Positions 1 through 64,000 of a DNA stretch of 64,000 bases are shown here, piece by piece. The translations under genes were made by a program, and so were the position numbers. The DNA comes from Malus domestica (lineage: Eukaryota > Streptophyta > Magnoliopsida > Rosales > Rosaceae): positions 11,478,001 to 11,542,000 of the forward strand of contig NC_091671.1 in NCBI RefSeq assembly GCF_042453785.1, written 5' to 3'. Numbering within the stretch: position 1 is the first letter of the stretch; each line of letters opens with the position of its first letter. Under the pieces are notes generated by a model. It saw nothing but the letters and a program-made list of their open reading frames with translations, made no database searches and was not told where the DNA came from.

Positions 1-646
1 AAAGACTGTCCATGATTGTGCTATAGACAACTACATCAGGCTTGCAAGCTCCTTCCATCTTCTTAAGCAATTGGATTGCTGCAGTATTGTTACCTTTCAA
101 GTAGAGGCCCTTTACTAGTGTACCGAAAGTAACCACATCAGGCTTGCAATTACCTCTCTCTATCATTTTGTTGAAAAGTGTTGCTGCCTTAGCCTCTCTA
201 TTCTTAAGAAGAAAGTCGTTTATTAGAGTGGTGTAGGTTGTGACATTTGGCTCAAAACCTAATTTGAATAAGATACCTAAGACTGACAAACTAAACTCCA
301 TTTGGTTGAGATGACAAAAGCAATTAATGATAATGGTTAGAGTATAAGCATTTGGACGATTTCTAGACATAACCATTTGGTTGTTCAAGGAGATGATTGT
401 TGAGTAATTTTTCAACTTGGCAAGTTGACCCAACACTTGAGTGAAAGGGATAATAGAAGGCAGAGGACGCCTTTGAAGCATTTCGTCGAACACATTGAGA
501 GCATCCTCAACATTAGTGATTTTCACACGCAGGTGTTGTTGGGTGTTTCTTGATTCCGTCAATTTAGAAGCTCGAGAGTGAAACAAACCCAAGTAATTGT
601 TGAAGAAAACAACGACATAAGAAGATTGAAGAAGGCGAGGCAGCAT
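1..646 (-). CDS. RF-like pentatricopeptide repeat protein, 5' part (runs off the left edge)
   Basis: An open minus-strand frame starts at the ATG at 646-644 and reads about 215 codons without a stop to the window edge. The first 25 or so residues (MLPRLLQSSYVVVFF...) are hydrophobic and basic, as expected of a mitochondrial presequence. From about residue 50 the frame shows 35-residue PPR helices with typical signatures (DALNVFDEML, YTLTIIINCFCH, PNVTTYTTLINDFL, PDVVTFGTLVKGL). The phrase order is that of the P-class RF-like subfamily, whose members bind mitochondrial transcripts and are known for restorer-of-fertility activity. The start was chosen because the presequence begins there and the decayed paralogue at 5923 is collinear from the same point. 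About two thirds of a normal protein of this family lies outside the window. The specific RNA target cannot be told. Confidence 0.8.
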   Translation of the reverse strand, partial: MLPRLLQSSYVVVFFNNYLGLFHSRASKLTESRNTQQHLRVKITNVEDALNVFDEMLQRRPLPSIIPFTQVLGQLAKLKNYSTIISLNNQMVMSRNRPNAYTLTIIINCFCHLNQMEFSLSVLGILFKLGFEPNVTTYTTLINDFLLKNREAKAATLFNKMIERGNCKPDVVTFGTLVKGLYLKGNNTAAIQLLKKMEGACKPDVVVYSTIMDSL

Positions 647-659
647 ACCTCTGGTGCTA

Positions 660-1376
660 ATGGTATTATGGTAATGCTACTGTAGGGAAGAAAAACTTGG
701 AATTTAGGTAAAAGTTAGAATTTATAAATTGACATGCACTAATCCCCTTGTTTAGATTCATAAACATAGAAATTTAGAATTTTCACTTAGAAGAAAAACT
801 TGGAATTTGGGATCTCAAATTCCTAAGTTTAAATTCCATATAAATAAATGTCATTTCCCAATTTCTATAATTGAAAGTTTAAAAATAACAAGTTTCGCAT
901 CCAATTTCCTTATTCTTTTAGGTTACTCAAACAAGAAAATTTACAAATTTAGAGAATAAAATCCTGTCATTTTTTTATTCAAACATAGCGGTAAAGACAT
1001 GTTAGAATTATGTGGGTGAAACTTCAAAAAACAAAATTGTTATTCTTACAACATATTTGTACTGTCTATCTAACAAAGATATGACCCACATGCGTTGGCG
1101 GCCCCACCGTTATTAGAGAGATGATTCAAATAAGAAAATATGTTGTAAGTGTAGCATTACTTTAAAAAAAAATAGCAAAATATTTTGTGTAAAATTACAT
1201 TGCAGCCCATATCTTTTACACAGTTTTGATTAGTAGGTTAGATTGTTAATTTTATAAAATTTTAGTTGACCATCTGAGTTCTATTGATATGTAATTTAAC
1301 TAATTGGACATAAAAGCCCTTCAGACAAAAAATTAAACTCTTGAAATTGAAAAACATTGTATAGCCACTTAATACT
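660..1376. other. AT-rich intergenic DNA upstream of the PPR gene
   Basis: This stretch is the 5' flank of the minus-strand PPR gene. I see no coding frame of quality, no clear TATA box in the expected place and no repeat with readable ends. Confidence 0.5.
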
Positions 1377-1560
1377 ACAGTTTAGTGGTATTTCTCTTCA
1401 CTTGTAAGTGAGAAGTCTTAGGTTTGATTCTCGTCAACAGCGTATTTGAATTACATTGTTGCTAGCCCATTATGAGACTTAGCTCACCTTCCCACCTATT
1501 AAGTGTACATAATATCTTTATTCAAAAAACAAAAAAACCAAAAAAAAAAAGAAAAAAACG
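1377..1560 (+). mobile_element. tRNA-derived SINE
   Basis: A box-A-like TTTAGTGGTAT at 1381-1391 and a box-B-like GGTTTGATTC at 1421-1430 are spaced as in a tRNA promoter. A tRNA-unrelated body follows (TAGCCCATTATGAGACTTAGC), and then an A-rich 3' tail at 1523-1560. This arrangement is typical of Pol III-transcribed plant SINEs. Target-site duplications were not clear, so the ends are approximate. Confidence 0.6.
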
Positions 1561-2023
1561 TTTTATAATGTAAGAGCTGTAAAATAGTAAAATTTAAAAA
1601 AAATAAAAAATAAAAAAGGTTAAAACAAGCAATTATCACGCTCAAACACGACTAGTTATTCAGGCGGCGCAAGGTTGGAATTGGGAACTAGTCTTGGACT
1701 CTTATCTCCGACCTGGATTGTCACTTAATACGCATATTTGCAGGATTCATAAAGCAAGCGGAGGCAATCTCATGGATTGGTATTCGAGTCATAAATATGT
1801 CTACAAATTTAATACTAGTCCAAATACTCTACTTCACCAACAGATTTCATAATCTTAATTGATAAATTCAGTTAATAACACATATCATACGTCACTAGGC
1901 GATGCATGAATGAATGGCTACCTGAACTGGACTCGACAGTCGAACAACTCCCCCCTCCAATGTACCATTCAAGGGAAGATGTACCGAAACTTGTCAAAAC
2001 TAAAAAGATGCAAATCAATTTCA
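1561..2023. other. Unassigned intergenic DNA
   Basis: Sequence downstream of the PPR pseudogene. It contains a short C-rich run (ACTCCCCCCTCC near 1950). No gene or bounded repeat is visible. Confidence 0.4.
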
Positions 2024-5000
2024 TCATGGTCTTTCTATAAATGCCAACAAAGTGGCGTCTACCCTATCTTTAGACAATAAATTAACAATCAACTCCGTAG
2101 TTGATACATCTGCAGAAAAATCCCTCTTCACCATTTCTTGAATAAGCCTCACTCCTGTTGATGTCTCATTGTTATTGATAAACCCTCGAATAATTGTGTT
2201 GTACGTCCAACCATCTGGAGAACAGCCTTTCTTTTTCATTTCTCTGAGCAAGTTTTCCGTTTCACATATTTGCCCCCCATTACATAATCCACGAATCATT
2301 ATAGTATATGTCTTGCCATTAGGTTGAATTCCTTTTGATGATAAACAACGAAAGAAATCCCATGCATATTCAACTTTTTCAGCTCTGCACAAACCGTCAA
2401 TAAGAATATTATAAGTTACAATACCAATATCCAACTTCTTTTCCTCAATCTCTTCCAACAATTAAACTGCCTTAGGAAATTGTTGGTTTGCACACATGCC
2501 ATGCAATAAAATAGAATAAGTTTGAATGTCTGGAAGTTGGCCACAAGCTTGCATTTGAGAGAACAAGTTCAATGCATCTTGTGTTCTCCCCATCTTGCAA
2601 AACCCATCCATAAGAGTGTTATAAGTAATAGTATTTGGAACAACTCCCTTATGAGACATTTCCAATAAAAGCTTATGGGCATCATCTATTCGTTTGCACT
2701 TACAATAGCCATTACTTCAAAAACCTCTTTTACCTCGTCCATTTCTCCCCGCAAACAATACCCATCCATAAGCGAATTGTACGTGATTGTACTAGGTTTG
2801 ATATATCTTTGCATCATCATCTCAACCACGCTCCTTGCTTCCTGGACCATCCTCTCTTTGCAAAATGTATCAACCAAGACATTGAAGGTGTGCACATCTG
2901 GACTGATATGTTTCTCCACCATTTCATTCAACAATTTTGTAGCTTCTTTCCACTTCCTTACTTTGCAAACTCCGTGAATCAAAGAGGTATAGGTAATGAC
3001 ATTGGGAGCAATGGCCTTACTCGTCATTTCTAAAAAGAGGTTCAGTGAATCAACAACTAGAGCATCTTTGCAAAGACTGTCGATGATCGTGTTGTAGACA
3101 ATTATGTTAGGCATTGATAGGAGCATATTTATGCGACTTAGTTGGCTTGTTCTTGTGCATTTATGTCGTGTTTCCTTAGTTATTTTAATGTTTAAAGTCA
3201 TTTTCGTGTGTTTTCAGATTTTATGGACAAAGTAGGCAAGAAGATGCATTTTGGAGCATTTTGGAGCAAAATGGAGCTTGGAATGCATGTCACATATTTG
3301 GGCCAAAGTGGATGGATGAATTTGAGAACTAAAGAGGCCAAGAATGTGAAGAATTATGGTCCAAAATATGAAGAACTCAGCCCAAAAATTTGTCACCCCA
3401 ACTTGCCTTCATTGCCATGCAAAACAACATAGAATTCCCTTTGGATTCCCATGCCATGCTTGATCACTCTTGTCCCCTACATAATTTCTGATTTCATGCT
3501 TCAATTCATTTAATTATTACACTTAATTGCTTGATACCTCTTGTTCCCTTCACCCACAAAATTTTATACAACTTTCACAACCATAACATGCACCAATTGA
3601 TGCTCCATCATTCACATTTGGAATCCCATGCCTTGTGTACCACATGTTGCTGCACCTTTGACCCATTTATTGACACATTTTCACCTCCCTTTCCATCTCT
3701 ATGCAATGTACACAATCATTCATGCTCCCTAGCTACAAGACCACTCCATTTTACCCTTCACACTTTGCATCATCACTTCATTTTCACCCTTGGACCATTG
3801 CACACCACATACACTCTTTGCCATGCATTCTCCCTAGCCTAACCTGATTCTCTAAGGTTTTTGGGGCCTATATATACATGTTTACACCCCTTGGCAAAGG
3901 GTTCACACTCTCATATTCATCATTCATCACAGAAAATTCGTCCATACAACCTCTAGGTAGCAAAACACCCCAAAAACACCATTCTAGTGCCTAGAAAACA
4001 TAACAGCCACTCCACCTTCTTCCACCCTCTTTGCCTAGTTCTCCACCACCCTCCAACCCTCAAACACTCCTCCACACTTACCCTAAACCTTTCCATACCA
4101 TTCCCCATCCATTCTACATCATAAAACTACCCAAAAATCCGTCCACAAAGCAATCTGCCGCAAGCAAGCAAAGGAGAATTCTTGGATGCACTTGCTACCC
4201 AAGTTGGAGCATTTTAGGTGTTTTCTTTCCTTTGATTTTAATGTCTAATTTTATGTATCTTTGCTTTGTGAGTATGAGGAACTAAATCCCTCTTAGTTAG
4301 GGGGTGATTCGAAACCATGTTCATACTTGCAATATGATTTGATTACATCCAGTTGTGATTCATAAGTTGTGAATTCAATTTACTTATCCGATCGTATAAG
4401 AAATGATTTGTGTATGTTGGTTGAGAGTGCACGCTTAATTTTCATGCATGAATTTAACGCTAGAATATAAGGGAGTTTCACCTAATCGTTATGAACTTAT
4501 ATTCACAAGTAGTGAAGGTTGCTAGTCACAATCACGTTAAGTAAATTCTTGGCATAAGTTTCATGCAAATCATAGTAACGAGTGCCTCGTCAATGCTTAT
4601 GTTTTTCATAGAACTTAATTATTCTTGCTTGTATCTCTATTATGCAATTCATGTAGGGAACTTGTAGGGAATGTTTTGGGTTGTCGTATCATCCAACCCA
4701 ATAACTTGTGGAAAAACTGAGGGTTAATTAGTGCAATTCACGGTTAATTTGGGGCGTTGAGTATTCATAGCTTATCGAAAAGCAACTGGAAATCGTTTTG
4801 TATGCAAGTGTGACATGTGTGGAGAAGAACCTCCTAGCTAGCCTTCCATCCATAAGTTTCATTCAAATTCATTTTACAATCTGTTTTGATTCACTTAAAT
4901 TTGTCTAAGAATTTGTTTACTTTGTTCTTGTCTTAATTTAATTATTTTCATCCAAAATCAACCCCATCTTATTTCTTTGAGTCATATTAATTAGAACTTG

Positions 5001-5923
5001 TCTTAGATTATGTTTTTAAGTGTTTTAGTTCATTAGAAAACCAAAATTCGTCCAAGTTTGTGTTAGAGTCCCAAAACTGCCCAGATTGTGTGTTTAAGGT
5101 AGTTTTGAGTGTTTAGGGGCTGTTTTGAGTCTTTTGGTTTGTTTTAGTGTTTTAAAGTATAGTTTTGCATTCTTTGAGTCTAGTTAGTGTTTTAAACTTT
5201 GTTTTTACGTTTTCAAGTCAGTTTCCAAGTGATTTAGCAATCCCTCCTAATCCCCGGCCTAGAACGATCCCTACTTACATACTTTACTACAATTGATAAA
5301 AAGAGGGTTTAATTTGTGTGCTTATATATTTCGCATCAGGCATGCAAGCATTTTCTTCCATCTTCTTAAGCAATTGGATTGCTACATTCTTTTTACCTTT
5401 CAAGCAAAGGCCCTTTACAAGTGTGCCGAAGGTAACCACATTAGGTTTACAATTACCTCTCTCCATCATTTTGTTGAAAAGTGATGCTGCCTCGGCCTCT
5501 CTATTCTTAAGAAGAAAGTCGTTGATTAGAGTGGTGAAGGTCGTGACATTTGGCTCAAAACCTAATTTGAAGAAGTTAGCCAAGACTGATAAACTAGACT
5601 CCACTTGGTTGAGATGACAAAAGCAATTCATGATAATGGTTAGAGTATAAACATCTGGATGAATTTCGGACAAACCATTTGGTTATTCATGGAGATGACT
5701 GTCGAATAATGTTTCAACTTGGCAAGTTGAGTCAAGATTTGGTTGAAAGAGACAACGGAAGGCAGAGGACGCCTTTGAAGCATTTTGTCGAACACATTCA
5801 AAGCATCATCAACATTACTGATTTTCACAAGCTGGTGTTGTTGAGTGTTTCTAGATTCGGTCGATTTAGAAGCTCGAGAGTGAAAACAGCAACAGGAGAA
5901 GATTGAAGAAGGCAAGGCAGCAC
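2024..5923 (-). pseudogene. RF-like PPR pseudogene, split by a solo LTR
   Basis: This is a paralogue of the gene at 1-646 in the same orientation. Similarity begins at 5923, where the start codon of the paralogue is replaced by GTG. About 34 bases of the presequence region are missing, which shifts the frame. PPR repeats then follow in separate frames: 5690-5880, 5339-5673, 2686-3114, 2465-2665 and 2024-2461. Breaks include a frameshift near 5675, the LTR at 3115-5338, a frameshift near 2685, and a TAA at 2462-2464 followed by an immediate return to the PPR frame (LEEIEEKKLDIGIVTYNILIDG). The C-terminal end (ATLLAFIERP) and stop are still recognisable. The original protein would have had roughly a dozen PPR motifs. 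With five independent lesions I treat it as dead. Confidence 0.85.
3115..5338. mobile_element. Solo LTR, 2.2 kb, inserted in the PPR pseudogene
   Basis: The insertion starts TGATAGGAGC and ends TTTCGCATCA, the canonical TG...CA of a long terminal repeat. It is flanked by a perfect 5-bp target duplication GGCAT (3110-3114 and 5339-5343). Removing it rejoins the PPR sequence as in the paralogue at 1-60. It has no gag or pol coding and no internal primer site or polypurine tract, so it looks like a solo LTR left by recombination. A TATA-like TATATATACATG lies near 3870. LTRs of this length are typical of large non-autonomous or Tat-like families; the family was not identified. Confidence 0.85.
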
Positions 5924-6711
5924 ACCTCTGGTGCTGCTGCTTCCATAACCAACATTCGAAGAAGAAGAAGCAGCAATCGTTGCCCGCATCACCTTCAGCA
6001 TCTCTAAGTCAGCGATTTGAAAGTTGCTCACAAATCAAAGAGTTGTTGTAAGACTGTTTGTGAAAGTTGAAGAGCATGAATTTCATGTTTTTTTCTAGTT
6101 CTAGATCAACGCAAATTAAAAATAAATACACAAATCTGTTAAAGTTGTTAGGGCTTCTTCTTTTTATGTGTGAAGTCGTGCATAATAATCTTTGGGCTAA
6201 AAGCCCAAAACGAACCCAACCCAAGCCTAATGCCAAACCAAGGCGTGGACTCGCCCTTTCCCAGCCCATTCTCGGCCCGATCACGCGCCAAACTCGCCCC
6301 ATGTGGGTGAGGCCTTCAACGCCATATAAGATGAGACCCACTGCCAGGGTGGGACCCACTATCAAGGTCGCTATCGGCCACCATCATGAGCTCAACAGCT
6401 CTTTTTATCATCCGACGACTGAGATTTATCATCCAGATTCAAATTTTGTTTTTTTTTAAATGTAATTTTAAAATATATTGAATCCAACAGCTGAGATCGA
6501 ATATAATCAAATCTAACAGTAAAAAAAGACCTAATGGCCCAAATTTAAATCCAACGGTTAAAATAATTAAAAAAATTATTTAACTCAAAATTCACCCAAA
6601 AACTCTATAAATACCTATGTATTTGTTCAAACATCCACACAAAACTCACTTTTCTCCTACAATTCTTCCAATTTTTCTTTCTATTTTCTTTCTATTTCCA
6701 AATTGTTCAAC

Positions 6712-7632
6712 ATGGCAAGAGAGCATATTAGAGGTCATAATTGGACCTGTGAGGAAGATGGTGCAGTTGGCACGAATCAAAATAAAAAGGTTTTGTGGGA
6801 TAAAATCGTTGAAAAGTTTCATGAAAACTAAAACGGCGAGGGGAGGGAAGGTGGTGGTGTTTACGATCGGTGGAAGACTATCAACAAAGCATGCACTTTA
6901 TGGAAGGGAATCTTGGATAGAGCCGTGGTTGACATGGCTAGTGGAAGGAGCACCGCAAAAATTGTGAGTTTTTTGTTGATATTTTATTTGTCATGTACAT
7001 AATATTATTTTGCAACTAATTGTTTTTATGTATTTTTTTATTAGGGTGACAAAGCAATGAAAATTTACAAGACAAGAGTAACACTAAAAAAGCAACCTTT
7101 TAAGTTGCAGCATGCTTGGGACATCCTCAAGGATTGTCTGAGGTGAGCAACCAATACGGACCAACAATGGGGAAGATTATTTCAACGTGAAGTAGCATCG
7201 ACAAATGATAGAGATGAAGGTGTCAAGGAAGGTGTCGATGAAATGACCCCAACTCCTTCTTTTGTAAGGCCCCCAAGAAGAGATAAGCAAAAGGAAGTAA
7301 AGAGAAAAGGGAAGTCTCATGATCCGATGAGTAGACACATTGCTACCGGATTTCTATGATTGAGGGAAACCCATAGCACTCACCCAGAAGAAACGGCCTG
7401 AATGTGTTTGTAAATGAAGGAAGAAGGGGATAGGGAGCAAGATAGGTTTGAAATTAATTTCATGATAGAGGACCTCAACAAATACACTTCAGAGAGGAAG
7501 AAGTTCTTACGTGGTAAGCAAAAGGAAATTTTGCGAAAGTATGCCACAAGGAGTATATTTCAAGATTATGAATCATCTCAACCCTATATCTCAAGTCCAC
7601 CACCAAGTCAAGATGGTGGATATCATTATTAA
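6712..7632 (+). pseudogene. Harbinger MYB/trihelix-like accessory protein, decayed
   Basis: The frame starts MAREHIRGHNWTCEED, a trihelix/MYB-like DNA-binding start typical of the second protein of plant PIF/Harbinger elements (often annotated as glutathione S-transferase T3-like or NAM-associated). Pieces recur in shifted frames through an intron-like break near 6965-7044 and end with KKFLRGKQKEILRKYA at 7490-7550 and a stop at 7632. In-frame stops occur near 6828, 7143 and 7358. Compared with the inner copy at 8650 it has lost about 33 bases after the WTCEED motif. Such proteins normally help the transposase bind element ends; this copy cannot. Confidence 0.65.
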
Positions 7633-8033
7633 GTTCATGTAGTTTATGAATTATCGATTGTATTAAGTTTATGTAGTTTATGAATTGTTGTTTGTATTAA
7701 GTTTATGTACTTTATTAATTGTCGTGTGTATTAAATTTATGGCTTATTAATTATTGTTTCTATTAATCTAGATGCCTTCAATAATTATTGTACTTATGCA
7801 TACTTTGCACAAGAAGACACTTCAATTTATTACTAAAAAATACCAACATAGTACACTTACAATTATTACATAAACTAAAAACATAGCACACTTAAATTTA
7901 ACACAAGAACACATTAATACACCAACATCATCAACGTTCACCTTTTCGGCGCCATACATGCTCAACCAAATCCTTACGGAGTGTGTCATGACCTAGAGGA
8001 GCTTGAATTCTATTTAAACGTCTCATATACTCA

Positions 8034-9348
8034 GACCATCTCCAATAGGGGGCTAAAAGCCAAATTACCCCCCAAATAACCCCCCAAACCATCTCCAACG
8101 CATGCTAAATTTTTGGGCTAAATGTCAAATGTTATTTTTGGGCCAAATACCCCCCAGTTTCCCCCCTCTCCCCCCTCCCCGCGAGACTGGACTCGCTGGC
8201 CTTTAGGCCAGTCTCGGCTCGTTCACGCACCAACGCGACCCACACGGAGCGCCTGCATTTCGTTCCTGACAAGGGTGGGCCTCACTGTCAGCGGGTTGTC
8301 GGCCACCCATCGATTTCCAACTGCTACATTTTGAATCGGATGGCTAGTTTTCAAGGACCATTGGTTGATCCAACAGTCCAAATTCAAATTTGATTTTTTT
8401 AAATATGTTATTTTAAAATACATTGAATCCAACGGCTAAGATCGAATATAATCAAATCTAACAGTAAAAAAAAAAGATCTAACGGCCAAAATTTAAATTC
8501 AACCGCTAAAATAATTTAAAAAAATATATACCCAAAAACTTTATAAATACCTATGTATTTGTTCAAACATCCACACAAAACTCAATTTTCTCTTACAATT
8601 CTTCCAATTTATCTTTCTACCATTTCTTTCCATTTCCAAATTGTTCAACATGGCAAGAGAGCATATTAGAGGTCGTAATTGGACCTGTGAGGAAGATGTT
8701 GCTCTATGCTTGGCATGGGTTTCTGTTAGCGAAGATGGTGCAGTTGGCACAAATCAAAATAAGAAGGTTTTGTGGGATAAAATCATTGCAAAGTTTCAAG
8801 AAAACTGCAATGGCGGCAGGGGGATGGTGGTGGTGTTTATGATCGGTGGAAGACTATCAACAAAGCATGCACTTTATGGAAGGGAAGCTTGAAGAGAGCC
8901 GTGGTTGGCATGGCTAGTGGAAGGAGCGCCACAGAAATTGTGAGTTTTGTTCTTGATATTTTATTTGTCATGTACATATTATTATGTTGCAACTAATTAT
9001 TTTTATGTATTTTTTGCATAGGGTGACAAAGCAAGGAAAATTTAGCCCAGGGTTGAAAGATTGGTAAAAGTTGAAAGCTTGCTTTGTGGAAAATTTAGTG
9101 ATTTTTCAATATTTATCGGAATTTAAATTTTTTTAGATTAAAATGTTCATAAAATTAATTTACAATAGTCTACATATTAATTTTTTTTTTAATTAATTTA
9201 AGAAAAAAAATAGCCTAAGTTCATTCTTTAATAATCCCGGGCTAAATTTTAGGCCAAAACGATTGGAGCAGAAAAGCTGTTTTTGGGCTAAAAGCTAAAT
9301 TTTTCAGGCTAAAATATTTGGCTTTTAGCCCAACCATTGGAGATGGTC
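8034..9348 (+). mobile_element. Inner non-autonomous PIF/Harbinger element
   Basis: The terminal inverted repeats of about 30 bp begin GACCATCTCCAAT and reach GGGCTAAAAGCCAAA. They are flanked by a 3-bp target duplication TCA (8031-8033 and 9349-9351), which fits the TNA-type target of Harbinger elements. The insertion lies in the transposase C-terminus of the outer element. It keeps the start of the MYB-like frame (ATG at 8650) but no transposase, so it depends on another copy for movement. Confidence 0.85.
8650..8943 (+). pseudogene. MYB/trihelix-like Harbinger accessory protein, truncated
   Basis: Begins MAREHIRGRNWTCEED and continues through a fuller trihelix-like domain than the outer copy (ALCLAWVSVSEDGAV, KVLWDKIIAKFQEN). 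A frameshift near 8820 moves the rest (YDRWKTINKACTLWKG) to another frame. Homology ends near 9040 (GDKARKI), well short of the C-terminus seen in the outer copy. Confidence 0.65.
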
Positions 9349-10139
9349 TCACTGACCCTATCCTGTCAAGTCTCATATGTGGTTGCAGCGAGATATTCAA
9401 CATCTATTGCCATTGCTCTCGCATGTGTTGGTTGGTCATCATCCACATCTTCGTCTGAATCTTCTTCAATTTTGATGTACTCATATTTCACAATCATGTT
9501 ATGCAAAATTATGCATGTTATCATGATTGAATAAAGGTCTTCGGTATGCCAAAGTCACGCAGGCCCTCTAACAATTGCACATCGAGCTTGTAAGATCCCA
9601 AACGCTCTCTTCACATCCTTCTTATAAGAATTTTGCCTCTGCAAAAATAATTTCTTCTTTGCACTATTGGGATGAGAAAAACTTTTGACAAAGATAGATC
9701 AACTAGGATAAATACCATCAGTTAGGTAGTAACCTAGCTCATACCTATTATCATTTACCTTGTACCGAAATTCTAGTGCCGATCCATTGACAACATCATC
9801 GAATATAGGAGAATACCAAAGAACGTTGATATCGCTGTTTGTTCCATGAGCGCCGAAGAATGCATGCCAAATTCATGTGGCGTAAGACGCCACAGCCTTG
9901 AGCACGATGGTTGGCTTGTTATGATGGCCCTTGAATTGGCTAGCACAAGCAGTAGGACAATTCTTCCACTCCCAATGCATACTGTTTATACCACCTGGTG
10001 TGCTACTTCTAGTTGAGCATCATTTTAGATTGAGCACCGCCTCATATCGAACATCAGTTCAAGACAACATCTAGTTACTTCGGCCCACACATGGACTAAA
10101 TTTCAAGTCTCCAGCCAAAAGACTCTTTTGACTGAAGAC

Positions 10140-10635
10140 TACTGGTGATGAAATGTATAACCCGTACTCTAATATCATTTGGCAACTAGCCATTCATGCC
10201 ACCAACCAGGTGATGAAATGTACAACCCGTACTCTAATATCATTTGGCAACTAGCCATTCATGCCACCAACCAGGTGATGAAATGTACAACCCATACTCT
10301 CCTTCATGCCACCAACCAGGTGATCAAAAGTACGCCCAGTACTTCAAATTATACATGAGCATTACTGATGTCATTCATACATAAACATTCATGAGCATCA
10401 CTCATGAAAATCATACATAAACATTCATGACAACATCCATAAGCATCACTCATGTCAATCAACATAAACATTCATGAGCATCACTCATGTCAATCAGCTT
10501 CAAAAGCTTCATTTATAGAGCTCTAGCTTCAAAAGCTTCATTTACAGAGCTCTAGCTTCAAAAGCTTCATTTACAAAAGCTCCAGCTTCGAAAGCTTCAT
10601 TTACAGAGCTCTAGCTTCAAAGCTTCACTTGCAAA
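10140..10635. repeat. Short tandem repeats inside the LTR-derived element
   Basis: A unit of about 65 bp (GTGATGAAATGTACAACCC...) is present about 2.5 times at 10146-10325. It is followed by CATGAGCATCACTCATG repeats at 10350-10500 and by a unit of about 32 bp containing AGCTTCAAAAGCTTCATTTA at 10495-10635. Confidence 0.75.
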
Positions 10636-10839
10636 GCTTCACCTATAAAGATTCAGTGCAGGGTATACAAATACCACCTCCGAACAACCACCACTTTGGC
10701 CTATACATGGATTTAATTTGAAGTTTCCAGCCAACAGACTCTATTGACCGAAGACTTGGGGAATTACATTATGTACCATATATTGGGCCTCAACTGGGCC
10801 TTATGAAAAATACTTGGGGAACTTAGCCCATTATTTATG

Positions 10840-11510
10840 TATTAAGGAGCGAGCCCTTATTCTATAAAAGGGACTCCTTCACTTTCATTAGAGAGCGCCC
10901 ATTATTCATGTACTGATGAGCGAGCCCTTATTTTATAAAGGGACTCCCTCACCTTCATTAGAGAGCATCGCTGCCTACTGAGCAACCACCTCACCGCAAG
11001 CATCAACTCTAACCCATCACTTATGTATTGAGGAGCGAGTTCTTATTTTATAAAAGGGACTTCCTCACCTTTATTAGAGAGCAACGCCGCCAGCTGAGCA
11101 ACCGCCTCGCCGTGAGCATCACTCCTAACCCATCACTTATGTATTGAGGAGCGAGCCCTTATTCTATAAAAGGGATCCCCTCACGACCATTAGAGAGCAT
11201 CACCGCCTACTGAGCAACCGTCTCGCCGCAAGTATCAACTCTAGCCCGTATTTATGTATTGATGAGCGAGCCCTTATTCTATAAAAGGGACTCCCTCACC
11301 TTCATTAGAGAGCATCGCCGCCAGCTGAGCAACCGCCTCACCACGAGCATCACTCCTAACCCATTATTCATGTACTGAGGAGCGAGCCCTTATTTTATAA
11401 AAGGGACCCATTCACCATCATTAAAGAGCATTAACTCTAGCCCATCATTCATGTATTGAGGAGCGAGCCCTTATTCTATAAAAGGGACTTCATCACCTTC
11501 AATGCCACAA
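10840..11510 (+). repeat. Tandem array of TATA-containing LTR promoter units
   Basis: Seven units each contain GAGCGAGCCCTTATTCTATA followed by AAAGGGAC, at about 10850, 10918, 11031, 11148, 11263, 11380 and 11460. Full units are about 115 bp and alternate between two subtypes (GCCTACTGAGCAACC and GCCAGCTGAGCAACC). An eighth, more distant version is the TATA region of the 3' LTR near 11820. Confidence 0.8.
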
Positions 11511-12839
11511 GCCGAGTCAATCAAGGCAACATAAGCCACGAGCCTCGCAGCCTCGCAGCATGTGCTACTTCTAGTTAAGCATCATTTTAGATTAAGCACC
11601 ACCTCATATCGAACATCAGTTCAAGACAACATCTAGTTACTTCGGCCTACACATGGACTGAATTTCAAGTCTCCAGCCAAAAGACTCTCTTAACTGAAGA
11701 CTTGGGGGACTACTGTTTATACCATATGTAGGGCCTCGTATTTAGATCTCGTACAAATACTCGGGGGACTTAAATGTAATTATGTGATAAAGTAATAGGC
11801 AAATACGTAATAAGTAAGGAGTCTTTATTCTATAAAAGGACCCCATCACCCTCACAATTAAGGGAGGCCAATTCCTAGGCCCTCTCACCCCCTCTCAAAG
11901 CTCTCACTCTCAGAGCCCTCTCTCCCTTAGATAAATACATAATCAATGTGGACGTAGCCCAAACCTTGGGGTGAACCACGATACATCTTGTGTTATTTAC
12001 ATTTCTTGCAGATTCACATTTGGATTTACGTTGTTTTAAGACCTCCGGTTTTGTGCATCAACACATACAATCGAGACTTTCTATCATGTCAGGGAAGCCT
12101 CTTTTGTCTACCTTGTGTAAAAGCCTCTTCAAGTCTTTACAATTTGGCTTGTGGAGGTATATGGCTCTATATATGGCTTCAATTGCCTTACAGAAGCGCT
12201 TCATGTTCTCAATAGCAGTAGTCTCCGCAAGCCGGCAATACTCATCAGTTGAGTTTGCATAACACCCATTAGCTAGCATCCGAAATGCAAATGTGAGCTT
12301 CTGATGAGGTGATAGACTTTGGTGGCTTACGACATCTATCTTCCTTGCAAAGTAGTGGTCATGATTGATAATTGTGTTCAATATGCTTTCAAAAAGCTCT
12401 CTCCTCATCCGAAACCGCCTCTGAAAATCATGAGCAGGAAATCTCGGACGCTCGATGAAATAATATTTCATTATTCAGTCATGACATTCTTCTCTATCAC
12501 GCTACACAAATGAACGCCCCGTGACAAAATCACAATAGCTAGATTCAGCATGGTGCTCATATTGCATAAGCGAGTTTGCAAATTTAGCTTCTGTGTTGAT
12601 CATTTCTACATCCTCAATGTCAAGGCTTGCTTGGTATTGTGCCATCTGCATTGCCCTGCTACGCCTTCTTCTATCACCCATTTATGAGATATTGAGGATT
12701 TTTAGGAAATAAAAACACTTTGAAAGTTGAAAGATTAGTGAATATAGAGGATGATTGAAGGTTGAAAGATTGTATGAATATAGAGGATGATTGAAGGTTG
12801 AAAGATTATGTGATCAACTGATATTCAACCTGTGTTTAT

Positions 12840-13215
12840 ATAGAGGATGATTGAAGGTTTCAGTTTCATGTGTGTAAGTTTATGTTTCATGTGTTTCATG
12901 TGTTTTGTATGTATTTTGTATGTGTTTCGTGTGTGTCATGTGTTTCACATGTGTTTTGTGTGTGCTTCATCTCCATCATGTGTTTTTCGTGTGTGTCATG
13001 TGTTTCACATGTGTTCTGTGTGTGCTTCATCTCTATCATGTGTTTTGTATGTCCTTCACATGTGTTTTGTATGTGCTTTACATGTGTTATGTGTGTCTTG
13101 TGTGTTTTATGTATTTTGTGTTTATACATCTCTATCATGTGTTTTGTATGTGCTTTACATGTGTTCTGTGTGTTTTGTGTGTTTTATGAATTTTGTGTTT
13201 ATACATCTCTATCAT
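12840..13215. repeat. GT/CATGTG-rich minisatellite
   Basis: Imperfect tandem copies built from CATGTGTTTTGTATGTG and TTCATCTCTATCATGTG. Long open frames here on both strands (Cys/Val/Phe-rich on plus, His/Thr-rich on minus) are by-products of the repeat. Confidence 0.8.
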
Positions 13216-13917
13216 GATTTTCATATTCTTCCATAGTGTTTCATGTATCGATTTAGTGATTTTTAAATATTTATCGGAATTTAAATATTTTTAGATTAAA
13301 ATGTTCATAAAATTAGTTTATGATAGTCTACATAATTTTTTTTAAAGTAAATTTAAGAGAAAAAAAATTAGTTTAAGTTCATTCTTTAATAATCTTGGGC
13401 TAAAATTTTAGGCCTTAAGGGTTGGAGCAAAAAAACTGTTTCTGGGCTAAAAGCTAAATTTTCCGGGCTTAAAAAAATTGGCTTTCAACCCAACGCTTGG
13501 AGATGGTCTTAAGTGACAAGTTTATTTGTTTTGGACTTAGTCATGCACCACGATTATAGGGTTGTAAAGTCGTGGGGGTTGTTATTTCCCTTCCTGTTCC
13601 GATGTAAGGCTATTTAATAGCCATATTTGTTCTTTAATTCAATAAGATTATTCTCCCAGCAATCAAACGTATTCTAATTTCTGCATAAACAAGTTCTTTA
13701 TCGTTCTGTTGGTTCTAACAAAATCAACGAAAAAAATGATTCTTTTTTTTTTTTTTTTGGAAGAATATAAGCATGAAGAAGAACAAGCCTAACTCTCAAA
13801 TAATTCAAATTACATTTAAACCTCTTTTAGACCATTTTCAACATTTGCGTTAAAACTTAAAATTTAGGTTTTAAACCCCCTCTTTTAGACCATCGACGAT
13901 AAAAAAGGACATTATTA

Positions 13918-14896
13918 GGCTAAATAGCCAAAATGGTCCCTAAGATTTGTATAACTCATCACTTTGGTCCTTAAGATTCCAAATCAATAAAAGTGGTCCC
14001 TGAGATTGTCCACCATCCATCATTTTGGTCATTCCGTTAAAAACTCTGTTAAGTGTCCCGGAGCTCTTGGCCGGAAGTTTGGGCAATTTTCAAATCTTCG
14101 TAACTCAATCGTTTCTTAACCAAATTCGACCCATAATATATCAAAATGAATATAGGAAAGTATAGAATAAGATTATACCTATTTGGAAGCCCAATGGTTG
14201 CCTGAGATGGCCGGAAAATAGCCTCAAAGTTGACTGGTCTGAGGGAACTCGCCGAAAACTGGATAAACTTTAAACGTTCATAACTTCTTCAATACTCAAT
14301 GAAATCGATTGATTCAAAAATGAAAATCATATTTCTCGATGAGACTAAGAGAATGGTACCTTTTTTTATGGCTAACTCACCTTGGCTTGACCGAAAAATG
14401 GCTCGAAAGTGGCTATCTAGGTCTCAAGTTAGTCATCAAAAAATGTACCATTCTATTTTTCTCATCAAGAAGTATGATTTTTATTTTTGAATCACTTAAT
14501 TTCGTTGAATATTGAAGAAGTTATGAACGTTTAAAGTTTACCCAGTTTCCGACGAGTTTTCCAGTTTTTGCTCGGACCAGTCAACTTTGAGGCTATTTTC
14601 CGGCCATCTCGGACTACCATTGGGCTTCCAAATAGGTATAATATTATTCTAAACTTTCCTATCTTCATTTTGATATATTATGGATCGAATTTGGTTAAGA
14701 AACGATTGAGTTATAAAGCTTTGAAAATTGCCCAAACTTCCGGTCAAGAGCTCCGGAACATTTAACGAAGTTTTTAACGGAATGACCAAAATGATGGATG
14801 GTGGACAATCTCAGGGACCACTTTTATTGATTTAGAATCTCAGGAACCAAAGTGATAAGTTATGCAAATCTCAGGCACCATTTTGGCTATTTAGCC
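13918..14896. mobile_element. Mutator-like foldback element
   Basis: The whole 979-bp element is a long imperfect palindrome. Its arms start GGCTAAATAGCCAAAATGG and are matched in reverse at the right end, and pairing extends almost to the centre near 14400. It is flanked by a perfect 10-bp duplication GACATTATTA (13908-13917 and 14897-14906). A 9-10 bp duplication with long inverted arms fits Mutator-like elements. No transposase is encoded. Confidence 0.85.
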
Positions 14897-14906
14897 GACA
14901 TTATTA

Positions 14907-16080
14907 TGATATTAACAAATGAGCAGAGTGGGTGAAAGCATTATCATGATTTTAGGCTTGGACTTAATTAAATTTCTTTGAGTCTATATATAAAATGAGC
15001 CAAGTGAATAAGATATTTAAAAAAATAAATAAACGATTTGGTCTAGTTCTGAGGTTCTACCAAGATGAAAACCGAAATGGATATGGATGGTTTGGTCCAG
15101 TTCTTGAACGTAAGTTGATTATTTTTTGTCAACATGGTTTTTTCAGGTTTATTATGTCGTTGTTCGATTCGGTTCCATGATTTTTATGTCCAGCTCTACA
15201 ATTATATATAGAAATAAGGGCCCGTATTTCATATGACACGTTTTGGATTCAATTCTTGGCGTTGGTGAATCACATGATGGTGGTCAGGAGAGGCTGAAAT
15301 GCCTCTGTAAGTCTTTCCGGCCTCCAAAATGATAAGTGAAGATGAATATCACTAGGCCGTAAGATTAAGTAGCAATTGAAGACGTTATTAGATGCAAAAG
15401 TGAGAAGTACTGAGCATGAAAATTTTGCATGCTTAAAGCCGTAAAACAAGTCAGCAATGAAGAGCACCTGTATTCAACAATTGTCCATGTCTGAATTGTG
15501 TGAGTTACAAACTTCACATTCGTTCTTCACTTAAAATACATGTAGCACCAAGTCAGATGTCAAATTTACAAACTAATTAGGTAATTGCACCAAAAATCTG
15601 AAGGCAAACTGAAAATTACAACAAAACGATAATAAGGCATCAAGTTAAGCAAGATAGTACAAAACATGAACAATTAAGACTACCATTAAGAAAAACCGAA
15701 CCTGCTAAGATAGTGGTTGACAAACTCAAATTGTTCCTTCAAACATGCATAGAAGCATCTTTAGCCTTTTAAAATACACCACAATAGCATATTATTGCTC
15801 AAATTTCTAACCCTAATGAAAAGTAAAATTAATAAACATAGGAAATTACAGCTTACGAGAATAAATTAAACACGAATGTACAACGGTTGAGGAAAGAAAT
15901 GCAAAACCTGAACGGGCAAACGGAAACATTTGGTACTTCACACTCTCATTTTTTCTCCTTCTTCTTCCACTTCCAGCAAATTTTCTTATAATTGTATGTA
16001 AACATTTCTTATAGTCTTACAACTATAGAGCTTTGCACAAAAAGAAAGAGGAGATGCTGACGTTTGGTGGGTTGCTCTTA
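14907..16080. other. Unassigned intergenic DNA
   Basis: No supported gene, RNA or bounded repeat. The stretch near 15235-15430 has slightly higher GC and might be an old gene or retroelement remnant, but I could not place it. Confidence 0.35.
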
Positions 16081-16932
16081 TTATTATTTTTTAGGTAAAT
16101 TACATTTTACCCCCCTCATGTTTGTGGTTAATTATAACCTCATACAATATTTTTAAAACATTTCAATCACATACATTTGCTTATTATTTCATTTCAATTT
16201 CATACTTCTGTTTGTCAATCTGCTAATTTGACCGTTAAATGATAATGTATCAACTGTGGATCCCACATTTTTCTAATCTATTTTTTTTTTAATTTATATG
16301 GGTACATTTTTTCGTTGGTTTGAAAATGTATCCATGCCAAGTTATTCGAAGAAATTTATTAATATTATTAGGCCTAATATCTTTTTTTTTTTTTTTAGTG
16401 GTTCTGAAGAATGTACCCATATTTTGGGTTTGAAGAATTTACCAAACGTTTTATGGTACAGTAATTTTTGGTTAATATTGATGAATGTACTATATATATG
16501 TACACAATATGTTCTATAATATGTGTGTGTACATACTTTTTATGGCAAAACATGATTTTCTACATTGGCAACATTGTCTCATCATCCTCTCATGAGCCGT
16601 TTGGTTCTTTTTACATTTAGTTTCCTAAGTTTTTGGACAATAATAAATAAAAGCTTTGTTTGGCCACGTTGCGAACGTAACATATGCTCCCTACAAATAT
16701 TGGCCATTCCAATTTACATGATCCTGCAAATAAAGCACCACAAGCATGGTTGGTTCTTTTTACATTTAGCTTCCTAAGTTTTTGGACAATAATAAATAAA
16801 AGCTTTGTATGGCCACGTTGCGAACGTAACATATGCTCCCTACAAATATTGGTCATTCCAATTTACATGATCCTGCAAATAAAGCACCACAAGCATGGTT
16901 GAAAAAAAATTAAACAAAAATTAAAAATAAAT

Positions 16933-17014
16933 CGTCGCCTGAGAGGTTCGAACTCTCGCGGGGGATCCCCATGCACTTAGCAAGCACACGCCTTAACCAC
17001 TCGGCCAAAGCGAC
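16933..17014 (-). tRNA. tRNA-Ser (anticodon GCT), intact
   Basis: The 82-nt cloverleaf reads on minus from GTCGCTT to AGGCGAC plus discriminator G. The acceptor stem has 7 pairs with one GU. The A box TGGCCGAGTGG is perfect. The anticodon loop TTGCTAA gives anticodon GCT. A long class-II variable arm (GGGGATCCCCC) is followed by a 5-bp T stem (GAGAG/CTCTC) around loop TTCGAAC. A CAA motif sits just upstream (ATCAACA) as in plant Pol III genes, and T runs (TTTATTTTTAATTTTTG) lie within 10-20 nt downstream as terminator. It decodes AGC/AGU. Confidence 0.9.
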
Positions 17015-17507
17015 TGTTGATAACATAGGAGGCTACTCATCTTTTTTAATTAACTATGTAATTAAACAAAAATAAAAAATAAATCGCCACTTGAAATGTG
17101 AGGCTGACGTTTGATGGGTTTCTCTTATTCATTTTTTGAGCAAATTACACTTTATTCCCTCAGGTTCGTGGTCAATTGCAACCACATACAATATTTTTGA
17201 AACATTTTAATCACAAACCTTTACTTAATATTTCATTTCAACTTCATACATTCATTAGTTAATTCGTTAATTTAACCATTAAGTGATGATGTGTCACATC
17301 CTGGCCCGGGCCCCCATCACATTCCGGGCTTGACTCCGCCGTAGCACGATATTGTCTGCTTTAGGCCCCGACCACGCCCTCACGGTTTTGTTTCTAAGAA
17401 CTCACATGAGATCTTCCCAGTGGGTCACCCATCATGGGATTGACCTTGCTCAAACTCGGTTAACTTCGAAGTTCCGATGGAATCCGAGGCCAGTGAGCTC
17501 CCAAAAG

Positions 17508-19937
17508 TAGGGGTGGGCACGGGCCGGGCCGGGCCCAAAATTGGAGGGACCAGACCGGACCCGCTTTAAATTGTAACGGGCCGGGGCGGGCCGAGTAATG
17601 AAAATTTTGAATCTGGAACCGGACCTAACCCGGCCCGTTTGAAACGGGCCGATTCGAGCCTGGTCCACGGTTCCACTTACCTTTTCTTTTTTTTTTATTG
17701 TTGGGTCCAATTGCATTTTATTTTTTTATTGGAACAGAGTACATAGTCTACTGCATCATCCAATTTTTTTTTTCATCTTTGAAATTCCTAAATCCAAAAT
17801 TCCAAATAACATGAAAAATCCAAATTTCCAAGATCCAAAATTAGAACCGAGTACAGAGCCTACAGATACTACGATCCAAAATTTCAAATAACATAAAAAA
17901 TCTAAATAACATCGAAAGTTCAAGGTCCGAACATCAAAATAACATATAAGCTCCGTAATAACATCCTAAACAACAAAATAGCATCCGAGACCAAAGTCCA
18001 AAGATCAAATTAACATCCAAAATAACATAAAATTTGTAATAACATCCAAATTAACATCCGAAATGACTTCCAATATTCTGATGATTTATGATAGAAGGAC
18101 GACACCCTTCCTTTTGACCTCTCTCTAATTACAATTGAGGAAGAAACATATGAGATCATTAGATATGAGAGATTAGAAGCATATTACATAATCAGTAATT
18201 ACATGAAATATATTCATTTTGTCTGTTGGCAAAACATTACATTGGAATGCAATGTTTACCTGAAGTGCAGGAAAACTTGTAAATAACACAAAAACCGGTG
18301 CAGCTAGTCGGTTACAGGGATTAAATAGCATTAACAATAAGGGATGTTAACTTGACAAAGAAGTTATATTCTCACATGCAAAGCATAGAAGATGGTTCAT
18401 ATATATAGTTATCCAAAACACAATCTGTAATTAGGTTTTTGCCATGTGAGATTGGCTGCATCCCTGTAAAAAGCTCCAAAAACACCACACTGAGGCCATA
18501 AACATCCCTCTTATCCGTTAGCTTATGAGGCTATAAACATTCAATGAAAAAACATGAAATATATTACATTTTGGCTTTCTTTATGTTTATGAAATATATT
18601 ACAAATTTCATAAACATAAAGAAATTTCAAAAACATAAAGAAAGCCAACAAACTTTTCATTATTGGCTTTGCTCAATAATCTAGTTAGTTCCGATTCGGG
18701 GTTGAAAATCGAAACCAATAAACTATGGATATCAAATAATCTTAACTATTGGCTTTGACTTACAAGCATTAAGATTGCAGCTTCAACCTTCAATTACCAA
18801 TTTTAGTTCAAAAATTGTAACAAATCGAAAAGTTTCTGCAAATTTAAATACCTAACAACTTAAAATCTACAATCTATAAGCAGATCCATAAAATTCAAAA
18901 CCAATAGAAACGTTTCTGCAAGTAATCAAATCGCAGCAGTCCATATAATCAATCGAAAAGCTTATGCAATCATAGCCCCAAAAACCCTTAATTCCCAAAT
19001 CAGAAACCCACATAATTCCTAAATCAATTGAAATGCTTAAGCAAAAATCCTAAATTCCTAAATCAGAAACCCACATAATTCCTAAATCAATTGAAAAGCT
19101 TATGCAAAAATCCTAAATTCCTAAATCAGAAACCCTAATTTATAAATTACCTAGGGATTTGCAGGATGATGGTGGTGTTCTTGACGGCGAGGATGGTGTG
19201 GTGGTGGTCGGAACTCGCGATTGGGAGGATTGAAGGAGAGTCAGGAGACGATGCCGCGATGGTGATGGTGGCTAGCTGATGTGATGTCGACACAGATGAG
19301 GTCGACTCAGTCACTATGAGTCTCAGAGAGTCGAGTCGAGTCGAGTAGGGGTGAGAGAAAGAACGAGAAAGTGGTGAGGTGAGCACTGTGATGATGGTGG
19401 TTATGACGGCGGTGATGGGGTGATGATGGTGGTTGCGACGGCGGAGGCGGTGATGGGGGGTGATGATGTTGGTCACGACTCGCGACAGCGCTGTGAGAGT
19501 GGTGAGGTGAGCACTGTGAGTCGAAGTCGAGGGAAGGGATAGGGAGAGGGATAGGGAGAGAGACTCAGGGAAAGAGAGTCGATGGAGAGTCTGAGAATCC
19601 GAGAGACTGAGGTCTGAGGCTGCTGAGGCTGAGGATGCTTCTGGAACTCGGGGACTCGGGGAAGGTTGGCTAGGGTTGAAAGTTGAAAACTTGAACTGAC
19701 GGTTGAGATTGGATGGGGAGATGATATTAAATCTCGTTCGTCCAATCTAACACAAACAGGCCGGTCCGGGTACTCGCGGATCCTATAATTTTGGAACCGG
19801 CCCGCCCCTAAAACTTCAATTACCTGGCCCGCCCCGCCCCGATCTATTTTTACAAAACTAAGAACCGACCCGTACCCGCCCCGTACCGGTATTACCCGCC
19901 CCTACCCGCGGGTCCAGGACCCGTTTGCCCAACCATA
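17508..19937. mobile_element. hAT-type element nested in the Cassandra LTR
   Basis: Ends TAGGGGTGGGCA and (reverse) TATGGTTGGGCA, with subterminal GGGCCGG-rich repeats, as in RICESLEEPER-like hAT elements. The 8-bp duplication CCCAAAAG at 17500-17507 and 19938-19945 is diagnostic for hAT. Two Ser/His/Pro-rich minus frames at 19147-19745 show no BED finger or dimerisation domain. The 2.4-kb element appears non-autonomous. Confidence 0.85.
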
Positions 19938-20159
19938 CCCAAAAGGCCTCGTGTTAGGTAGAGATGAGAATATACATATAAGGCTTTACAGGATCCACTC
20001 CCCTGGGCAATGTGGCAATCCACCCCCCTTAGGGGGCCCTACGTCCTCGTCGGCACACTTCCAACCAAGGATTGGCTCTGATACCAAATTGTCACATCCT
20101 GGCCCGGGCCCCACCGTAGCACGATATTGTCTGCTTTAGGCCCTGACCACGCCTTCATG

Positions 20160-20285
20160 GTTTTGTTTCTCGGAACTCACTTGAGAACTTCCCAGTGGAT
20201 CACCCATCATGGAATTGTTCTCGCGCGAACTCGCTTAACTTCGGAGTTCCAATGGAATCCGAAGCCAGTGAGCTCCCAAAAGGCC
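20160..20285 (-). ncRNA. 5S-rRNA-like segment in the Cassandra LTR
   Basis: On minus the LTR contains GGAACTCCGAAGTTAAGCGA and, downstream, GATGGGTGATCCACTGGGAA. These match the internal control region (box A, intermediate element, box C) and 3' part of plant 5S rRNA. In Cassandra this segment is known to be transcribed by Pol III. The second LTR carries the same segment at about 17400-17490 with a few changes. It is not a ribosomal gene. Confidence 0.75.
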
Positions 20286-20652
20286 TCGTGTTAGGTAGAG
20301 ATGAGAATATATATATAAGGCTTACATGATCAACTCCCCTAGCCGATATGGGATATTACATGATGTGTTAACTATGGATCCCACCTTTTTGTTGATTTGA
20401 CAATCACCTTTTTTATGTAAAATCCATTCACTTTTTTTTTTAATCTATTTTTTTAAACTTATATGACATTTTTCTCGTTGATTTGAAAATGTATTCATGT
20501 CAAGTTATTCGAAGAAATATTAATGTTGTTAAGCCTAGTATTCATTATTATTATTTTGGGTTTTTATCACAAAGTATCCAATTTACATGATCCTGCAAAT
20601 AAAGCACCACAAGCATGGTTGAAAAAAAATTAAACAAAAATTAAAAATAAAT

Positions 20653-20734
20653 CGTCGCCTGAGAGGTTCGAACTCTCGCGGGGAATCCCCATGCACTTAG
20701 CAAGCACACGCCTTAACCACTCGGCCAAAGCGAC
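20653..20734 (-). tRNA. tRNA-Ser (anticodon GCT), intact
   Basis: Same as the copy at 16933 except one base in the variable arm (GGGGATTCCCC). All stems, the A and B boxes and the anticodon are kept, with the same flanking CAA-containing leader and T-run terminator. This unit has lost most of its own upstream repeat sequence. Confidence 0.88.
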
Positions 20735-21193
20735 TATTGATGACATAGGAGGCTACTGATCTTTTTTAATTAACTATTTAATTAAACAAAAATTAAAATA
20801 AATAGCCACCTGAGATGTGAGGCTGACTTTTGCTGGGTTTCTCTTATTCATTTTTCGAGTAAATTACATTTTATTCTCTCAGATTTGTGGTCAATTGCAA
20901 CGACATACAATATTTTTGAAACATTTTAATCACATACCTTTACTTACTATTTCATTTCAACTTCATACATTCATTAGTTAATTCGTTAATTTGACTGTTA
21001 AGTGAAGATGTGTCAACTATGGATCCCACCTTTTTGCTGATATGACAATCACCTTTTTTTATGTAAAATCCATTCACTTTTTTTTAATCTATTTTTTAAA
21101 ACTTATATGCCATTTTTCTCATTGATTTGAAAATGTATTCATGTCAAGTTATTCGAAGAAATATTAATGTTGTTAAGCCTAGTATTCATTATT

Positions 21194-22223
21194 AGGTTTT
21201 TATCACAAATGATCCCTGAAATTGAACCACTCAATCAAGATAGTCTCTTAAATTAAAAATCAGTAAATGTAGTTCTTGAAAATAGGTGTCGCAAATCAAT
21301 GTAGTCATTCCGTCACAACTCCGTTAAATATTCTATTATGTGATGATGTATCGCTTAGCTGGGTCCCACAAATATAATTGAATATTGTCAAATAAACTAA
21401 AAATATTTAAATAATGAAATAATAATTTTTATTTTGTATAATTAAAAACTTCCAAAAAAAAAAAAAAATCATCATCTTCCCATCGTGATACTCCAAACAA
21501 TCCAGTCGGGCGTGCAACTCTTGAGGAGCTCAGCGCCGCCTAGCCAAACCCCGAAAATCCGATCAATTGCCTCCCTTTGCAGGTGGCTTTGCACTCTAGG
21601 AAATTTTTGGAAAAAGTTTTAGATGGGCAGTGCGAGGGAGCGGTATAGTAGCAGAGACTGGAGCTTTGCTGTATGTGTACCCAAAGTCGTGCTGGAGAAC
21701 AAGCTGGGTGCAGGGCTTGGTTTTGGAGAGTTCTATGGGTTTGTGTTATTCAAAGAAGAGAGTTGGTGCGCGCGGCGTCGTTTTGAGGGGTGGGCTGGGA
21801 GAGGAGCTTCGATCTGGGTATTTTGCAGAAAAGGTAGTGACCCAAGTTTCATTAAGACTTGAATATGAATTTGCAAAACACTTGCACGGCCGACTGGGAT
21901 TTTTTGGTGTGTGAAGACGGGAAGAAGATGACCATCATCTTTTTTATTCTTATCCTTTTTTTTTAATTCTTAATTATAAAAAATAAAATTTGTTATTTTA
22001 TTATTTAAATATTTTTTTATTCATATAACAATAATTAATTATATTTATGGGACCCAGTTAAATGTCACATCATCATATAACAGAATATTTAACAAAGTTA
22101 TCACAGAAGAACTACATTGATTTGTGACATCCATTTTTAGGAATTACATTGATTGATTTTCAATTTCAGAGAACATTTTGATGGGGTGGGTTAATTTCAG
22201 AAATCATTTATGATAAAAACCCT
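21194..22223. mobile_element. Foldback TIR element with GC-rich cargo
   Basis: The left arm starts GGTTTTTATCACAAATGATC and the right arm, reversed, GGGTTTTTATCATAAATGAT; similarity of the arms extends for more than 200 bp (GTGGGACCCAGTTAA-type motif in both). The centre (about 21475-21925) is clearly more GC-rich and has overlapping open frames without recognised domains. The AT-rich target makes the duplication ambiguous. A copy of the right arm only is found at 22383-22660, and an isolated 16-base tip at 20564-20579. Confidence 0.65.
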
Positions 22224-23204
22224 ATTATTTTTTGTAGTTTTGGAGAATGTACACATGTTTCGGTTTGAAAATTTACCAAACGTTTTATGGTACAGTGACT
22301 TTTGGTTAATATTGATGAATGTACCCATGTTTCGGTTTGAAGAATTTACCAAACGTTTTATGGTACAGTGACTTTTGGTTATTCTTATCCTTTTTTTTTT
22401 AATTCTTAATTATAAAAAATTAAAATTGTTATTTTATTATTTAAATATTTTTTAATTCATATAACAATATTTAATTATATTTGTGGGACCCAGTTAAGTG
22501 TCACATCATCACATAACATAATAGTTAACAAAGTTATCACAGAATGACTACATTGATTTGTGACATCCATTTTCAATGATTATATTCATTGATTTTCAAT
22601 TTCATGGACCATCTTGATGGGATAGGTTAATTTCAGGGATCATTTGTGATAAAAACCTTATTATTTTTTGTGGTTTTGAAGAATGTACCCATGTTTCAGT
22701 TTGAAGAATTTACCAAACATTTTATGGTATAGTAACTTTTGGTTAATATTGATGAATGCATTATATATATGTACACAATATGTTTTACAATATGTGTGTA
22801 CATACTTTTTATGGTATAGTAACTTTTGGTTTTGAAGAATGTACCCATGTTTCAGTTTGAAGAATTTACCAAAGGTTTTATGGTACAACAACTTTTGGTT
22901 AATATTGATGAATGTACTATATATATGTACAATGTATTTTACAATATGTGTGTACGTACCTTTTATGGTAAAACATGATTTTCTACATCGCCAACATTGT
23001 CTCATCATCCTATCATGAGACGTTTGGTTCTTTTTACTTTTAGTTTCTTGTTAAGTTTTTGGACAATGATAAAAAAGCTTTGCATGGCCACGTTGTGAAT
23101 TTACGTAATCCCTACAAATATTGACTATTCCAATTTACATGATCCTACAGATAGAGCACCACAAGCATGGCCAAAAAAAAATTAAACAAAAATTAAAAAT
23201 AAAT

Positions 23205-23286
23205 CGCCGCCTAAGAGGTTCAAACTCTTGCGGGGGATCCTCATGCACTTAGCAAGCACATGCCTTAATCACTCGGCCAAGGCAAC
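23205..23286 (-). pseudogene. Degenerate tRNA-Ser (GCT)
   Basis: Aligned over the full length of the intact copies, but with changes in the T stem and loop (CAAGAGTTTGAACC, read on minus), the D arm (GAGTGATTAAGGC) and the acceptor (GTTGCC against GGCGGC). The B box is damaged, so transcription is doubtful. Confidence 0.7.
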
Positions 23287-23724
23287 TATTGATGACATAG
23301 GAGGCTACTCATTTTTTTAATTAACTATTATTATTATTATTCGTGGTTCTAAAGAATGTACCCATATTTTGGGTTTTAAGAATTTACCAAACGTTTTATG
23401 GTTAAGTGACTTTTGGTTAATATTGATGAATGTAATATATGTACACAATATGTTCTATAATATGTGTGTACATACTTTTATGGCAAAACATGATTTTCTA
23501 CATTGGCAACATTGTCTCATCATCCTATCATGAGACGTTTGGTTCTTTTTACATTTAGTTTCTTAAGTTTTTTTACAACAATAAAAAAAAAAAACTTTGT
23601 ATGGCCACGTTGCGAACATAACGTATACTCCCTACAAATATTGGCCGTTCCAAATTACATGATCCTGCAAATAGAGCACCACAAGCATGGCCAAAAAAAA
23701 TTAAACAAAAATTAAAAATAACCA

Positions 23725-26385
23725 TCGTCTGAGAGGTTCGTGACACACCCCGTCCCGAAGGAGGGCATGCTGGCCGTCACGTGAGAGTGACGTAACCATT
23801 TGCACAGTACGGAAGCTTTAAGATACAATTTATAAGTTGATACACCCGAAGGTGAGTCCTAATTTTGTCCAATCTGTCAGAACACCGTCGAATTCCTCGT
23901 AGTCACCACACCTTTGTGATTCCTGAACCTGGAGGGGCGCAAAACCAAAATTGAGTGGGTCAGTAAAACAATTCTTTTCCAAATCCAAACATTTCTCAAA
24001 ACGTTGTAACCCCTCTCCGTAAAACCTGTATACTTTCCCAGAAATGTAAAATATAAATATACATATATATTCTCAATACTTCAATTCATTAACTCAACAT
24101 TTTTTTCTTTATCAATCATGCCATGCCATGTCTAATTCAACAGTTAAGTATGGATGCATCAACAATAATCATATCAGGTGCAAGAAAGTAATCAACCGGA
24201 GGCCCTCTAATAGCCCTGTACGGTTGAACCTAGAGCTCAAATTCTATCACTCTCACTCTACCGGAGTCACCTCTGTGACCTGTCCGGCCTTCTGCACACA
24301 AGTTACGCTCTAGTGCTTTTCTCATCAATCATCTGTGCACATAATCTAAGGTCACCCACCAGTCGAAATCTCACTAACACTCTTCGACTGGCCCGTCGCA
24401 CCCACTCCGCGTGGACTGTGCGACCAGCATCTACTTGGATCCAAGGCGAGCGTGCGATGCGGTGAATACTATAAGCACTAAACCATGGTGCAGGATTTGA
24501 GCTCAATATACATCAACATCATCATAACAATATTTAAATACTCACCTGTGCGTCCGCCGCACCATTCATTCATATGCATCATATCTCAATTTCATACTTT
24601 TCATATCATTTCATGCATGGCAATTCGATTCACATTTCTATATACTTTTCATATACTTTTATGCATGGCATCTCAATTCACATTTCAATATCCTTTTCAT
24701 ATAATTTTATACATTGCATTTAAAGCATACTTTTATTAAATTTCAATTTCTGGGAAAACGTCAAGTATATATATATACGGAAAACAAAACTGCCCACTCA
24801 CCTGGAGTTCGTCCAACAACTCCCTAGCACCACACATCAAGGCGTCATGACGATCGCCACCTAGAATAGTAATCAAATCCAGGCTCAGAATTCATATCGA
24901 TAAAATATATAACTTATATAAAATACGTCACTACGTTGATCGATCCGGAAGATCTGCCACTCAGATTTTAAATCCATAACTTCCAGAGGTCCACATTATA
25001 CCTCTAGGACAACATCCTAAAATTTCATTACCATCCAACGGTCGGATCTCCGTCAATTTCCAAAACTAAGTGACGGTTAACATTTTATATTATGGACTTA
25101 CAATTCCAATTCCGGAAGATCCGTAACTCGGATTCCCAATCCGTAAGTTCCAATAATCCTCAAATATTACGTATTACAACGTATCAAAGTTTGGTGACGA
25201 TCCAACGGTCGGATCATCAATTCACATTTTCACCTAAATGTGAAAACTATAAAACGTTATTTGAACACCTAACCAACAATCCTTAATAACTTTCTCATAC
25301 GGTGTTCAATTTAGGTATAAGAATATACCACAGTGATCTACTCGACGTCACGGACGTCGACGTATTTTTAAAATAATTTTATTTTTATTTTTTATTTTTA
25401 CTGTAGCACCTTCTTCTTCCTTGGGTCGCCGGACTGGTTTTTCCGGCGGCCGTTTTCTGGGCAGTTTTTCAAATTGCCATAACTTTGTCATTTCTCAACG
25501 AAATCAAGTGATTCAAAAACGAAAGTTGTAGCCCTTGAAGAGAAAAAGAGAATGGTACCTTGAAAAACACCTATTTCCCCGTGGTTTGGCCGGAAACTGC
25601 CTCGAAAGCCTCGGAGGTCGCCGGAACCTGGGTATTTTTCAAATGAGTATAACTTCTTCAATACTCAACTAAATTGAGTGAAACAAAAAGGAAAGTTGTA
25701 GTACTTGACGAGACGAAGAGATTGATACCTACCTCGACTCCTAACTCTCCGGGGATTCGCCGGAAAACGCCTCGAAAGCTCCGGCCAAACTTTGAACTTG
25801 TCGATCTCCGTGTTCTTACGTCCAAAAACTTCCAACGAAGCACTCCGAGCTTCCTTGGGACCTCACTAAGCTTGCTATGATCTTAGTTTGGCCTAAAACA
25901 CAACCACTTCAAAGATCATGAACAGTACACATTCACGGGGTCTTTAGAACTAGGGTTTTTCGAAATGAAACTTACCTGAAAATGGTACCTACGTGATCGT
26001 GAAGTCCTCAGGGTTGCAATGGTAGTCTTAACTTGGACGTTGGTATAGGTTTTAGGTGGTTTTGGTGGTTGCCCGTGCGTTCGAGAAGAAGAGAGAGAGT
26101 GAGAGTTTCTGAGGAAGAGCTGAGGAAGAGAGAGAGAGTGATTGAGGAGATGAGAGAGAGACAACAAACGGGAAATGGGGAGGGATTTAGGGTGTAGGAC
26201 CCTACCTAAAGTCCAAACACAAAATTATTAGTCCAAGTTTAAGTTTAATTAACAATAGCTTAGGAATTTTAGGTAAAACCAATACCAAAATTACGCACCT
26301 TAATCCCGTTTAAGGGCATTTTCGTCTTTTCACGTCCTCGGAATTAAAATTCCAGGACGGGCTGTGACAGTTCGAACTCTCGAAA
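23725..26385 (-). pseudogene. tRNA-Ser copy cut by a solo LTR
   Basis: The 3' end of the tRNA (acceptor and half the T-arm) lies at 23725-23740, and TTCGAACTCTC follows the LTR at 26371. The remainder is missing: after CTCGAAAGGGATT the sequence switches to the downstream flank of the repeat unit, and an 86-bp segment is then tandemly duplicated (26384-26469 and 26470-26555). The gene is dead. Confidence 0.75.
23741..26369. mobile_element. Solo LTR, 2.6 kb, inside a tRNA T-arm
   Basis: Starts TGACACACCCCGTCC and ends GGACGGGCTGTGACA, giving TG...CA and a short imperfect terminal inverted repeat. The 5-bp duplication GTTCG (23736-23740 and 26370-26374) is the conserved T-loop GTTCG of the tRNA. 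There is no gag or pol, primer site or second LTR. Family not identified. Confidence 0.85.
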
Positions 26386-26558
26386 GGGATTTCCAAATTA
26401 CATGATCTTGCAAATAGAGCACCACAAGCATGGCCGAAAAAAAAATTAAACAAAAATTAAAAATAAATCACGAAAGGGATTTCCAAATTACATGATCTTG
26501 CAAATAGAGCACCACAAGCATGGCCGAAAAAAAAATTAAACAAAAATTAAAAATAAAT

Positions 26559-26640
26559 CATCGTTTGAGAGGTTCGAACTCTCGCAAGGGATCCCCATGC
26601 ACTTAGCAAGCACACGTCTTAACCACTCGGCCAAATCAAC
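26559..26640 (-). pseudogene. Degenerate tRNA-Ser (GCT)
   Basis: Anticodon arm, T-arm and B box are kept, but the acceptor arm reads GTTGATT against AAACGAT with an A-A mismatch and several wobble pairs, and the D arm is also changed. Probably not a functional gene. Confidence 0.7.
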
Positions 26641-27764
26641 TGTTGATGACATAGGAGGCTACTCATCTTTTTTTAATTAACTATTTAATTAAACAAAAAT
26701 AAAAAACAAATTGCCGTCTGAGATATGAGGCTAGCGTTTGATGGGTTTCTCTTATTCATTTTCGAGTAAATTACATTTTATTCCCTCAGGTTTGTGGTCA
26801 ATCGCAACCTCATACAATATTTTTGAAACATTGTAATCACATACCTTTACTTACTATTTCATTTCAACTTCATACATCCATTAGTTATTTTGTTAATTTG
26901 AGCATTAAGTGATGAAGTGTCAACTATGGATCCCACCTTTTTGCTGGTATGACAGTCAAATTTGTCTACATTGATTAAAAAATAAATTATAAATAAAAAA
27001 TTGGGCCCCACCCCTTAAATCTTAGTTTGCAGCTATTCCAGAATCCAACTAATTCTTACCAAAAAACACTGATTGTGGCTGTTGCCATGACCATGACATC
27101 AATTCCAGTTGATTTTCAATTTTTTATTCTCTTAAACATACCCATTTGTATAATTTTTCAATTTTTTTTAAATATACCAATTGTGATATGTAAAATATAC
27201 CAATTTCTTTTAATGTAAAACATACCCATTTTTTATGTAAAATCCATTCACTTTTTTTTTAATCTATTTTTTAAAACTTATATGGGTGCATTTTTTTCGT
27301 TGATTTGAAAATGTATTCATGTCAAGTTATTCAAAGAAATTTATTAATGTTATTAAGCTAGTATTCATTATTATTATTTTTCATAGTTTTGAAGAATGTA
27401 CCCATGTTTTCAGTTTGAAGAATTTACCAAACGTTTTATGGTACAGTAACTTTTGGTTAATATTGATGAAAGTATTATATATATGTACACAATGTGTTTT
27501 ACAATATGCGTGTACATACTTTTTATGGCAAAACATGATTTTCTACATCAGCAGCATTGTCTCATCATCCTATCATGAGACGTTTGGTTCTTTTTACTTT
27601 TAGTTTCTTGTTAAGTTTTTGGACAATGATAAAAAAGCTTTGCATGGCCACGTTGTGAATGTAACGTAATCCCTACAAATATTGACCATTCCAATTTACA
27701 TGATCATGCAGATAGAGCACCACAAGCATGGCCAAAAACAATTAAACAAAAATTAAAAATAAAT

Positions 27765-27846
27765 CGTCGCCTGAGAGGTTCGAACTCTCGCGGGGGATCC
27801 CCATGCACTTAGCAAGCACACGCCTTAACCACTCGGCCAAAGCGAC
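27765..27846 (-). tRNA. tRNA-Ser (anticodon GCT), intact
   Basis: Identical over all 82 bases to the copy at 16933, which lies nearly 11 kb away and is separated by decayed copies. It has the same leader (CATCAACA) and T-run terminator. Confidence 0.9.
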
Positions 27847-27918
27847 TGTTGATGACATAGGAGGCTACTGATCTTTTTTAATTAATTATTTAATTAATCA
27901 AAGTCTTTGTTTCTAAAT

Positions 27919-28135
27919 AAGGATCCTCTTCGGATCCTCAGGATCTCAAAGATCCCTCAATCACATATGTTCATTGTAAATCGTGCAGCTATTTTTCTTC
28001 AGGTACGGTTTATATTCAACTTTAAATAATATAAAAAATACAATGATTTATGATCGCACGATATACAATGAACGAACGTGATTGGAGGTTCTCGGAGATC
28101 CTCACAAAGAGGATTCATAGAGGATCCTCGTTCCC
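27919..28135. mobile_element. Palindromic MITE, copy 1
   Basis: Inverted arms AGGATCCTC...CAATCACATATGTTCATTG pair with CAATGAACGAACGTGATTGG...GAGGATCCTC. Length about 215 bp, no coding. Ends approximate. Confidence 0.6.
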
Positions 28136-28230
28136 TAATTTCCTCTCATGAACTTACTCATGCAAGCTCATGAGTAGCACCAGTAGTAGCACTAGAAGCA
28201 AACAATATAAATTGGCAGCGGCGGCAAATA

Positions 28231-28320
28231 ATGGAGGAGGAGCAGACAGCACAGATGCGCGAAATCTTCCGATCGTTTAACGGCAACAAAGACAGCAGCT
28301 TGACCAACCCGGAGTTGTAA
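28231..28320 (+). pseudogene. Calmodulin-like (EF-hand) first-exon fragment
   Basis: A 29-codon frame starts MEEEQTAQMREIFRSFNGNK and continues DSSLTNPEL before a TAA. The N-terminal helix and the first half of an EF-hand loop resemble plant calmodulin-like proteins of the CML18 type, where the loop would normally read D-R-N-x-D-G-S-L. Here the first calcium-ligand Asp is Asn. Only this piece remains, so I call it a captured or duplicated gene fragment. A second copy is at 29877. Confidence 0.5.
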
Positions 28321-29453
28321 AATAATTGACCAAGTGATCAATGAAGAGTGTAAAATAATTGCAATAAGGTGATTTAGCAAGTTAATGGAGTTTTCTCTCC
28401 CGATTGGGTGAGAGTTTCTCTTTGCACTACAAGAAAAATGCTCATCTACCACGATGAATGCATGTGATAGATTGCAATCCACCACAGACATTGTGCCTAT
28501 TAGAAAACTGGATGTGATAAAAAGTCTCAGTTTCTACCACGAGTTATGCCCGTTGTCAAATGTAATGTAACCACAAACAGTGCCCTTTGTAGGTTGGAAT
28601 GTACCACGGGTATTATTGCTATTGTGGATTACTTATTTACCACGAGTAATGCCCGTTATAAAAAAAATTTCCAAAAAAAAAAATATATATATATATATAA
28701 ACCCACAAAATTGGAAATTTACTATAAATACAATTTTTTTTTAAATAATCACATATTAAAAAAGAATTACAAATTGTACAAAGCTAACAGCACCACCATC
28801 GATTTTCAATTTTTTTTAATCTCTTAAACATACCCATTTGTATAATTTTTCAATTTTTTAAATATACCAATTGTTATATGTAAAATATACCGATTTCTTT
28901 TAATGTAAAACATACCCATTTTTTTATGTAAAATCTATTCACTTTTTTTTAATCTATTTTTTTAAACATATATGGGTACATTTTTCTTGTTGATTTGAAA
29001 ATGTATTCACATCAAGTTATTCAAAGAAATTTATTGATGTTATTAAGCATAGTAGTCATTATTATTATTTTTCATGGTTTTGAAGAATGTACCCATGTTT
29101 TCAGTTTGAAGAATTTACCAAACGTTTTATGGTACAACAACTTTTGGTTAATATTGATGAATGTACTATATATATGTACAATGTGTTTTACAATATGTGT
29201 GTACATACTTTTTATGGTAAAACATGATTTTGTACATCGCCAACATTGTCTCATCATCCTATCATGAGACGTTTGGTTCTTTTTACTTTTAGTTTCTTGT
29301 TAAGTTTTTGGACAATGATAAAAAAGCTTTGCATGGCCACGTTGTGAATGTAACGTAATCCCTACAAATATTGACCGTTCCAATTTACATGATCATGCAG
29401 ATAGAGCACCACAAGCATGGCCGAAAAAAATTAAACAAAAATTTAAAATAAAT

Positions 29454-29535
29454 TGTCGCCTAAGAGGTTTGAACTCTCACGAGGGATCCCCATGCACTTA
29501 GCGAGCACACACCTTAACCACTCGACCAAAGCAAC
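29454..29535 (-). pseudogene. Degenerate tRNA-Ser (GCT)
   Basis: The anticodon GCT remains, but the universal U33 is replaced (loop TCGCTAA), the A box reads TGGTCGAGTGG and there are further changes in the acceptor and D arm. This is the last unit of the array. Confidence 0.7.
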
Positions 29536-29605
29536 TGTTGATGATGTAGGAGGCTACTAATCCTTTTTAATTAATTATTTAATTAAACAAAGTCCTTGTT
29601 TCTAA

Positions 29606-29810
29606 ATGAGGACCCTTAAGATCTCAAAGATCCTCCAATCACATCTGTTCATCGTACATCGTGCAACTATTTTTCTTCAGGTACAGTTTATATTCAACTT
29701 TAAATAAAAAAATACAATGATTTATGATCATACGATGTACGATGAACAGACGTGATTGGAGAGTCCTGGAGATCCTCACAAAGAGAATTAGAAGAGGATC
29801 CTCGTCCCTA
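29606..29810. mobile_element. Palindromic MITE, copy 2
   Basis: Collinear with the MITE at 27919-28135 and duplicated with it. The arm sequences CAATCACATCTGTTCATCG and CGATGAACAGACGTGATTGG are still complementary. Confidence 0.6.
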
Positions 29811-29876
29811 ATTTTCTCTTGTGAACTTAGTCATGCAAGCTAAGCAAACAATATAAATCGATGGTGGCGGCGAATA

Positions 29877-29970
29877 ATGGAGGAGGAGCAGAATGCGCAA
29901 GATCTTCCGATCGTTTGACGGCTACAAAGACGGCAGCAAAGACGGCAGCTTGACCGACCTAGAGTTGTAA
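29877..29970 (+). pseudogene. Second copy of the calmodulin-like fragment
   Basis: Begins MEEEQ, then a deletion shifts the frame. The EIFRSFDG coding can still be followed in another frame, with an extra AAAGACGGCAGC duplication. It lies in the duplicate of the 27.1-28.7 kb segment. Confidence 0.5.
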
Positions 29971-30309
29971 AATAATTGACCAAGAGATCAATGAAGAGTG
30001 TAAAATAATTGCAATAGGGTGATTTAGCAAGTTAATGGAGTTTTCTCTCCTGTTAGGGTGAGAGTTTCTCTCCACACTAGAAGAAAAATGCTCATCTACC
30101 ACGGTGAATGCTCGTGATAGATTGCAATCCACCATAAACATTGTACCCGTTAGTAATTTGGATGTGATAAAAAATCTCAATTTCTACCACGAGATATGCC
30201 CGTTGTCAAATGTAATGTAACCACAAACAGTGCCCGTTGTAGATTGGAATTTACCATGGGTACTATTGCCGTTGTGGATTACTTATTTACCACAAGTAAT
30301 TCTGGTTAT

Positions 30310-32100
30310 CAAAGACTCATTTATAAAGGAATATAAAAAAAATGATACAAATGAAAATCAAACTTACCCAACCAAAAGAAAAAGGAATATTCATCCAAAT
30401 GTAAACTCTTCCTATTGGCTGGCAAAGCGATGAGATTCGACGGAGCAATGGACGAATTGATGGAGTGACAGCGGAGCAATGGATAGACGGATCAATGGAG
30501 TGAGCGGCGGAGGTGAGAAAGAGGGCGAAACCAAGGCCGAATTTATAAGGATTTCAACGAAATTAGGGAAAATTGCTTCAAAAACAAAGCTTTTGATGGC
30601 AATTTTGAAGATATTATGGTCAATAGAGTCTCATCTCCACTGAGTTGGCTCGGAGGAGGAAGAAGGGTTCTTCTTGCATCGGTAAAGGGACGAATTAGGA
30701 AACGTGAAGAAGGTTTGAGAGGAAGTATGAACATGGGTGCTTGTGGGGACATAGGATTGGAGTAGATATGGAAGCCACTATGAGAGAGAGAAAAAGAGAG
30801 AGGAATAGAAGATAAAGTGGAAGAGATGGGGGGCATGGGGAAGGTAGAGAGCACGCAAAGTGGATTTGTAGAATCTCCTACAGTTTTTTTTATATCTTTT
30901 AGATTAAATATTTATGTCTTTTTAAAATTTGATTAAAATGTTTTGACTAATAAACATCTTTCGCATTTTCAGTTAATTTAAATTACAACTCATTTGTATT
31001 TTTTTTAAATAAAATGTTAAGTATTAATTTCTGAATTTATCCTCTAAGTTGTTGGATGTGTTTTTTTTCTTATTTAGTGGGATATTGGTTATTAACTCTA
31101 TTATCTCTTTTTTCAATTATATTCTTTCGATCAAAATAAATTGTCATGTCCTACAAACATTAAATATTCTATCTTTTTCCAAATGGGTTGTTTTTATGGA
31201 TTTTTTTCCAAATCGTTGGTGATCCACATTAATTTTTGGAAGTTTTAACGAAAAGCCCACGGTACTGTTAATTTTAATGAAAAACCAAATTTTTACACTA
31301 AAAAGTCAAACCTGGTACTATTCATTTTACCTTTTATTTTGTCCTTATCGTTAAAACTCAAAGTTTTCAATCCCCTTTCATTAGTTTTCCTTTAATTTTT
31401 TCATATTTTTTATTAGTGACTATTTTCTTTGCATTTTTTTTTTACTTATAGTTGTTGACAAACTATTATCAGGTACAACATATTATGTGTATATTGTCGT
31501 TGGGTACGTTTGAATTTGTAAAAAACGTTGATTGGTACGTTTATTTGCGGTTTTGGTACGTTCGATTTAGTATATATTGTTGATATTGGTACATTATTTT
31601 CAGTTTTGGTACGTTCGATTTTGTACACATTATTTACTGGTACGTTTATATTGTTGTTAGTCCTATTTTTGGTACGTTTGATTTCGTTGGATTTAAAAAT
31701 ATTTTAAATCGTTTTAAAAAATTAAATATATATTAAATCGTAGATAATCATTGCTAACTTGTAGGAAGTATTGTGAAAATAAATTGTATTTAACTACTTA
31801 TTTTTTTTTACAATTATCTCCAAAGAGGGAGAGGGTAATCAAAATGCTGATTATAAAGAATTTTGGCGTGAGGTTTTAAGAACTATGGGACAGTGGCAGG
31901 TTATGTACTTTTGGTACAAAAAAATATTAATTCTTATACATGTGGCACCAAAATTATGAGAAGAAGGGCTTAATTAAATCTTTAAAATGCATGGATGTTT
32001 TATTTAAAAAATTCAAAATTGAGGCATTTATTTCAAAATGTCCCATAATTATGAATGACTGTACCACATGTTAAGCATGTAGTAGATAATAAAAAAGGTG
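30310..32100. other. Interior of the CACTA-like element
   Basis: Non-coding as far as I can see. It contains a GA-rich patch (30430-30860) and a cluster of TTGGTACGTT-like motifs at 31490-31690 (at least six), which may be binding repeats. A MITE lies at 31233-31365. Confidence 0.4.
31233..31365. mobile_element. Small MITE (AGTTTTAACGAAAAGC family), copy 1
   Basis: Starts AAGTTTTAACGAAAAGCCC and ends CGTTAAAACTCAAAGTTTTC, an imperfect inverted repeat. The interior contains ACGGTACTGTT and CTGGTACTATTCATTTTACC. A diverged relative is at 39336. Confidence 0.5.
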
Positions 32101-32110
32101 CTGTGGATAT

Positions 32111-35100
32111 ATATATTTTTTTTTTTTGAAGGAAAGACAATATTATTAACTTGGAAAAGTTACATTGTTTCTTGGATGAGAAGATCCAAAATAACACTCG
32201 AAGGCTCCTCAATCCAAACTAAACGTGTCCCACTTGACACTGCTACCTTTGTCAAACAATGGGCAATACCATTATTATTCCTAGAAATAGAAATAAACTT
32301 CGAAGCAGTAAACGAAGCTACACTATGTAAAATATCATCCACTAGCAAATCCATAACTGAAGCACGATCCACACAAGTATTGATAATGGAAATTGCTTGG
32401 GAGGAGTCATTTTTTACTTGAACCTTTTGATAGCCAAGTTGTTGAGCCAACTCCACTCCATGCTTAATGGCTAGCAACTCAGTGTGGATAGCCAAGGAAA
32501 CAAAGGGAAGAAAGCATGTTGTTGCTGCCACAAAAGCTCCATGCGCGTCACGGATTACCGCACCAGCCTGACCCACCTGAACCTGCAATTTAGTAGCTCC
32601 GTCCACATTCAAACTCACCCAATCCTCCACTACCACCCCAGGCATCGAACCACTTTCTCCCCCATACCGAGTACAAGGCGTCTGTTACTGAGCAGTAAGT
32701 ACAAGATCTGCTATAACCTGGAATTCATGTAGACATGCCACAGCGCATTGCGCCACAACCCCTAGAGCTTCTTACTTCCCACACCAAATTCGATCATTCC
32801 TCGCCTACCAAAGATGCCAGACCATCATACAAATGAAATCGAAAGCAAAATGATTAGTTTGTAACAATAACAAAAACCACTCCTTAACTGATCTGCAAAG
32901 GACGGAATCAACTAGTCAACCAGAAAGCTGCATGGGGTCGCAAACCATGTAGCTCTAGCAAAATGACAATTCTTGAGAGCATGCACCACCATCTTCGATG
33001 CTCCATTACAGAAAATGCACTTCAAATCTAATGGTACTTCTTTCTTAAACAAATTCTCTTTTGTCGGGAGAATATTCTGAGCCACACCATATTCTACACT
33101 TTTGGTAGGTTGGCCTTCCATATAGCTTTCCATAAAGGAGTAAATGGATTACCTCCAGAAGCTTAAAAAGACGCACTTAGTGACAGTGGTTTAATAGAAT
33201 CCCATGCAACCCAATAAGCACTCTTGATTGTGAAAATACCCAGATCATTATAATGCCAAATTAGTTTATCAGATGAAAGCTGATAACTAATGGGCAAAGC
33301 ACAAATATGCTCCTTGTCTTCTTCCTCAAAAAACTCAGTCAACTTGGCGTCACACCACGCTTTCCTTTCCACATCAATGAGCTCATGAACCCTCATATCC
33401 TGCCAACATAGAGGTAGCATCGTTATGGGATGAAAGGTCGAGGGTCGCGGCACCCACCTATCGCTCCATACCCGTATCGAAGCCCCATCCTCAATTAGCC
33501 ATCTTAAGCCCTTTTCCAACACCATTCTAACTTTGAGTATGCTAGACCAACAATATGAAGAAGACGAGGGAACCAGGGCATCCCAAAATGGAGTATTGAG
33601 GAAATAAATAGCCTTAAACAGCCTTGTTGTTAAGGACTCTGGGTTTTGGACAATTCGCCAATCTTGTTTTTCCAATACCGCCAAGTTAAAAGCATAAAGA
33701 TTCTAGAACCACCATCTTCCGATTTAGCAATGCACAACTTATCCCATGATTTCCAATGAATCATCCTCAAGTCCGGATCACTGCCCCACCAAAACCGAGC
33801 CATTAACTAATGTCACTCATCATAAAAAGTCTTCAGAAGCAGAAAACAATTCATAGCATATGTAGGCAGCGCCTGAGCCACCACTTTCACAAGCAATTCA
33901 CGTCCTGCTCCACTTAAGCACTTCCCTTTCCACCCACTCAACCTCTTATGGACTCGTTTTTTGATATAAGCAACAGTTTGGCATTTATTCTTACCCCACA
34001 AACGTAGGCAGGCCCAAATAACGCTCATGCCGTTCCACCAATTGGACCCTAAAAAAATTGGCAAGCCCTTGCTGCTCTTGGCCATGCACGTTAACATTGA
34101 AAGCAATACTATTATTCCCCTAGTTTATTTCCTGCCATGACGCTTGGGAGAAAACATCCAAACTATGTTAAACCTCAGCGCATTCCAGATTGGCTTTACC
34201 AAACAAGAAACTGTCATCAGCAAACAATAAATGATGGAAACTAGGCGTAGCTCACAAATTTGAATTCGCTAAGAACTCCAATTTGCTCATTATGCGTAAT
34301 AAGTGCCGACAAACCCTCAATGCAAAGGAGGAATAAATAGGGAGATAACGGATCACCTTGATGTAGACCACGACAAGGCTCCACATACCCACATGCTTCC
34401 TCATTGACCAAAAAAGAGTACGACACAAATTTCACACACATCATCACCACCGACACCCATTTACTATCAAACCCCAACTTCAACATCATAGCTTTGAAAA
34501 AGTCCCACTCCACCCTATCATAGGCCTTACTAAGATCCAGTTTGAGAGCAAAAGAACCTTCATGGCCCCACCGTTTGTTATGAAGATAATGACCTATTTC
34601 CGACGCCACCAAAGTATTATCAGAAATCAACTGCCTTAGGACAAAAGCACTATGATGCAGATAAATTATTATATTCAAAATTTCTTCAAACGATTCACAA
34701 TCACCTTTGCCCCCGATCTTATATATGACATTACACAAACTAATCGCTCACAACTGTGACATCTTATGCGGTTGATTCACCTTGGGAATTAAGACTACAT
34801 GAGTGAAACAAACCTCCTGTAGCAATCTTCCAGAGGTGAGAAAAGAATGAACAACATTCATCACATCATGCTTTACAACATGCCAGAACTTCTGAAAAAA
34901 TAGAGGTGACATACCGTCCGATCCCGGAGCTTTAGACGGGTGCATTTGGAATAATGCAAATTGGATCTCCTCCTCCGAGTAAGGTCTTAACAGTTCCTCA
35001 TTCATTTCAGTAGTAACACGTCGTGAACATACCCCCATAACCTTTTGCACCGCACGGTCCAAGACGCCCTGAGAACGAAAAATATTCTGAAAATACCCCA

Positions 35101-36311
35101 CTACCGTGCCTTCAATGCCAACCCTCGAATCCTACCATACCCTATTCGCATCCCTCAACCCTTTTATATTATTTTTCCATTTACGGTTTGACGCCCGCAA
35201 ATGAAAAAACTTCGTATTTATATCCCCTTCCTGTAACCACTGGACACGCGACCATTGTATCCAATACGTCTTCTCCCTTCCTAGAACTGAGTCAAGTCGA
35301 CCTATCAATTCACCCATTGCTTCATAAACTTCGGCTGAATGTGGGTGTTCAAACAACACCCCTAACTTATCCTGAACCTTCGCAATCTCAACCTTCGTGG
35401 ATCCAAAAACCTCATTCTGCCATGCGAGCAAAGCACAACGGTTAAACCGTATCTTTTCACACACTTGGAAGAGAGGAAGTCCCACCACCGGTTTACTCCA
35501 TGTCGAGATAATAATCCCTTCACAACTATCATTTTGAAGCCACATCTCCTCAAATCGAACCTTTTACTCTTCCTCCTACTAGACGACTCAACCGAACTCT
35601 GAATCTCCACCATAATAGGGAGATGATCCGACTTGGAAGGGCTGAGGTGGAAAACCTTTGTCATAGGAAACAAGTTAAGCCACGGTTGAGAAATGAAAAC
35701 CCTGTCAAGTCTACATCTAACCTTATCCTCCTTATTATCTGTCCATGTATACGATCTCTCCATAAACCCTAAGTCAATCAACTGACAAGCATGAACCGCC
35801 TCCCTGAACCCATCCATTTGACTTTCTCGATGTTGATTGCCACCCAATTGCTCCTCAGCACTAAGAATTTCATTGAAATCCCCTATACAAATCCACGACA
35901 AAGAACTTCGTTAACCCAAATTAGCAAGTAAGGACCATGATAAATGCCTATTCGTCGTGGCCGGATTTCCATAGAAACCTGTTAACCTCCACCTTTACTT
36001 CGACCCTTCTAACCTACATTCCATATCAATATGGTTCATCGAAGAAGATAAAATCCCAATCTCCACCTCATCCATCCATAACACCACTAACCCCGCTAAC
36101 CTCTTATTACTCGATACTGCAAATGATTTGTCAAAACCTAAACTATGCTACTTCTGTATAATCACAATATCACTATATTTTGTCTTACATAAGAAGACAA
36201 CCAGGGGACGATGATGTTGTATGAGCCCCAACAGGGCCTGAACTGCACGAGAATCCCTCAATCCTCAGCAGTTCCAACACAAAGCATTCATTGTGAACGG
36301 CGAGTGTGCTC
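32111..36311 (-). mobile_element. L1-type LINE, nearly full length, decayed
   Basis: The minus-strand element ends in a poly(A) tail (T run at 32117-32128 on plus) and is flanked by an 11-bp target duplication GCTGTGGATAT (32100-32110 and 36312-36322). ORF2 starts at 36291 (MNALCWNC then a TGA). Domains in order: endonuclease (CIGDFNEIL, SKSDHLPIMVEI; 35901-35600), reverse transcriptase (KAPGSDGMSPLFFQ, LKLDLSKAYDRVEWDF, GLHQGDPLSPYLF, FADDS; 35000-34200), zinc-finger RVT region (33684-32940) and RNase H (WVSLNVDGATK; 32645-32160). Several stops and frameshifts separate the blocks. It sits inside the CACTA-like element. Confidence 0.85.
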
Positions 36312-36557
36312 GCTGTGGATATTAATCATATTGACCACGAGTATCACGCGTAATGGCTTAGTCTATTTACAACATGCAACTTTGCGCGTGGTTATTAATT
36401 ACTATTTTACCACGGACTAAAATATGCTTGTGATAAAAAATTGTTATTCACCATGTGCTCACTATGCTAGGGGTAAATTTGTATTTTTCACAACGGATTC
36501 TTAATGCCCGTGATCAAATTGTCGTGGTAGATGATATGTTGTCTTGTAATGCCAGTG

Positions 36558-37690
36558 TGTGAGAGTTCAACCTTCTATTTTCAGTTCATTCAATCTAGTT
36601 TCTTCAACTTTTCCACACCCTAGCTGCAACCGATCCTAGTTGTGGCTACCATCTTCCACCGCAACAGCTTCGATGAGATTGGTTTCCTCGATATCTGAGT
36701 TTCGATCTAGAAGTTCCTCAGGTTAATCGATATAGTTTGTGAATTTATCGAGCTTAAGACGTCCATCTATAATTGACTTAACTCATTTGTGCTTATCAGT
36801 CTATTTTAATGTTGGATCAAATGGGACAATTTATAATAAAAAAATGCTAGAGAAATCAATGTATAAATTATTTTTGTAAACCACATACGGTTGATAATTA
36901 TGCACTTTTTTTAATAGAAAAAATTTGTATTAATGGTCTTTCAATTTTAACTCAATTGGAATAATAGTTCATGGTTTATTCTATTAACACACCACATATT
37001 GTTGATTAAACCCCACATACTTAATACATCCCACATTTGCTTTTTCAATTAAAAATTATCTTAATACACCCCACATATTTTCTCATAATACCCTTACACC
37101 CCACATTCTTATACACCTAATATTTTCCACATACACCCCACATTTTCTATACACCCCCACATTCTTCATATCTTATAATACTCATTTTCAATTTTTATAA
37201 TTAAATTGACTTAGGATTAAAACCCTAACATTCTCTAAAAAGATAAGTCTACAATCTGGTCTATTGAGCTTGAGTTTCATTGGATCATCACAATCAATCT
37301 CCTTTTCTCTGTCTCTTAAGCCTTTTGCTAACAAAAAAGGATTTTTGCTACAAAAATGGCAACTAGGAGGAACCTAACAGAGCAAAAGTAAACCCTAGAA
37401 GATGAATAAGAACGGAAAAGGCATTGCTAGGTTGGCCTCCTATGAAATTGGGTAGTATGGAAAGCAAAAGCAGGCTTAAATAATTATCAATGTTGTTGAA
37501 TAATTAAAACAATGACAAATATTAAATTTTACCTCATGTGAAGCTTTTGAAATATTGATATCGTGTTCCATTCATTAAATTTTTTTCTCAATCAACATGT
37601 TTATAGTTTTAATAGTTAGAATTTTATTCAACAATGGAGTGATAGTTGAAGAAGATAAATAATACGTTAAAAGTAATTTGGATTGTATTT
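36558..37690. other. Intergenic DNA with an ACACCCCACATT-rich stretch
   Basis: No gene supported. From about 36970 to 37170 the sequence has repeated ACACCCCACAT-like words in an AT-rich background. A short Met-starting piece at 37356 (MATRRNLTEQK) hits a stop at once. Confidence 0.4.
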
Positions 37691-37695
37691 AGGAA

Positions 37696-38786
37696 GGGAA
37701 ATTTTATTTGGACCCAATAAACCTATTTCTACACCTATTAAATTTTTGTTAAATTTTATATTCCAATTATGCCCTAAAGAAAATATGGGTGTAGAAAGAT
37801 AGTATCAACTGGGGAATGGGTGGGTCAAAATGGCCCAGAGAGCCACAATTGGCGGCTGGGTGGGTTGCCGGAATTCAGAAAAGGGATTGCCGGAGGGTGG
37901 AGAACTGAAAAGGTGAAACTGAAGAGAAGGCATGACCAATCCACGACGCAGATTGCGACAACCCGACGACGCAGCCGCTCTTGAAGGTTTGGCAACTTGA
38001 CCACGGTGCTCGTGATGACCCACCCCTACCCCCACCCCCACTACGTTGCTCGCGACGATTCAACGACCCTGCTCCCAATATCCGACGAGAGAGGTACTAG
38101 TAACCATGGCAACTGATGGGTTATGAATCTTGTGCTATTCTGGACTTGCATCCAAAATAGAAATCCTGTGCATGATAAGTTGTAGGGAATGGGTGGGTCG
38201 AAATGGCCCTAAGAGCCACAATTAGCTCTCTCTACTCTCTGAGCAATATTGTCTTCTCAAAACAAAATGATGCTCTTACTGAACACACGCTCTGCCTTTG
38301 AATTTTCCACAAAACAAAAGCTTTTTGCTTTTCTCCCCAAAACAAGAAAAGACATAATGATGTTGTCCCCTATTATTTGCTCTTTTTCTATTTGGCCGAA
38401 AGTAGCTTTGGCCTTTAGCCACTAGTTCAACATCATCGTCTTTCTTGTGGACAGGGGAGGAAATCACAGGGCCAACGAGCAGCCACGGCTAGAAAACAAG
38501 AATGGTGGAGGCAGTCCTAGGAGGAAGATGGGGATGTTCATGGAATTGGGCATGAAGAATTGAAAAACGACGAGATAAAGAGCATATCGGTGGTGACAGT
38601 TTCTGGAATGATGATCAGAATCAAGTCTGGTTGTTGTCAGGGTAGGTGGTTGGGTGGGTTGACGTGTTTGTGTAATTTTTTTTAAGTATGTAAATTTTGT
38701 ATTTGAAGGTAAAATGGTAAGTTTGTGGGACAAAATTTTTAAGTTGGGTGTGGAAAGAGAATTAATGGGTTTAAATAAAATTTCCC
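37696..38786. mobile_element. Mutator-like TIR element
   Basis: The terminal inverted repeats start GGGAAATTTTATTTGGACCC on the left and, reversed, GGGAAATTTTATTTAAACCC on the right. They are flanked by a 9-bp duplication ATTTAGGAA (37687-37695) and ATTTAGAAA (38787-38795), one base different. The interior contains a 37-bp motif (GAATGGGTGGGTC...GAGCCACAATTAG) twice. No transposase is seen. Confidence 0.75.
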
Positions 38787-38900
38787 ATTTAGAAATTTCT
38801 TATTTTCTTTAAACCTCATAAGATGGAAATTGTCATTGCATAATAGGTTACATAAGACACTTAATATTAAATTTTAATGTGGGGTATTAATAAAAAAAAC

Positions 38901-39290
38901 CTAGTTCATCAACTAAAAATTCATGACAATTGGTCCTTTAACTCATCAAAACATGCAACTATGGTCATTATCGACAACTTAGTCAGAATTCCATCAAAAT
39001 GAGTTATGTTGGAAGGAACGATGTTACAATTGGGTTATGGTTGAAGGATCATTGCTTCAATTGGGTTAAAGTTGAAACATTATTTATCTAATTGGGTTAA
39101 AGTTGAAAGAGTATTGATCCAATTTTTCTCATTTTGTTTTCCATATTTGCCCCTCTATTCAGCCTCACGTGTGTGGCACGTGACTCATTTTGAATGAAGT
39201 TTTAACGGAATTGATGAAAATGATCATAATTGCACGTTTTGAAAAGTTAAGGGACCAATTATCATAGATTTTTAGTTGAAGAACTATTAC
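38901..39290. repeat. Small foldback element upstream of RNL
   Basis: CAACTAAAAATTCATGACAA at the left is repeated inverted at the right (ATAGATTTTTAGTTG), with further pairing around GGTCCTTTAACTCATCAAAA. Between the arms the phrase CAATTGGGTTAAAGTTGAA occurs in tandem. It is not coding. Confidence 0.6.
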
Positions 39291-39335
39291 TCTAATTAGG
39301 TTAAAATTGAGGGACGATCACTACAGTTCTTTTTT

Positions 39336-39441
39336 AAGAAAGTTTTAACGAAACACTCCTCCTAGTACTAGTAGTGTTCATTTTTAACAAAAATATCATT
39401 TTTATCTTTTCGATTGAAACTCAATAGTTGAAAAGTTTTCC
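39336..39441. mobile_element. Small MITE, copy 2
   Basis: AAAGTTTTAACGAAACACTC at the left and TTGAAAAGTTTTCC at the right, diverged from the copy at 31233. It lies about 230 bp upstream of the RNL TATA box. Confidence 0.45.
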
Positions 39442-39650
39442 TTTTGAATAACCGCCACTCACAATATTGTGTATCGCGGAACACCGAAACTCATTGCGCC
39501 TCTCCCCTGAACCCGGTCGCTGCTACCTAGTTCCAAGGATTTTACACCAAAACCTCAGAGCAGCCCAGGTACGGACACGCCGCAAACTCCAGAAGTTGTC
39601 TCTCTTCCACTTGGCGGCTCATCAGCCACATCCGCATTCGTTCTCTGGGA

Positions 39651-39716
39651 AACTCTCTCTCTCTCTCTCATATAAATATAGAAGCGTAGTGGTGGCACGT
39701 CCAGAGTAGCAATTAT
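39651..39716 (+). promoter_or_regulatory. RNL core promoter and leader
   Basis: A pyrimidine-rich (CT)n patch at 39653-39669 is followed by TATAAATATA at 39671-39680. If initiation is about 30 bp downstream, the first ATG (39717) would have a leader of only about 10-20 nt, which favours leaky scanning to the in-frame ATG at 39897. This is inferred from spacing only. Confidence 0.5.
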
Positions 39717-42700
39717 ATGTGGGCGTCGCAGAGAATCATCTATGCTCTCGCTCTCGCTCATCCCCTCTCGTCTTCGTCAGCCTTCGTTTCCGGAATTTTC
39801 CTCTTCCTCCGGTCCTCCTCTCCTTCCTCCGCCCATCCTCGCTTTCTCCCTCCCTCGCTTTCTCTCTCCTCTTCCATCTCGCTCCCCCATTCCAGCATGC
39901 CTTACAACCAGGTACCAATTTTATCTTATTTTAATTTGACTTTTCATTTTTACGCTGTTTTTGTATGGTTCGGCGATCATTTTCTGTTTTTTTTTTTTTT
40001 TGGAGCTCGTTTACTTTGAATGTGATTATAAATTGATTGGTGGCGGTTTCGGTTTGTTGATCGTCGTCTGAGTAATTTTCTTGGCCGAAACGTTTTGTTG
40101 CGGATCGGTTAATTGCGATTTGTGAATTCAATTTTTATGTTAATTTTGAATTTCGAACCGTGTTGTTACGCACTACATTTGTAAACGTTTGGCGGAGATT
40201 GCTTATTATTGCTGTGGAAGTTGATCGTCTGCTAACTATGGTTGAATTGGATGAATTTAGCTTCATAATTCGGGGTGGTATTTCGGGACTGTATGGTTGT
40301 TTCTGTAATGTGATATTAATTTCAGCGAAAACTTGGTTCGGCCCATATAAATAATTGGTATTCTTCTGTAGTAGTAGGAAAATTATAGCAGTATTATACT
40401 TTGCGCGGGAGTGATTGTATATATCTTAATGCGGTTCTGGTCCCGGTTTAGGAGTTGTAATGACGTTGCCTCCTGATAAAGTAGAGCCTCACGGCCTATG
40501 TACATTGTGGTGAAGACTCTGGTTGTTTTTACTTTAGTTGAACATTGCCTTGCTTGAGTGTATGATTGAGATGTTTGGTTTACTTTGCAGCAAAGGGGTG
40601 GGCGTACAGAACAAAAGTGGACACAAAAGCAAAAGACTGACAGCCCGTCAATGTCCACTGGGGATTCTTCAGCAGCTGTCACTAACAGAGTTGGTGAGTT
40701 GAGTCTTACTGGAAGCAATGGGCAGGCCAATGCTTCAGTTGAACCCACACAGTTTGGGAAGGTCCAATTGGCAAATCAGGGTCCAGTTCAAGGGCAGAAA
40801 GGAATTTGGATGCCTAAATCATATGTGACAGTGAGCGGAGCTAAGGCGGTAGAAGTTGAAGCAAATGTTGATGAAAGTACAGTTGGAACCCAAGGAAATG
40901 GAGCTGGACAAGCAGCAGCTCAAAAAACCAGAGTTGGTTTAAGTAAGCTGTTCAATGGTAATCTGTTGGAAAATTTTACTGTGGACAACTCCACTTATGC
41001 TCAGGTGCAAATACGAGCTACTTTCTATCCCAAATTTGAAAATGAGAAGACAGATGGGGAGGTATATTTCTCTTCATGAGTTTCCAATTTCAAATATATT
41101 TATCCATTTGTGTCTCTTGTATGGGAATTACCAACATCAATAGCGTTATGCGGGTTTTTTCTCCAACAACTAGCATGTGCTTGCGTCACTGGATTATGTT
41201 ATATAGCCAAGGAAAACAAATAGAAATGTGCTCATATTTTATAGAATAGTGATGTGATTAAATGGCTACTTGCCTTTAGATAATGATGAGATTGTTTATT
41301 TCTTCTTGGATCTTATCTGAATACTTGTCTGATGATTATTTCTTTATTCAGATTAGGACAAGGATGATAGAGATGGTATCTAACGGCTTGGCTACCTTGG
41401 AGGTAAGGGTGTTTTATGAGCTATTGAATTGCTTCCTTGCTGCATGGACATTTTATCTGTTGGCTTTCATGTTAGCAATCATTCTTACTCTCTCGTAAGT
41501 GTTGGGGAGCCTCCAGTTGCTTATGCTTGCTTAGATTTACAGTTTTCTGGTTGATTCAATTTTGTTGTTATTTTACTAAATTAATCTTCATATGAAGAAT
41601 TTATTTACAATGAAACTTTTTGCAGGTTTCACTTAAACACTCAGGGTCTCTTTTTATGTACGCCGGTAATAAGGGTGGGGCATATGCCAAAAACAGCTTT
41701 GGGAATATGTATGCACAAGACGACCATTTCTTCCCATCCTTTTTATATGTTTTTTAATTGTTCAATTCACTCAATGAACGAAAAGATCAATGGAGTCAGT
41801 CGTGTTAAATATCTTGTAGTTTCTTTGTTAACCTCATGTCTTGAAGGGCATGATGTGTGCAGTGCACAAGCAAAATGGATATTGTATTCCTTAGAATACT
41901 GTTCGTAATTTGTACAATACACGAATTTCTTAACTGTCAACTTTTATTAAGTAAATTTGTTTTATTGCTTATGTCATCATTAATTGGAATACTTAAATGA
42001 ATCTGATTATAGAGCAAGTTCTGGAACCATTTTGGGAGAACAAATCTGATCGAGGGAAAGATTTGATTGAAACTTTATGTGTTGCATGTTTCCACTATAT
42101 CTGCATTTTTGGAACCAGTGCTTGACACTTAATGTGTTGGATGTTTCCACTATATCACTAATTGGAATACTCAAATGAATCTGACTACAGAGCAAGTTCT
42201 GGAACCATTTTGGAGAAAAAATCTGATCGAGGAAAACATTTGCTTGAAACTTAATGTGTTGAATGTTTCCACTATGTCTGCATTTCTTCCTTGTTTTGTA
42301 CTTATTTATAGAGAGGTTAGTCGTGGTTTGCTGAATATTCTATTTCTACTACAGATATACGGCTGTAGGTGTATTTGTTCTTGGACGGATGTTTCGGGAG
42401 GCATGGGGACGTGAAGCACCAAAAATGCAAGAAGAGTTTAATGATTTCCTTGAGGTATGCTATTCACATGAGAAACCTGAACATAAAGAAAACTGATCTT
42501 CATTAATAGCTATAAATTTCTTCCCTTCTGTACTTGTTTAGTCAAATCTAAGGTTGACTGTGATAGTTCTTAAAAACAAAAAAATTTATTCTCGAGAGAG
42601 GCTAACTATTCTGATCAAAGTATTGGTTTTTGGCTGAATTTTTTTTTTTTGAGAAGAAACAAAACATTTTATAGAAGAAAAGAGAAATACACTGGAATGG

Positions 42701-45700
42701 ATAAGAAATCCACCATTAACAAGAAACAAGAAAAAACTCTCACTAGGATTTGGCTACAGCAACATTAGCTAGACCTAACTCACTTTACTGCTGCTAACAA
42801 ATCCCACAGTAATTGAGAAATAGAGTAGTTATTAAAAACATTTGAGACTGAAGCCCAAAGGGCTGCCCAATATTTTACTCTTCCCCAAAGTACTTCTACC
42901 CCCACACCTGTATAATCCTCAAAAATTCTTTTGTTACGCTCCAGCCAAATGTTCCAAAAAACTGCCGAGACCAGACAACCCCACAAAGCTTTAGCTTTCC
43001 TCCCACTTCCTAGGGCCTGAAACTTGGTGCTTAGAAGCTCGAAACAACCCTTTGGAATGACCCAACTAGCTCTAACCTCCTGAAACAGTTTCCACCACAG
43101 CTGAATCGTGTAAGAGCAATGGAGAAAAATGTGGTTTACACTCTCCTCCTTTGCTTTGCACAAACTGCACCATTGTGGGGATAAGCAAATAAAAGGGCTT
43201 CTCCTTTGAATTTGGTCACAAGTGTTGAGCTTCCCTTTGGCCGCCAGCCATACAAGAATCTTAACCTTCGGAGGAACTTTGGATTTCCAAATCTGTGAAT
43301 GGGGTTGGAAGTATTGCATCATCCCATTGTTACTCAAGAAGGAACAATAGGATTTGCATGTGAACAATCCTGATGCTTCCATTTTCCACCTTCTGTTATC
43401 CATTCTTGATTGAGACAATCGGACCTCTTCCACTTTCTGTAATAATCTAGCCGCCTCTTCTATCTCCGCCTCATTCAAATTTCTCCTGAAATCAAAATTC
43501 CAACTTAAAGAATTGGTAGAAAGATCTACAAAGCTTGAAATGTTCTGATTGTGCTTCCTCGATAGCAAGAATAATCTAGGAAATTGCTCTTTCAATGGTC
43601 CTCCATCTAACCACCCATCCTCCCAAAACCTCACCCTCTCCCCGTTGCCCACCTCGAACTTACAGCAGTGAAGAAACAATTGGGAACCAATCGATATATC
43701 TTTCCATGGGCTACGGCTTGAACCCCTTATCGGAGGAAATGCGTTCCATCCGTTATCCTGTAGCCCATATTTGCTTCTTATCACTTTGTGCCAGAGAGAA
43801 TGAGGTTCCTTTGGGAATCTCCACAACCACTTAGCAAGTAATGCTTCATTCCGATTCCTCAAATTCCCCACCCCTAAACCTCCTTCCTCTTTACTTTTAA
43901 TAACTATCTCCCATTTTACCAGGTTGTTTTTCTTTCCTTCCTCCACACCTTCCCACAAAAATCCTTTCATTAGTTTTTCTAGGCGTCCAATCACCCCGCA
44001 AGGCATTTTGAACAGAGACATGTAGTAGGTCGGCAAGCTTCCCAAAACAGATTGAATCAGAGTTAATCTACCTCCTCTGGATAAGAAGGCCTTCTTCCAA
44101 CTTTGAAGTCTTTTTTCCATCTTATCTACCACTGGATCCCAAAACTTGAGTGCTCTTGGCCTACCCCCAAGAGGGAGTCCCAAATACTTTATAGGCCAGC
44201 TACCTACCTCACAACCCCAAGAATCCGCCAACCTATTTAATTTCTCACAATCTGAATTTATTCCAGCCAAATAACACTTAGCTTTGTTGATTTTCAACCC
44301 TGAAACAGAACAGAATAATTTGAGCAGCTCTAATAGATTGTTCCAACCTCCCTCATCTTCCGCCAAGAAAAAAATGGTATCATCTGCAAATTGAAGATGA
44401 GAAATCTCCACCTTTTCTTGCCCAATACATAACCCTTTGATGAGATGATTTTCTTGAGCCTTCTCCATTAACCTACTCAAAACATCGACTACTAAGGTAA
44501 AAAGAAAAGGTGACAGTGGATCACCTTGTCTCAAACCTCTTGAAGCTTGAAATTTTCCCCTAGGCCTCCCGTTAATCAAAACAGAAAAATTTGCGGAACT
44601 TAAGCATCCCTGCATCCATTTCCTCCATCTGTTGCCAAAGCTTTTTCTTTGTAAGACTTCGTCCAAAAATCTCCACTCTACATGATCATACGCTTTTTCA
44701 AAATCTATTTTGAGCACCAATCCCTCCTCTTTCTTCTGCCTGACCTCTTCTACCACTTCATTTGCGATAAGGACAGCATCCAATATTTGTCGATCCTTAA
44801 CAAACGCTCCTTGATTTTGAGAAATTGTGCTGCCCAAGACCTCCTTTAATCTTGAGGCCAAGGTTTTCGCCATAATTTTATATAACCCAGTCACAAGACT
44901 TATGGGCCTGAAATCCGTCACTTTCATAGAATCTGACTTCTTCGGAATTAGACAAATAAAAGTTTCATTTGTCACCGCATTTATTATCCCTGTCTCGTAG
45001 AACTCCTCCATAATCTTCATAATGTTCGCCTTCAAGATATCCCAACATTGTTGAATCATTTGCAAAGAATAGCCATCCGGTCCTGGCGATTTATCCTTTC
45101 CACAATCAAAAACTGCTCTTTGAACTTCGGCTTCCTCAAAAGGCCTCTCAATCCAATTCGCCTCAAGTTCGCTTATTGGAGCCCAATTGATACCTTCCAA
45201 GCCCCAACATGCCTCTTCGTTGCTACTAAACAAGGACTTGAAGAACTTGACTATATGATCTTCTATCTCGTTCGCATCCTCTATCACTCCCCCAACCTCC
45301 GATTCCAACCTTTCTATATAGTTTCTCTTCCTTCTCCCGCTTGCAACTCGATGGAAAAATTTAGTATTACCGTCCCCTTCCTTTTCCCATTCCACTTTAC
45401 TTCTTTGCCTCCATTTCACTTCTTCCTTGTAAGCCAAATCTCCCATACGGAAGAGTAGTTCTTCCCTCTTTCTTCTAGCATCAACATCTAGCCCTTCCAT
45501 CCCCTCTCTCCTATCTAACTCCTCTAAGCTAGTTTTTGGCTGAATTTAGATTTCAGCCTTTTCTAAATTTGTTTATTTAATAACTTAGTCACCAGTGGTT
45601 ATGCTTGAATAAATCTTCTTACTCCCTTCCCCTAATATTTCTGTTGGTCACTATTTCAGAGGAATCGTATGTGCATATCAATGGAACTTGTAACTGCTGT

Positions 45701-48700
45701 TCTAGGAGACCATGGACAACGCCCGAAAGAAGATTTTGGTACTGAGTTATTATTTTATAATTCATTTTCCTGTGGATTGTGTTAAAGTACTCTGTAAAGT
45801 CAGATGCATAGTGTCTCTCCCCTGGCTTTTCCTGTGCGTCATATATTATTAATGCCCATTTTAATTATATTAAAATTTAACTCTAAACTTCTTTGTCTTT
45901 TAGGAGAATTTTGTTGTTTATAGTTTCTTGAATTTCCAGAATAAGGAACCATGATTGTAGTGATTGCACTTGTCATCGCTTGTATTTGATTCAAGTGATG
46001 GGTAAGCCTTTTCTCAATATTCCCAAAAAGATTTTCAAGCTCATGTGATTTTTTATTTTATTAAACAGCTGTAGTGACGGCAGTCACAGATTTGGGCAAT
46101 GGAAAGCCAAAGTTCTACTCAACCCCTGAGATAATTGCTTTCTGTAGAAAATGGCGCCTACCAACAAATCATGTATGGCTGTTCTCAACAAGGTGACAAC
46201 CAGTAATTTCCATGTCACATGAATGGTTATGGTCATGGCAGTTATGTTTTCTAGTCATACTAAGTTTGAAAGATAATAACTTCCTTGCTTTCAGTCTAGG
46301 CAGTTAACTTGATAATAAAGTTAGTACAATCTTCGGGTATTTCAAAGGAGCAGTTGTGTGAGGACAGTTGATTTGTTATAGTTATTGCAATATTTTCATT
46401 AATGAAGTCCTGATGAATCTTTTTCTTTATGTATTACTAAAGGAAATCAGTGACATCATTTTTTGCTGCCTTTGATGCACTCTGCGAAGAAGGAACTGCA
46501 ACACCTGTATGCATGGCTCTTAATGAAGTTGCAGATATATCTATACCAGGTAAACTCTTCAGCGAATTTGCTTTAATTTTGATTCCCACTTCTAGTGATG
46601 CCTGTTAGCTTATCTCTTCATAAGTATTGCCTGTTAAACAACCTTTGTAGGATAAAGGGAAAAATGGAGACCAAAGTTATAGAAGCATTGTGTTTATAGT
46701 ATATTGCAACACTAAAGCTATGTCAATCACTTGAAAAAGAGGCTTTTGAACAAAATTATTCGGAACATGGATACTGTTGATAAATTTGGAATAAAATGGG
46801 TATTGATGATTGTGTATCCGAAGGGAGAACATGTTAATGAGATTTTCCATTTTCCTTTGTTGCTTGTTTTTATTAGGGAGAATGATAAGTCATCCATTTC
46901 AGTTACTGGAAAATAGTTAGTTATATCTAAATGTGCTTGGCTGTGCTAATGATTGTAATTAGTTAGGGCTGTTATAAGGTTAGGCAGTTAAGGGGTATTG
47001 TTGTAAATAGCCAAAGGCTATATATATACATCACCACAGTGTACAATTGTTCAGTTAAGTCAATACAATAAGAAAACTTACAGGAAGTTTTCTGTTTCTA
47101 TATGGTATCACGCCATTTTGCTTAACAGCATTGATTCCTTCTTCCACTCAAATCGATCAATCGATTCTTGCTCGATTCCTCCTTCTTCTCAAATTCTTCT
47201 TCTTCGATCTTTCTTTCTCTCGTGATTTCTGCAAGATATGGCGGCGCAATCCTCTTCGACACCGCCTAAATTGTCTTCTCCGTCGATCCAAAACCCTAAT
47301 TTCTCTGGTAATCCAAGTCCTCTGAGTTCCTACACCTCTCTTACAATTCATAACATCGACAGCATGGTGCCGATTAAGCTGAAAAGATCAAACTACCTGC
47401 CATGGCGTGCATTGTTTGGCCCAATCCTCAGGCGATACTAGCTTCTTGGAATTATTGATGGAACTGAAGCATGTCCATTGCCATTCCTGCCTGATCGTAG
47501 CATCAACCCTGCATTTGAGGAATGGTATGAAAAAGATCAAAATCTTTTGATCTGGTTTAATTCCACACTTTCTGAGGAAATCATTCCTTTCACGATTGGG
47601 GTTTCCTCTTCTCGTGAACTCTGGGTCAAGCTTGAGTAGAGATTTGGTGGAATTTCAGAGGCTCACATTCATCAATTGCGGTCACGTCTTCAATTGGTTC
47701 AGAAAGGATCTCACTCTATCTCTGAATATCTTAAAGAAATTAAGGAGATCTCTGATTCCTTGCAAGCTACTGGTGCCTCTGTCTTTGATCAAGATCTCAT
47801 TGCGGCCACTCTTCATGGCTTGCCTGATGAATTTGAGTCGTTCATAGACTCAATTATGCTTCGATTGTCCTTTACATCTCTTGATGAGCTCCATGGTCTT
47901 CTTCTCACTAAGGAATTCTCTATGGCTCGATGCAAAAATGTTAGTTCCTCTTCTGCAACTGAGCCTTTTCAAGCTTTCTCGATGCAATCTTAACCCCTTC
48001 TATTACCCACTCCGTCCGTGTTTGCTGCTCAGCACCAACTCCAATCATGGCACCAACCAAAACTCACAATCGTGGCAAAAATAATCGGGGCAATTCCTTC
48101 TCTCATAGAAGCAATCGTAATTTCCATAACAACCGTGGTCATTACTCCAACACTCGTGGCAATCGCAGTTATCAAAGCCCTCGTCCAGCTCAAGGTTCTT
48201 CTACTTTCAAAGTCCCTTGTCAAATCTATGGATCTACCAGTCATGAGGCTATTGACTGCTATGATCGCATGAATCCAGACATTTGTGGTCAGATTCCTCC
48301 AGCCAAACTTGCTGCTATATATGTCAATCACTCTGCCAAACCATCTCCATCTTGGTTGATTGACTCGGGTGCCACCTTTCACATTACCAATGATGTTGCC
48401 AATATTTCTTCTCCTACTCCCTATACCGGCGAGGACAAAGTGTATATTGGTGATGGTAAACTCCTCATAATTCTTTTCAGCTCCACAATGTTTTACATGT
48501 TCCACACATGAAACATAATCTCTTGTCTGCCTATCAGTTTCTTAAGGATAATAATTGTTCATTAACCCTTGACCCTTATGGATCTACTGTCAAGGATCGT
48601 ATTTCGGGGAAGATGCTTTTGCGGGGACCGGTTAGAGATGGATTCTATCATCTTCAAGCCTCAAGTACTTCTTCAATTTCTTCACCTACAGCTTTGCTCA

Positions 48701-51700
48701 GTATTAAAGCTCCTGTTCAAGTTTGGCATCGGCGCTTGGGTCATCCTTCCTCCTCTATTCTTTGAAGGGTAATTTCTAATCATCCACTGGCATTACAAGG
48801 CAAGTCCATTGTTGATTTCTTCTACTCAGATTGTGCACTTGCAAAGAATCATAAGCTGCCCTTTGGAGTAACTTCTTCAAAAACAACTCAAAGTCTTCAA
48901 CTTTTGTACTGTGATTTGTGGGGTCTGGCATCTGTTGTTTCAAATAGTGGTTTCAAGTACTATTTGCTTCTTGTTGATGACTTTAGCAAATATAGGTGGT
49001 TCTTTCCTTTGAAGTCCAAGTCCGATGTATTTTCTACATTTGTGGCATGTTTACGTAAGGGTAATCGGAATAAAGAAAGGGATTTGAATTTCGATTACGG
49101 AGTATTTCGGTGTTTACTAAATATTAAGGAATCAAAAAAGTGGTGGAGCCCACACGAAACAAGGAATCCAATTCCTGAAATTGGAGGAACCGGATTCCCT
49201 AGTTTTGTGAGGTATTTGAATTCCCTGAGGACAAGGGAATCGGGAATGCATCTTTTATTCCAATAATGCCCTCACTTGTTTCTTATTATTCCAACATTGC
49301 CCTTCATTTGACACTCATTATGTCATTTTTAATAAATAAATAAAACCTATTTATATATTTTTATATAGATAATTTTATTATATAAATTTAATTAAGAATT
49401 TAATTTAATTAATTAGTATGAAAATAATTTATTTATGTAAGGGCAATTTAGTCATCAATTTAGTTTTCATTCCGATTGAAGTGAATTAGTAAACAACTTA
49501 TATGAACTCAACATCATTCTTGCCATCTTTTAATAAATAAATAAAACCTATTTATACATTCTTATGTAGATGAATTTTATTATATAAATTTAATTAAGAA
49601 TTTAATTTAATTAATTAGTATGAAAATAATTTATTTATGTAAGGGCAATATAGTAATCAACCTAGTTTTCATTCCGATTGAAATGAATTAGTAAACAACT
49701 TGTATGGATTCAACATCATTCCTACTCCGATTCCTGACAGTTTTAGTAAACAACTTCAACAGGAATCAGATTCTGATTCCACCTCATTTCAATTCCTCCT
49801 CAATCCAATTCCCCCTCAATTCAATTTCTCTCAATTTGATTACGGATTAGTAAACGCGCCATTGTTGCCTTCAAATCTTATGTAGAAAATTTACTTGGCA
49901 ATAAAATCAAAGTTCTCCGTTCAGATTCAGGGGGTGAGTTCATTAGCACATCGTTTGCATCCTTTTTCAGACAACATGGCATTTTTCATCAATTTAGTTG
50001 TCCCCATACTCCTGAACGCTGAGAGAAAGCACAGGCACCTTGTTGAGACAGCTCGTACTTTGCTAGTTGCTTCTCATGTTCCTCCTGCTTTCTGGGTTGA
50101 AGCTTTCTCCACTGCCATGTATCTCATTAATCGGCTTCCTATCTCTGGTGTTTCCAAGTCACCATGGGAACTTTTATTTCACCAACCTCCGGATTACTCC
50201 AAACTCAAGGTGTTTGGTTGCCAATGCTTCCCTTGGCTCAAACCCTATGTTCACAGCAAATTGGATGCCAAGAGTAAATGTTGCATATTTCTGGGATATA
50301 GCCTACAACATAAAGGCTATCGGTGTCTTGATCCCATTACAAATAGAATTTACACCTCCAGGCATGTTATCTTTGATGAAACTACCTATCCATTTCAGTC
50401 ATTTCAACCTCCTGATTCTAATCAAGCTGCAGCATCTCCAGCAGGCTCTTCATCTCTGGATCTTCATTTTGATACCTATATTCCCAATAGTTCTGCACCT
50501 GTCTCCCATCCTCCAAGTTCAGCCTCTCCTGGTACCTCAGTACCTATCTCTTCTAGTTCTGTTTCTGTTTCAGAACCCTCACCTTTGCCACATAGTATGA
50601 CAAGTCATCCTCCTATCACCATTAATTCTCATCCCATGATTACAAGATCCAAGGCTGGCATATGTAAATCTAAGTCTCAGGCTTATGCAGCAACCAAATA
50701 TCCTCTTCCTGTTGATCTTGACTATGTTCCCAATACTTACTTACAAGCTTCTAAGCATGCTCACTGGTCAGCAGCCATGCAAGATGAATACAATGCCTTG
50801 ATCTCTACTGGTACTTGGTCACTAGTCCCCTCTCATCCTTCTCAAAATTTAGTTGGCTGTAAGTGGGTGTTTCGAGTTAAGAAAAAGGCTGATGGTACTA
50901 TTGATAGGTACAAAGCTCGCCTTGTAGCAAAGGGTTTTCATCAACAAGAGGGTATTGATTTTCAAGAGACCTTTAGTCCAGTTGCAAAGCCGGTTACAAT
51001 TCGCATTCTCCTCACTCTTGCTGTCCGATATAATTGGTTTCTTAATCAGTTGGATATAAGCAATGCTTTACTTCATGGAGACTTAAAGGAGGATGTATAC
51101 ATGCAACAACCTCCCGGATTTGTTGATCCTACTTCTCCTAGTCATGTTTGCAAGTTGAGCAAATCACTATATGGACTAAAACAAGCCCCCCGAGCCTGGT
51201 TTGACAAACTCTATCAAGCCCTTCATTCTCTTGGATTCCATCAATCATCCTCTGATGCATCCTTGTTTGTTCTCAATGGTCCTCATTTGGTTATTGTCCT
51301 AGTATATGTTGATGACATTCTTGTGACTGGTCCAAACTCTCACATCTGACAACAGTTTATTAACCAACTCAGTTCTCAGTTTCCAGTAAAGGATCTTGGT
51401 CCTTTACACTACTTCTTGGGCTTAGAAGTGCACCGATCTTCACAGGGTATTTTTCTTCACCAAACCAAATACTTACTTGATCTTCTCAAGAAAACAAACA
51501 TGGAGGGTGCAAAACCATGCTGCACACCTCTTAGTTCCATGAAACTTAATCACAGTGGGCCTCTCTTGTCCAATCCCACTGAATATCGTTCTATTGTAGG
51601 AGGTTTACAATATCTAACTTGGACTAGACTGGATCTTGCCTTTGCTGTGAACCAGATCTGCCAAGTCATGCATGCTCCTAGGGAACAACATCTTCAGGCT

Positions 51701-54700
51701 GCTAAAAGAGTTCTCAGGTTTCTTAAAGGCTCTATTTCCCATGGTCTATGGTTCACAAAGGGTCCTGTCCATCTTTCAGCCTACTCTGATGCTGATTGAG
51801 CCAGGTGTACGTTTGATAGACGTTCTACAAGTGGATACTGTGTGTTCTTAGGCTCCAATCTCATTAGTTGGAGTGCCAAGAAACAAAGTACAGTGGCATT
51901 CTCTACAGAAGCTGAATATCGCTTCTTAGCTCACACAGCTGCAGAAATCACTTGGGTTTGCAAAATTCTTAGAGATCTTCACTTCTCTCTACCTACACTA
52001 CCTACTCTTTGGTGTGACATCATCTCCACAATCTCCCTGGCATCTAATCCTGTCTTTCATGCTCGCACTAAGCATGTTGAGATAGACTACCACTATATTC
52101 GAGAATTGGTTATGGCTAATCTTCTTAAAGTACAGTTTGTGTGCAGTGAAGATCAATTGGCTGATCTCCACACCAAGTCACTATCTAAAAGTCGATTCAC
52201 CTATCTGTGCTCCAAGCTTCCAATTGGAATTTGTTCTGATTCCCCTTCTAGCTTGAGGGGGTGTATTAGGGAGAATGACAAGTCATCCATTTCAGTTACT
52301 GTAAAATAGTTAGTTATATCTAAATGTGCTTAGCTGTGCTAATGATTGTAATTAGTTAGGGCTGTTATAAGGTTAGGCCGTTAAGGGGTATTGTTGTAAA
52401 TAGCCAAAGGCTATATATATACATCACCACAGTGTACAATTGTTCAGTTAAGTCAATACAATAAGAAAACTTACAGAGGAAGTTTTCTGTATCTATAGTT
52501 TTGTGTTATCCCCAGTTGGACACTGGTTTCAAGAGGTATTTGTGATGTTTGGAACTCGATTGTAAATCTTTTTGCAGGTTCAAAAGATCATGTAAAGGAG
52601 CAGGGTGAAATCTTAGAGGGCATTGTTGCTCGTATTGTAAGCCAGGAAAGCTCAGAACATGTGGAAAAAGTCTTGAAAGATTTCCCTCCTCCACCAATCG
52701 ATGGAGGTATGATGTTACCTTCTTTGTCTATTTTTTGGGGGGGCATTATAGGTCACTTCAACCTGGAGTTTTTTGTGGGTGTGTTCTTCTTCCGATTCAG
52801 CCACAACATTCACTTGAAACTTATTAAACTCTTTTCTCTCTTTCCCTTTTTGGTACCTAAATGAATTTTTCTGTTAACAAAAAGTAAAACAATAGGTTGA
52901 AATTGTTGTTGCATGTTAATTTGTTTCCATTTATCTCCCAAATATATTCCGTTACATTTAATAATGCGAACAATTTTTTGCTTTGCGCTGATCCCATAAG
53001 TTCATACTTGATTGGTCTTAACAATCCATTCAAAAAGTTCTTCCTACTATCCTCTTGAAGATAAATTTGTTGACCCATGGGAATGCTAGTCAATTTTGAA
53101 GCTTTCTTTTCATTGTTTAGAACATCACTGGGTTTGCTCTATGTTTCAGCTGGTCTTGATTTGGGACCGAGCGCACGAGATATTTGTGCTGCAAATAGGT
53201 CGAGTGAAAAGCAGGTAATAGTTATTGTTTGGATATGAGATTTCTATTGCTTTGATGTTATCAACAATATTAGAATTTAGATATACTATTTTTAAATATT
53301 TTTTCTGAAATCCTCATGCAGCAAATAGAAGCGCTTCTTGAGGGTGTTGGCTCCTCTTTTTGCCCTGACCATTCGGACTGGTTTGGAGTTGGAGCTGGTG
53401 ATGACCATTCCAGAAACGCAGATAAATCTGTGCTATCAAAACTTTTGCAATCTCATCCTGCAGATTTTTCTACCACCAAATTGCAGGTCATTCTAGTCTT
53501 CATTTCAATCTTCTTGAAATAATAGCATCACCGCAATTTTATAGATGAAATCCAGTCAATCTTCGACCATTAAAAAAATTATATATCCAGTCAATCTTAA
53601 ATGCTTGCATCTCTGTCCACATATTCTTTTAATGGTTTACTCTTACAATCCACAGTGAACTGTTAGTTTTGATCTACAATTATCCCTTTGTAAATAATAT
53701 TTTATTTATTGAATCAGGAAATGATTCGGTTAATGAAAGAAAAGCGTTTTCCTGCTGCCTTTAAATGTTACCATGACTACCACAAAATTGATTCCATATC
53801 AAATGACAACCTTTTCTATAAAATGGTCATCCATGTGCATAGTGACTCCGCATTTAGGCGTTACCAGAAAGAGATGAGGTATTTTTCAAATTCACTCTCT
53901 AATCTCTATTATGTTATTTTGAGTTTTCTTTTTGAATGCTAGACTTTTGTTTATATTTTTATTCTCCTTACTTTATTTTTTTACATGTCTTGGGTTCATT
54001 GAGGATACTTTTTGGTGCATTTCAGGTCTAAGCCAGGACTGTGGCCTTTATATCGAGGTAAAAAAAAACCCTTGCTGAGTGAAAAAATTCACGCTTATAA
54101 CCAGTTAATATTTATTTCTGTACTGGACAATGGACATGTTTTATAGATTGTCTACTCAATAATCGTCGTTGAAAGTATGCACATTGGACATAGGGTTTTG
54201 GCTCTTATTTTGTTTAACCTTTCCATGATTTTATTTTATATTTTTGGTGTTATCTTGGTACAAGTGAAGTATAAGTCTGGTTAGACTGAAGGTCGAGAAA
54301 CAATCTCTCACTGCTTTTTTCTTAACCATAAGCCCCCATAACATTCGGTGAACCTTTCTATAATGCATGTGTCTTTTAATGAATGATGCAAGCATATATC
54401 ACACCTTGGAAGAATAGGTTTGCCTTATATTTTGTTTTGCTTACTTGAGTCGTTTATTCAGTACTGAATCTGATACACTTAATATTATGTAGGTTTTTTT
54501 GTTGACATTAATTTATTCAAGGCAAGCAAGGAGAGAGCTGCTGAGATAGCAAAAGGCAAAAGCAGCATTGTGGAAGATGGGAACAATGGTATGCCTGGAA
54601 AATATGGATTGGCTGATGAAGATGCAAACTTAATGATAAAACTGAAATTTCTTACATACAAGGTATGTAGTCCTGTCCTAGTAGAAAAGTATGTATTTAT

Positions 54701-57700
54701 AAAATTCCCTCAAGGAAGCAAAAATAGTATGGTGATTGTTCTCTTTTCCCTGTCAAATTTTATTAGAAAAATACTTTTCACCATATAAGGCTGATAAATA
54801 GACCTTTCTTTTGTTTGAAAATGGCTATGAAGGTGGTACATTATTATAATAATAGTATTTAATCAAGATTATATCCTCTGGATTAGCAAGGTTAAATCAA
54901 ATGGATAGCAGCTAAAATATTTTACTGATAATAATGAATTCTTATATAAATTCTGTATGGCGACTGAAGCAACACAGTGCAACTAGTGTGTTCTTTATGG
55001 AAGGGATTAAGGTGAATGAAAATACTAGTAGGCCAGCTATGTTTTAATATGGTATATGGTGGATGTAAAGTATTAAATAAGAAAATGGAAGTGGCACAAA
55101 CGAACTGTTGAATCGAAGTACCAATTGTCTACTGGATCTTGTAACTCGCTGTTTTGTTTTCAAATTGTTTCTTCTTTTCCTTTGTTGGATATAGAAAAAT
55201 TCTAAAAAACAAGTGCTGCACCATTCTTTCCAGACTGAAATAGATAGAAGGTTAGGTAGCTTGGGTAGAGTGTTTTGTAGTTTTTAATGGTCGAGAGAAC
55301 TCATGCATGGTGGTGGTGTGTCAGAGTATGAATAATTTGTTCACTCATATCATATACTAACAACTTAAGCTTCCCAACAGTTATCATATTGGTACTACAT
55401 CTCTTGATTTCTTCATTTTCTCTATGAACATATTACTTAATCATTCAATTTACTTTTGATGTAATGTGTACCAATCAATGTTCGAATCATCATACAAGGG
55501 TTCAAAGAATTAAATATTGATTCTGCTTATCTTTCACTGCAGCTGCGAACCTTTTTGATTCGCAATGGTTTGTCAATTCTGTTTAAAGAAGGTACAGCTG
55601 CTTACAAGACCTATTACGAGCGGTGAGGTTCTCAGGTTATCTTACGTTTTATGTCTTAAAATGAGTATATTTTAGTCACTAGTCACCGTTATTCATCACA
55701 CGTATATTAAGATGTTACATAAGTTTTTTTTTTTGGTCGGAAAAGATGTTACTTAAGTGGAGACATGAGCAATATGGTGTTATAAACTAGTGTGGTTGTT
55801 ATTTATTGCAGTGAAAGAGACTCCATAGTGCTTTTCTTATTCTTTAGCATGCTAGTACCACAAAATCTTGTTTTTTTAACCATTTATACTTTGCGTCTGT
55901 CATTACAGGCAAATGAAAATATGGAATACTTCAGAACCAAAGAAGAGGGAACTCAGAAAGATGCTTGATGAATGGTGATTTGTGTAACACTACTCTGTTA
56001 TTTTCTTTGCTTATGACTTTTGTGATTATCTCTTCTTACCTGGTAGAATTTTGTTCCTTCATGTTCAGGGCTGTGTACATACGAAGGAAATGTGGAAACA
56101 AACCGCTTTCATCATCAGTTTACCTCAGTGAGGCTGAGCCTTTTCTTGAACAGTATGCAAAACGCAGTCCACAGAATCAGTCTCTCATTGGATCTGCTGG
56201 AAACTTTGTAAGGGCTGAAGATTTCCTGGCCATTGTTGAGGGAGGAAGAGATGAAGAGGGTGATCTTGAGAGGGAGCAGGAGGTTGCACCATCAAGCCCC
56301 AGTGCCTCAGGCAGGGACACTATCCCAAAGGCTGAGGGTCTGATTGTATTCTTTCCTGGTAAGAATTGTGTCAAATCAATGGAGTTTTGGAACGTTGGAA
56401 AGTTCTCATGAATGCAATAAACAACGTTTGAAAGATATCTCTTTGTATATACTTATACATCATGCAACTTTTTTGTTACTTGGGAAGCATCGCCTTTCAT
56501 AGTTTTACATTTCGATATTTCTCTTTTTATACTTCTTTGGCAGTGTGCCCTTGTGCATCTGAATATCTCTTGATAGGTATTTGCTTTTATATTTACATAT
56601 GGGTGTTTATAATTGCTTTGACAGTGAATATGATTGGGTTCTTATATTTTTATTTATCACCTCTTTTGATAATGGTTTATGGGATTCAAAGCATATGTTC
56701 TATGCATTTCCTGATGTTTCTTTCTTGGCTTGAAATTTTCAGGACTACCTGGTTCTGCTAAGTCAGCATTATGCAAGGAACTACTTCAAGACCCAGGAAG
56801 AATGGGAGATGATCGACCAATTCAAAGCCTGATGGGTGACCTTATCAAAGGTAATTTTGTTTTTGAAGCACCCAGAAAAACAACTCTTGTGAACACTTCA
56901 AATCACATTTTTTTGACATTGGAGGTTTCGAGCAGTTTCTTCATCATGCACTCATAATATAGTTATCCTTCATCATCCTTCAACTAGCAGTTTCTATGTA
57001 AGAATCTGATCAGGTCATCCCAGCATATCATAGGTATCCTTGACCATGGTGCTGAATTTATGCAAAGGATTTACCTATGCAATATGATTGAGCTTCTTGA
57101 GAAGTTCAAAATATCTAGAATTTGAGGACTTCTTCTCATTTATTGTTCATATCTTTATTACCTCCAATGAGAGTATTGTCCCACTTTGGGAAAGTGAAGC
57201 CTTGCACGGTCGTTCAAAAGATATTAGTACTCTCCACCCATCGCCAATTGGTTGAAGTTGGAATCAAACTCTATAAACATTGGAAGTTAAAAATACGTAG
57301 AATTTAACGGGCTTCTTCTCATTGTACTGTTCATACCTTCATATCAAAACTTCTGTATTCTTCAGAATAGATCCACTGGCATCCTATTGTCAAGATGCTT
57401 AATGAATTAGTACGTCAAAAGATTATTGGAGGACTTATTAACAGTAAGATTACTTGTTTATTGTATATAAACAGGAAAATATTGGCAGAAGGTTGCTGAA
57501 GAGCGCAAGAAAAAACCATATTCCATAATGCTTGCAGACAAGAATGCACCAAATGAAGAAGTATGGAGACAGGTAATTTTCTTTTGGGGTTCACTTCAAG
57601 GATTGTTCTACAATCTGTTCATGAGAATCCAGAAGTAGTGTTCCATGCAGACTGTGTGGAGGTTGATCCGTAGCCCAAGGTCCTAACCAAAACTTGTATT

Positions 57701-58907
57701 GCTTAGTGCTAGTCACTTTCTGTAGGACTAATAAGCAAAAGTGGATTGCTTTTAATCCCTAAATGGGGTGATGTTCCGGAAACAAACAATAAAACCCAAA
57801 AATGGTAACCCAAAGGAACTAAAAAGGACGTCTTGTCCAACAAGATTGATGGCTACTCGATTGAAAGGAATCATGAAAAAGATCTCCAGATATGAATGAT
57901 TTTTTTTTTTTTGGATAAACTGTTTATTAATTATCAAACCGAAACTGATTTGTGCTTATCATAATTACACTACCATTTTTCTCGTCTCTCTTTTGCAGAT
58001 TGAACACATGTGCAACAGCACTAGGGCCTCCGCGGTTCCAGTCGTGCCTGATTCTGAAGGTTCTGTTGCTCCTGAGGCTGTTATTTGTTGTGTTCCAGTT
58101 CACTTTGTACTGTAGTTAAAGATGAATGGAATGTACTTCAGTAGTTTAGGAAATGATTTTGAGGCCATTGGATATGCTTTTACATTGTGATCTTTTAATT
58201 TGCAGGAACCGATTCAAATCCATTTTCTCTTGATGCATTAGCAATTTTCATGTTTCGGGTGCTTCAACGTGCTAATCATCCAGTATGCATTTTATTCTCT
58301 CATGTTCTTTTTCTTCATAGATCTGAGACACTTATATTTATTTGCATACTTACATGCTCTCAATTTCTGAAGGGAAACCTTGACAAGGAATCTTTAAATG
58401 CTGGCTATGTGCTGCTAATGTTCTATCACCTTTACGAGGGCAAGGCATGAATTATGTACTCTGGTCCATGCTCTATAGATGCACCTAATTTCATTACATT
58501 TTTCTGAATTTGTTATTGTCTAAATTTTTCAGAGTCGCCGAGAGTTTGATGGGGAATTAGTTGAGCGTTTTGGCTCACTTGTAAAGATGCCGTTGCTGAA
58601 GTCTGATAGGTAGTTTCTGTTTTCCTTGTTTTTTCCGAAAGAAAAGGGCCTGAGACCTCTCGTATTGGTTGTTTTCTGTAATGCTCTCTATTATTTGATA
58701 ATGATAAATATCAGGGGAAAACTGTTCATAGTAATTCAAATCATGCACCTGGCAAGGCAGGGGTTTTTGCTAGGAGCACTCTTTGCATGCCTTAATTTAT
58801 GGGTGGGTGGATTGTATTTACTATATAGATTAAGGGGAATTCTCAGTTCATATGAGTAATCTCTAACGAAAAGTATTTAGTGACACACACGCACTCACGC
58901 GCACGCG

Positions 58908-58943
<36 letters not shown>

Positions 58944-58950
58944 TACACAC

Positions 58951-58981
<31 letters not shown>

Positions 58982-59038
58982 CACATACATATATACATAC
59001 ATACATATATATATATACATATATACATACATACATAT

Positions 59039-59070
<32 letters not shown>

Positions 59071-60608
59071 GTTTCCTTTTATTTTACTAATGAATTAAAA
59101 GATTGTGTTCACTGCCTTATAAGACTGTCTAAAAATTGTGTTATGGATAGAGGAAAAGATAATCCAATTGGTTTGTGTGGTTGATTCCATAACATATGAA
59201 AAGCATAGGATGAGGTATATTATTTCTTTGTATGAAGCTTATATCTTTCCTCTCTAGCCATGCAGTTACATTAACTTTATGGGGATTTGCTTGTGTAAAA
59301 TGTGAAGTCTTTTATTTGTCCCCTCTTGCATTGCAATACACTAATGTCACCGGATTTATTTTGCATACCCAGGAATCCATTACCTGATCCCGTGAAGAAT
59401 ATTCTGGAGGAGGGAATAAATCTATACAAGCTTCACACCGCCAAACATGGAAGGTTAGCTGTTTGGACACTATAACATGAAATTAGATTTGACCACCACG
59501 GAGATACTTATTTCATTTTCATTTTCGTTTCCTACTTAATTGGAATTTCGATGAAGCTAAGCTTTTAGCTGTTTGCGTACAGCGTACCATAGTAGCAAGA
59601 CAATTAGAATTTTCCTAGTCATTGTTTAACCTCTGTTGTGGTCGCTTTCATGTGGGAAAACCTTACCTCCTTGCATGTAAACCTGTACTCAGATTGGAGT
59701 CGACCAAGGGAACCTATGCAAAGGAGTGGGCTAAATGGGAGAAACAGTTGCGGGATATTTTATTTGGCAATGCTGAGTATCTGAATTCTGTTCAGGTCGG
59801 TATCATTTTTGCGTATTCTTTTTTACCTTCTGAGCCGTTGATTCCACATTTTCCAGTTCTATTATATTAAACGTCTCTGGAATTTACTTGATGAACCATT
59901 TACTTTTCAGATCACTAAATAAACTTTTTGTGCAATCTTAATGACCTCAGGTTCCTTTTGAGTCTGCTGTAAAGGAAGTGTCAGAACAGCTGAAAAAGGT
60001 CGCAAAAGGTGAGTACAAAACTCCAGATACTGGGAAGAGGAAGTTCGGCGCCATTGTCTTTGCTGCCGTTAGCCTGCCTGTTATGGAAGTCAGTGGTCTG
60101 CTTGATAGCGTAAGTTAATGTTCGCTTTCAATTATTTTTCCTAGTCTGATCACTTATTCAGTGAGATTATGATGACATATCTGTCTCGTGTTTCCTTTCT
60201 TTTTTTCTTTTCGTGCAGTTGGCTGTGAAACATAGTGAAGCCGAAGCTTTCCTCAAAGACAAGCATTTGGATAAACTTAACAAGGCTCATGTTACTCTTG
60301 CACACAAGAGAAGTCATGGTGTTACTGCCGTGGCTAGTTACGGAACCTTCCTTCACAAAACGGTCCCTGTGGATATAACTAAGCTTTTCTTCTCGGATAA
60401 AATGGCTGCATTTGGAGCCAGCCTTGGGTCTGTCGAAGGTGAAAGAGTAGTGTCTAAAAATGAGTGGCCGCATGTCACCTTATGGACTGCAGAAGGGGTT
60501 CCGGCCAAGGACGCCAACAACTTACCCCAATTGCATTCGGAGGGGAAAGCTACCTGCATTGCAATTGACCCACCTGCCACCATTGATGGCACGCTGGAAT
60601 TTTTCTGA
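39717..60608 (+). CDS. RNL: tRNA ligase (plant RNL/RLG1 type), 27 exons
   Basis: Trifunctional ligase that heals and seals 2',3'-cyclic phosphate and 5'-OH ends in pre-tRNA splicing and unconventional mRNA splicing. Exons: 39717-39911, 40591-41061, 41352-41402, 41626-41708, 42355-42454, 45660-45738, 46069-46192, 46443-46549, 52578-52706, 53150-53214, 53322-53486, 53718-53878, 54026-54057, 54493-54662, 55543-55622, 55909-55974, 56069-56358, 56743-56850, 57475-57572, 57999-58059, 58206-58282, 58373-58444, 58533-58609, 59373-59453, 59693-59795, 59951-60109, 60219-60608. They total 3,594 nt in one frame (1,197 aa). The adenylyltransferase has LKHSGSLF (Lys about 243). The kinase P-loop is FPGLPGSAKSAL (about 787-798). 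The cyclic phosphodiesterase has two H-x-T motifs (about 1092 and 1153). The first 60 residues look like a transit peptide. Intron 22 uses a GC donor. Introns 5 and 8 carry a LINE and a Copia element. Exon borders are by eye, guided by family conservation. Confidence 0.92.
41998..42290. repeat. Intron 4 tandem duplication
   Basis: GAGCAAGTTCTGGAACCATT and the following 100 or so bases occur at 42012 and again at 42189, together with AATGTGTTGGATGTTTCCAC-like repeats. This looks like a local duplication of intron sequence just upstream of exon 5. Confidence 0.65.
42642..45531 (-). mobile_element. 5'-truncated L1-type LINE in RNL intron 5
   Basis: Antisense to RNL. It is flanked by a perfect 16-bp target duplication GTTTTTGGCTGAATTT (42626-42641 and 45532-45547) and ends in a short poly(A) tail next to the left duplication. 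The 5' end is truncated, so the endonuclease domain is absent. The intact frame and perfect duplication indicate recent insertion. Confidence 0.92.
42780..45500 (-). CDS. LINE ORF2 fragment: reverse transcriptase and zinc-finger RVT region
   Basis: A single open frame of 906 codons from the first ATG; the frame is open upstream to the element's truncated end. Reverse transcriptase motifs run in order from about residue 160 to 400: FICLIPKKSD, RPISLVTGLYKIMAKTLA, NQGAFVKDRQILDA, LKIDFEKAYDHVEW (first catalytic Asp), GLRQGDPLSPFLF and LQFADDTIFF (catalytic Asp pair). The C-terminal part has the zf-RVT pattern (SKVPPKVKILVWLAAKGKL, CSLCKAKEESVNHIFLHC). It lacks the endonuclease, so it cannot retrotranspose alone, but it could still encode a polymerase if transcribed. 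It has no role in RNL. Confidence 0.85.
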   Translation of the reverse strand: MEGLDVDARRKREELLFRMGDLAYKEEVKWRQRSKVEWEKEGDGNTKFFHRVASGRRKRNYIERLESEVGGVIEDANEIEDHIVKFFKSLFSSNEEACWGLEGINWAPISELEANWIERPFEEAEVQRAVFDCGKDKSPGPDGYSLQMIQQCWDILKANIMKIMEEFYETGIINAVTNETFICLIPKKSDSMKVTDFRPISLVTGLYKIMAKTLASRLKEVLGSTISQNQGAFVKDRQILDAVLIANEVVEEVRQKKEEGLVLKIDFEKAYDHVEWRFLDEVLQRKSFGNRWRKWMQGCLSSANFSVLINGRPRGKFQASRGLRQGDPLSPFLFTLVVDVLSRLMEKAQENHLIKGLCIGQEKVEISHLQFADDTIFFLAEDEGGWNNLLELLKLFCSVSGLKINKAKCYLAGINSDCEKLNRLADSWGCEVGSWPIKYLGLPLGGRPRALKFWDPVVDKMEKRLQSWKKAFLSRGGRLTLIQSVLGSLPTYYMSLFKMPCGVIGRLEKLMKGFLWEGVEEGKKNNLVKWEIVIKSKEEGGLGVGNLRNRNEALLAKWLWRFPKEPHSLWHKVIRSKYGLQDNGWNAFPPIRGSSRSPWKDISIGSQLFLHCCKFEVGNGERVRFWEDGWLDGGPLKEQFPRLFLLSRKHNQNISSFVDLSTNSLSWNFDFRRNLNEAEIEEAARLLQKVEEVRLSQSRMDNRRWKMEASGLFTCKSYCSFLSNNGMMQYFQPHSQIWKSKVPPKVKILVWLAAKGKLNTCDQIQRRSPFICLSPQWCSLCKAKEESVNHIFLHCSYTIQLWWKLFQEVRASWVIPKGCFELLSTKFQALGSGRKAKALWGCLVSAVFWNIWLERNKRIFEDYTGVGVEVLWGRVKYWAALWASVSNVFNNYSISQLLWDLLAAVK
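47238..52309 (+). pseudogene. Copia gag-pol, disrupted
   Basis: Gag starts at 47238 with stops at 47439 and 47637 and a break near 47991. The zinc knuckle near 48215 has lost one of its cysteines (CQIYG where CxxC is expected). The protease motif WLIDSGATFHITND is at about 48353. The integrase zinc-binding start (VWHRRLGHPSS) is followed by a stop at 48763, and the integrase core is split by the TIR element at 49045-49854. Reverse transcriptase is well kept (LDISNALLHGDLKEDVYMQQ, YVDDILVTG) to a stop at 51347. RNase H continues after 51416 (YSDAD, then a stop at 51798). The polyprotein cannot be made, despite the similar LTRs. Confidence 0.88.
49045..49854. mobile_element. TIR element nested in the Copia integrase
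   Basis: The ends read GGCATGTTTACGTAAGGGTA and, reversed, GGCGCGTTTACTAATCCGTA. The flanks ACATTTGT and ATTGTTGCC suggest a mutated 6-8 bp target duplication. About 170 bp of the interior is tandemly duplicated (49327-49497 and 49530-49700, TTTAATAAATAAATAAAACC). No transposase. The class (hAT-like or Mutator-like) is undecided. Confidence 0.6.
58882..59070. repeat. Compound microsatellite in RNL intron 23
   Basis: (CA)n at about 58908-58940, then CATA/TACA repeats, then (TA)n to 59070, preceded by CGCACGCG words. Open frames on both strands are artefacts of the repeat. Confidence 0.9.
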
Positions 60609-61300
60609 GGTTTGATCGGCCAGGCCAGATTGAGCTCGGCATACGATTGGAGTGAAATTTCATTTGACGATGCGGGTGTTCAATGAAGAGAGAACTTAAC
60701 TGCTTAAGTGAAGGAGAAAATTTTGTAAGCCATGAGGAAAAGGAAATTTTGTTGAGTTGATTTCTTTTCAGAGGTTTTGTATACATAAGGCAATTAAAAT
60801 TTTAAAGTCTCAGCGTTGCTTCATCAGCTTTTACCAATTGAGGGGTGTTTAGCCGCGGTCGCATCGCTCGTATCTGTTTACACGATTCGGTATGATTGCG
60901 CAGCTGCAACTCCCCCAAGTTTTATGACACTTGAAATGTTGACACTGCATTTTTTTACATTCTTCCCCTCAGTGGCGCTTCGGCTACTGTAGTAACTGTA
61001 ATTATAATCAAACTCTTGGGAACTATCTAAGCAAAGTAAAATACAGGAAACAATTTCGATGTTTATTTACGCCCCTTGATTCTTCTTCGACTTATTCAAA
61101 AACCGAAGGGTGTGCGAAAACTGCTTTCGTAAAATTTGATTTTTACTCAAAGAAAAGCAACTGCGATGGCGCATTATCCTAAACCAAACAAACAAACAAA
61201 TGGAAGGCTTCATCCTAATTCAATTGATTTACAGCATGCTGAGTGTCTAATTTCATAGCAAGTCTGTGTTGTAGACCTGAACCGACTTTCCGACTTTCCG
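60609..61300. other. Convergent intergenic region
   Basis: 3' flanks of RNL (plus) and of the dehydratase gene (minus). The RNL 3' UTR probably ends around 60800-60830. No further gene is visible. Confidence 0.5.
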
Positions 61301-62101
61301 TCATTCCAAAGTACTCGTTTGTTCTGCAACCAGTGTAGGCAAGATGGCCATAGCCTCACCATCGATGACGGTAGCACCATTCTTGAAGCATGCCGTCTTG
61401 AATTTCACTCTGAACCAAACATTCAAAAACCAGTCAAGTCGGTCTCTGTTTAAGTTATACGAACTGTAGAAGAAGTGCTTTGGCAAAGAATGAGGTGGCT
61501 TACAGATATCTGTTCTTCTGTTCTCTTATGTTAGTTGCTTGTACCTCACCAACTATCTCTTCTCCAATATAGACAGGCAACCTGAAATGCAAGCTTTGGG
61601 AAACATATATAGCGCCGGGCTGGAAACACCACAACAAAATCAAGGAATTAGAACTTCGGTTCTCAACAAATGCAGCCGAAAAAGAAAATTTTCAGCAATA
61701 AATGTAGGAAATGTTCCATGCCGAAGAGCCAACGACAGGAATTTTTAGGAACCATGTGATCACTGTATATTACAAATGAACCAAATCGACAAGTCATGAG
61801 AAGGGAGGATAAAATTATGGAGCATCATACTTACAAAATGAGAAGATATGATCTTGGGGAACAGGGCAGCAACAAGCATCCCGTGAACCAGTCGATCTTC
61901 AAATCCAGCATTTTGAGCAGCCTCGGAATCTAAATGCAGAGGGTTAGAGTCATGACTCACTTTTGAGTACTCCAAAACATCTTCATTGGTGAATACTCTA
62001 TTTTGCTTCAATGTATCTCCACTTCTAAGAAAACCAGCTGCTGCTGATGAAAAACCTCTTAAAGAAAGTAGGTTGACTGAGAGTAAGTTCCGGCCAAGCA
62101 T
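61301..62101 (-). CDS. mtHD: Mitochondrial 3-hydroxyacyl-ACP dehydratase (MaoC-like HotDog)
   Basis: Three exons on minus: 62101-61835, 61619-61504 and 61409-61301, joined in one frame of 492 nt (163 aa). Donors are GTAAGT and GTAAGC, and both acceptors end in CAG. The N-terminus (MLGRNLLSVNLLSLRGFSSAA) fits a mitochondrial presequence. The hydratase motif SHDSNPLHLD (about residues 49-58) supplies the catalytic Asp51 and His56, and HGMLVAALFPKI continues the HotDog helix. The C-terminal half (YVSQSLHFRLPVYIGEE, ATVIDGEAMAILP) completes a single HotDog domain. This is the expected size of the plant mitochondrial type II fatty acid synthase dehydratase (Arabidopsis At5g60335 type), which removes water from 3-hydroxyacyl-ACP. 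The start is the only Met before the presequence. An alternative would be a peroxisomal enoyl-CoA hydratase 2, but there is no C-terminal SKL-type signal. Confidence 0.82.
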
Positions 62102-62309
62102 AACTGTAACCGTTTCTAAACGCTGTCCGACAGTGTATCAACCCGATGAAACTACGTTGATTTTACGCCTTACCAGAATAGCATTGTCCTCTCCATAGAA
62201 AATACAGGTTTGAATGTCTTCTAATCTACTTGCAGTGTATGCTCACCACCTGCACCATCAATCTGCAATTCACACAATGTTTCAGGATCATGGGCAATTT
62301 TTTTTTTGC

Positions 62310-62425
62310 ATAAATTGCTAGGCTCTTGGGAGCAGTCTCCTCATAAATGGGGGTAAGGCTAGCCGACATTCACCTCTCCCAGACCATGCGTAAAGCGGGA
62401 GCCTTGTGCACTGAGTACGATAAAT
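62310..62425 (+). mobile_element. Au-like SINE
   Basis: CTTGGGAGCAGTCTCCTCAT, GGGGGTAAGGCTAGCCGACA, CCTCTCCCAGACCATGCGTA and AAGCGGGAGCCTTGTGCACT appear in order, the layout of the widespread plant Au SINE. It lies a few hundred bases upstream of the dehydratase ATG, in the leader or promoter region. Confidence 0.7.
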
Positions 62426-63530
62426 TGCTAGGCTGAAGTGAAAGCCTTCATTTTTTGCGCACATTATTCCCAAGTTGCTTGTACGAGGCATTGTAACAAA
62501 CACTTGGTGGGCATAAATTTCAACAAAACAAAGGTACACACAGTGATCAAATTGTTCGTTAGGATCCACCCGCGAGATTCCAATTCGACACAGATATGAT
62601 TTATGCTAGTCCAAAACTAAATTGTTGCAAAAATAAAATCTCCATGCAGAATATTACCTGATATTGGCTGCAATAATAATAATGCATCGCTGCGGTCTTT
62701 GTTTTGTTTTTTTGGAGTACAGAGAGGGAGAGAATTAAAGTAAACGTAACCAGCAAATGGGCTACTTGTATTTATTTTTTTATTTGTTTTTTATTTTTTA
62801 TTTTTTTAGTTGTCATTACCAACAAAGCAAACGTATACAAAGAGAGGCCTAATTACAATTAAACATAGAACTGAAACATGGACCCCAAAACAAAAAGGCC
62901 CAACCCAAAGTTTCAGCGCGTAAAAACAGGAGGCCCAAAAACCCCTTGGAAATCGGTTGACACTGTGAGATTCATGTGTTGCATCTTAGAGTTGTTGATA
63001 GCCGTTATAACTGGCACGTAGGAAGGCGTCTACGGCTTTAGGATAGTGACAACATGCATCTATTAATATCACAGGCCAAATCATTTTTTATCTTTTCCTT
63101 TTACTGCTTTATTTATTGATATATGTGTTTAATGCATTTGGGTATTGTCCAATTGATTGAATTTACATGCGTATTATGATCATAATCATTTATATTTTCC
63201 AACAACTAAAACCGTAAATTGTATCTCTACTGTCGTGGAAAACCCTATGAATTTGTATGTGTTGTTATTTTGGTTGTGTGATCAATTATCGCAATTTATT
63301 AATTTCGTAATTTAACAAAAATGTGTTTGCATGTATATGCATCGATTATCTATAATATGTATCTCTATGGTGTTTCGTGATTGAGTTAGGCGGGTGATGA
63401 TTAAAACATATTTTGCCTACATTGCTTGATTATCTCATATTATTGAGATGGTGATAAAACTCAAATGTATCTGAGTCTTATGAGGTCGTCCTTCCTCTTA
63501 CTGGGAAAAACAAGCTTTATTTTTTATGTT
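62426..63530. other. Upstream region of the dehydratase gene and AT-rich flank
   Basis: Probably contains the promoter or leader of the minus-strand gene (up to about 62740). A TTTATTTTT-type low-complexity stretch lies at 62765-62810. No further gene is supported. Confidence 0.4.
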
Positions 63531-63535
63531 TTCGT

Positions 63536-64000
63536 TACCTAGGATCTATCTTGCAAAAGAACGGAGAATTAGATGGAGATCTCAACCATAGAATACAAGC
63601 TGGATGGATGAAGTGGAAGAGTGCATCCGGCGTGTTGTGTGACCACCGTATGCCACTGAAGCTCAAGGGAAAATTTTATAGGACGGCAATAAGGCCGGCG
63701 ATGCTGTATGGCACAGAATGTTGGGCGGTGAAACATCAACACGTACACAAAATGGGTGTAGCGGAGATGCGGATGCTTCGTTGGATGTGTGGGCACACGA
63801 GAAAGGATAAGATTAGGAATGAGGATATCCGGGGTAAAGTAGGAGTAGCCGAAATTGAAGGAAAGATGAGAGAAAATCGGTTACGGTGGTTTGGACATGT
63901 GCAAAGAAGGCCTACTGACGTTCCGATTAGAAGATGCGACTATGGGACAGAGGTTCAGGGCCGAAGGGGTAGAGGAAGACCTAGGAAAACTTTGGAAGAG
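63536..64000 (+). mobile_element. RTE-like LINE reverse transcriptase C-terminus (runs off the right edge)
   Basis: An open frame from about 63536 to the edge reads YLGSILQKNGELDGDLNHRI, then FYRTAIRPAMLYGTECWAVK, MRMLRWMCGHTRKDKIRNED and RENRLRWFGHVQRRP. This is the thumb and C-terminal tail of plant RTE-clade reverse transcriptases. It is strongly 5'-truncated; the 3' end lies outside the window. Confidence 0.75.

Follow-up and report, generated by a model that had tools for sequence, protein, structure and literature searches.

Seven copies of tRNA-Ser(GCT) lie in a degenerate tandem array of apple (Malus domestica) DNA. The three intact copies (T1, T2 and T6) are conserved beyond their flanking DNA, while the dead ones diverge at a neutral-like rate. 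We consider it likely that local amplification was followed by purifying selection on the intact copies and by approximately neutral decay of the other four. Within a single locus, and against neutral flanks that match, such arrays show which tRNA copies are kept by selection.

Layout of the array and state of its copies

The window, i.e., the whole stretch of 64,000 nucleotides that was analysed, contains the following features, in which the copies are named T1 to T7 after their starts at 16933, 20653, 23205, 23723, 26559, 27765 and 29454.

16047..30313, minus strand: tRNA-Ser(GCT) units in a degenerate tandem array interrupted by transposons (self-BLAST)
16933..17014, minus strand: T1, intact tRNA-Ser(GCT), without mispair, all invariant bases kept (ARAGORN; Rfam 49.6 bits)
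17292..20360, minus strand: TRIM retrotransposon, candidate Cassandra type, with nested hAT-like element (Rfam 5S matches; ends, target-site duplication TGATG)
17508..19937, unstranded: putative nested hAT-like element with 8-bp target-site duplication CCCAAAAG (from its ends)
20653..20734, minus strand: T2, intact tRNA-Ser(GCT), with C51T in the variable-arm loop as single change (ARAGORN; Rfam 49.6 bits)
23205..23286, minus strand: T3, decayed, nine changes, G19 and C56 gone, one variable-arm mispair (Rfam 38.2 bits)
23723..23740, minus strand: T4, tRNA copy interrupted within the B box, 3' portion (self-BLAST)
23741..26369, unstranded: insertion in T4, TGACAC...GTGACA, LTR-like, 5-bp target duplication GTTCG (ends and target duplication)
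26370..26390, minus strand: T4 remnant past the insertion, second copy of the target duplication plus a short tRNA stretch, joined to the next unit (weak 21-base BLAST match)
26381..26560, unstranded: two exact 90-bp copies of the segment immediately 3' of T5, including the T4-remnant end (tandem repeat, 100%)
26559..26640, minus strand: T5, decayed, eight changes, mispairs 5-77 and 11-24, six G-U pairs (Rfam 33.1 bits)
27765..27846, minus strand: T6, intact tRNA-Ser(GCT), equal to T1 in sequence (ARAGORN; Rfam 49.6 bits)
29454..29535, minus strand: T7, decayed, nine changes, U33>C, discriminator G73>A, eight G-U pairs (Rfam 34.0 bits)

Seven minus-strand copies had been reported in a first-pass annotation, and this count stands: six are called whole by ARAGORN on that strand (T1, T2, T3, T5, T6 and T7), and the seventh is real but split by an insertion. 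Three are intact and four broken. The units were, however, described as about 1 kb in length, and they are not uniform; from T1 to T7, the starts are 3720, 2552, 518, 2836, 1206 and 1689 bp apart, and without the two clean insertions, 646 bp remain in the first gap and 202 bp in the fourth.

T1, T2 and T6 are structurally intact nuclear tRNA-Ser(GCT) genes. Each forms a cloverleaf with a long variable arm, the GCT anticodon, U33 and G73 and has no mispairs, and the A and B boxes, the upstream CAA and the T-run terminator are all present, as first noted. The earlier reading was likewise correct in that T1 and T6 are identical at 82 of 82 bases and T2 carries one variable-arm change. We infer that the three copies would be transcribed. 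T3, T5 and T7 have each lost at least one of the cloverleaf, anticodon, U33 and G73 features; the kinds of loss originally named were recovered, with U33 lost in T7, the B-box C in T3 and pairing in T5. The bit scores given above were obtained with permissive Rfam filters, while default filters find five copies and miss T3. The CAA at -5 and the T-runs are common to the intact copies and to the whole decayed copies T3, T5 and T7 and, thus, have no discriminating value.

The element between T1 and T2 is probably a TRIM of the Cassandra type. Its right LTR of 271 bp contains a 5S-rRNA-like segment, the 5S-rRNA-like matches in the element reach 34.6 and 28.7 bits, under the Rfam gathering score of 38, and a PBS-like motif is present, which we take to be that of initiator tRNA-Met. 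The insertion in T4, 2,629 bp in length, is probably a solo LTR. Matches to microRNA families between 27950 and 29781 are weak, lie far under the Rfam gathering scores and were disregarded. A 19-base upstream motif has no matches in viral contigs and none in genome contigs, as expected for plant DNA.

Divergence of the tRNA copies relative to their flanks

The null expectation for each pair was derived from its own flanks in a context-aware manner, covering all 15 pairs among the six whole copies (T4 excluded); these pairs are non-independent. With 59 differences over 561 flank sites (10.5%), T1 and T6 would be expected to differ at about 16 tRNA positions (15.9), and none is seen (0 of 200,000 simulations). 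For T1-T2, 10.9 differences are expected and one is seen (P = 0.0009), and for T2-T6, 16.2 and one (P = 0.0013), the flank of the latter pair holding no CG site and its CG rate being that of the prior. All nine intact-dead pairs are under expectation (expected/seen: T1-T3 16.7/9, T1-T5 17.2/8, T1-T7 17.9/9; T2-T3 15.5/10, T2-T5 14.7/9, T2-T7 21.3/10; T3-T6 10.5/9, T5-T6 10.6/8, T6-T7 12.4/9), those with T6 at 0.73-0.86 of it, i.e., closer to the full than to half the expected value, while none of the three dead-dead pairs is (T3-T5 14.4/15, T3-T7 9.5/14, T5-T7 11.2/13). Over the 15 pairs, the ratio of seen to expected is, thus, 0-0.1 for intact-intact, 0.5-0.9 for intact-dead and 1.0-1.5 for dead-dead pairs, with short flanks of 119-132 sites and 0-2 CG in T2-T6, T2-T3, T2-T7, T3-T5, T5-T6 and T5-T7. 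A plain Fisher comparison of tRNA and core flank is weak (T1-T6, P = 0.008; T1-T2, P = 0.25).

In raw numbers, the tRNA diverges more than the adjacent left flank in two pairs (T3-T7, 17% vs 3%; T3-T6, 11% vs 5%) and more than the core flank in T3-T5 (Fisher P = 0.024). Faster-than-neutral change of the dead copies was nevertheless rejected, since the tRNA is rich in CG and CHG sites and no dead-dead pair is significantly high under the context-aware null (P = 0.13 for T3-T7, 0.50 for T3-T5 and 0.35 for T5-T7).

The conservation of T1, T2 and T6 is most simply explained by purifying selection on these three copies. Gene conversion in which intact copies, or dispersed tRNA-Ser(GCT) genes, act as donors and selection is a minor factor is in our view rather unlikely. 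It would explain why T1 equals T6 completely although their flanks diverge, and T1 and T2 share a tract of 76 identical bases 3' of the gene, their upstream flank differing at 8%; moreover, conversion limited to intact copies or fed from dispersed genes would yield the same identity. However, the identity of T1 and T6 extends no further than 25 bp beyond the gene on its downstream side and 7 bp on its upstream side, and the decayed copies have been homogenised neither with the intact ones (8-10 differences) nor with one another (13-15). As to the cause of the T1/T6 identity, the flank comparison gives good support to selection, one of the explanations initially offered; recent duplication, another of these, is hardly credible despite the 82 matching bases, with the flanks differing at 59 of 561 sites, a K2P of 0.12 in the C block, and a C-block tree whose 100/100 split (T1+T4 | T3+T6+T7) places the intact members T1 and T6 in opposite groups.

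Origin of the array and mutational context

Purifying selection after local amplification implies a sequence of events that may be outlined as follows. One nuclear tRNA-Ser(GCT) gene would have been amplified by duplication of local units including upstream DNA, presumably in a mode of the unequal-crossover type. Purifying selection on the tRNA product would then hold T1, T2 and T6, while T3, T4, T5 and T7 would have lost function and decayed at approximately the regional neutral rate, with C-to-T substitutions in CG and CHG contexts as the main route and with transposon insertions, deletions and short duplications adding to it.

That the array stems from a SINE family of tRNA origin, or from a transposon carrying the tRNA gene, is very improbable. 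Such an origin would accord with a Pol III gene within transposon-rich repeated DNA, and a carrier with unmapped ends is conceivable, as Helitron carriage is discussed for the Arabidopsis Cys cluster in excerpts of PMC10701932. Yet upstream DNA was duplicated along with the gene; it is common to the six whole copies over 43 bp in T3 and at least 54 bp in the other five, whereas it would be absent from any retroposed Pol III transcript, and this argues for gene amplification. The whole copies also share downstream DNA, and none of the six starts at the Pol III start, as SINE copies would. Three cloverleaves are intact, and no pieces of the array occur elsewhere in the 64 kb, so the earlier preference for amplification over a SINE is supported.

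The lesions in T3, T5 and T7 are transitions in 25 of 26 cases and are concentrated at CG and CHG. By site, C/G-to-T/A transitions amount to 12/48 at CG, 6/15 at CHG and 4/87 at CHH (CG+CHG vs CHH, P = 9e-5), and with sites counted once to 14/21 at CG+CHG vs 4/29 at CHH (P = 2e-4). The T6-T7 flanks behave likewise (44/126 vs 38/372, P = 1e-9), and the rate is above that of CHH in 14 of 15 flank comparisons for CG and 12 of 15 for CHG. This bias in lesions and flank differences suggests a methylated region; being regional, and unpolarised in the flanks, it is no mark of the dead copies alone. Three of the seven copies seem selected despite the mutation bias expected of methylated DNA, so that the array could readily serve to test whether clustered tRNA genes under selection are also used.

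Relation to known plant tRNA clusters

With tRNA genes of the same isotype in tandem units that share flanks, the Malus array is an ordinary kind of plant tandem tRNA cluster, such as the SYY, Pro and Cys clusters known from Arabidopsis. Among the matches listed for open-access literature on apple or Rosaceae tRNA clusters, nothing concerned this array, and nothing directly useful was found there on methylation-driven decay of plant tRNA pseudogenes, on Malus SINEs or, among the matches listed, on transcription-associated mutagenesis in plant tRNA genes.

The SYY cluster (tRNA-Ser/Tyr/Tyr) on Arabidopsis chromosome 1 counts 54 clustered tRNA-Tyr genes alone and, as far as excerpts of PMC12308677 describe it, resembles the Malus array in the tandem amplification of serine tRNA genes, in a core of major copies ringed by pseudogenes, and in methylation (CG>CHG>CHH), to which the putative methylation in apple would correspond. 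In contrast, the Malus array comprises only serine, seven copies and irregular, diverged units with transposon insertions; no tRNA-Tyr was found in the window by Rfam or by ARAGORN in bacterial mode, which may miss an intron-bearing gene. It is quite doubtful that the array, in methylated DNA, represents an apple-lineage counterpart of SYY, with three copies selected for a cell-specific supply of tRNA reading AGC/AGU codons.

The Arabidopsis tRNA-Cys-GCA cluster on chromosome 5, in the portions of PMC10701932 used here, is likewise a small set of repeat units carrying a single isoacceptor, including a pseudogene and associated with transposons; its units are regular (~0.42 kb), whereas the Malus array is irregular and four of its seven copies are dead. 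Eudicot tRNA-Pro clusters, as covered in parts of PMC11700998, share local same-isotype duplication in the nuclear genome. That survey defines a cluster as at least three tRNA genes per 1 kb; with spacings of 518 to 3720 bp, the Malus array is far looser, fails this rule and would go unnoticed.

Layout of the array

The tandem tRNA-Ser(GCT) array proposed in the first-pass annotation is borne out by ARAGORN, which finds six genes, all on the minus strand, and by BLAST with the 82-base gene, which adds a broken seventh copy.

Copies of tRNA-Ser(GCT), T1 to T7
16933, minus: T1 (ARAGORN)
20653, minus: T2 (ARAGORN)
23205, minus: T3 (ARAGORN)
23723-23740 plus remnant 26370-26390: T4, broken copy (BLAST with the 82-base gene)
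26559, minus: T5 (ARAGORN)
27765, minus: T6 (ARAGORN)
29454, minus: T7 (ARAGORN)

Self-comparison reveals units made up of shared blocks A, B and C followed by the gene; in many units, blocks are absent, interrupted or swapped for other sequence, so that the distance from one copy start to the next ranges from 518 to 3720 bp, in place of the units of about 1 kb described initially. A ~1.55 kb segment with T6 recurs with T7 at 87.7% identity, and no pieces of the array were found elsewhere within the 64 kb window. The array is real, old and degenerate. A SINE reading is disfavoured, since the structure of the copies speaks against it, which supports gene amplification. Directly downstream of T1, a 149-bp direct repeat (16601-16901, copies 98% alike) is a recent local duplication.

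Intact and decayed copies

Live and dead copies coexist, as had been claimed: T1, T2 and T6 have zero mispairs and keep every invariant base, whereas T3 no longer has G19 or C56 and shows a single mispair, T5 shows two, and T7 is missing U33 as well as G73, the serine discriminator; the lost bases are of established importance in tRNA. Rfam scores agree with this division (49.6 for each intact copy; 38.2, 34.0 and 33.1 for the decayed ones). Since the decayed copies still pass both ARAGORN and the Rfam cut-off (29), a gene finder alone would fail to tell them from intact ones. The intact three do keep the CAA (at -5) and T-run noted earlier, but these are not distinctive, being present at all six whole copies.

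All 15 pairs among the six whole copies were compared with a neutral null, for which homologous flanks supplied the rate of transversions and those of transitions in CG, CHG and CHH contexts.

tRNA differences per pair, expected from the pair's own flanks and seen (dead-dead P: as many or more)
Intact-intact
T1-T6: 15.9, 0; 0/200,000 simulations
T1-T2: 10.9, 1; P 0.0009
T2-T6: 16.2, 1; P 0.0013 (flank without CG site)
Intact-dead
T1-T3: 16.7, 9; P 0.033
T1-T5: 17.2, 8; P 0.013
T1-T7: 17.9, 9; P 0.019
T2-T3: 15.5, 10; P 0.28
T2-T5: 14.7, 9; P 0.10
T2-T7: 21.3, 10; P 0.037
T3-T6: 10.5, 9; P 0.42
T5-T6: 10.6, 8; P 0.40
T6-T7: 12.4, 9; P 0.19
Dead-dead
T3-T5: 14.4, 15; P 0.50
T3-T7: 9.5, 14; P 0.13
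T5-T7: 11.2, 13; P 0.35

The differences seen grade from almost none of the expectation (intact-intact) through part (intact-dead) to full (dead-dead), as constraint on three copies predicts, over pairs that overlap and six flanks of only 119-132 sites with 0-2 CG sites; where T6 is paired with a dead copy, the count comes closer to the whole expectation than to half of it. Judged from sequence, three copies are apparently selected and four dying.

Decay, lineages and insertions

Changes in T3, T5 and T7 are mostly transitions (25/26) and lead from G or C to A or T in 23/26. Over these copies, C/G-to-T/A transitions affect 12/48 CG, 6/15 CHG and 4/87 CHH sites; with each site counted once, 14/21 (CG and CHG) stand against 4/29 (CHH), while CG alone against the remaining C/G sites is weaker (P 0.024). 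The T6-T7 flanks carry the same CG/CHG bias, and among 15 flank comparisons CHH sites change at a lower rate than CG sites in 14 and than CHG sites in 12. As deamination of methylated cytosine yields such a bias, the region has probably carried methylation, which may have extended to DNA adjoining the intact genes.

An unrooted C-block tree (T2 and T5 omitted, having too little C block) separates T1 and T4 from T3, T6 and T7 (support 100/100), which puts intact genes in both groups, and makes T3 the sister of T7 (86/86). With the core flanks of all six whole copies, the tree joins T1 to T2 (85/90) and T6 to T7 (83/83), without placing T3 and T5. Some decay may predate the last duplications, because two lesions, C3T and C74T, are common to T3 and T7, as G77A and C81T are to T5 and the fragment T4; recurrence at hot sites is possible, given that C3T also occurs in T5.

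A TG...CA element of 2,629 bp (TSD GTTCG) interrupts T4 inside its B box; past the element the copy is truncated and joined to the next unit, with 90 bp there exactly doubled. Between T1 and T2, a 3,069-bp element is probably a Cassandra TRIM, because it has a TSD (TGATG), a right LTR of 271 bp and, in each LTR, a 5S rRNA match below threshold; the Cassandra features used for comparison are in part those given in PMC10853983. Its LTRs, one of which hosts a nested hAT-like element (TSD CCCAAAAG), differ at 26/191 aligned sites (K2P 0.153), indicating an old insertion into a unit that is likewise old. The Cassandra-like TRIM with its 5S-like LTRs (17292-20360) lies within the tRNA array, and the LTR-like element in T4 (23741-26369) falls exactly in a tRNA B box; two events are too few to say if elements of this sort are drawn to Pol III genes. 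A long imperfect, MITE-like inverted repeat (29620-29774) has sub-threshold microRNA-family matches.

The array joins a known kind, the plant tandem tRNA clusters, and is ordinary in kind, yet a useful natural test. Such clusters occur in 40/44 eudicot genomes when defined by three genes per kb (PMC11700998), a criterion that the looser array described here would escape. The Arabidopsis SYY cluster contains pseudogenes besides its core of major copies, shows methylation in the order CG>CHG>CHH and is active in cells of the root cap (PMC12308677), and the Cys cluster has a pseudogene and transposon marks (PMC10701932).

Other features of the window

A long, open LINE frame (42780-45545, minus, 921 aa) shares 99% identity along its length with a Malus domestica protein of 1062 aa; the next named matches are from Malus (84-72%) and Pyrus (76%), which points to apple or a close relative as the source of the window. 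A Pfam scan of ten frames outside the array left two unmatched; the other eight comprise three PPR gene pieces, two copia pieces and single frames matching a plant transposon, a tRNA ligase domain and a MaoC domain. The ligase frame (60165-60608, plus) has the phosphodiesterase domain PF08302; frame 40570-41079 (plus), without a Pfam match, resembles a stretch near the beginning of such a plant gene and may belong to the same one; if both form one gene, a LINE and a copia element lie in its introns. Plant tRNA-Ser normally has no intron, so the closeness of ligase frames and array is probably chance. A tandem repeat of 4.5 copies of a 116-bp unit lies at 10908-11431.
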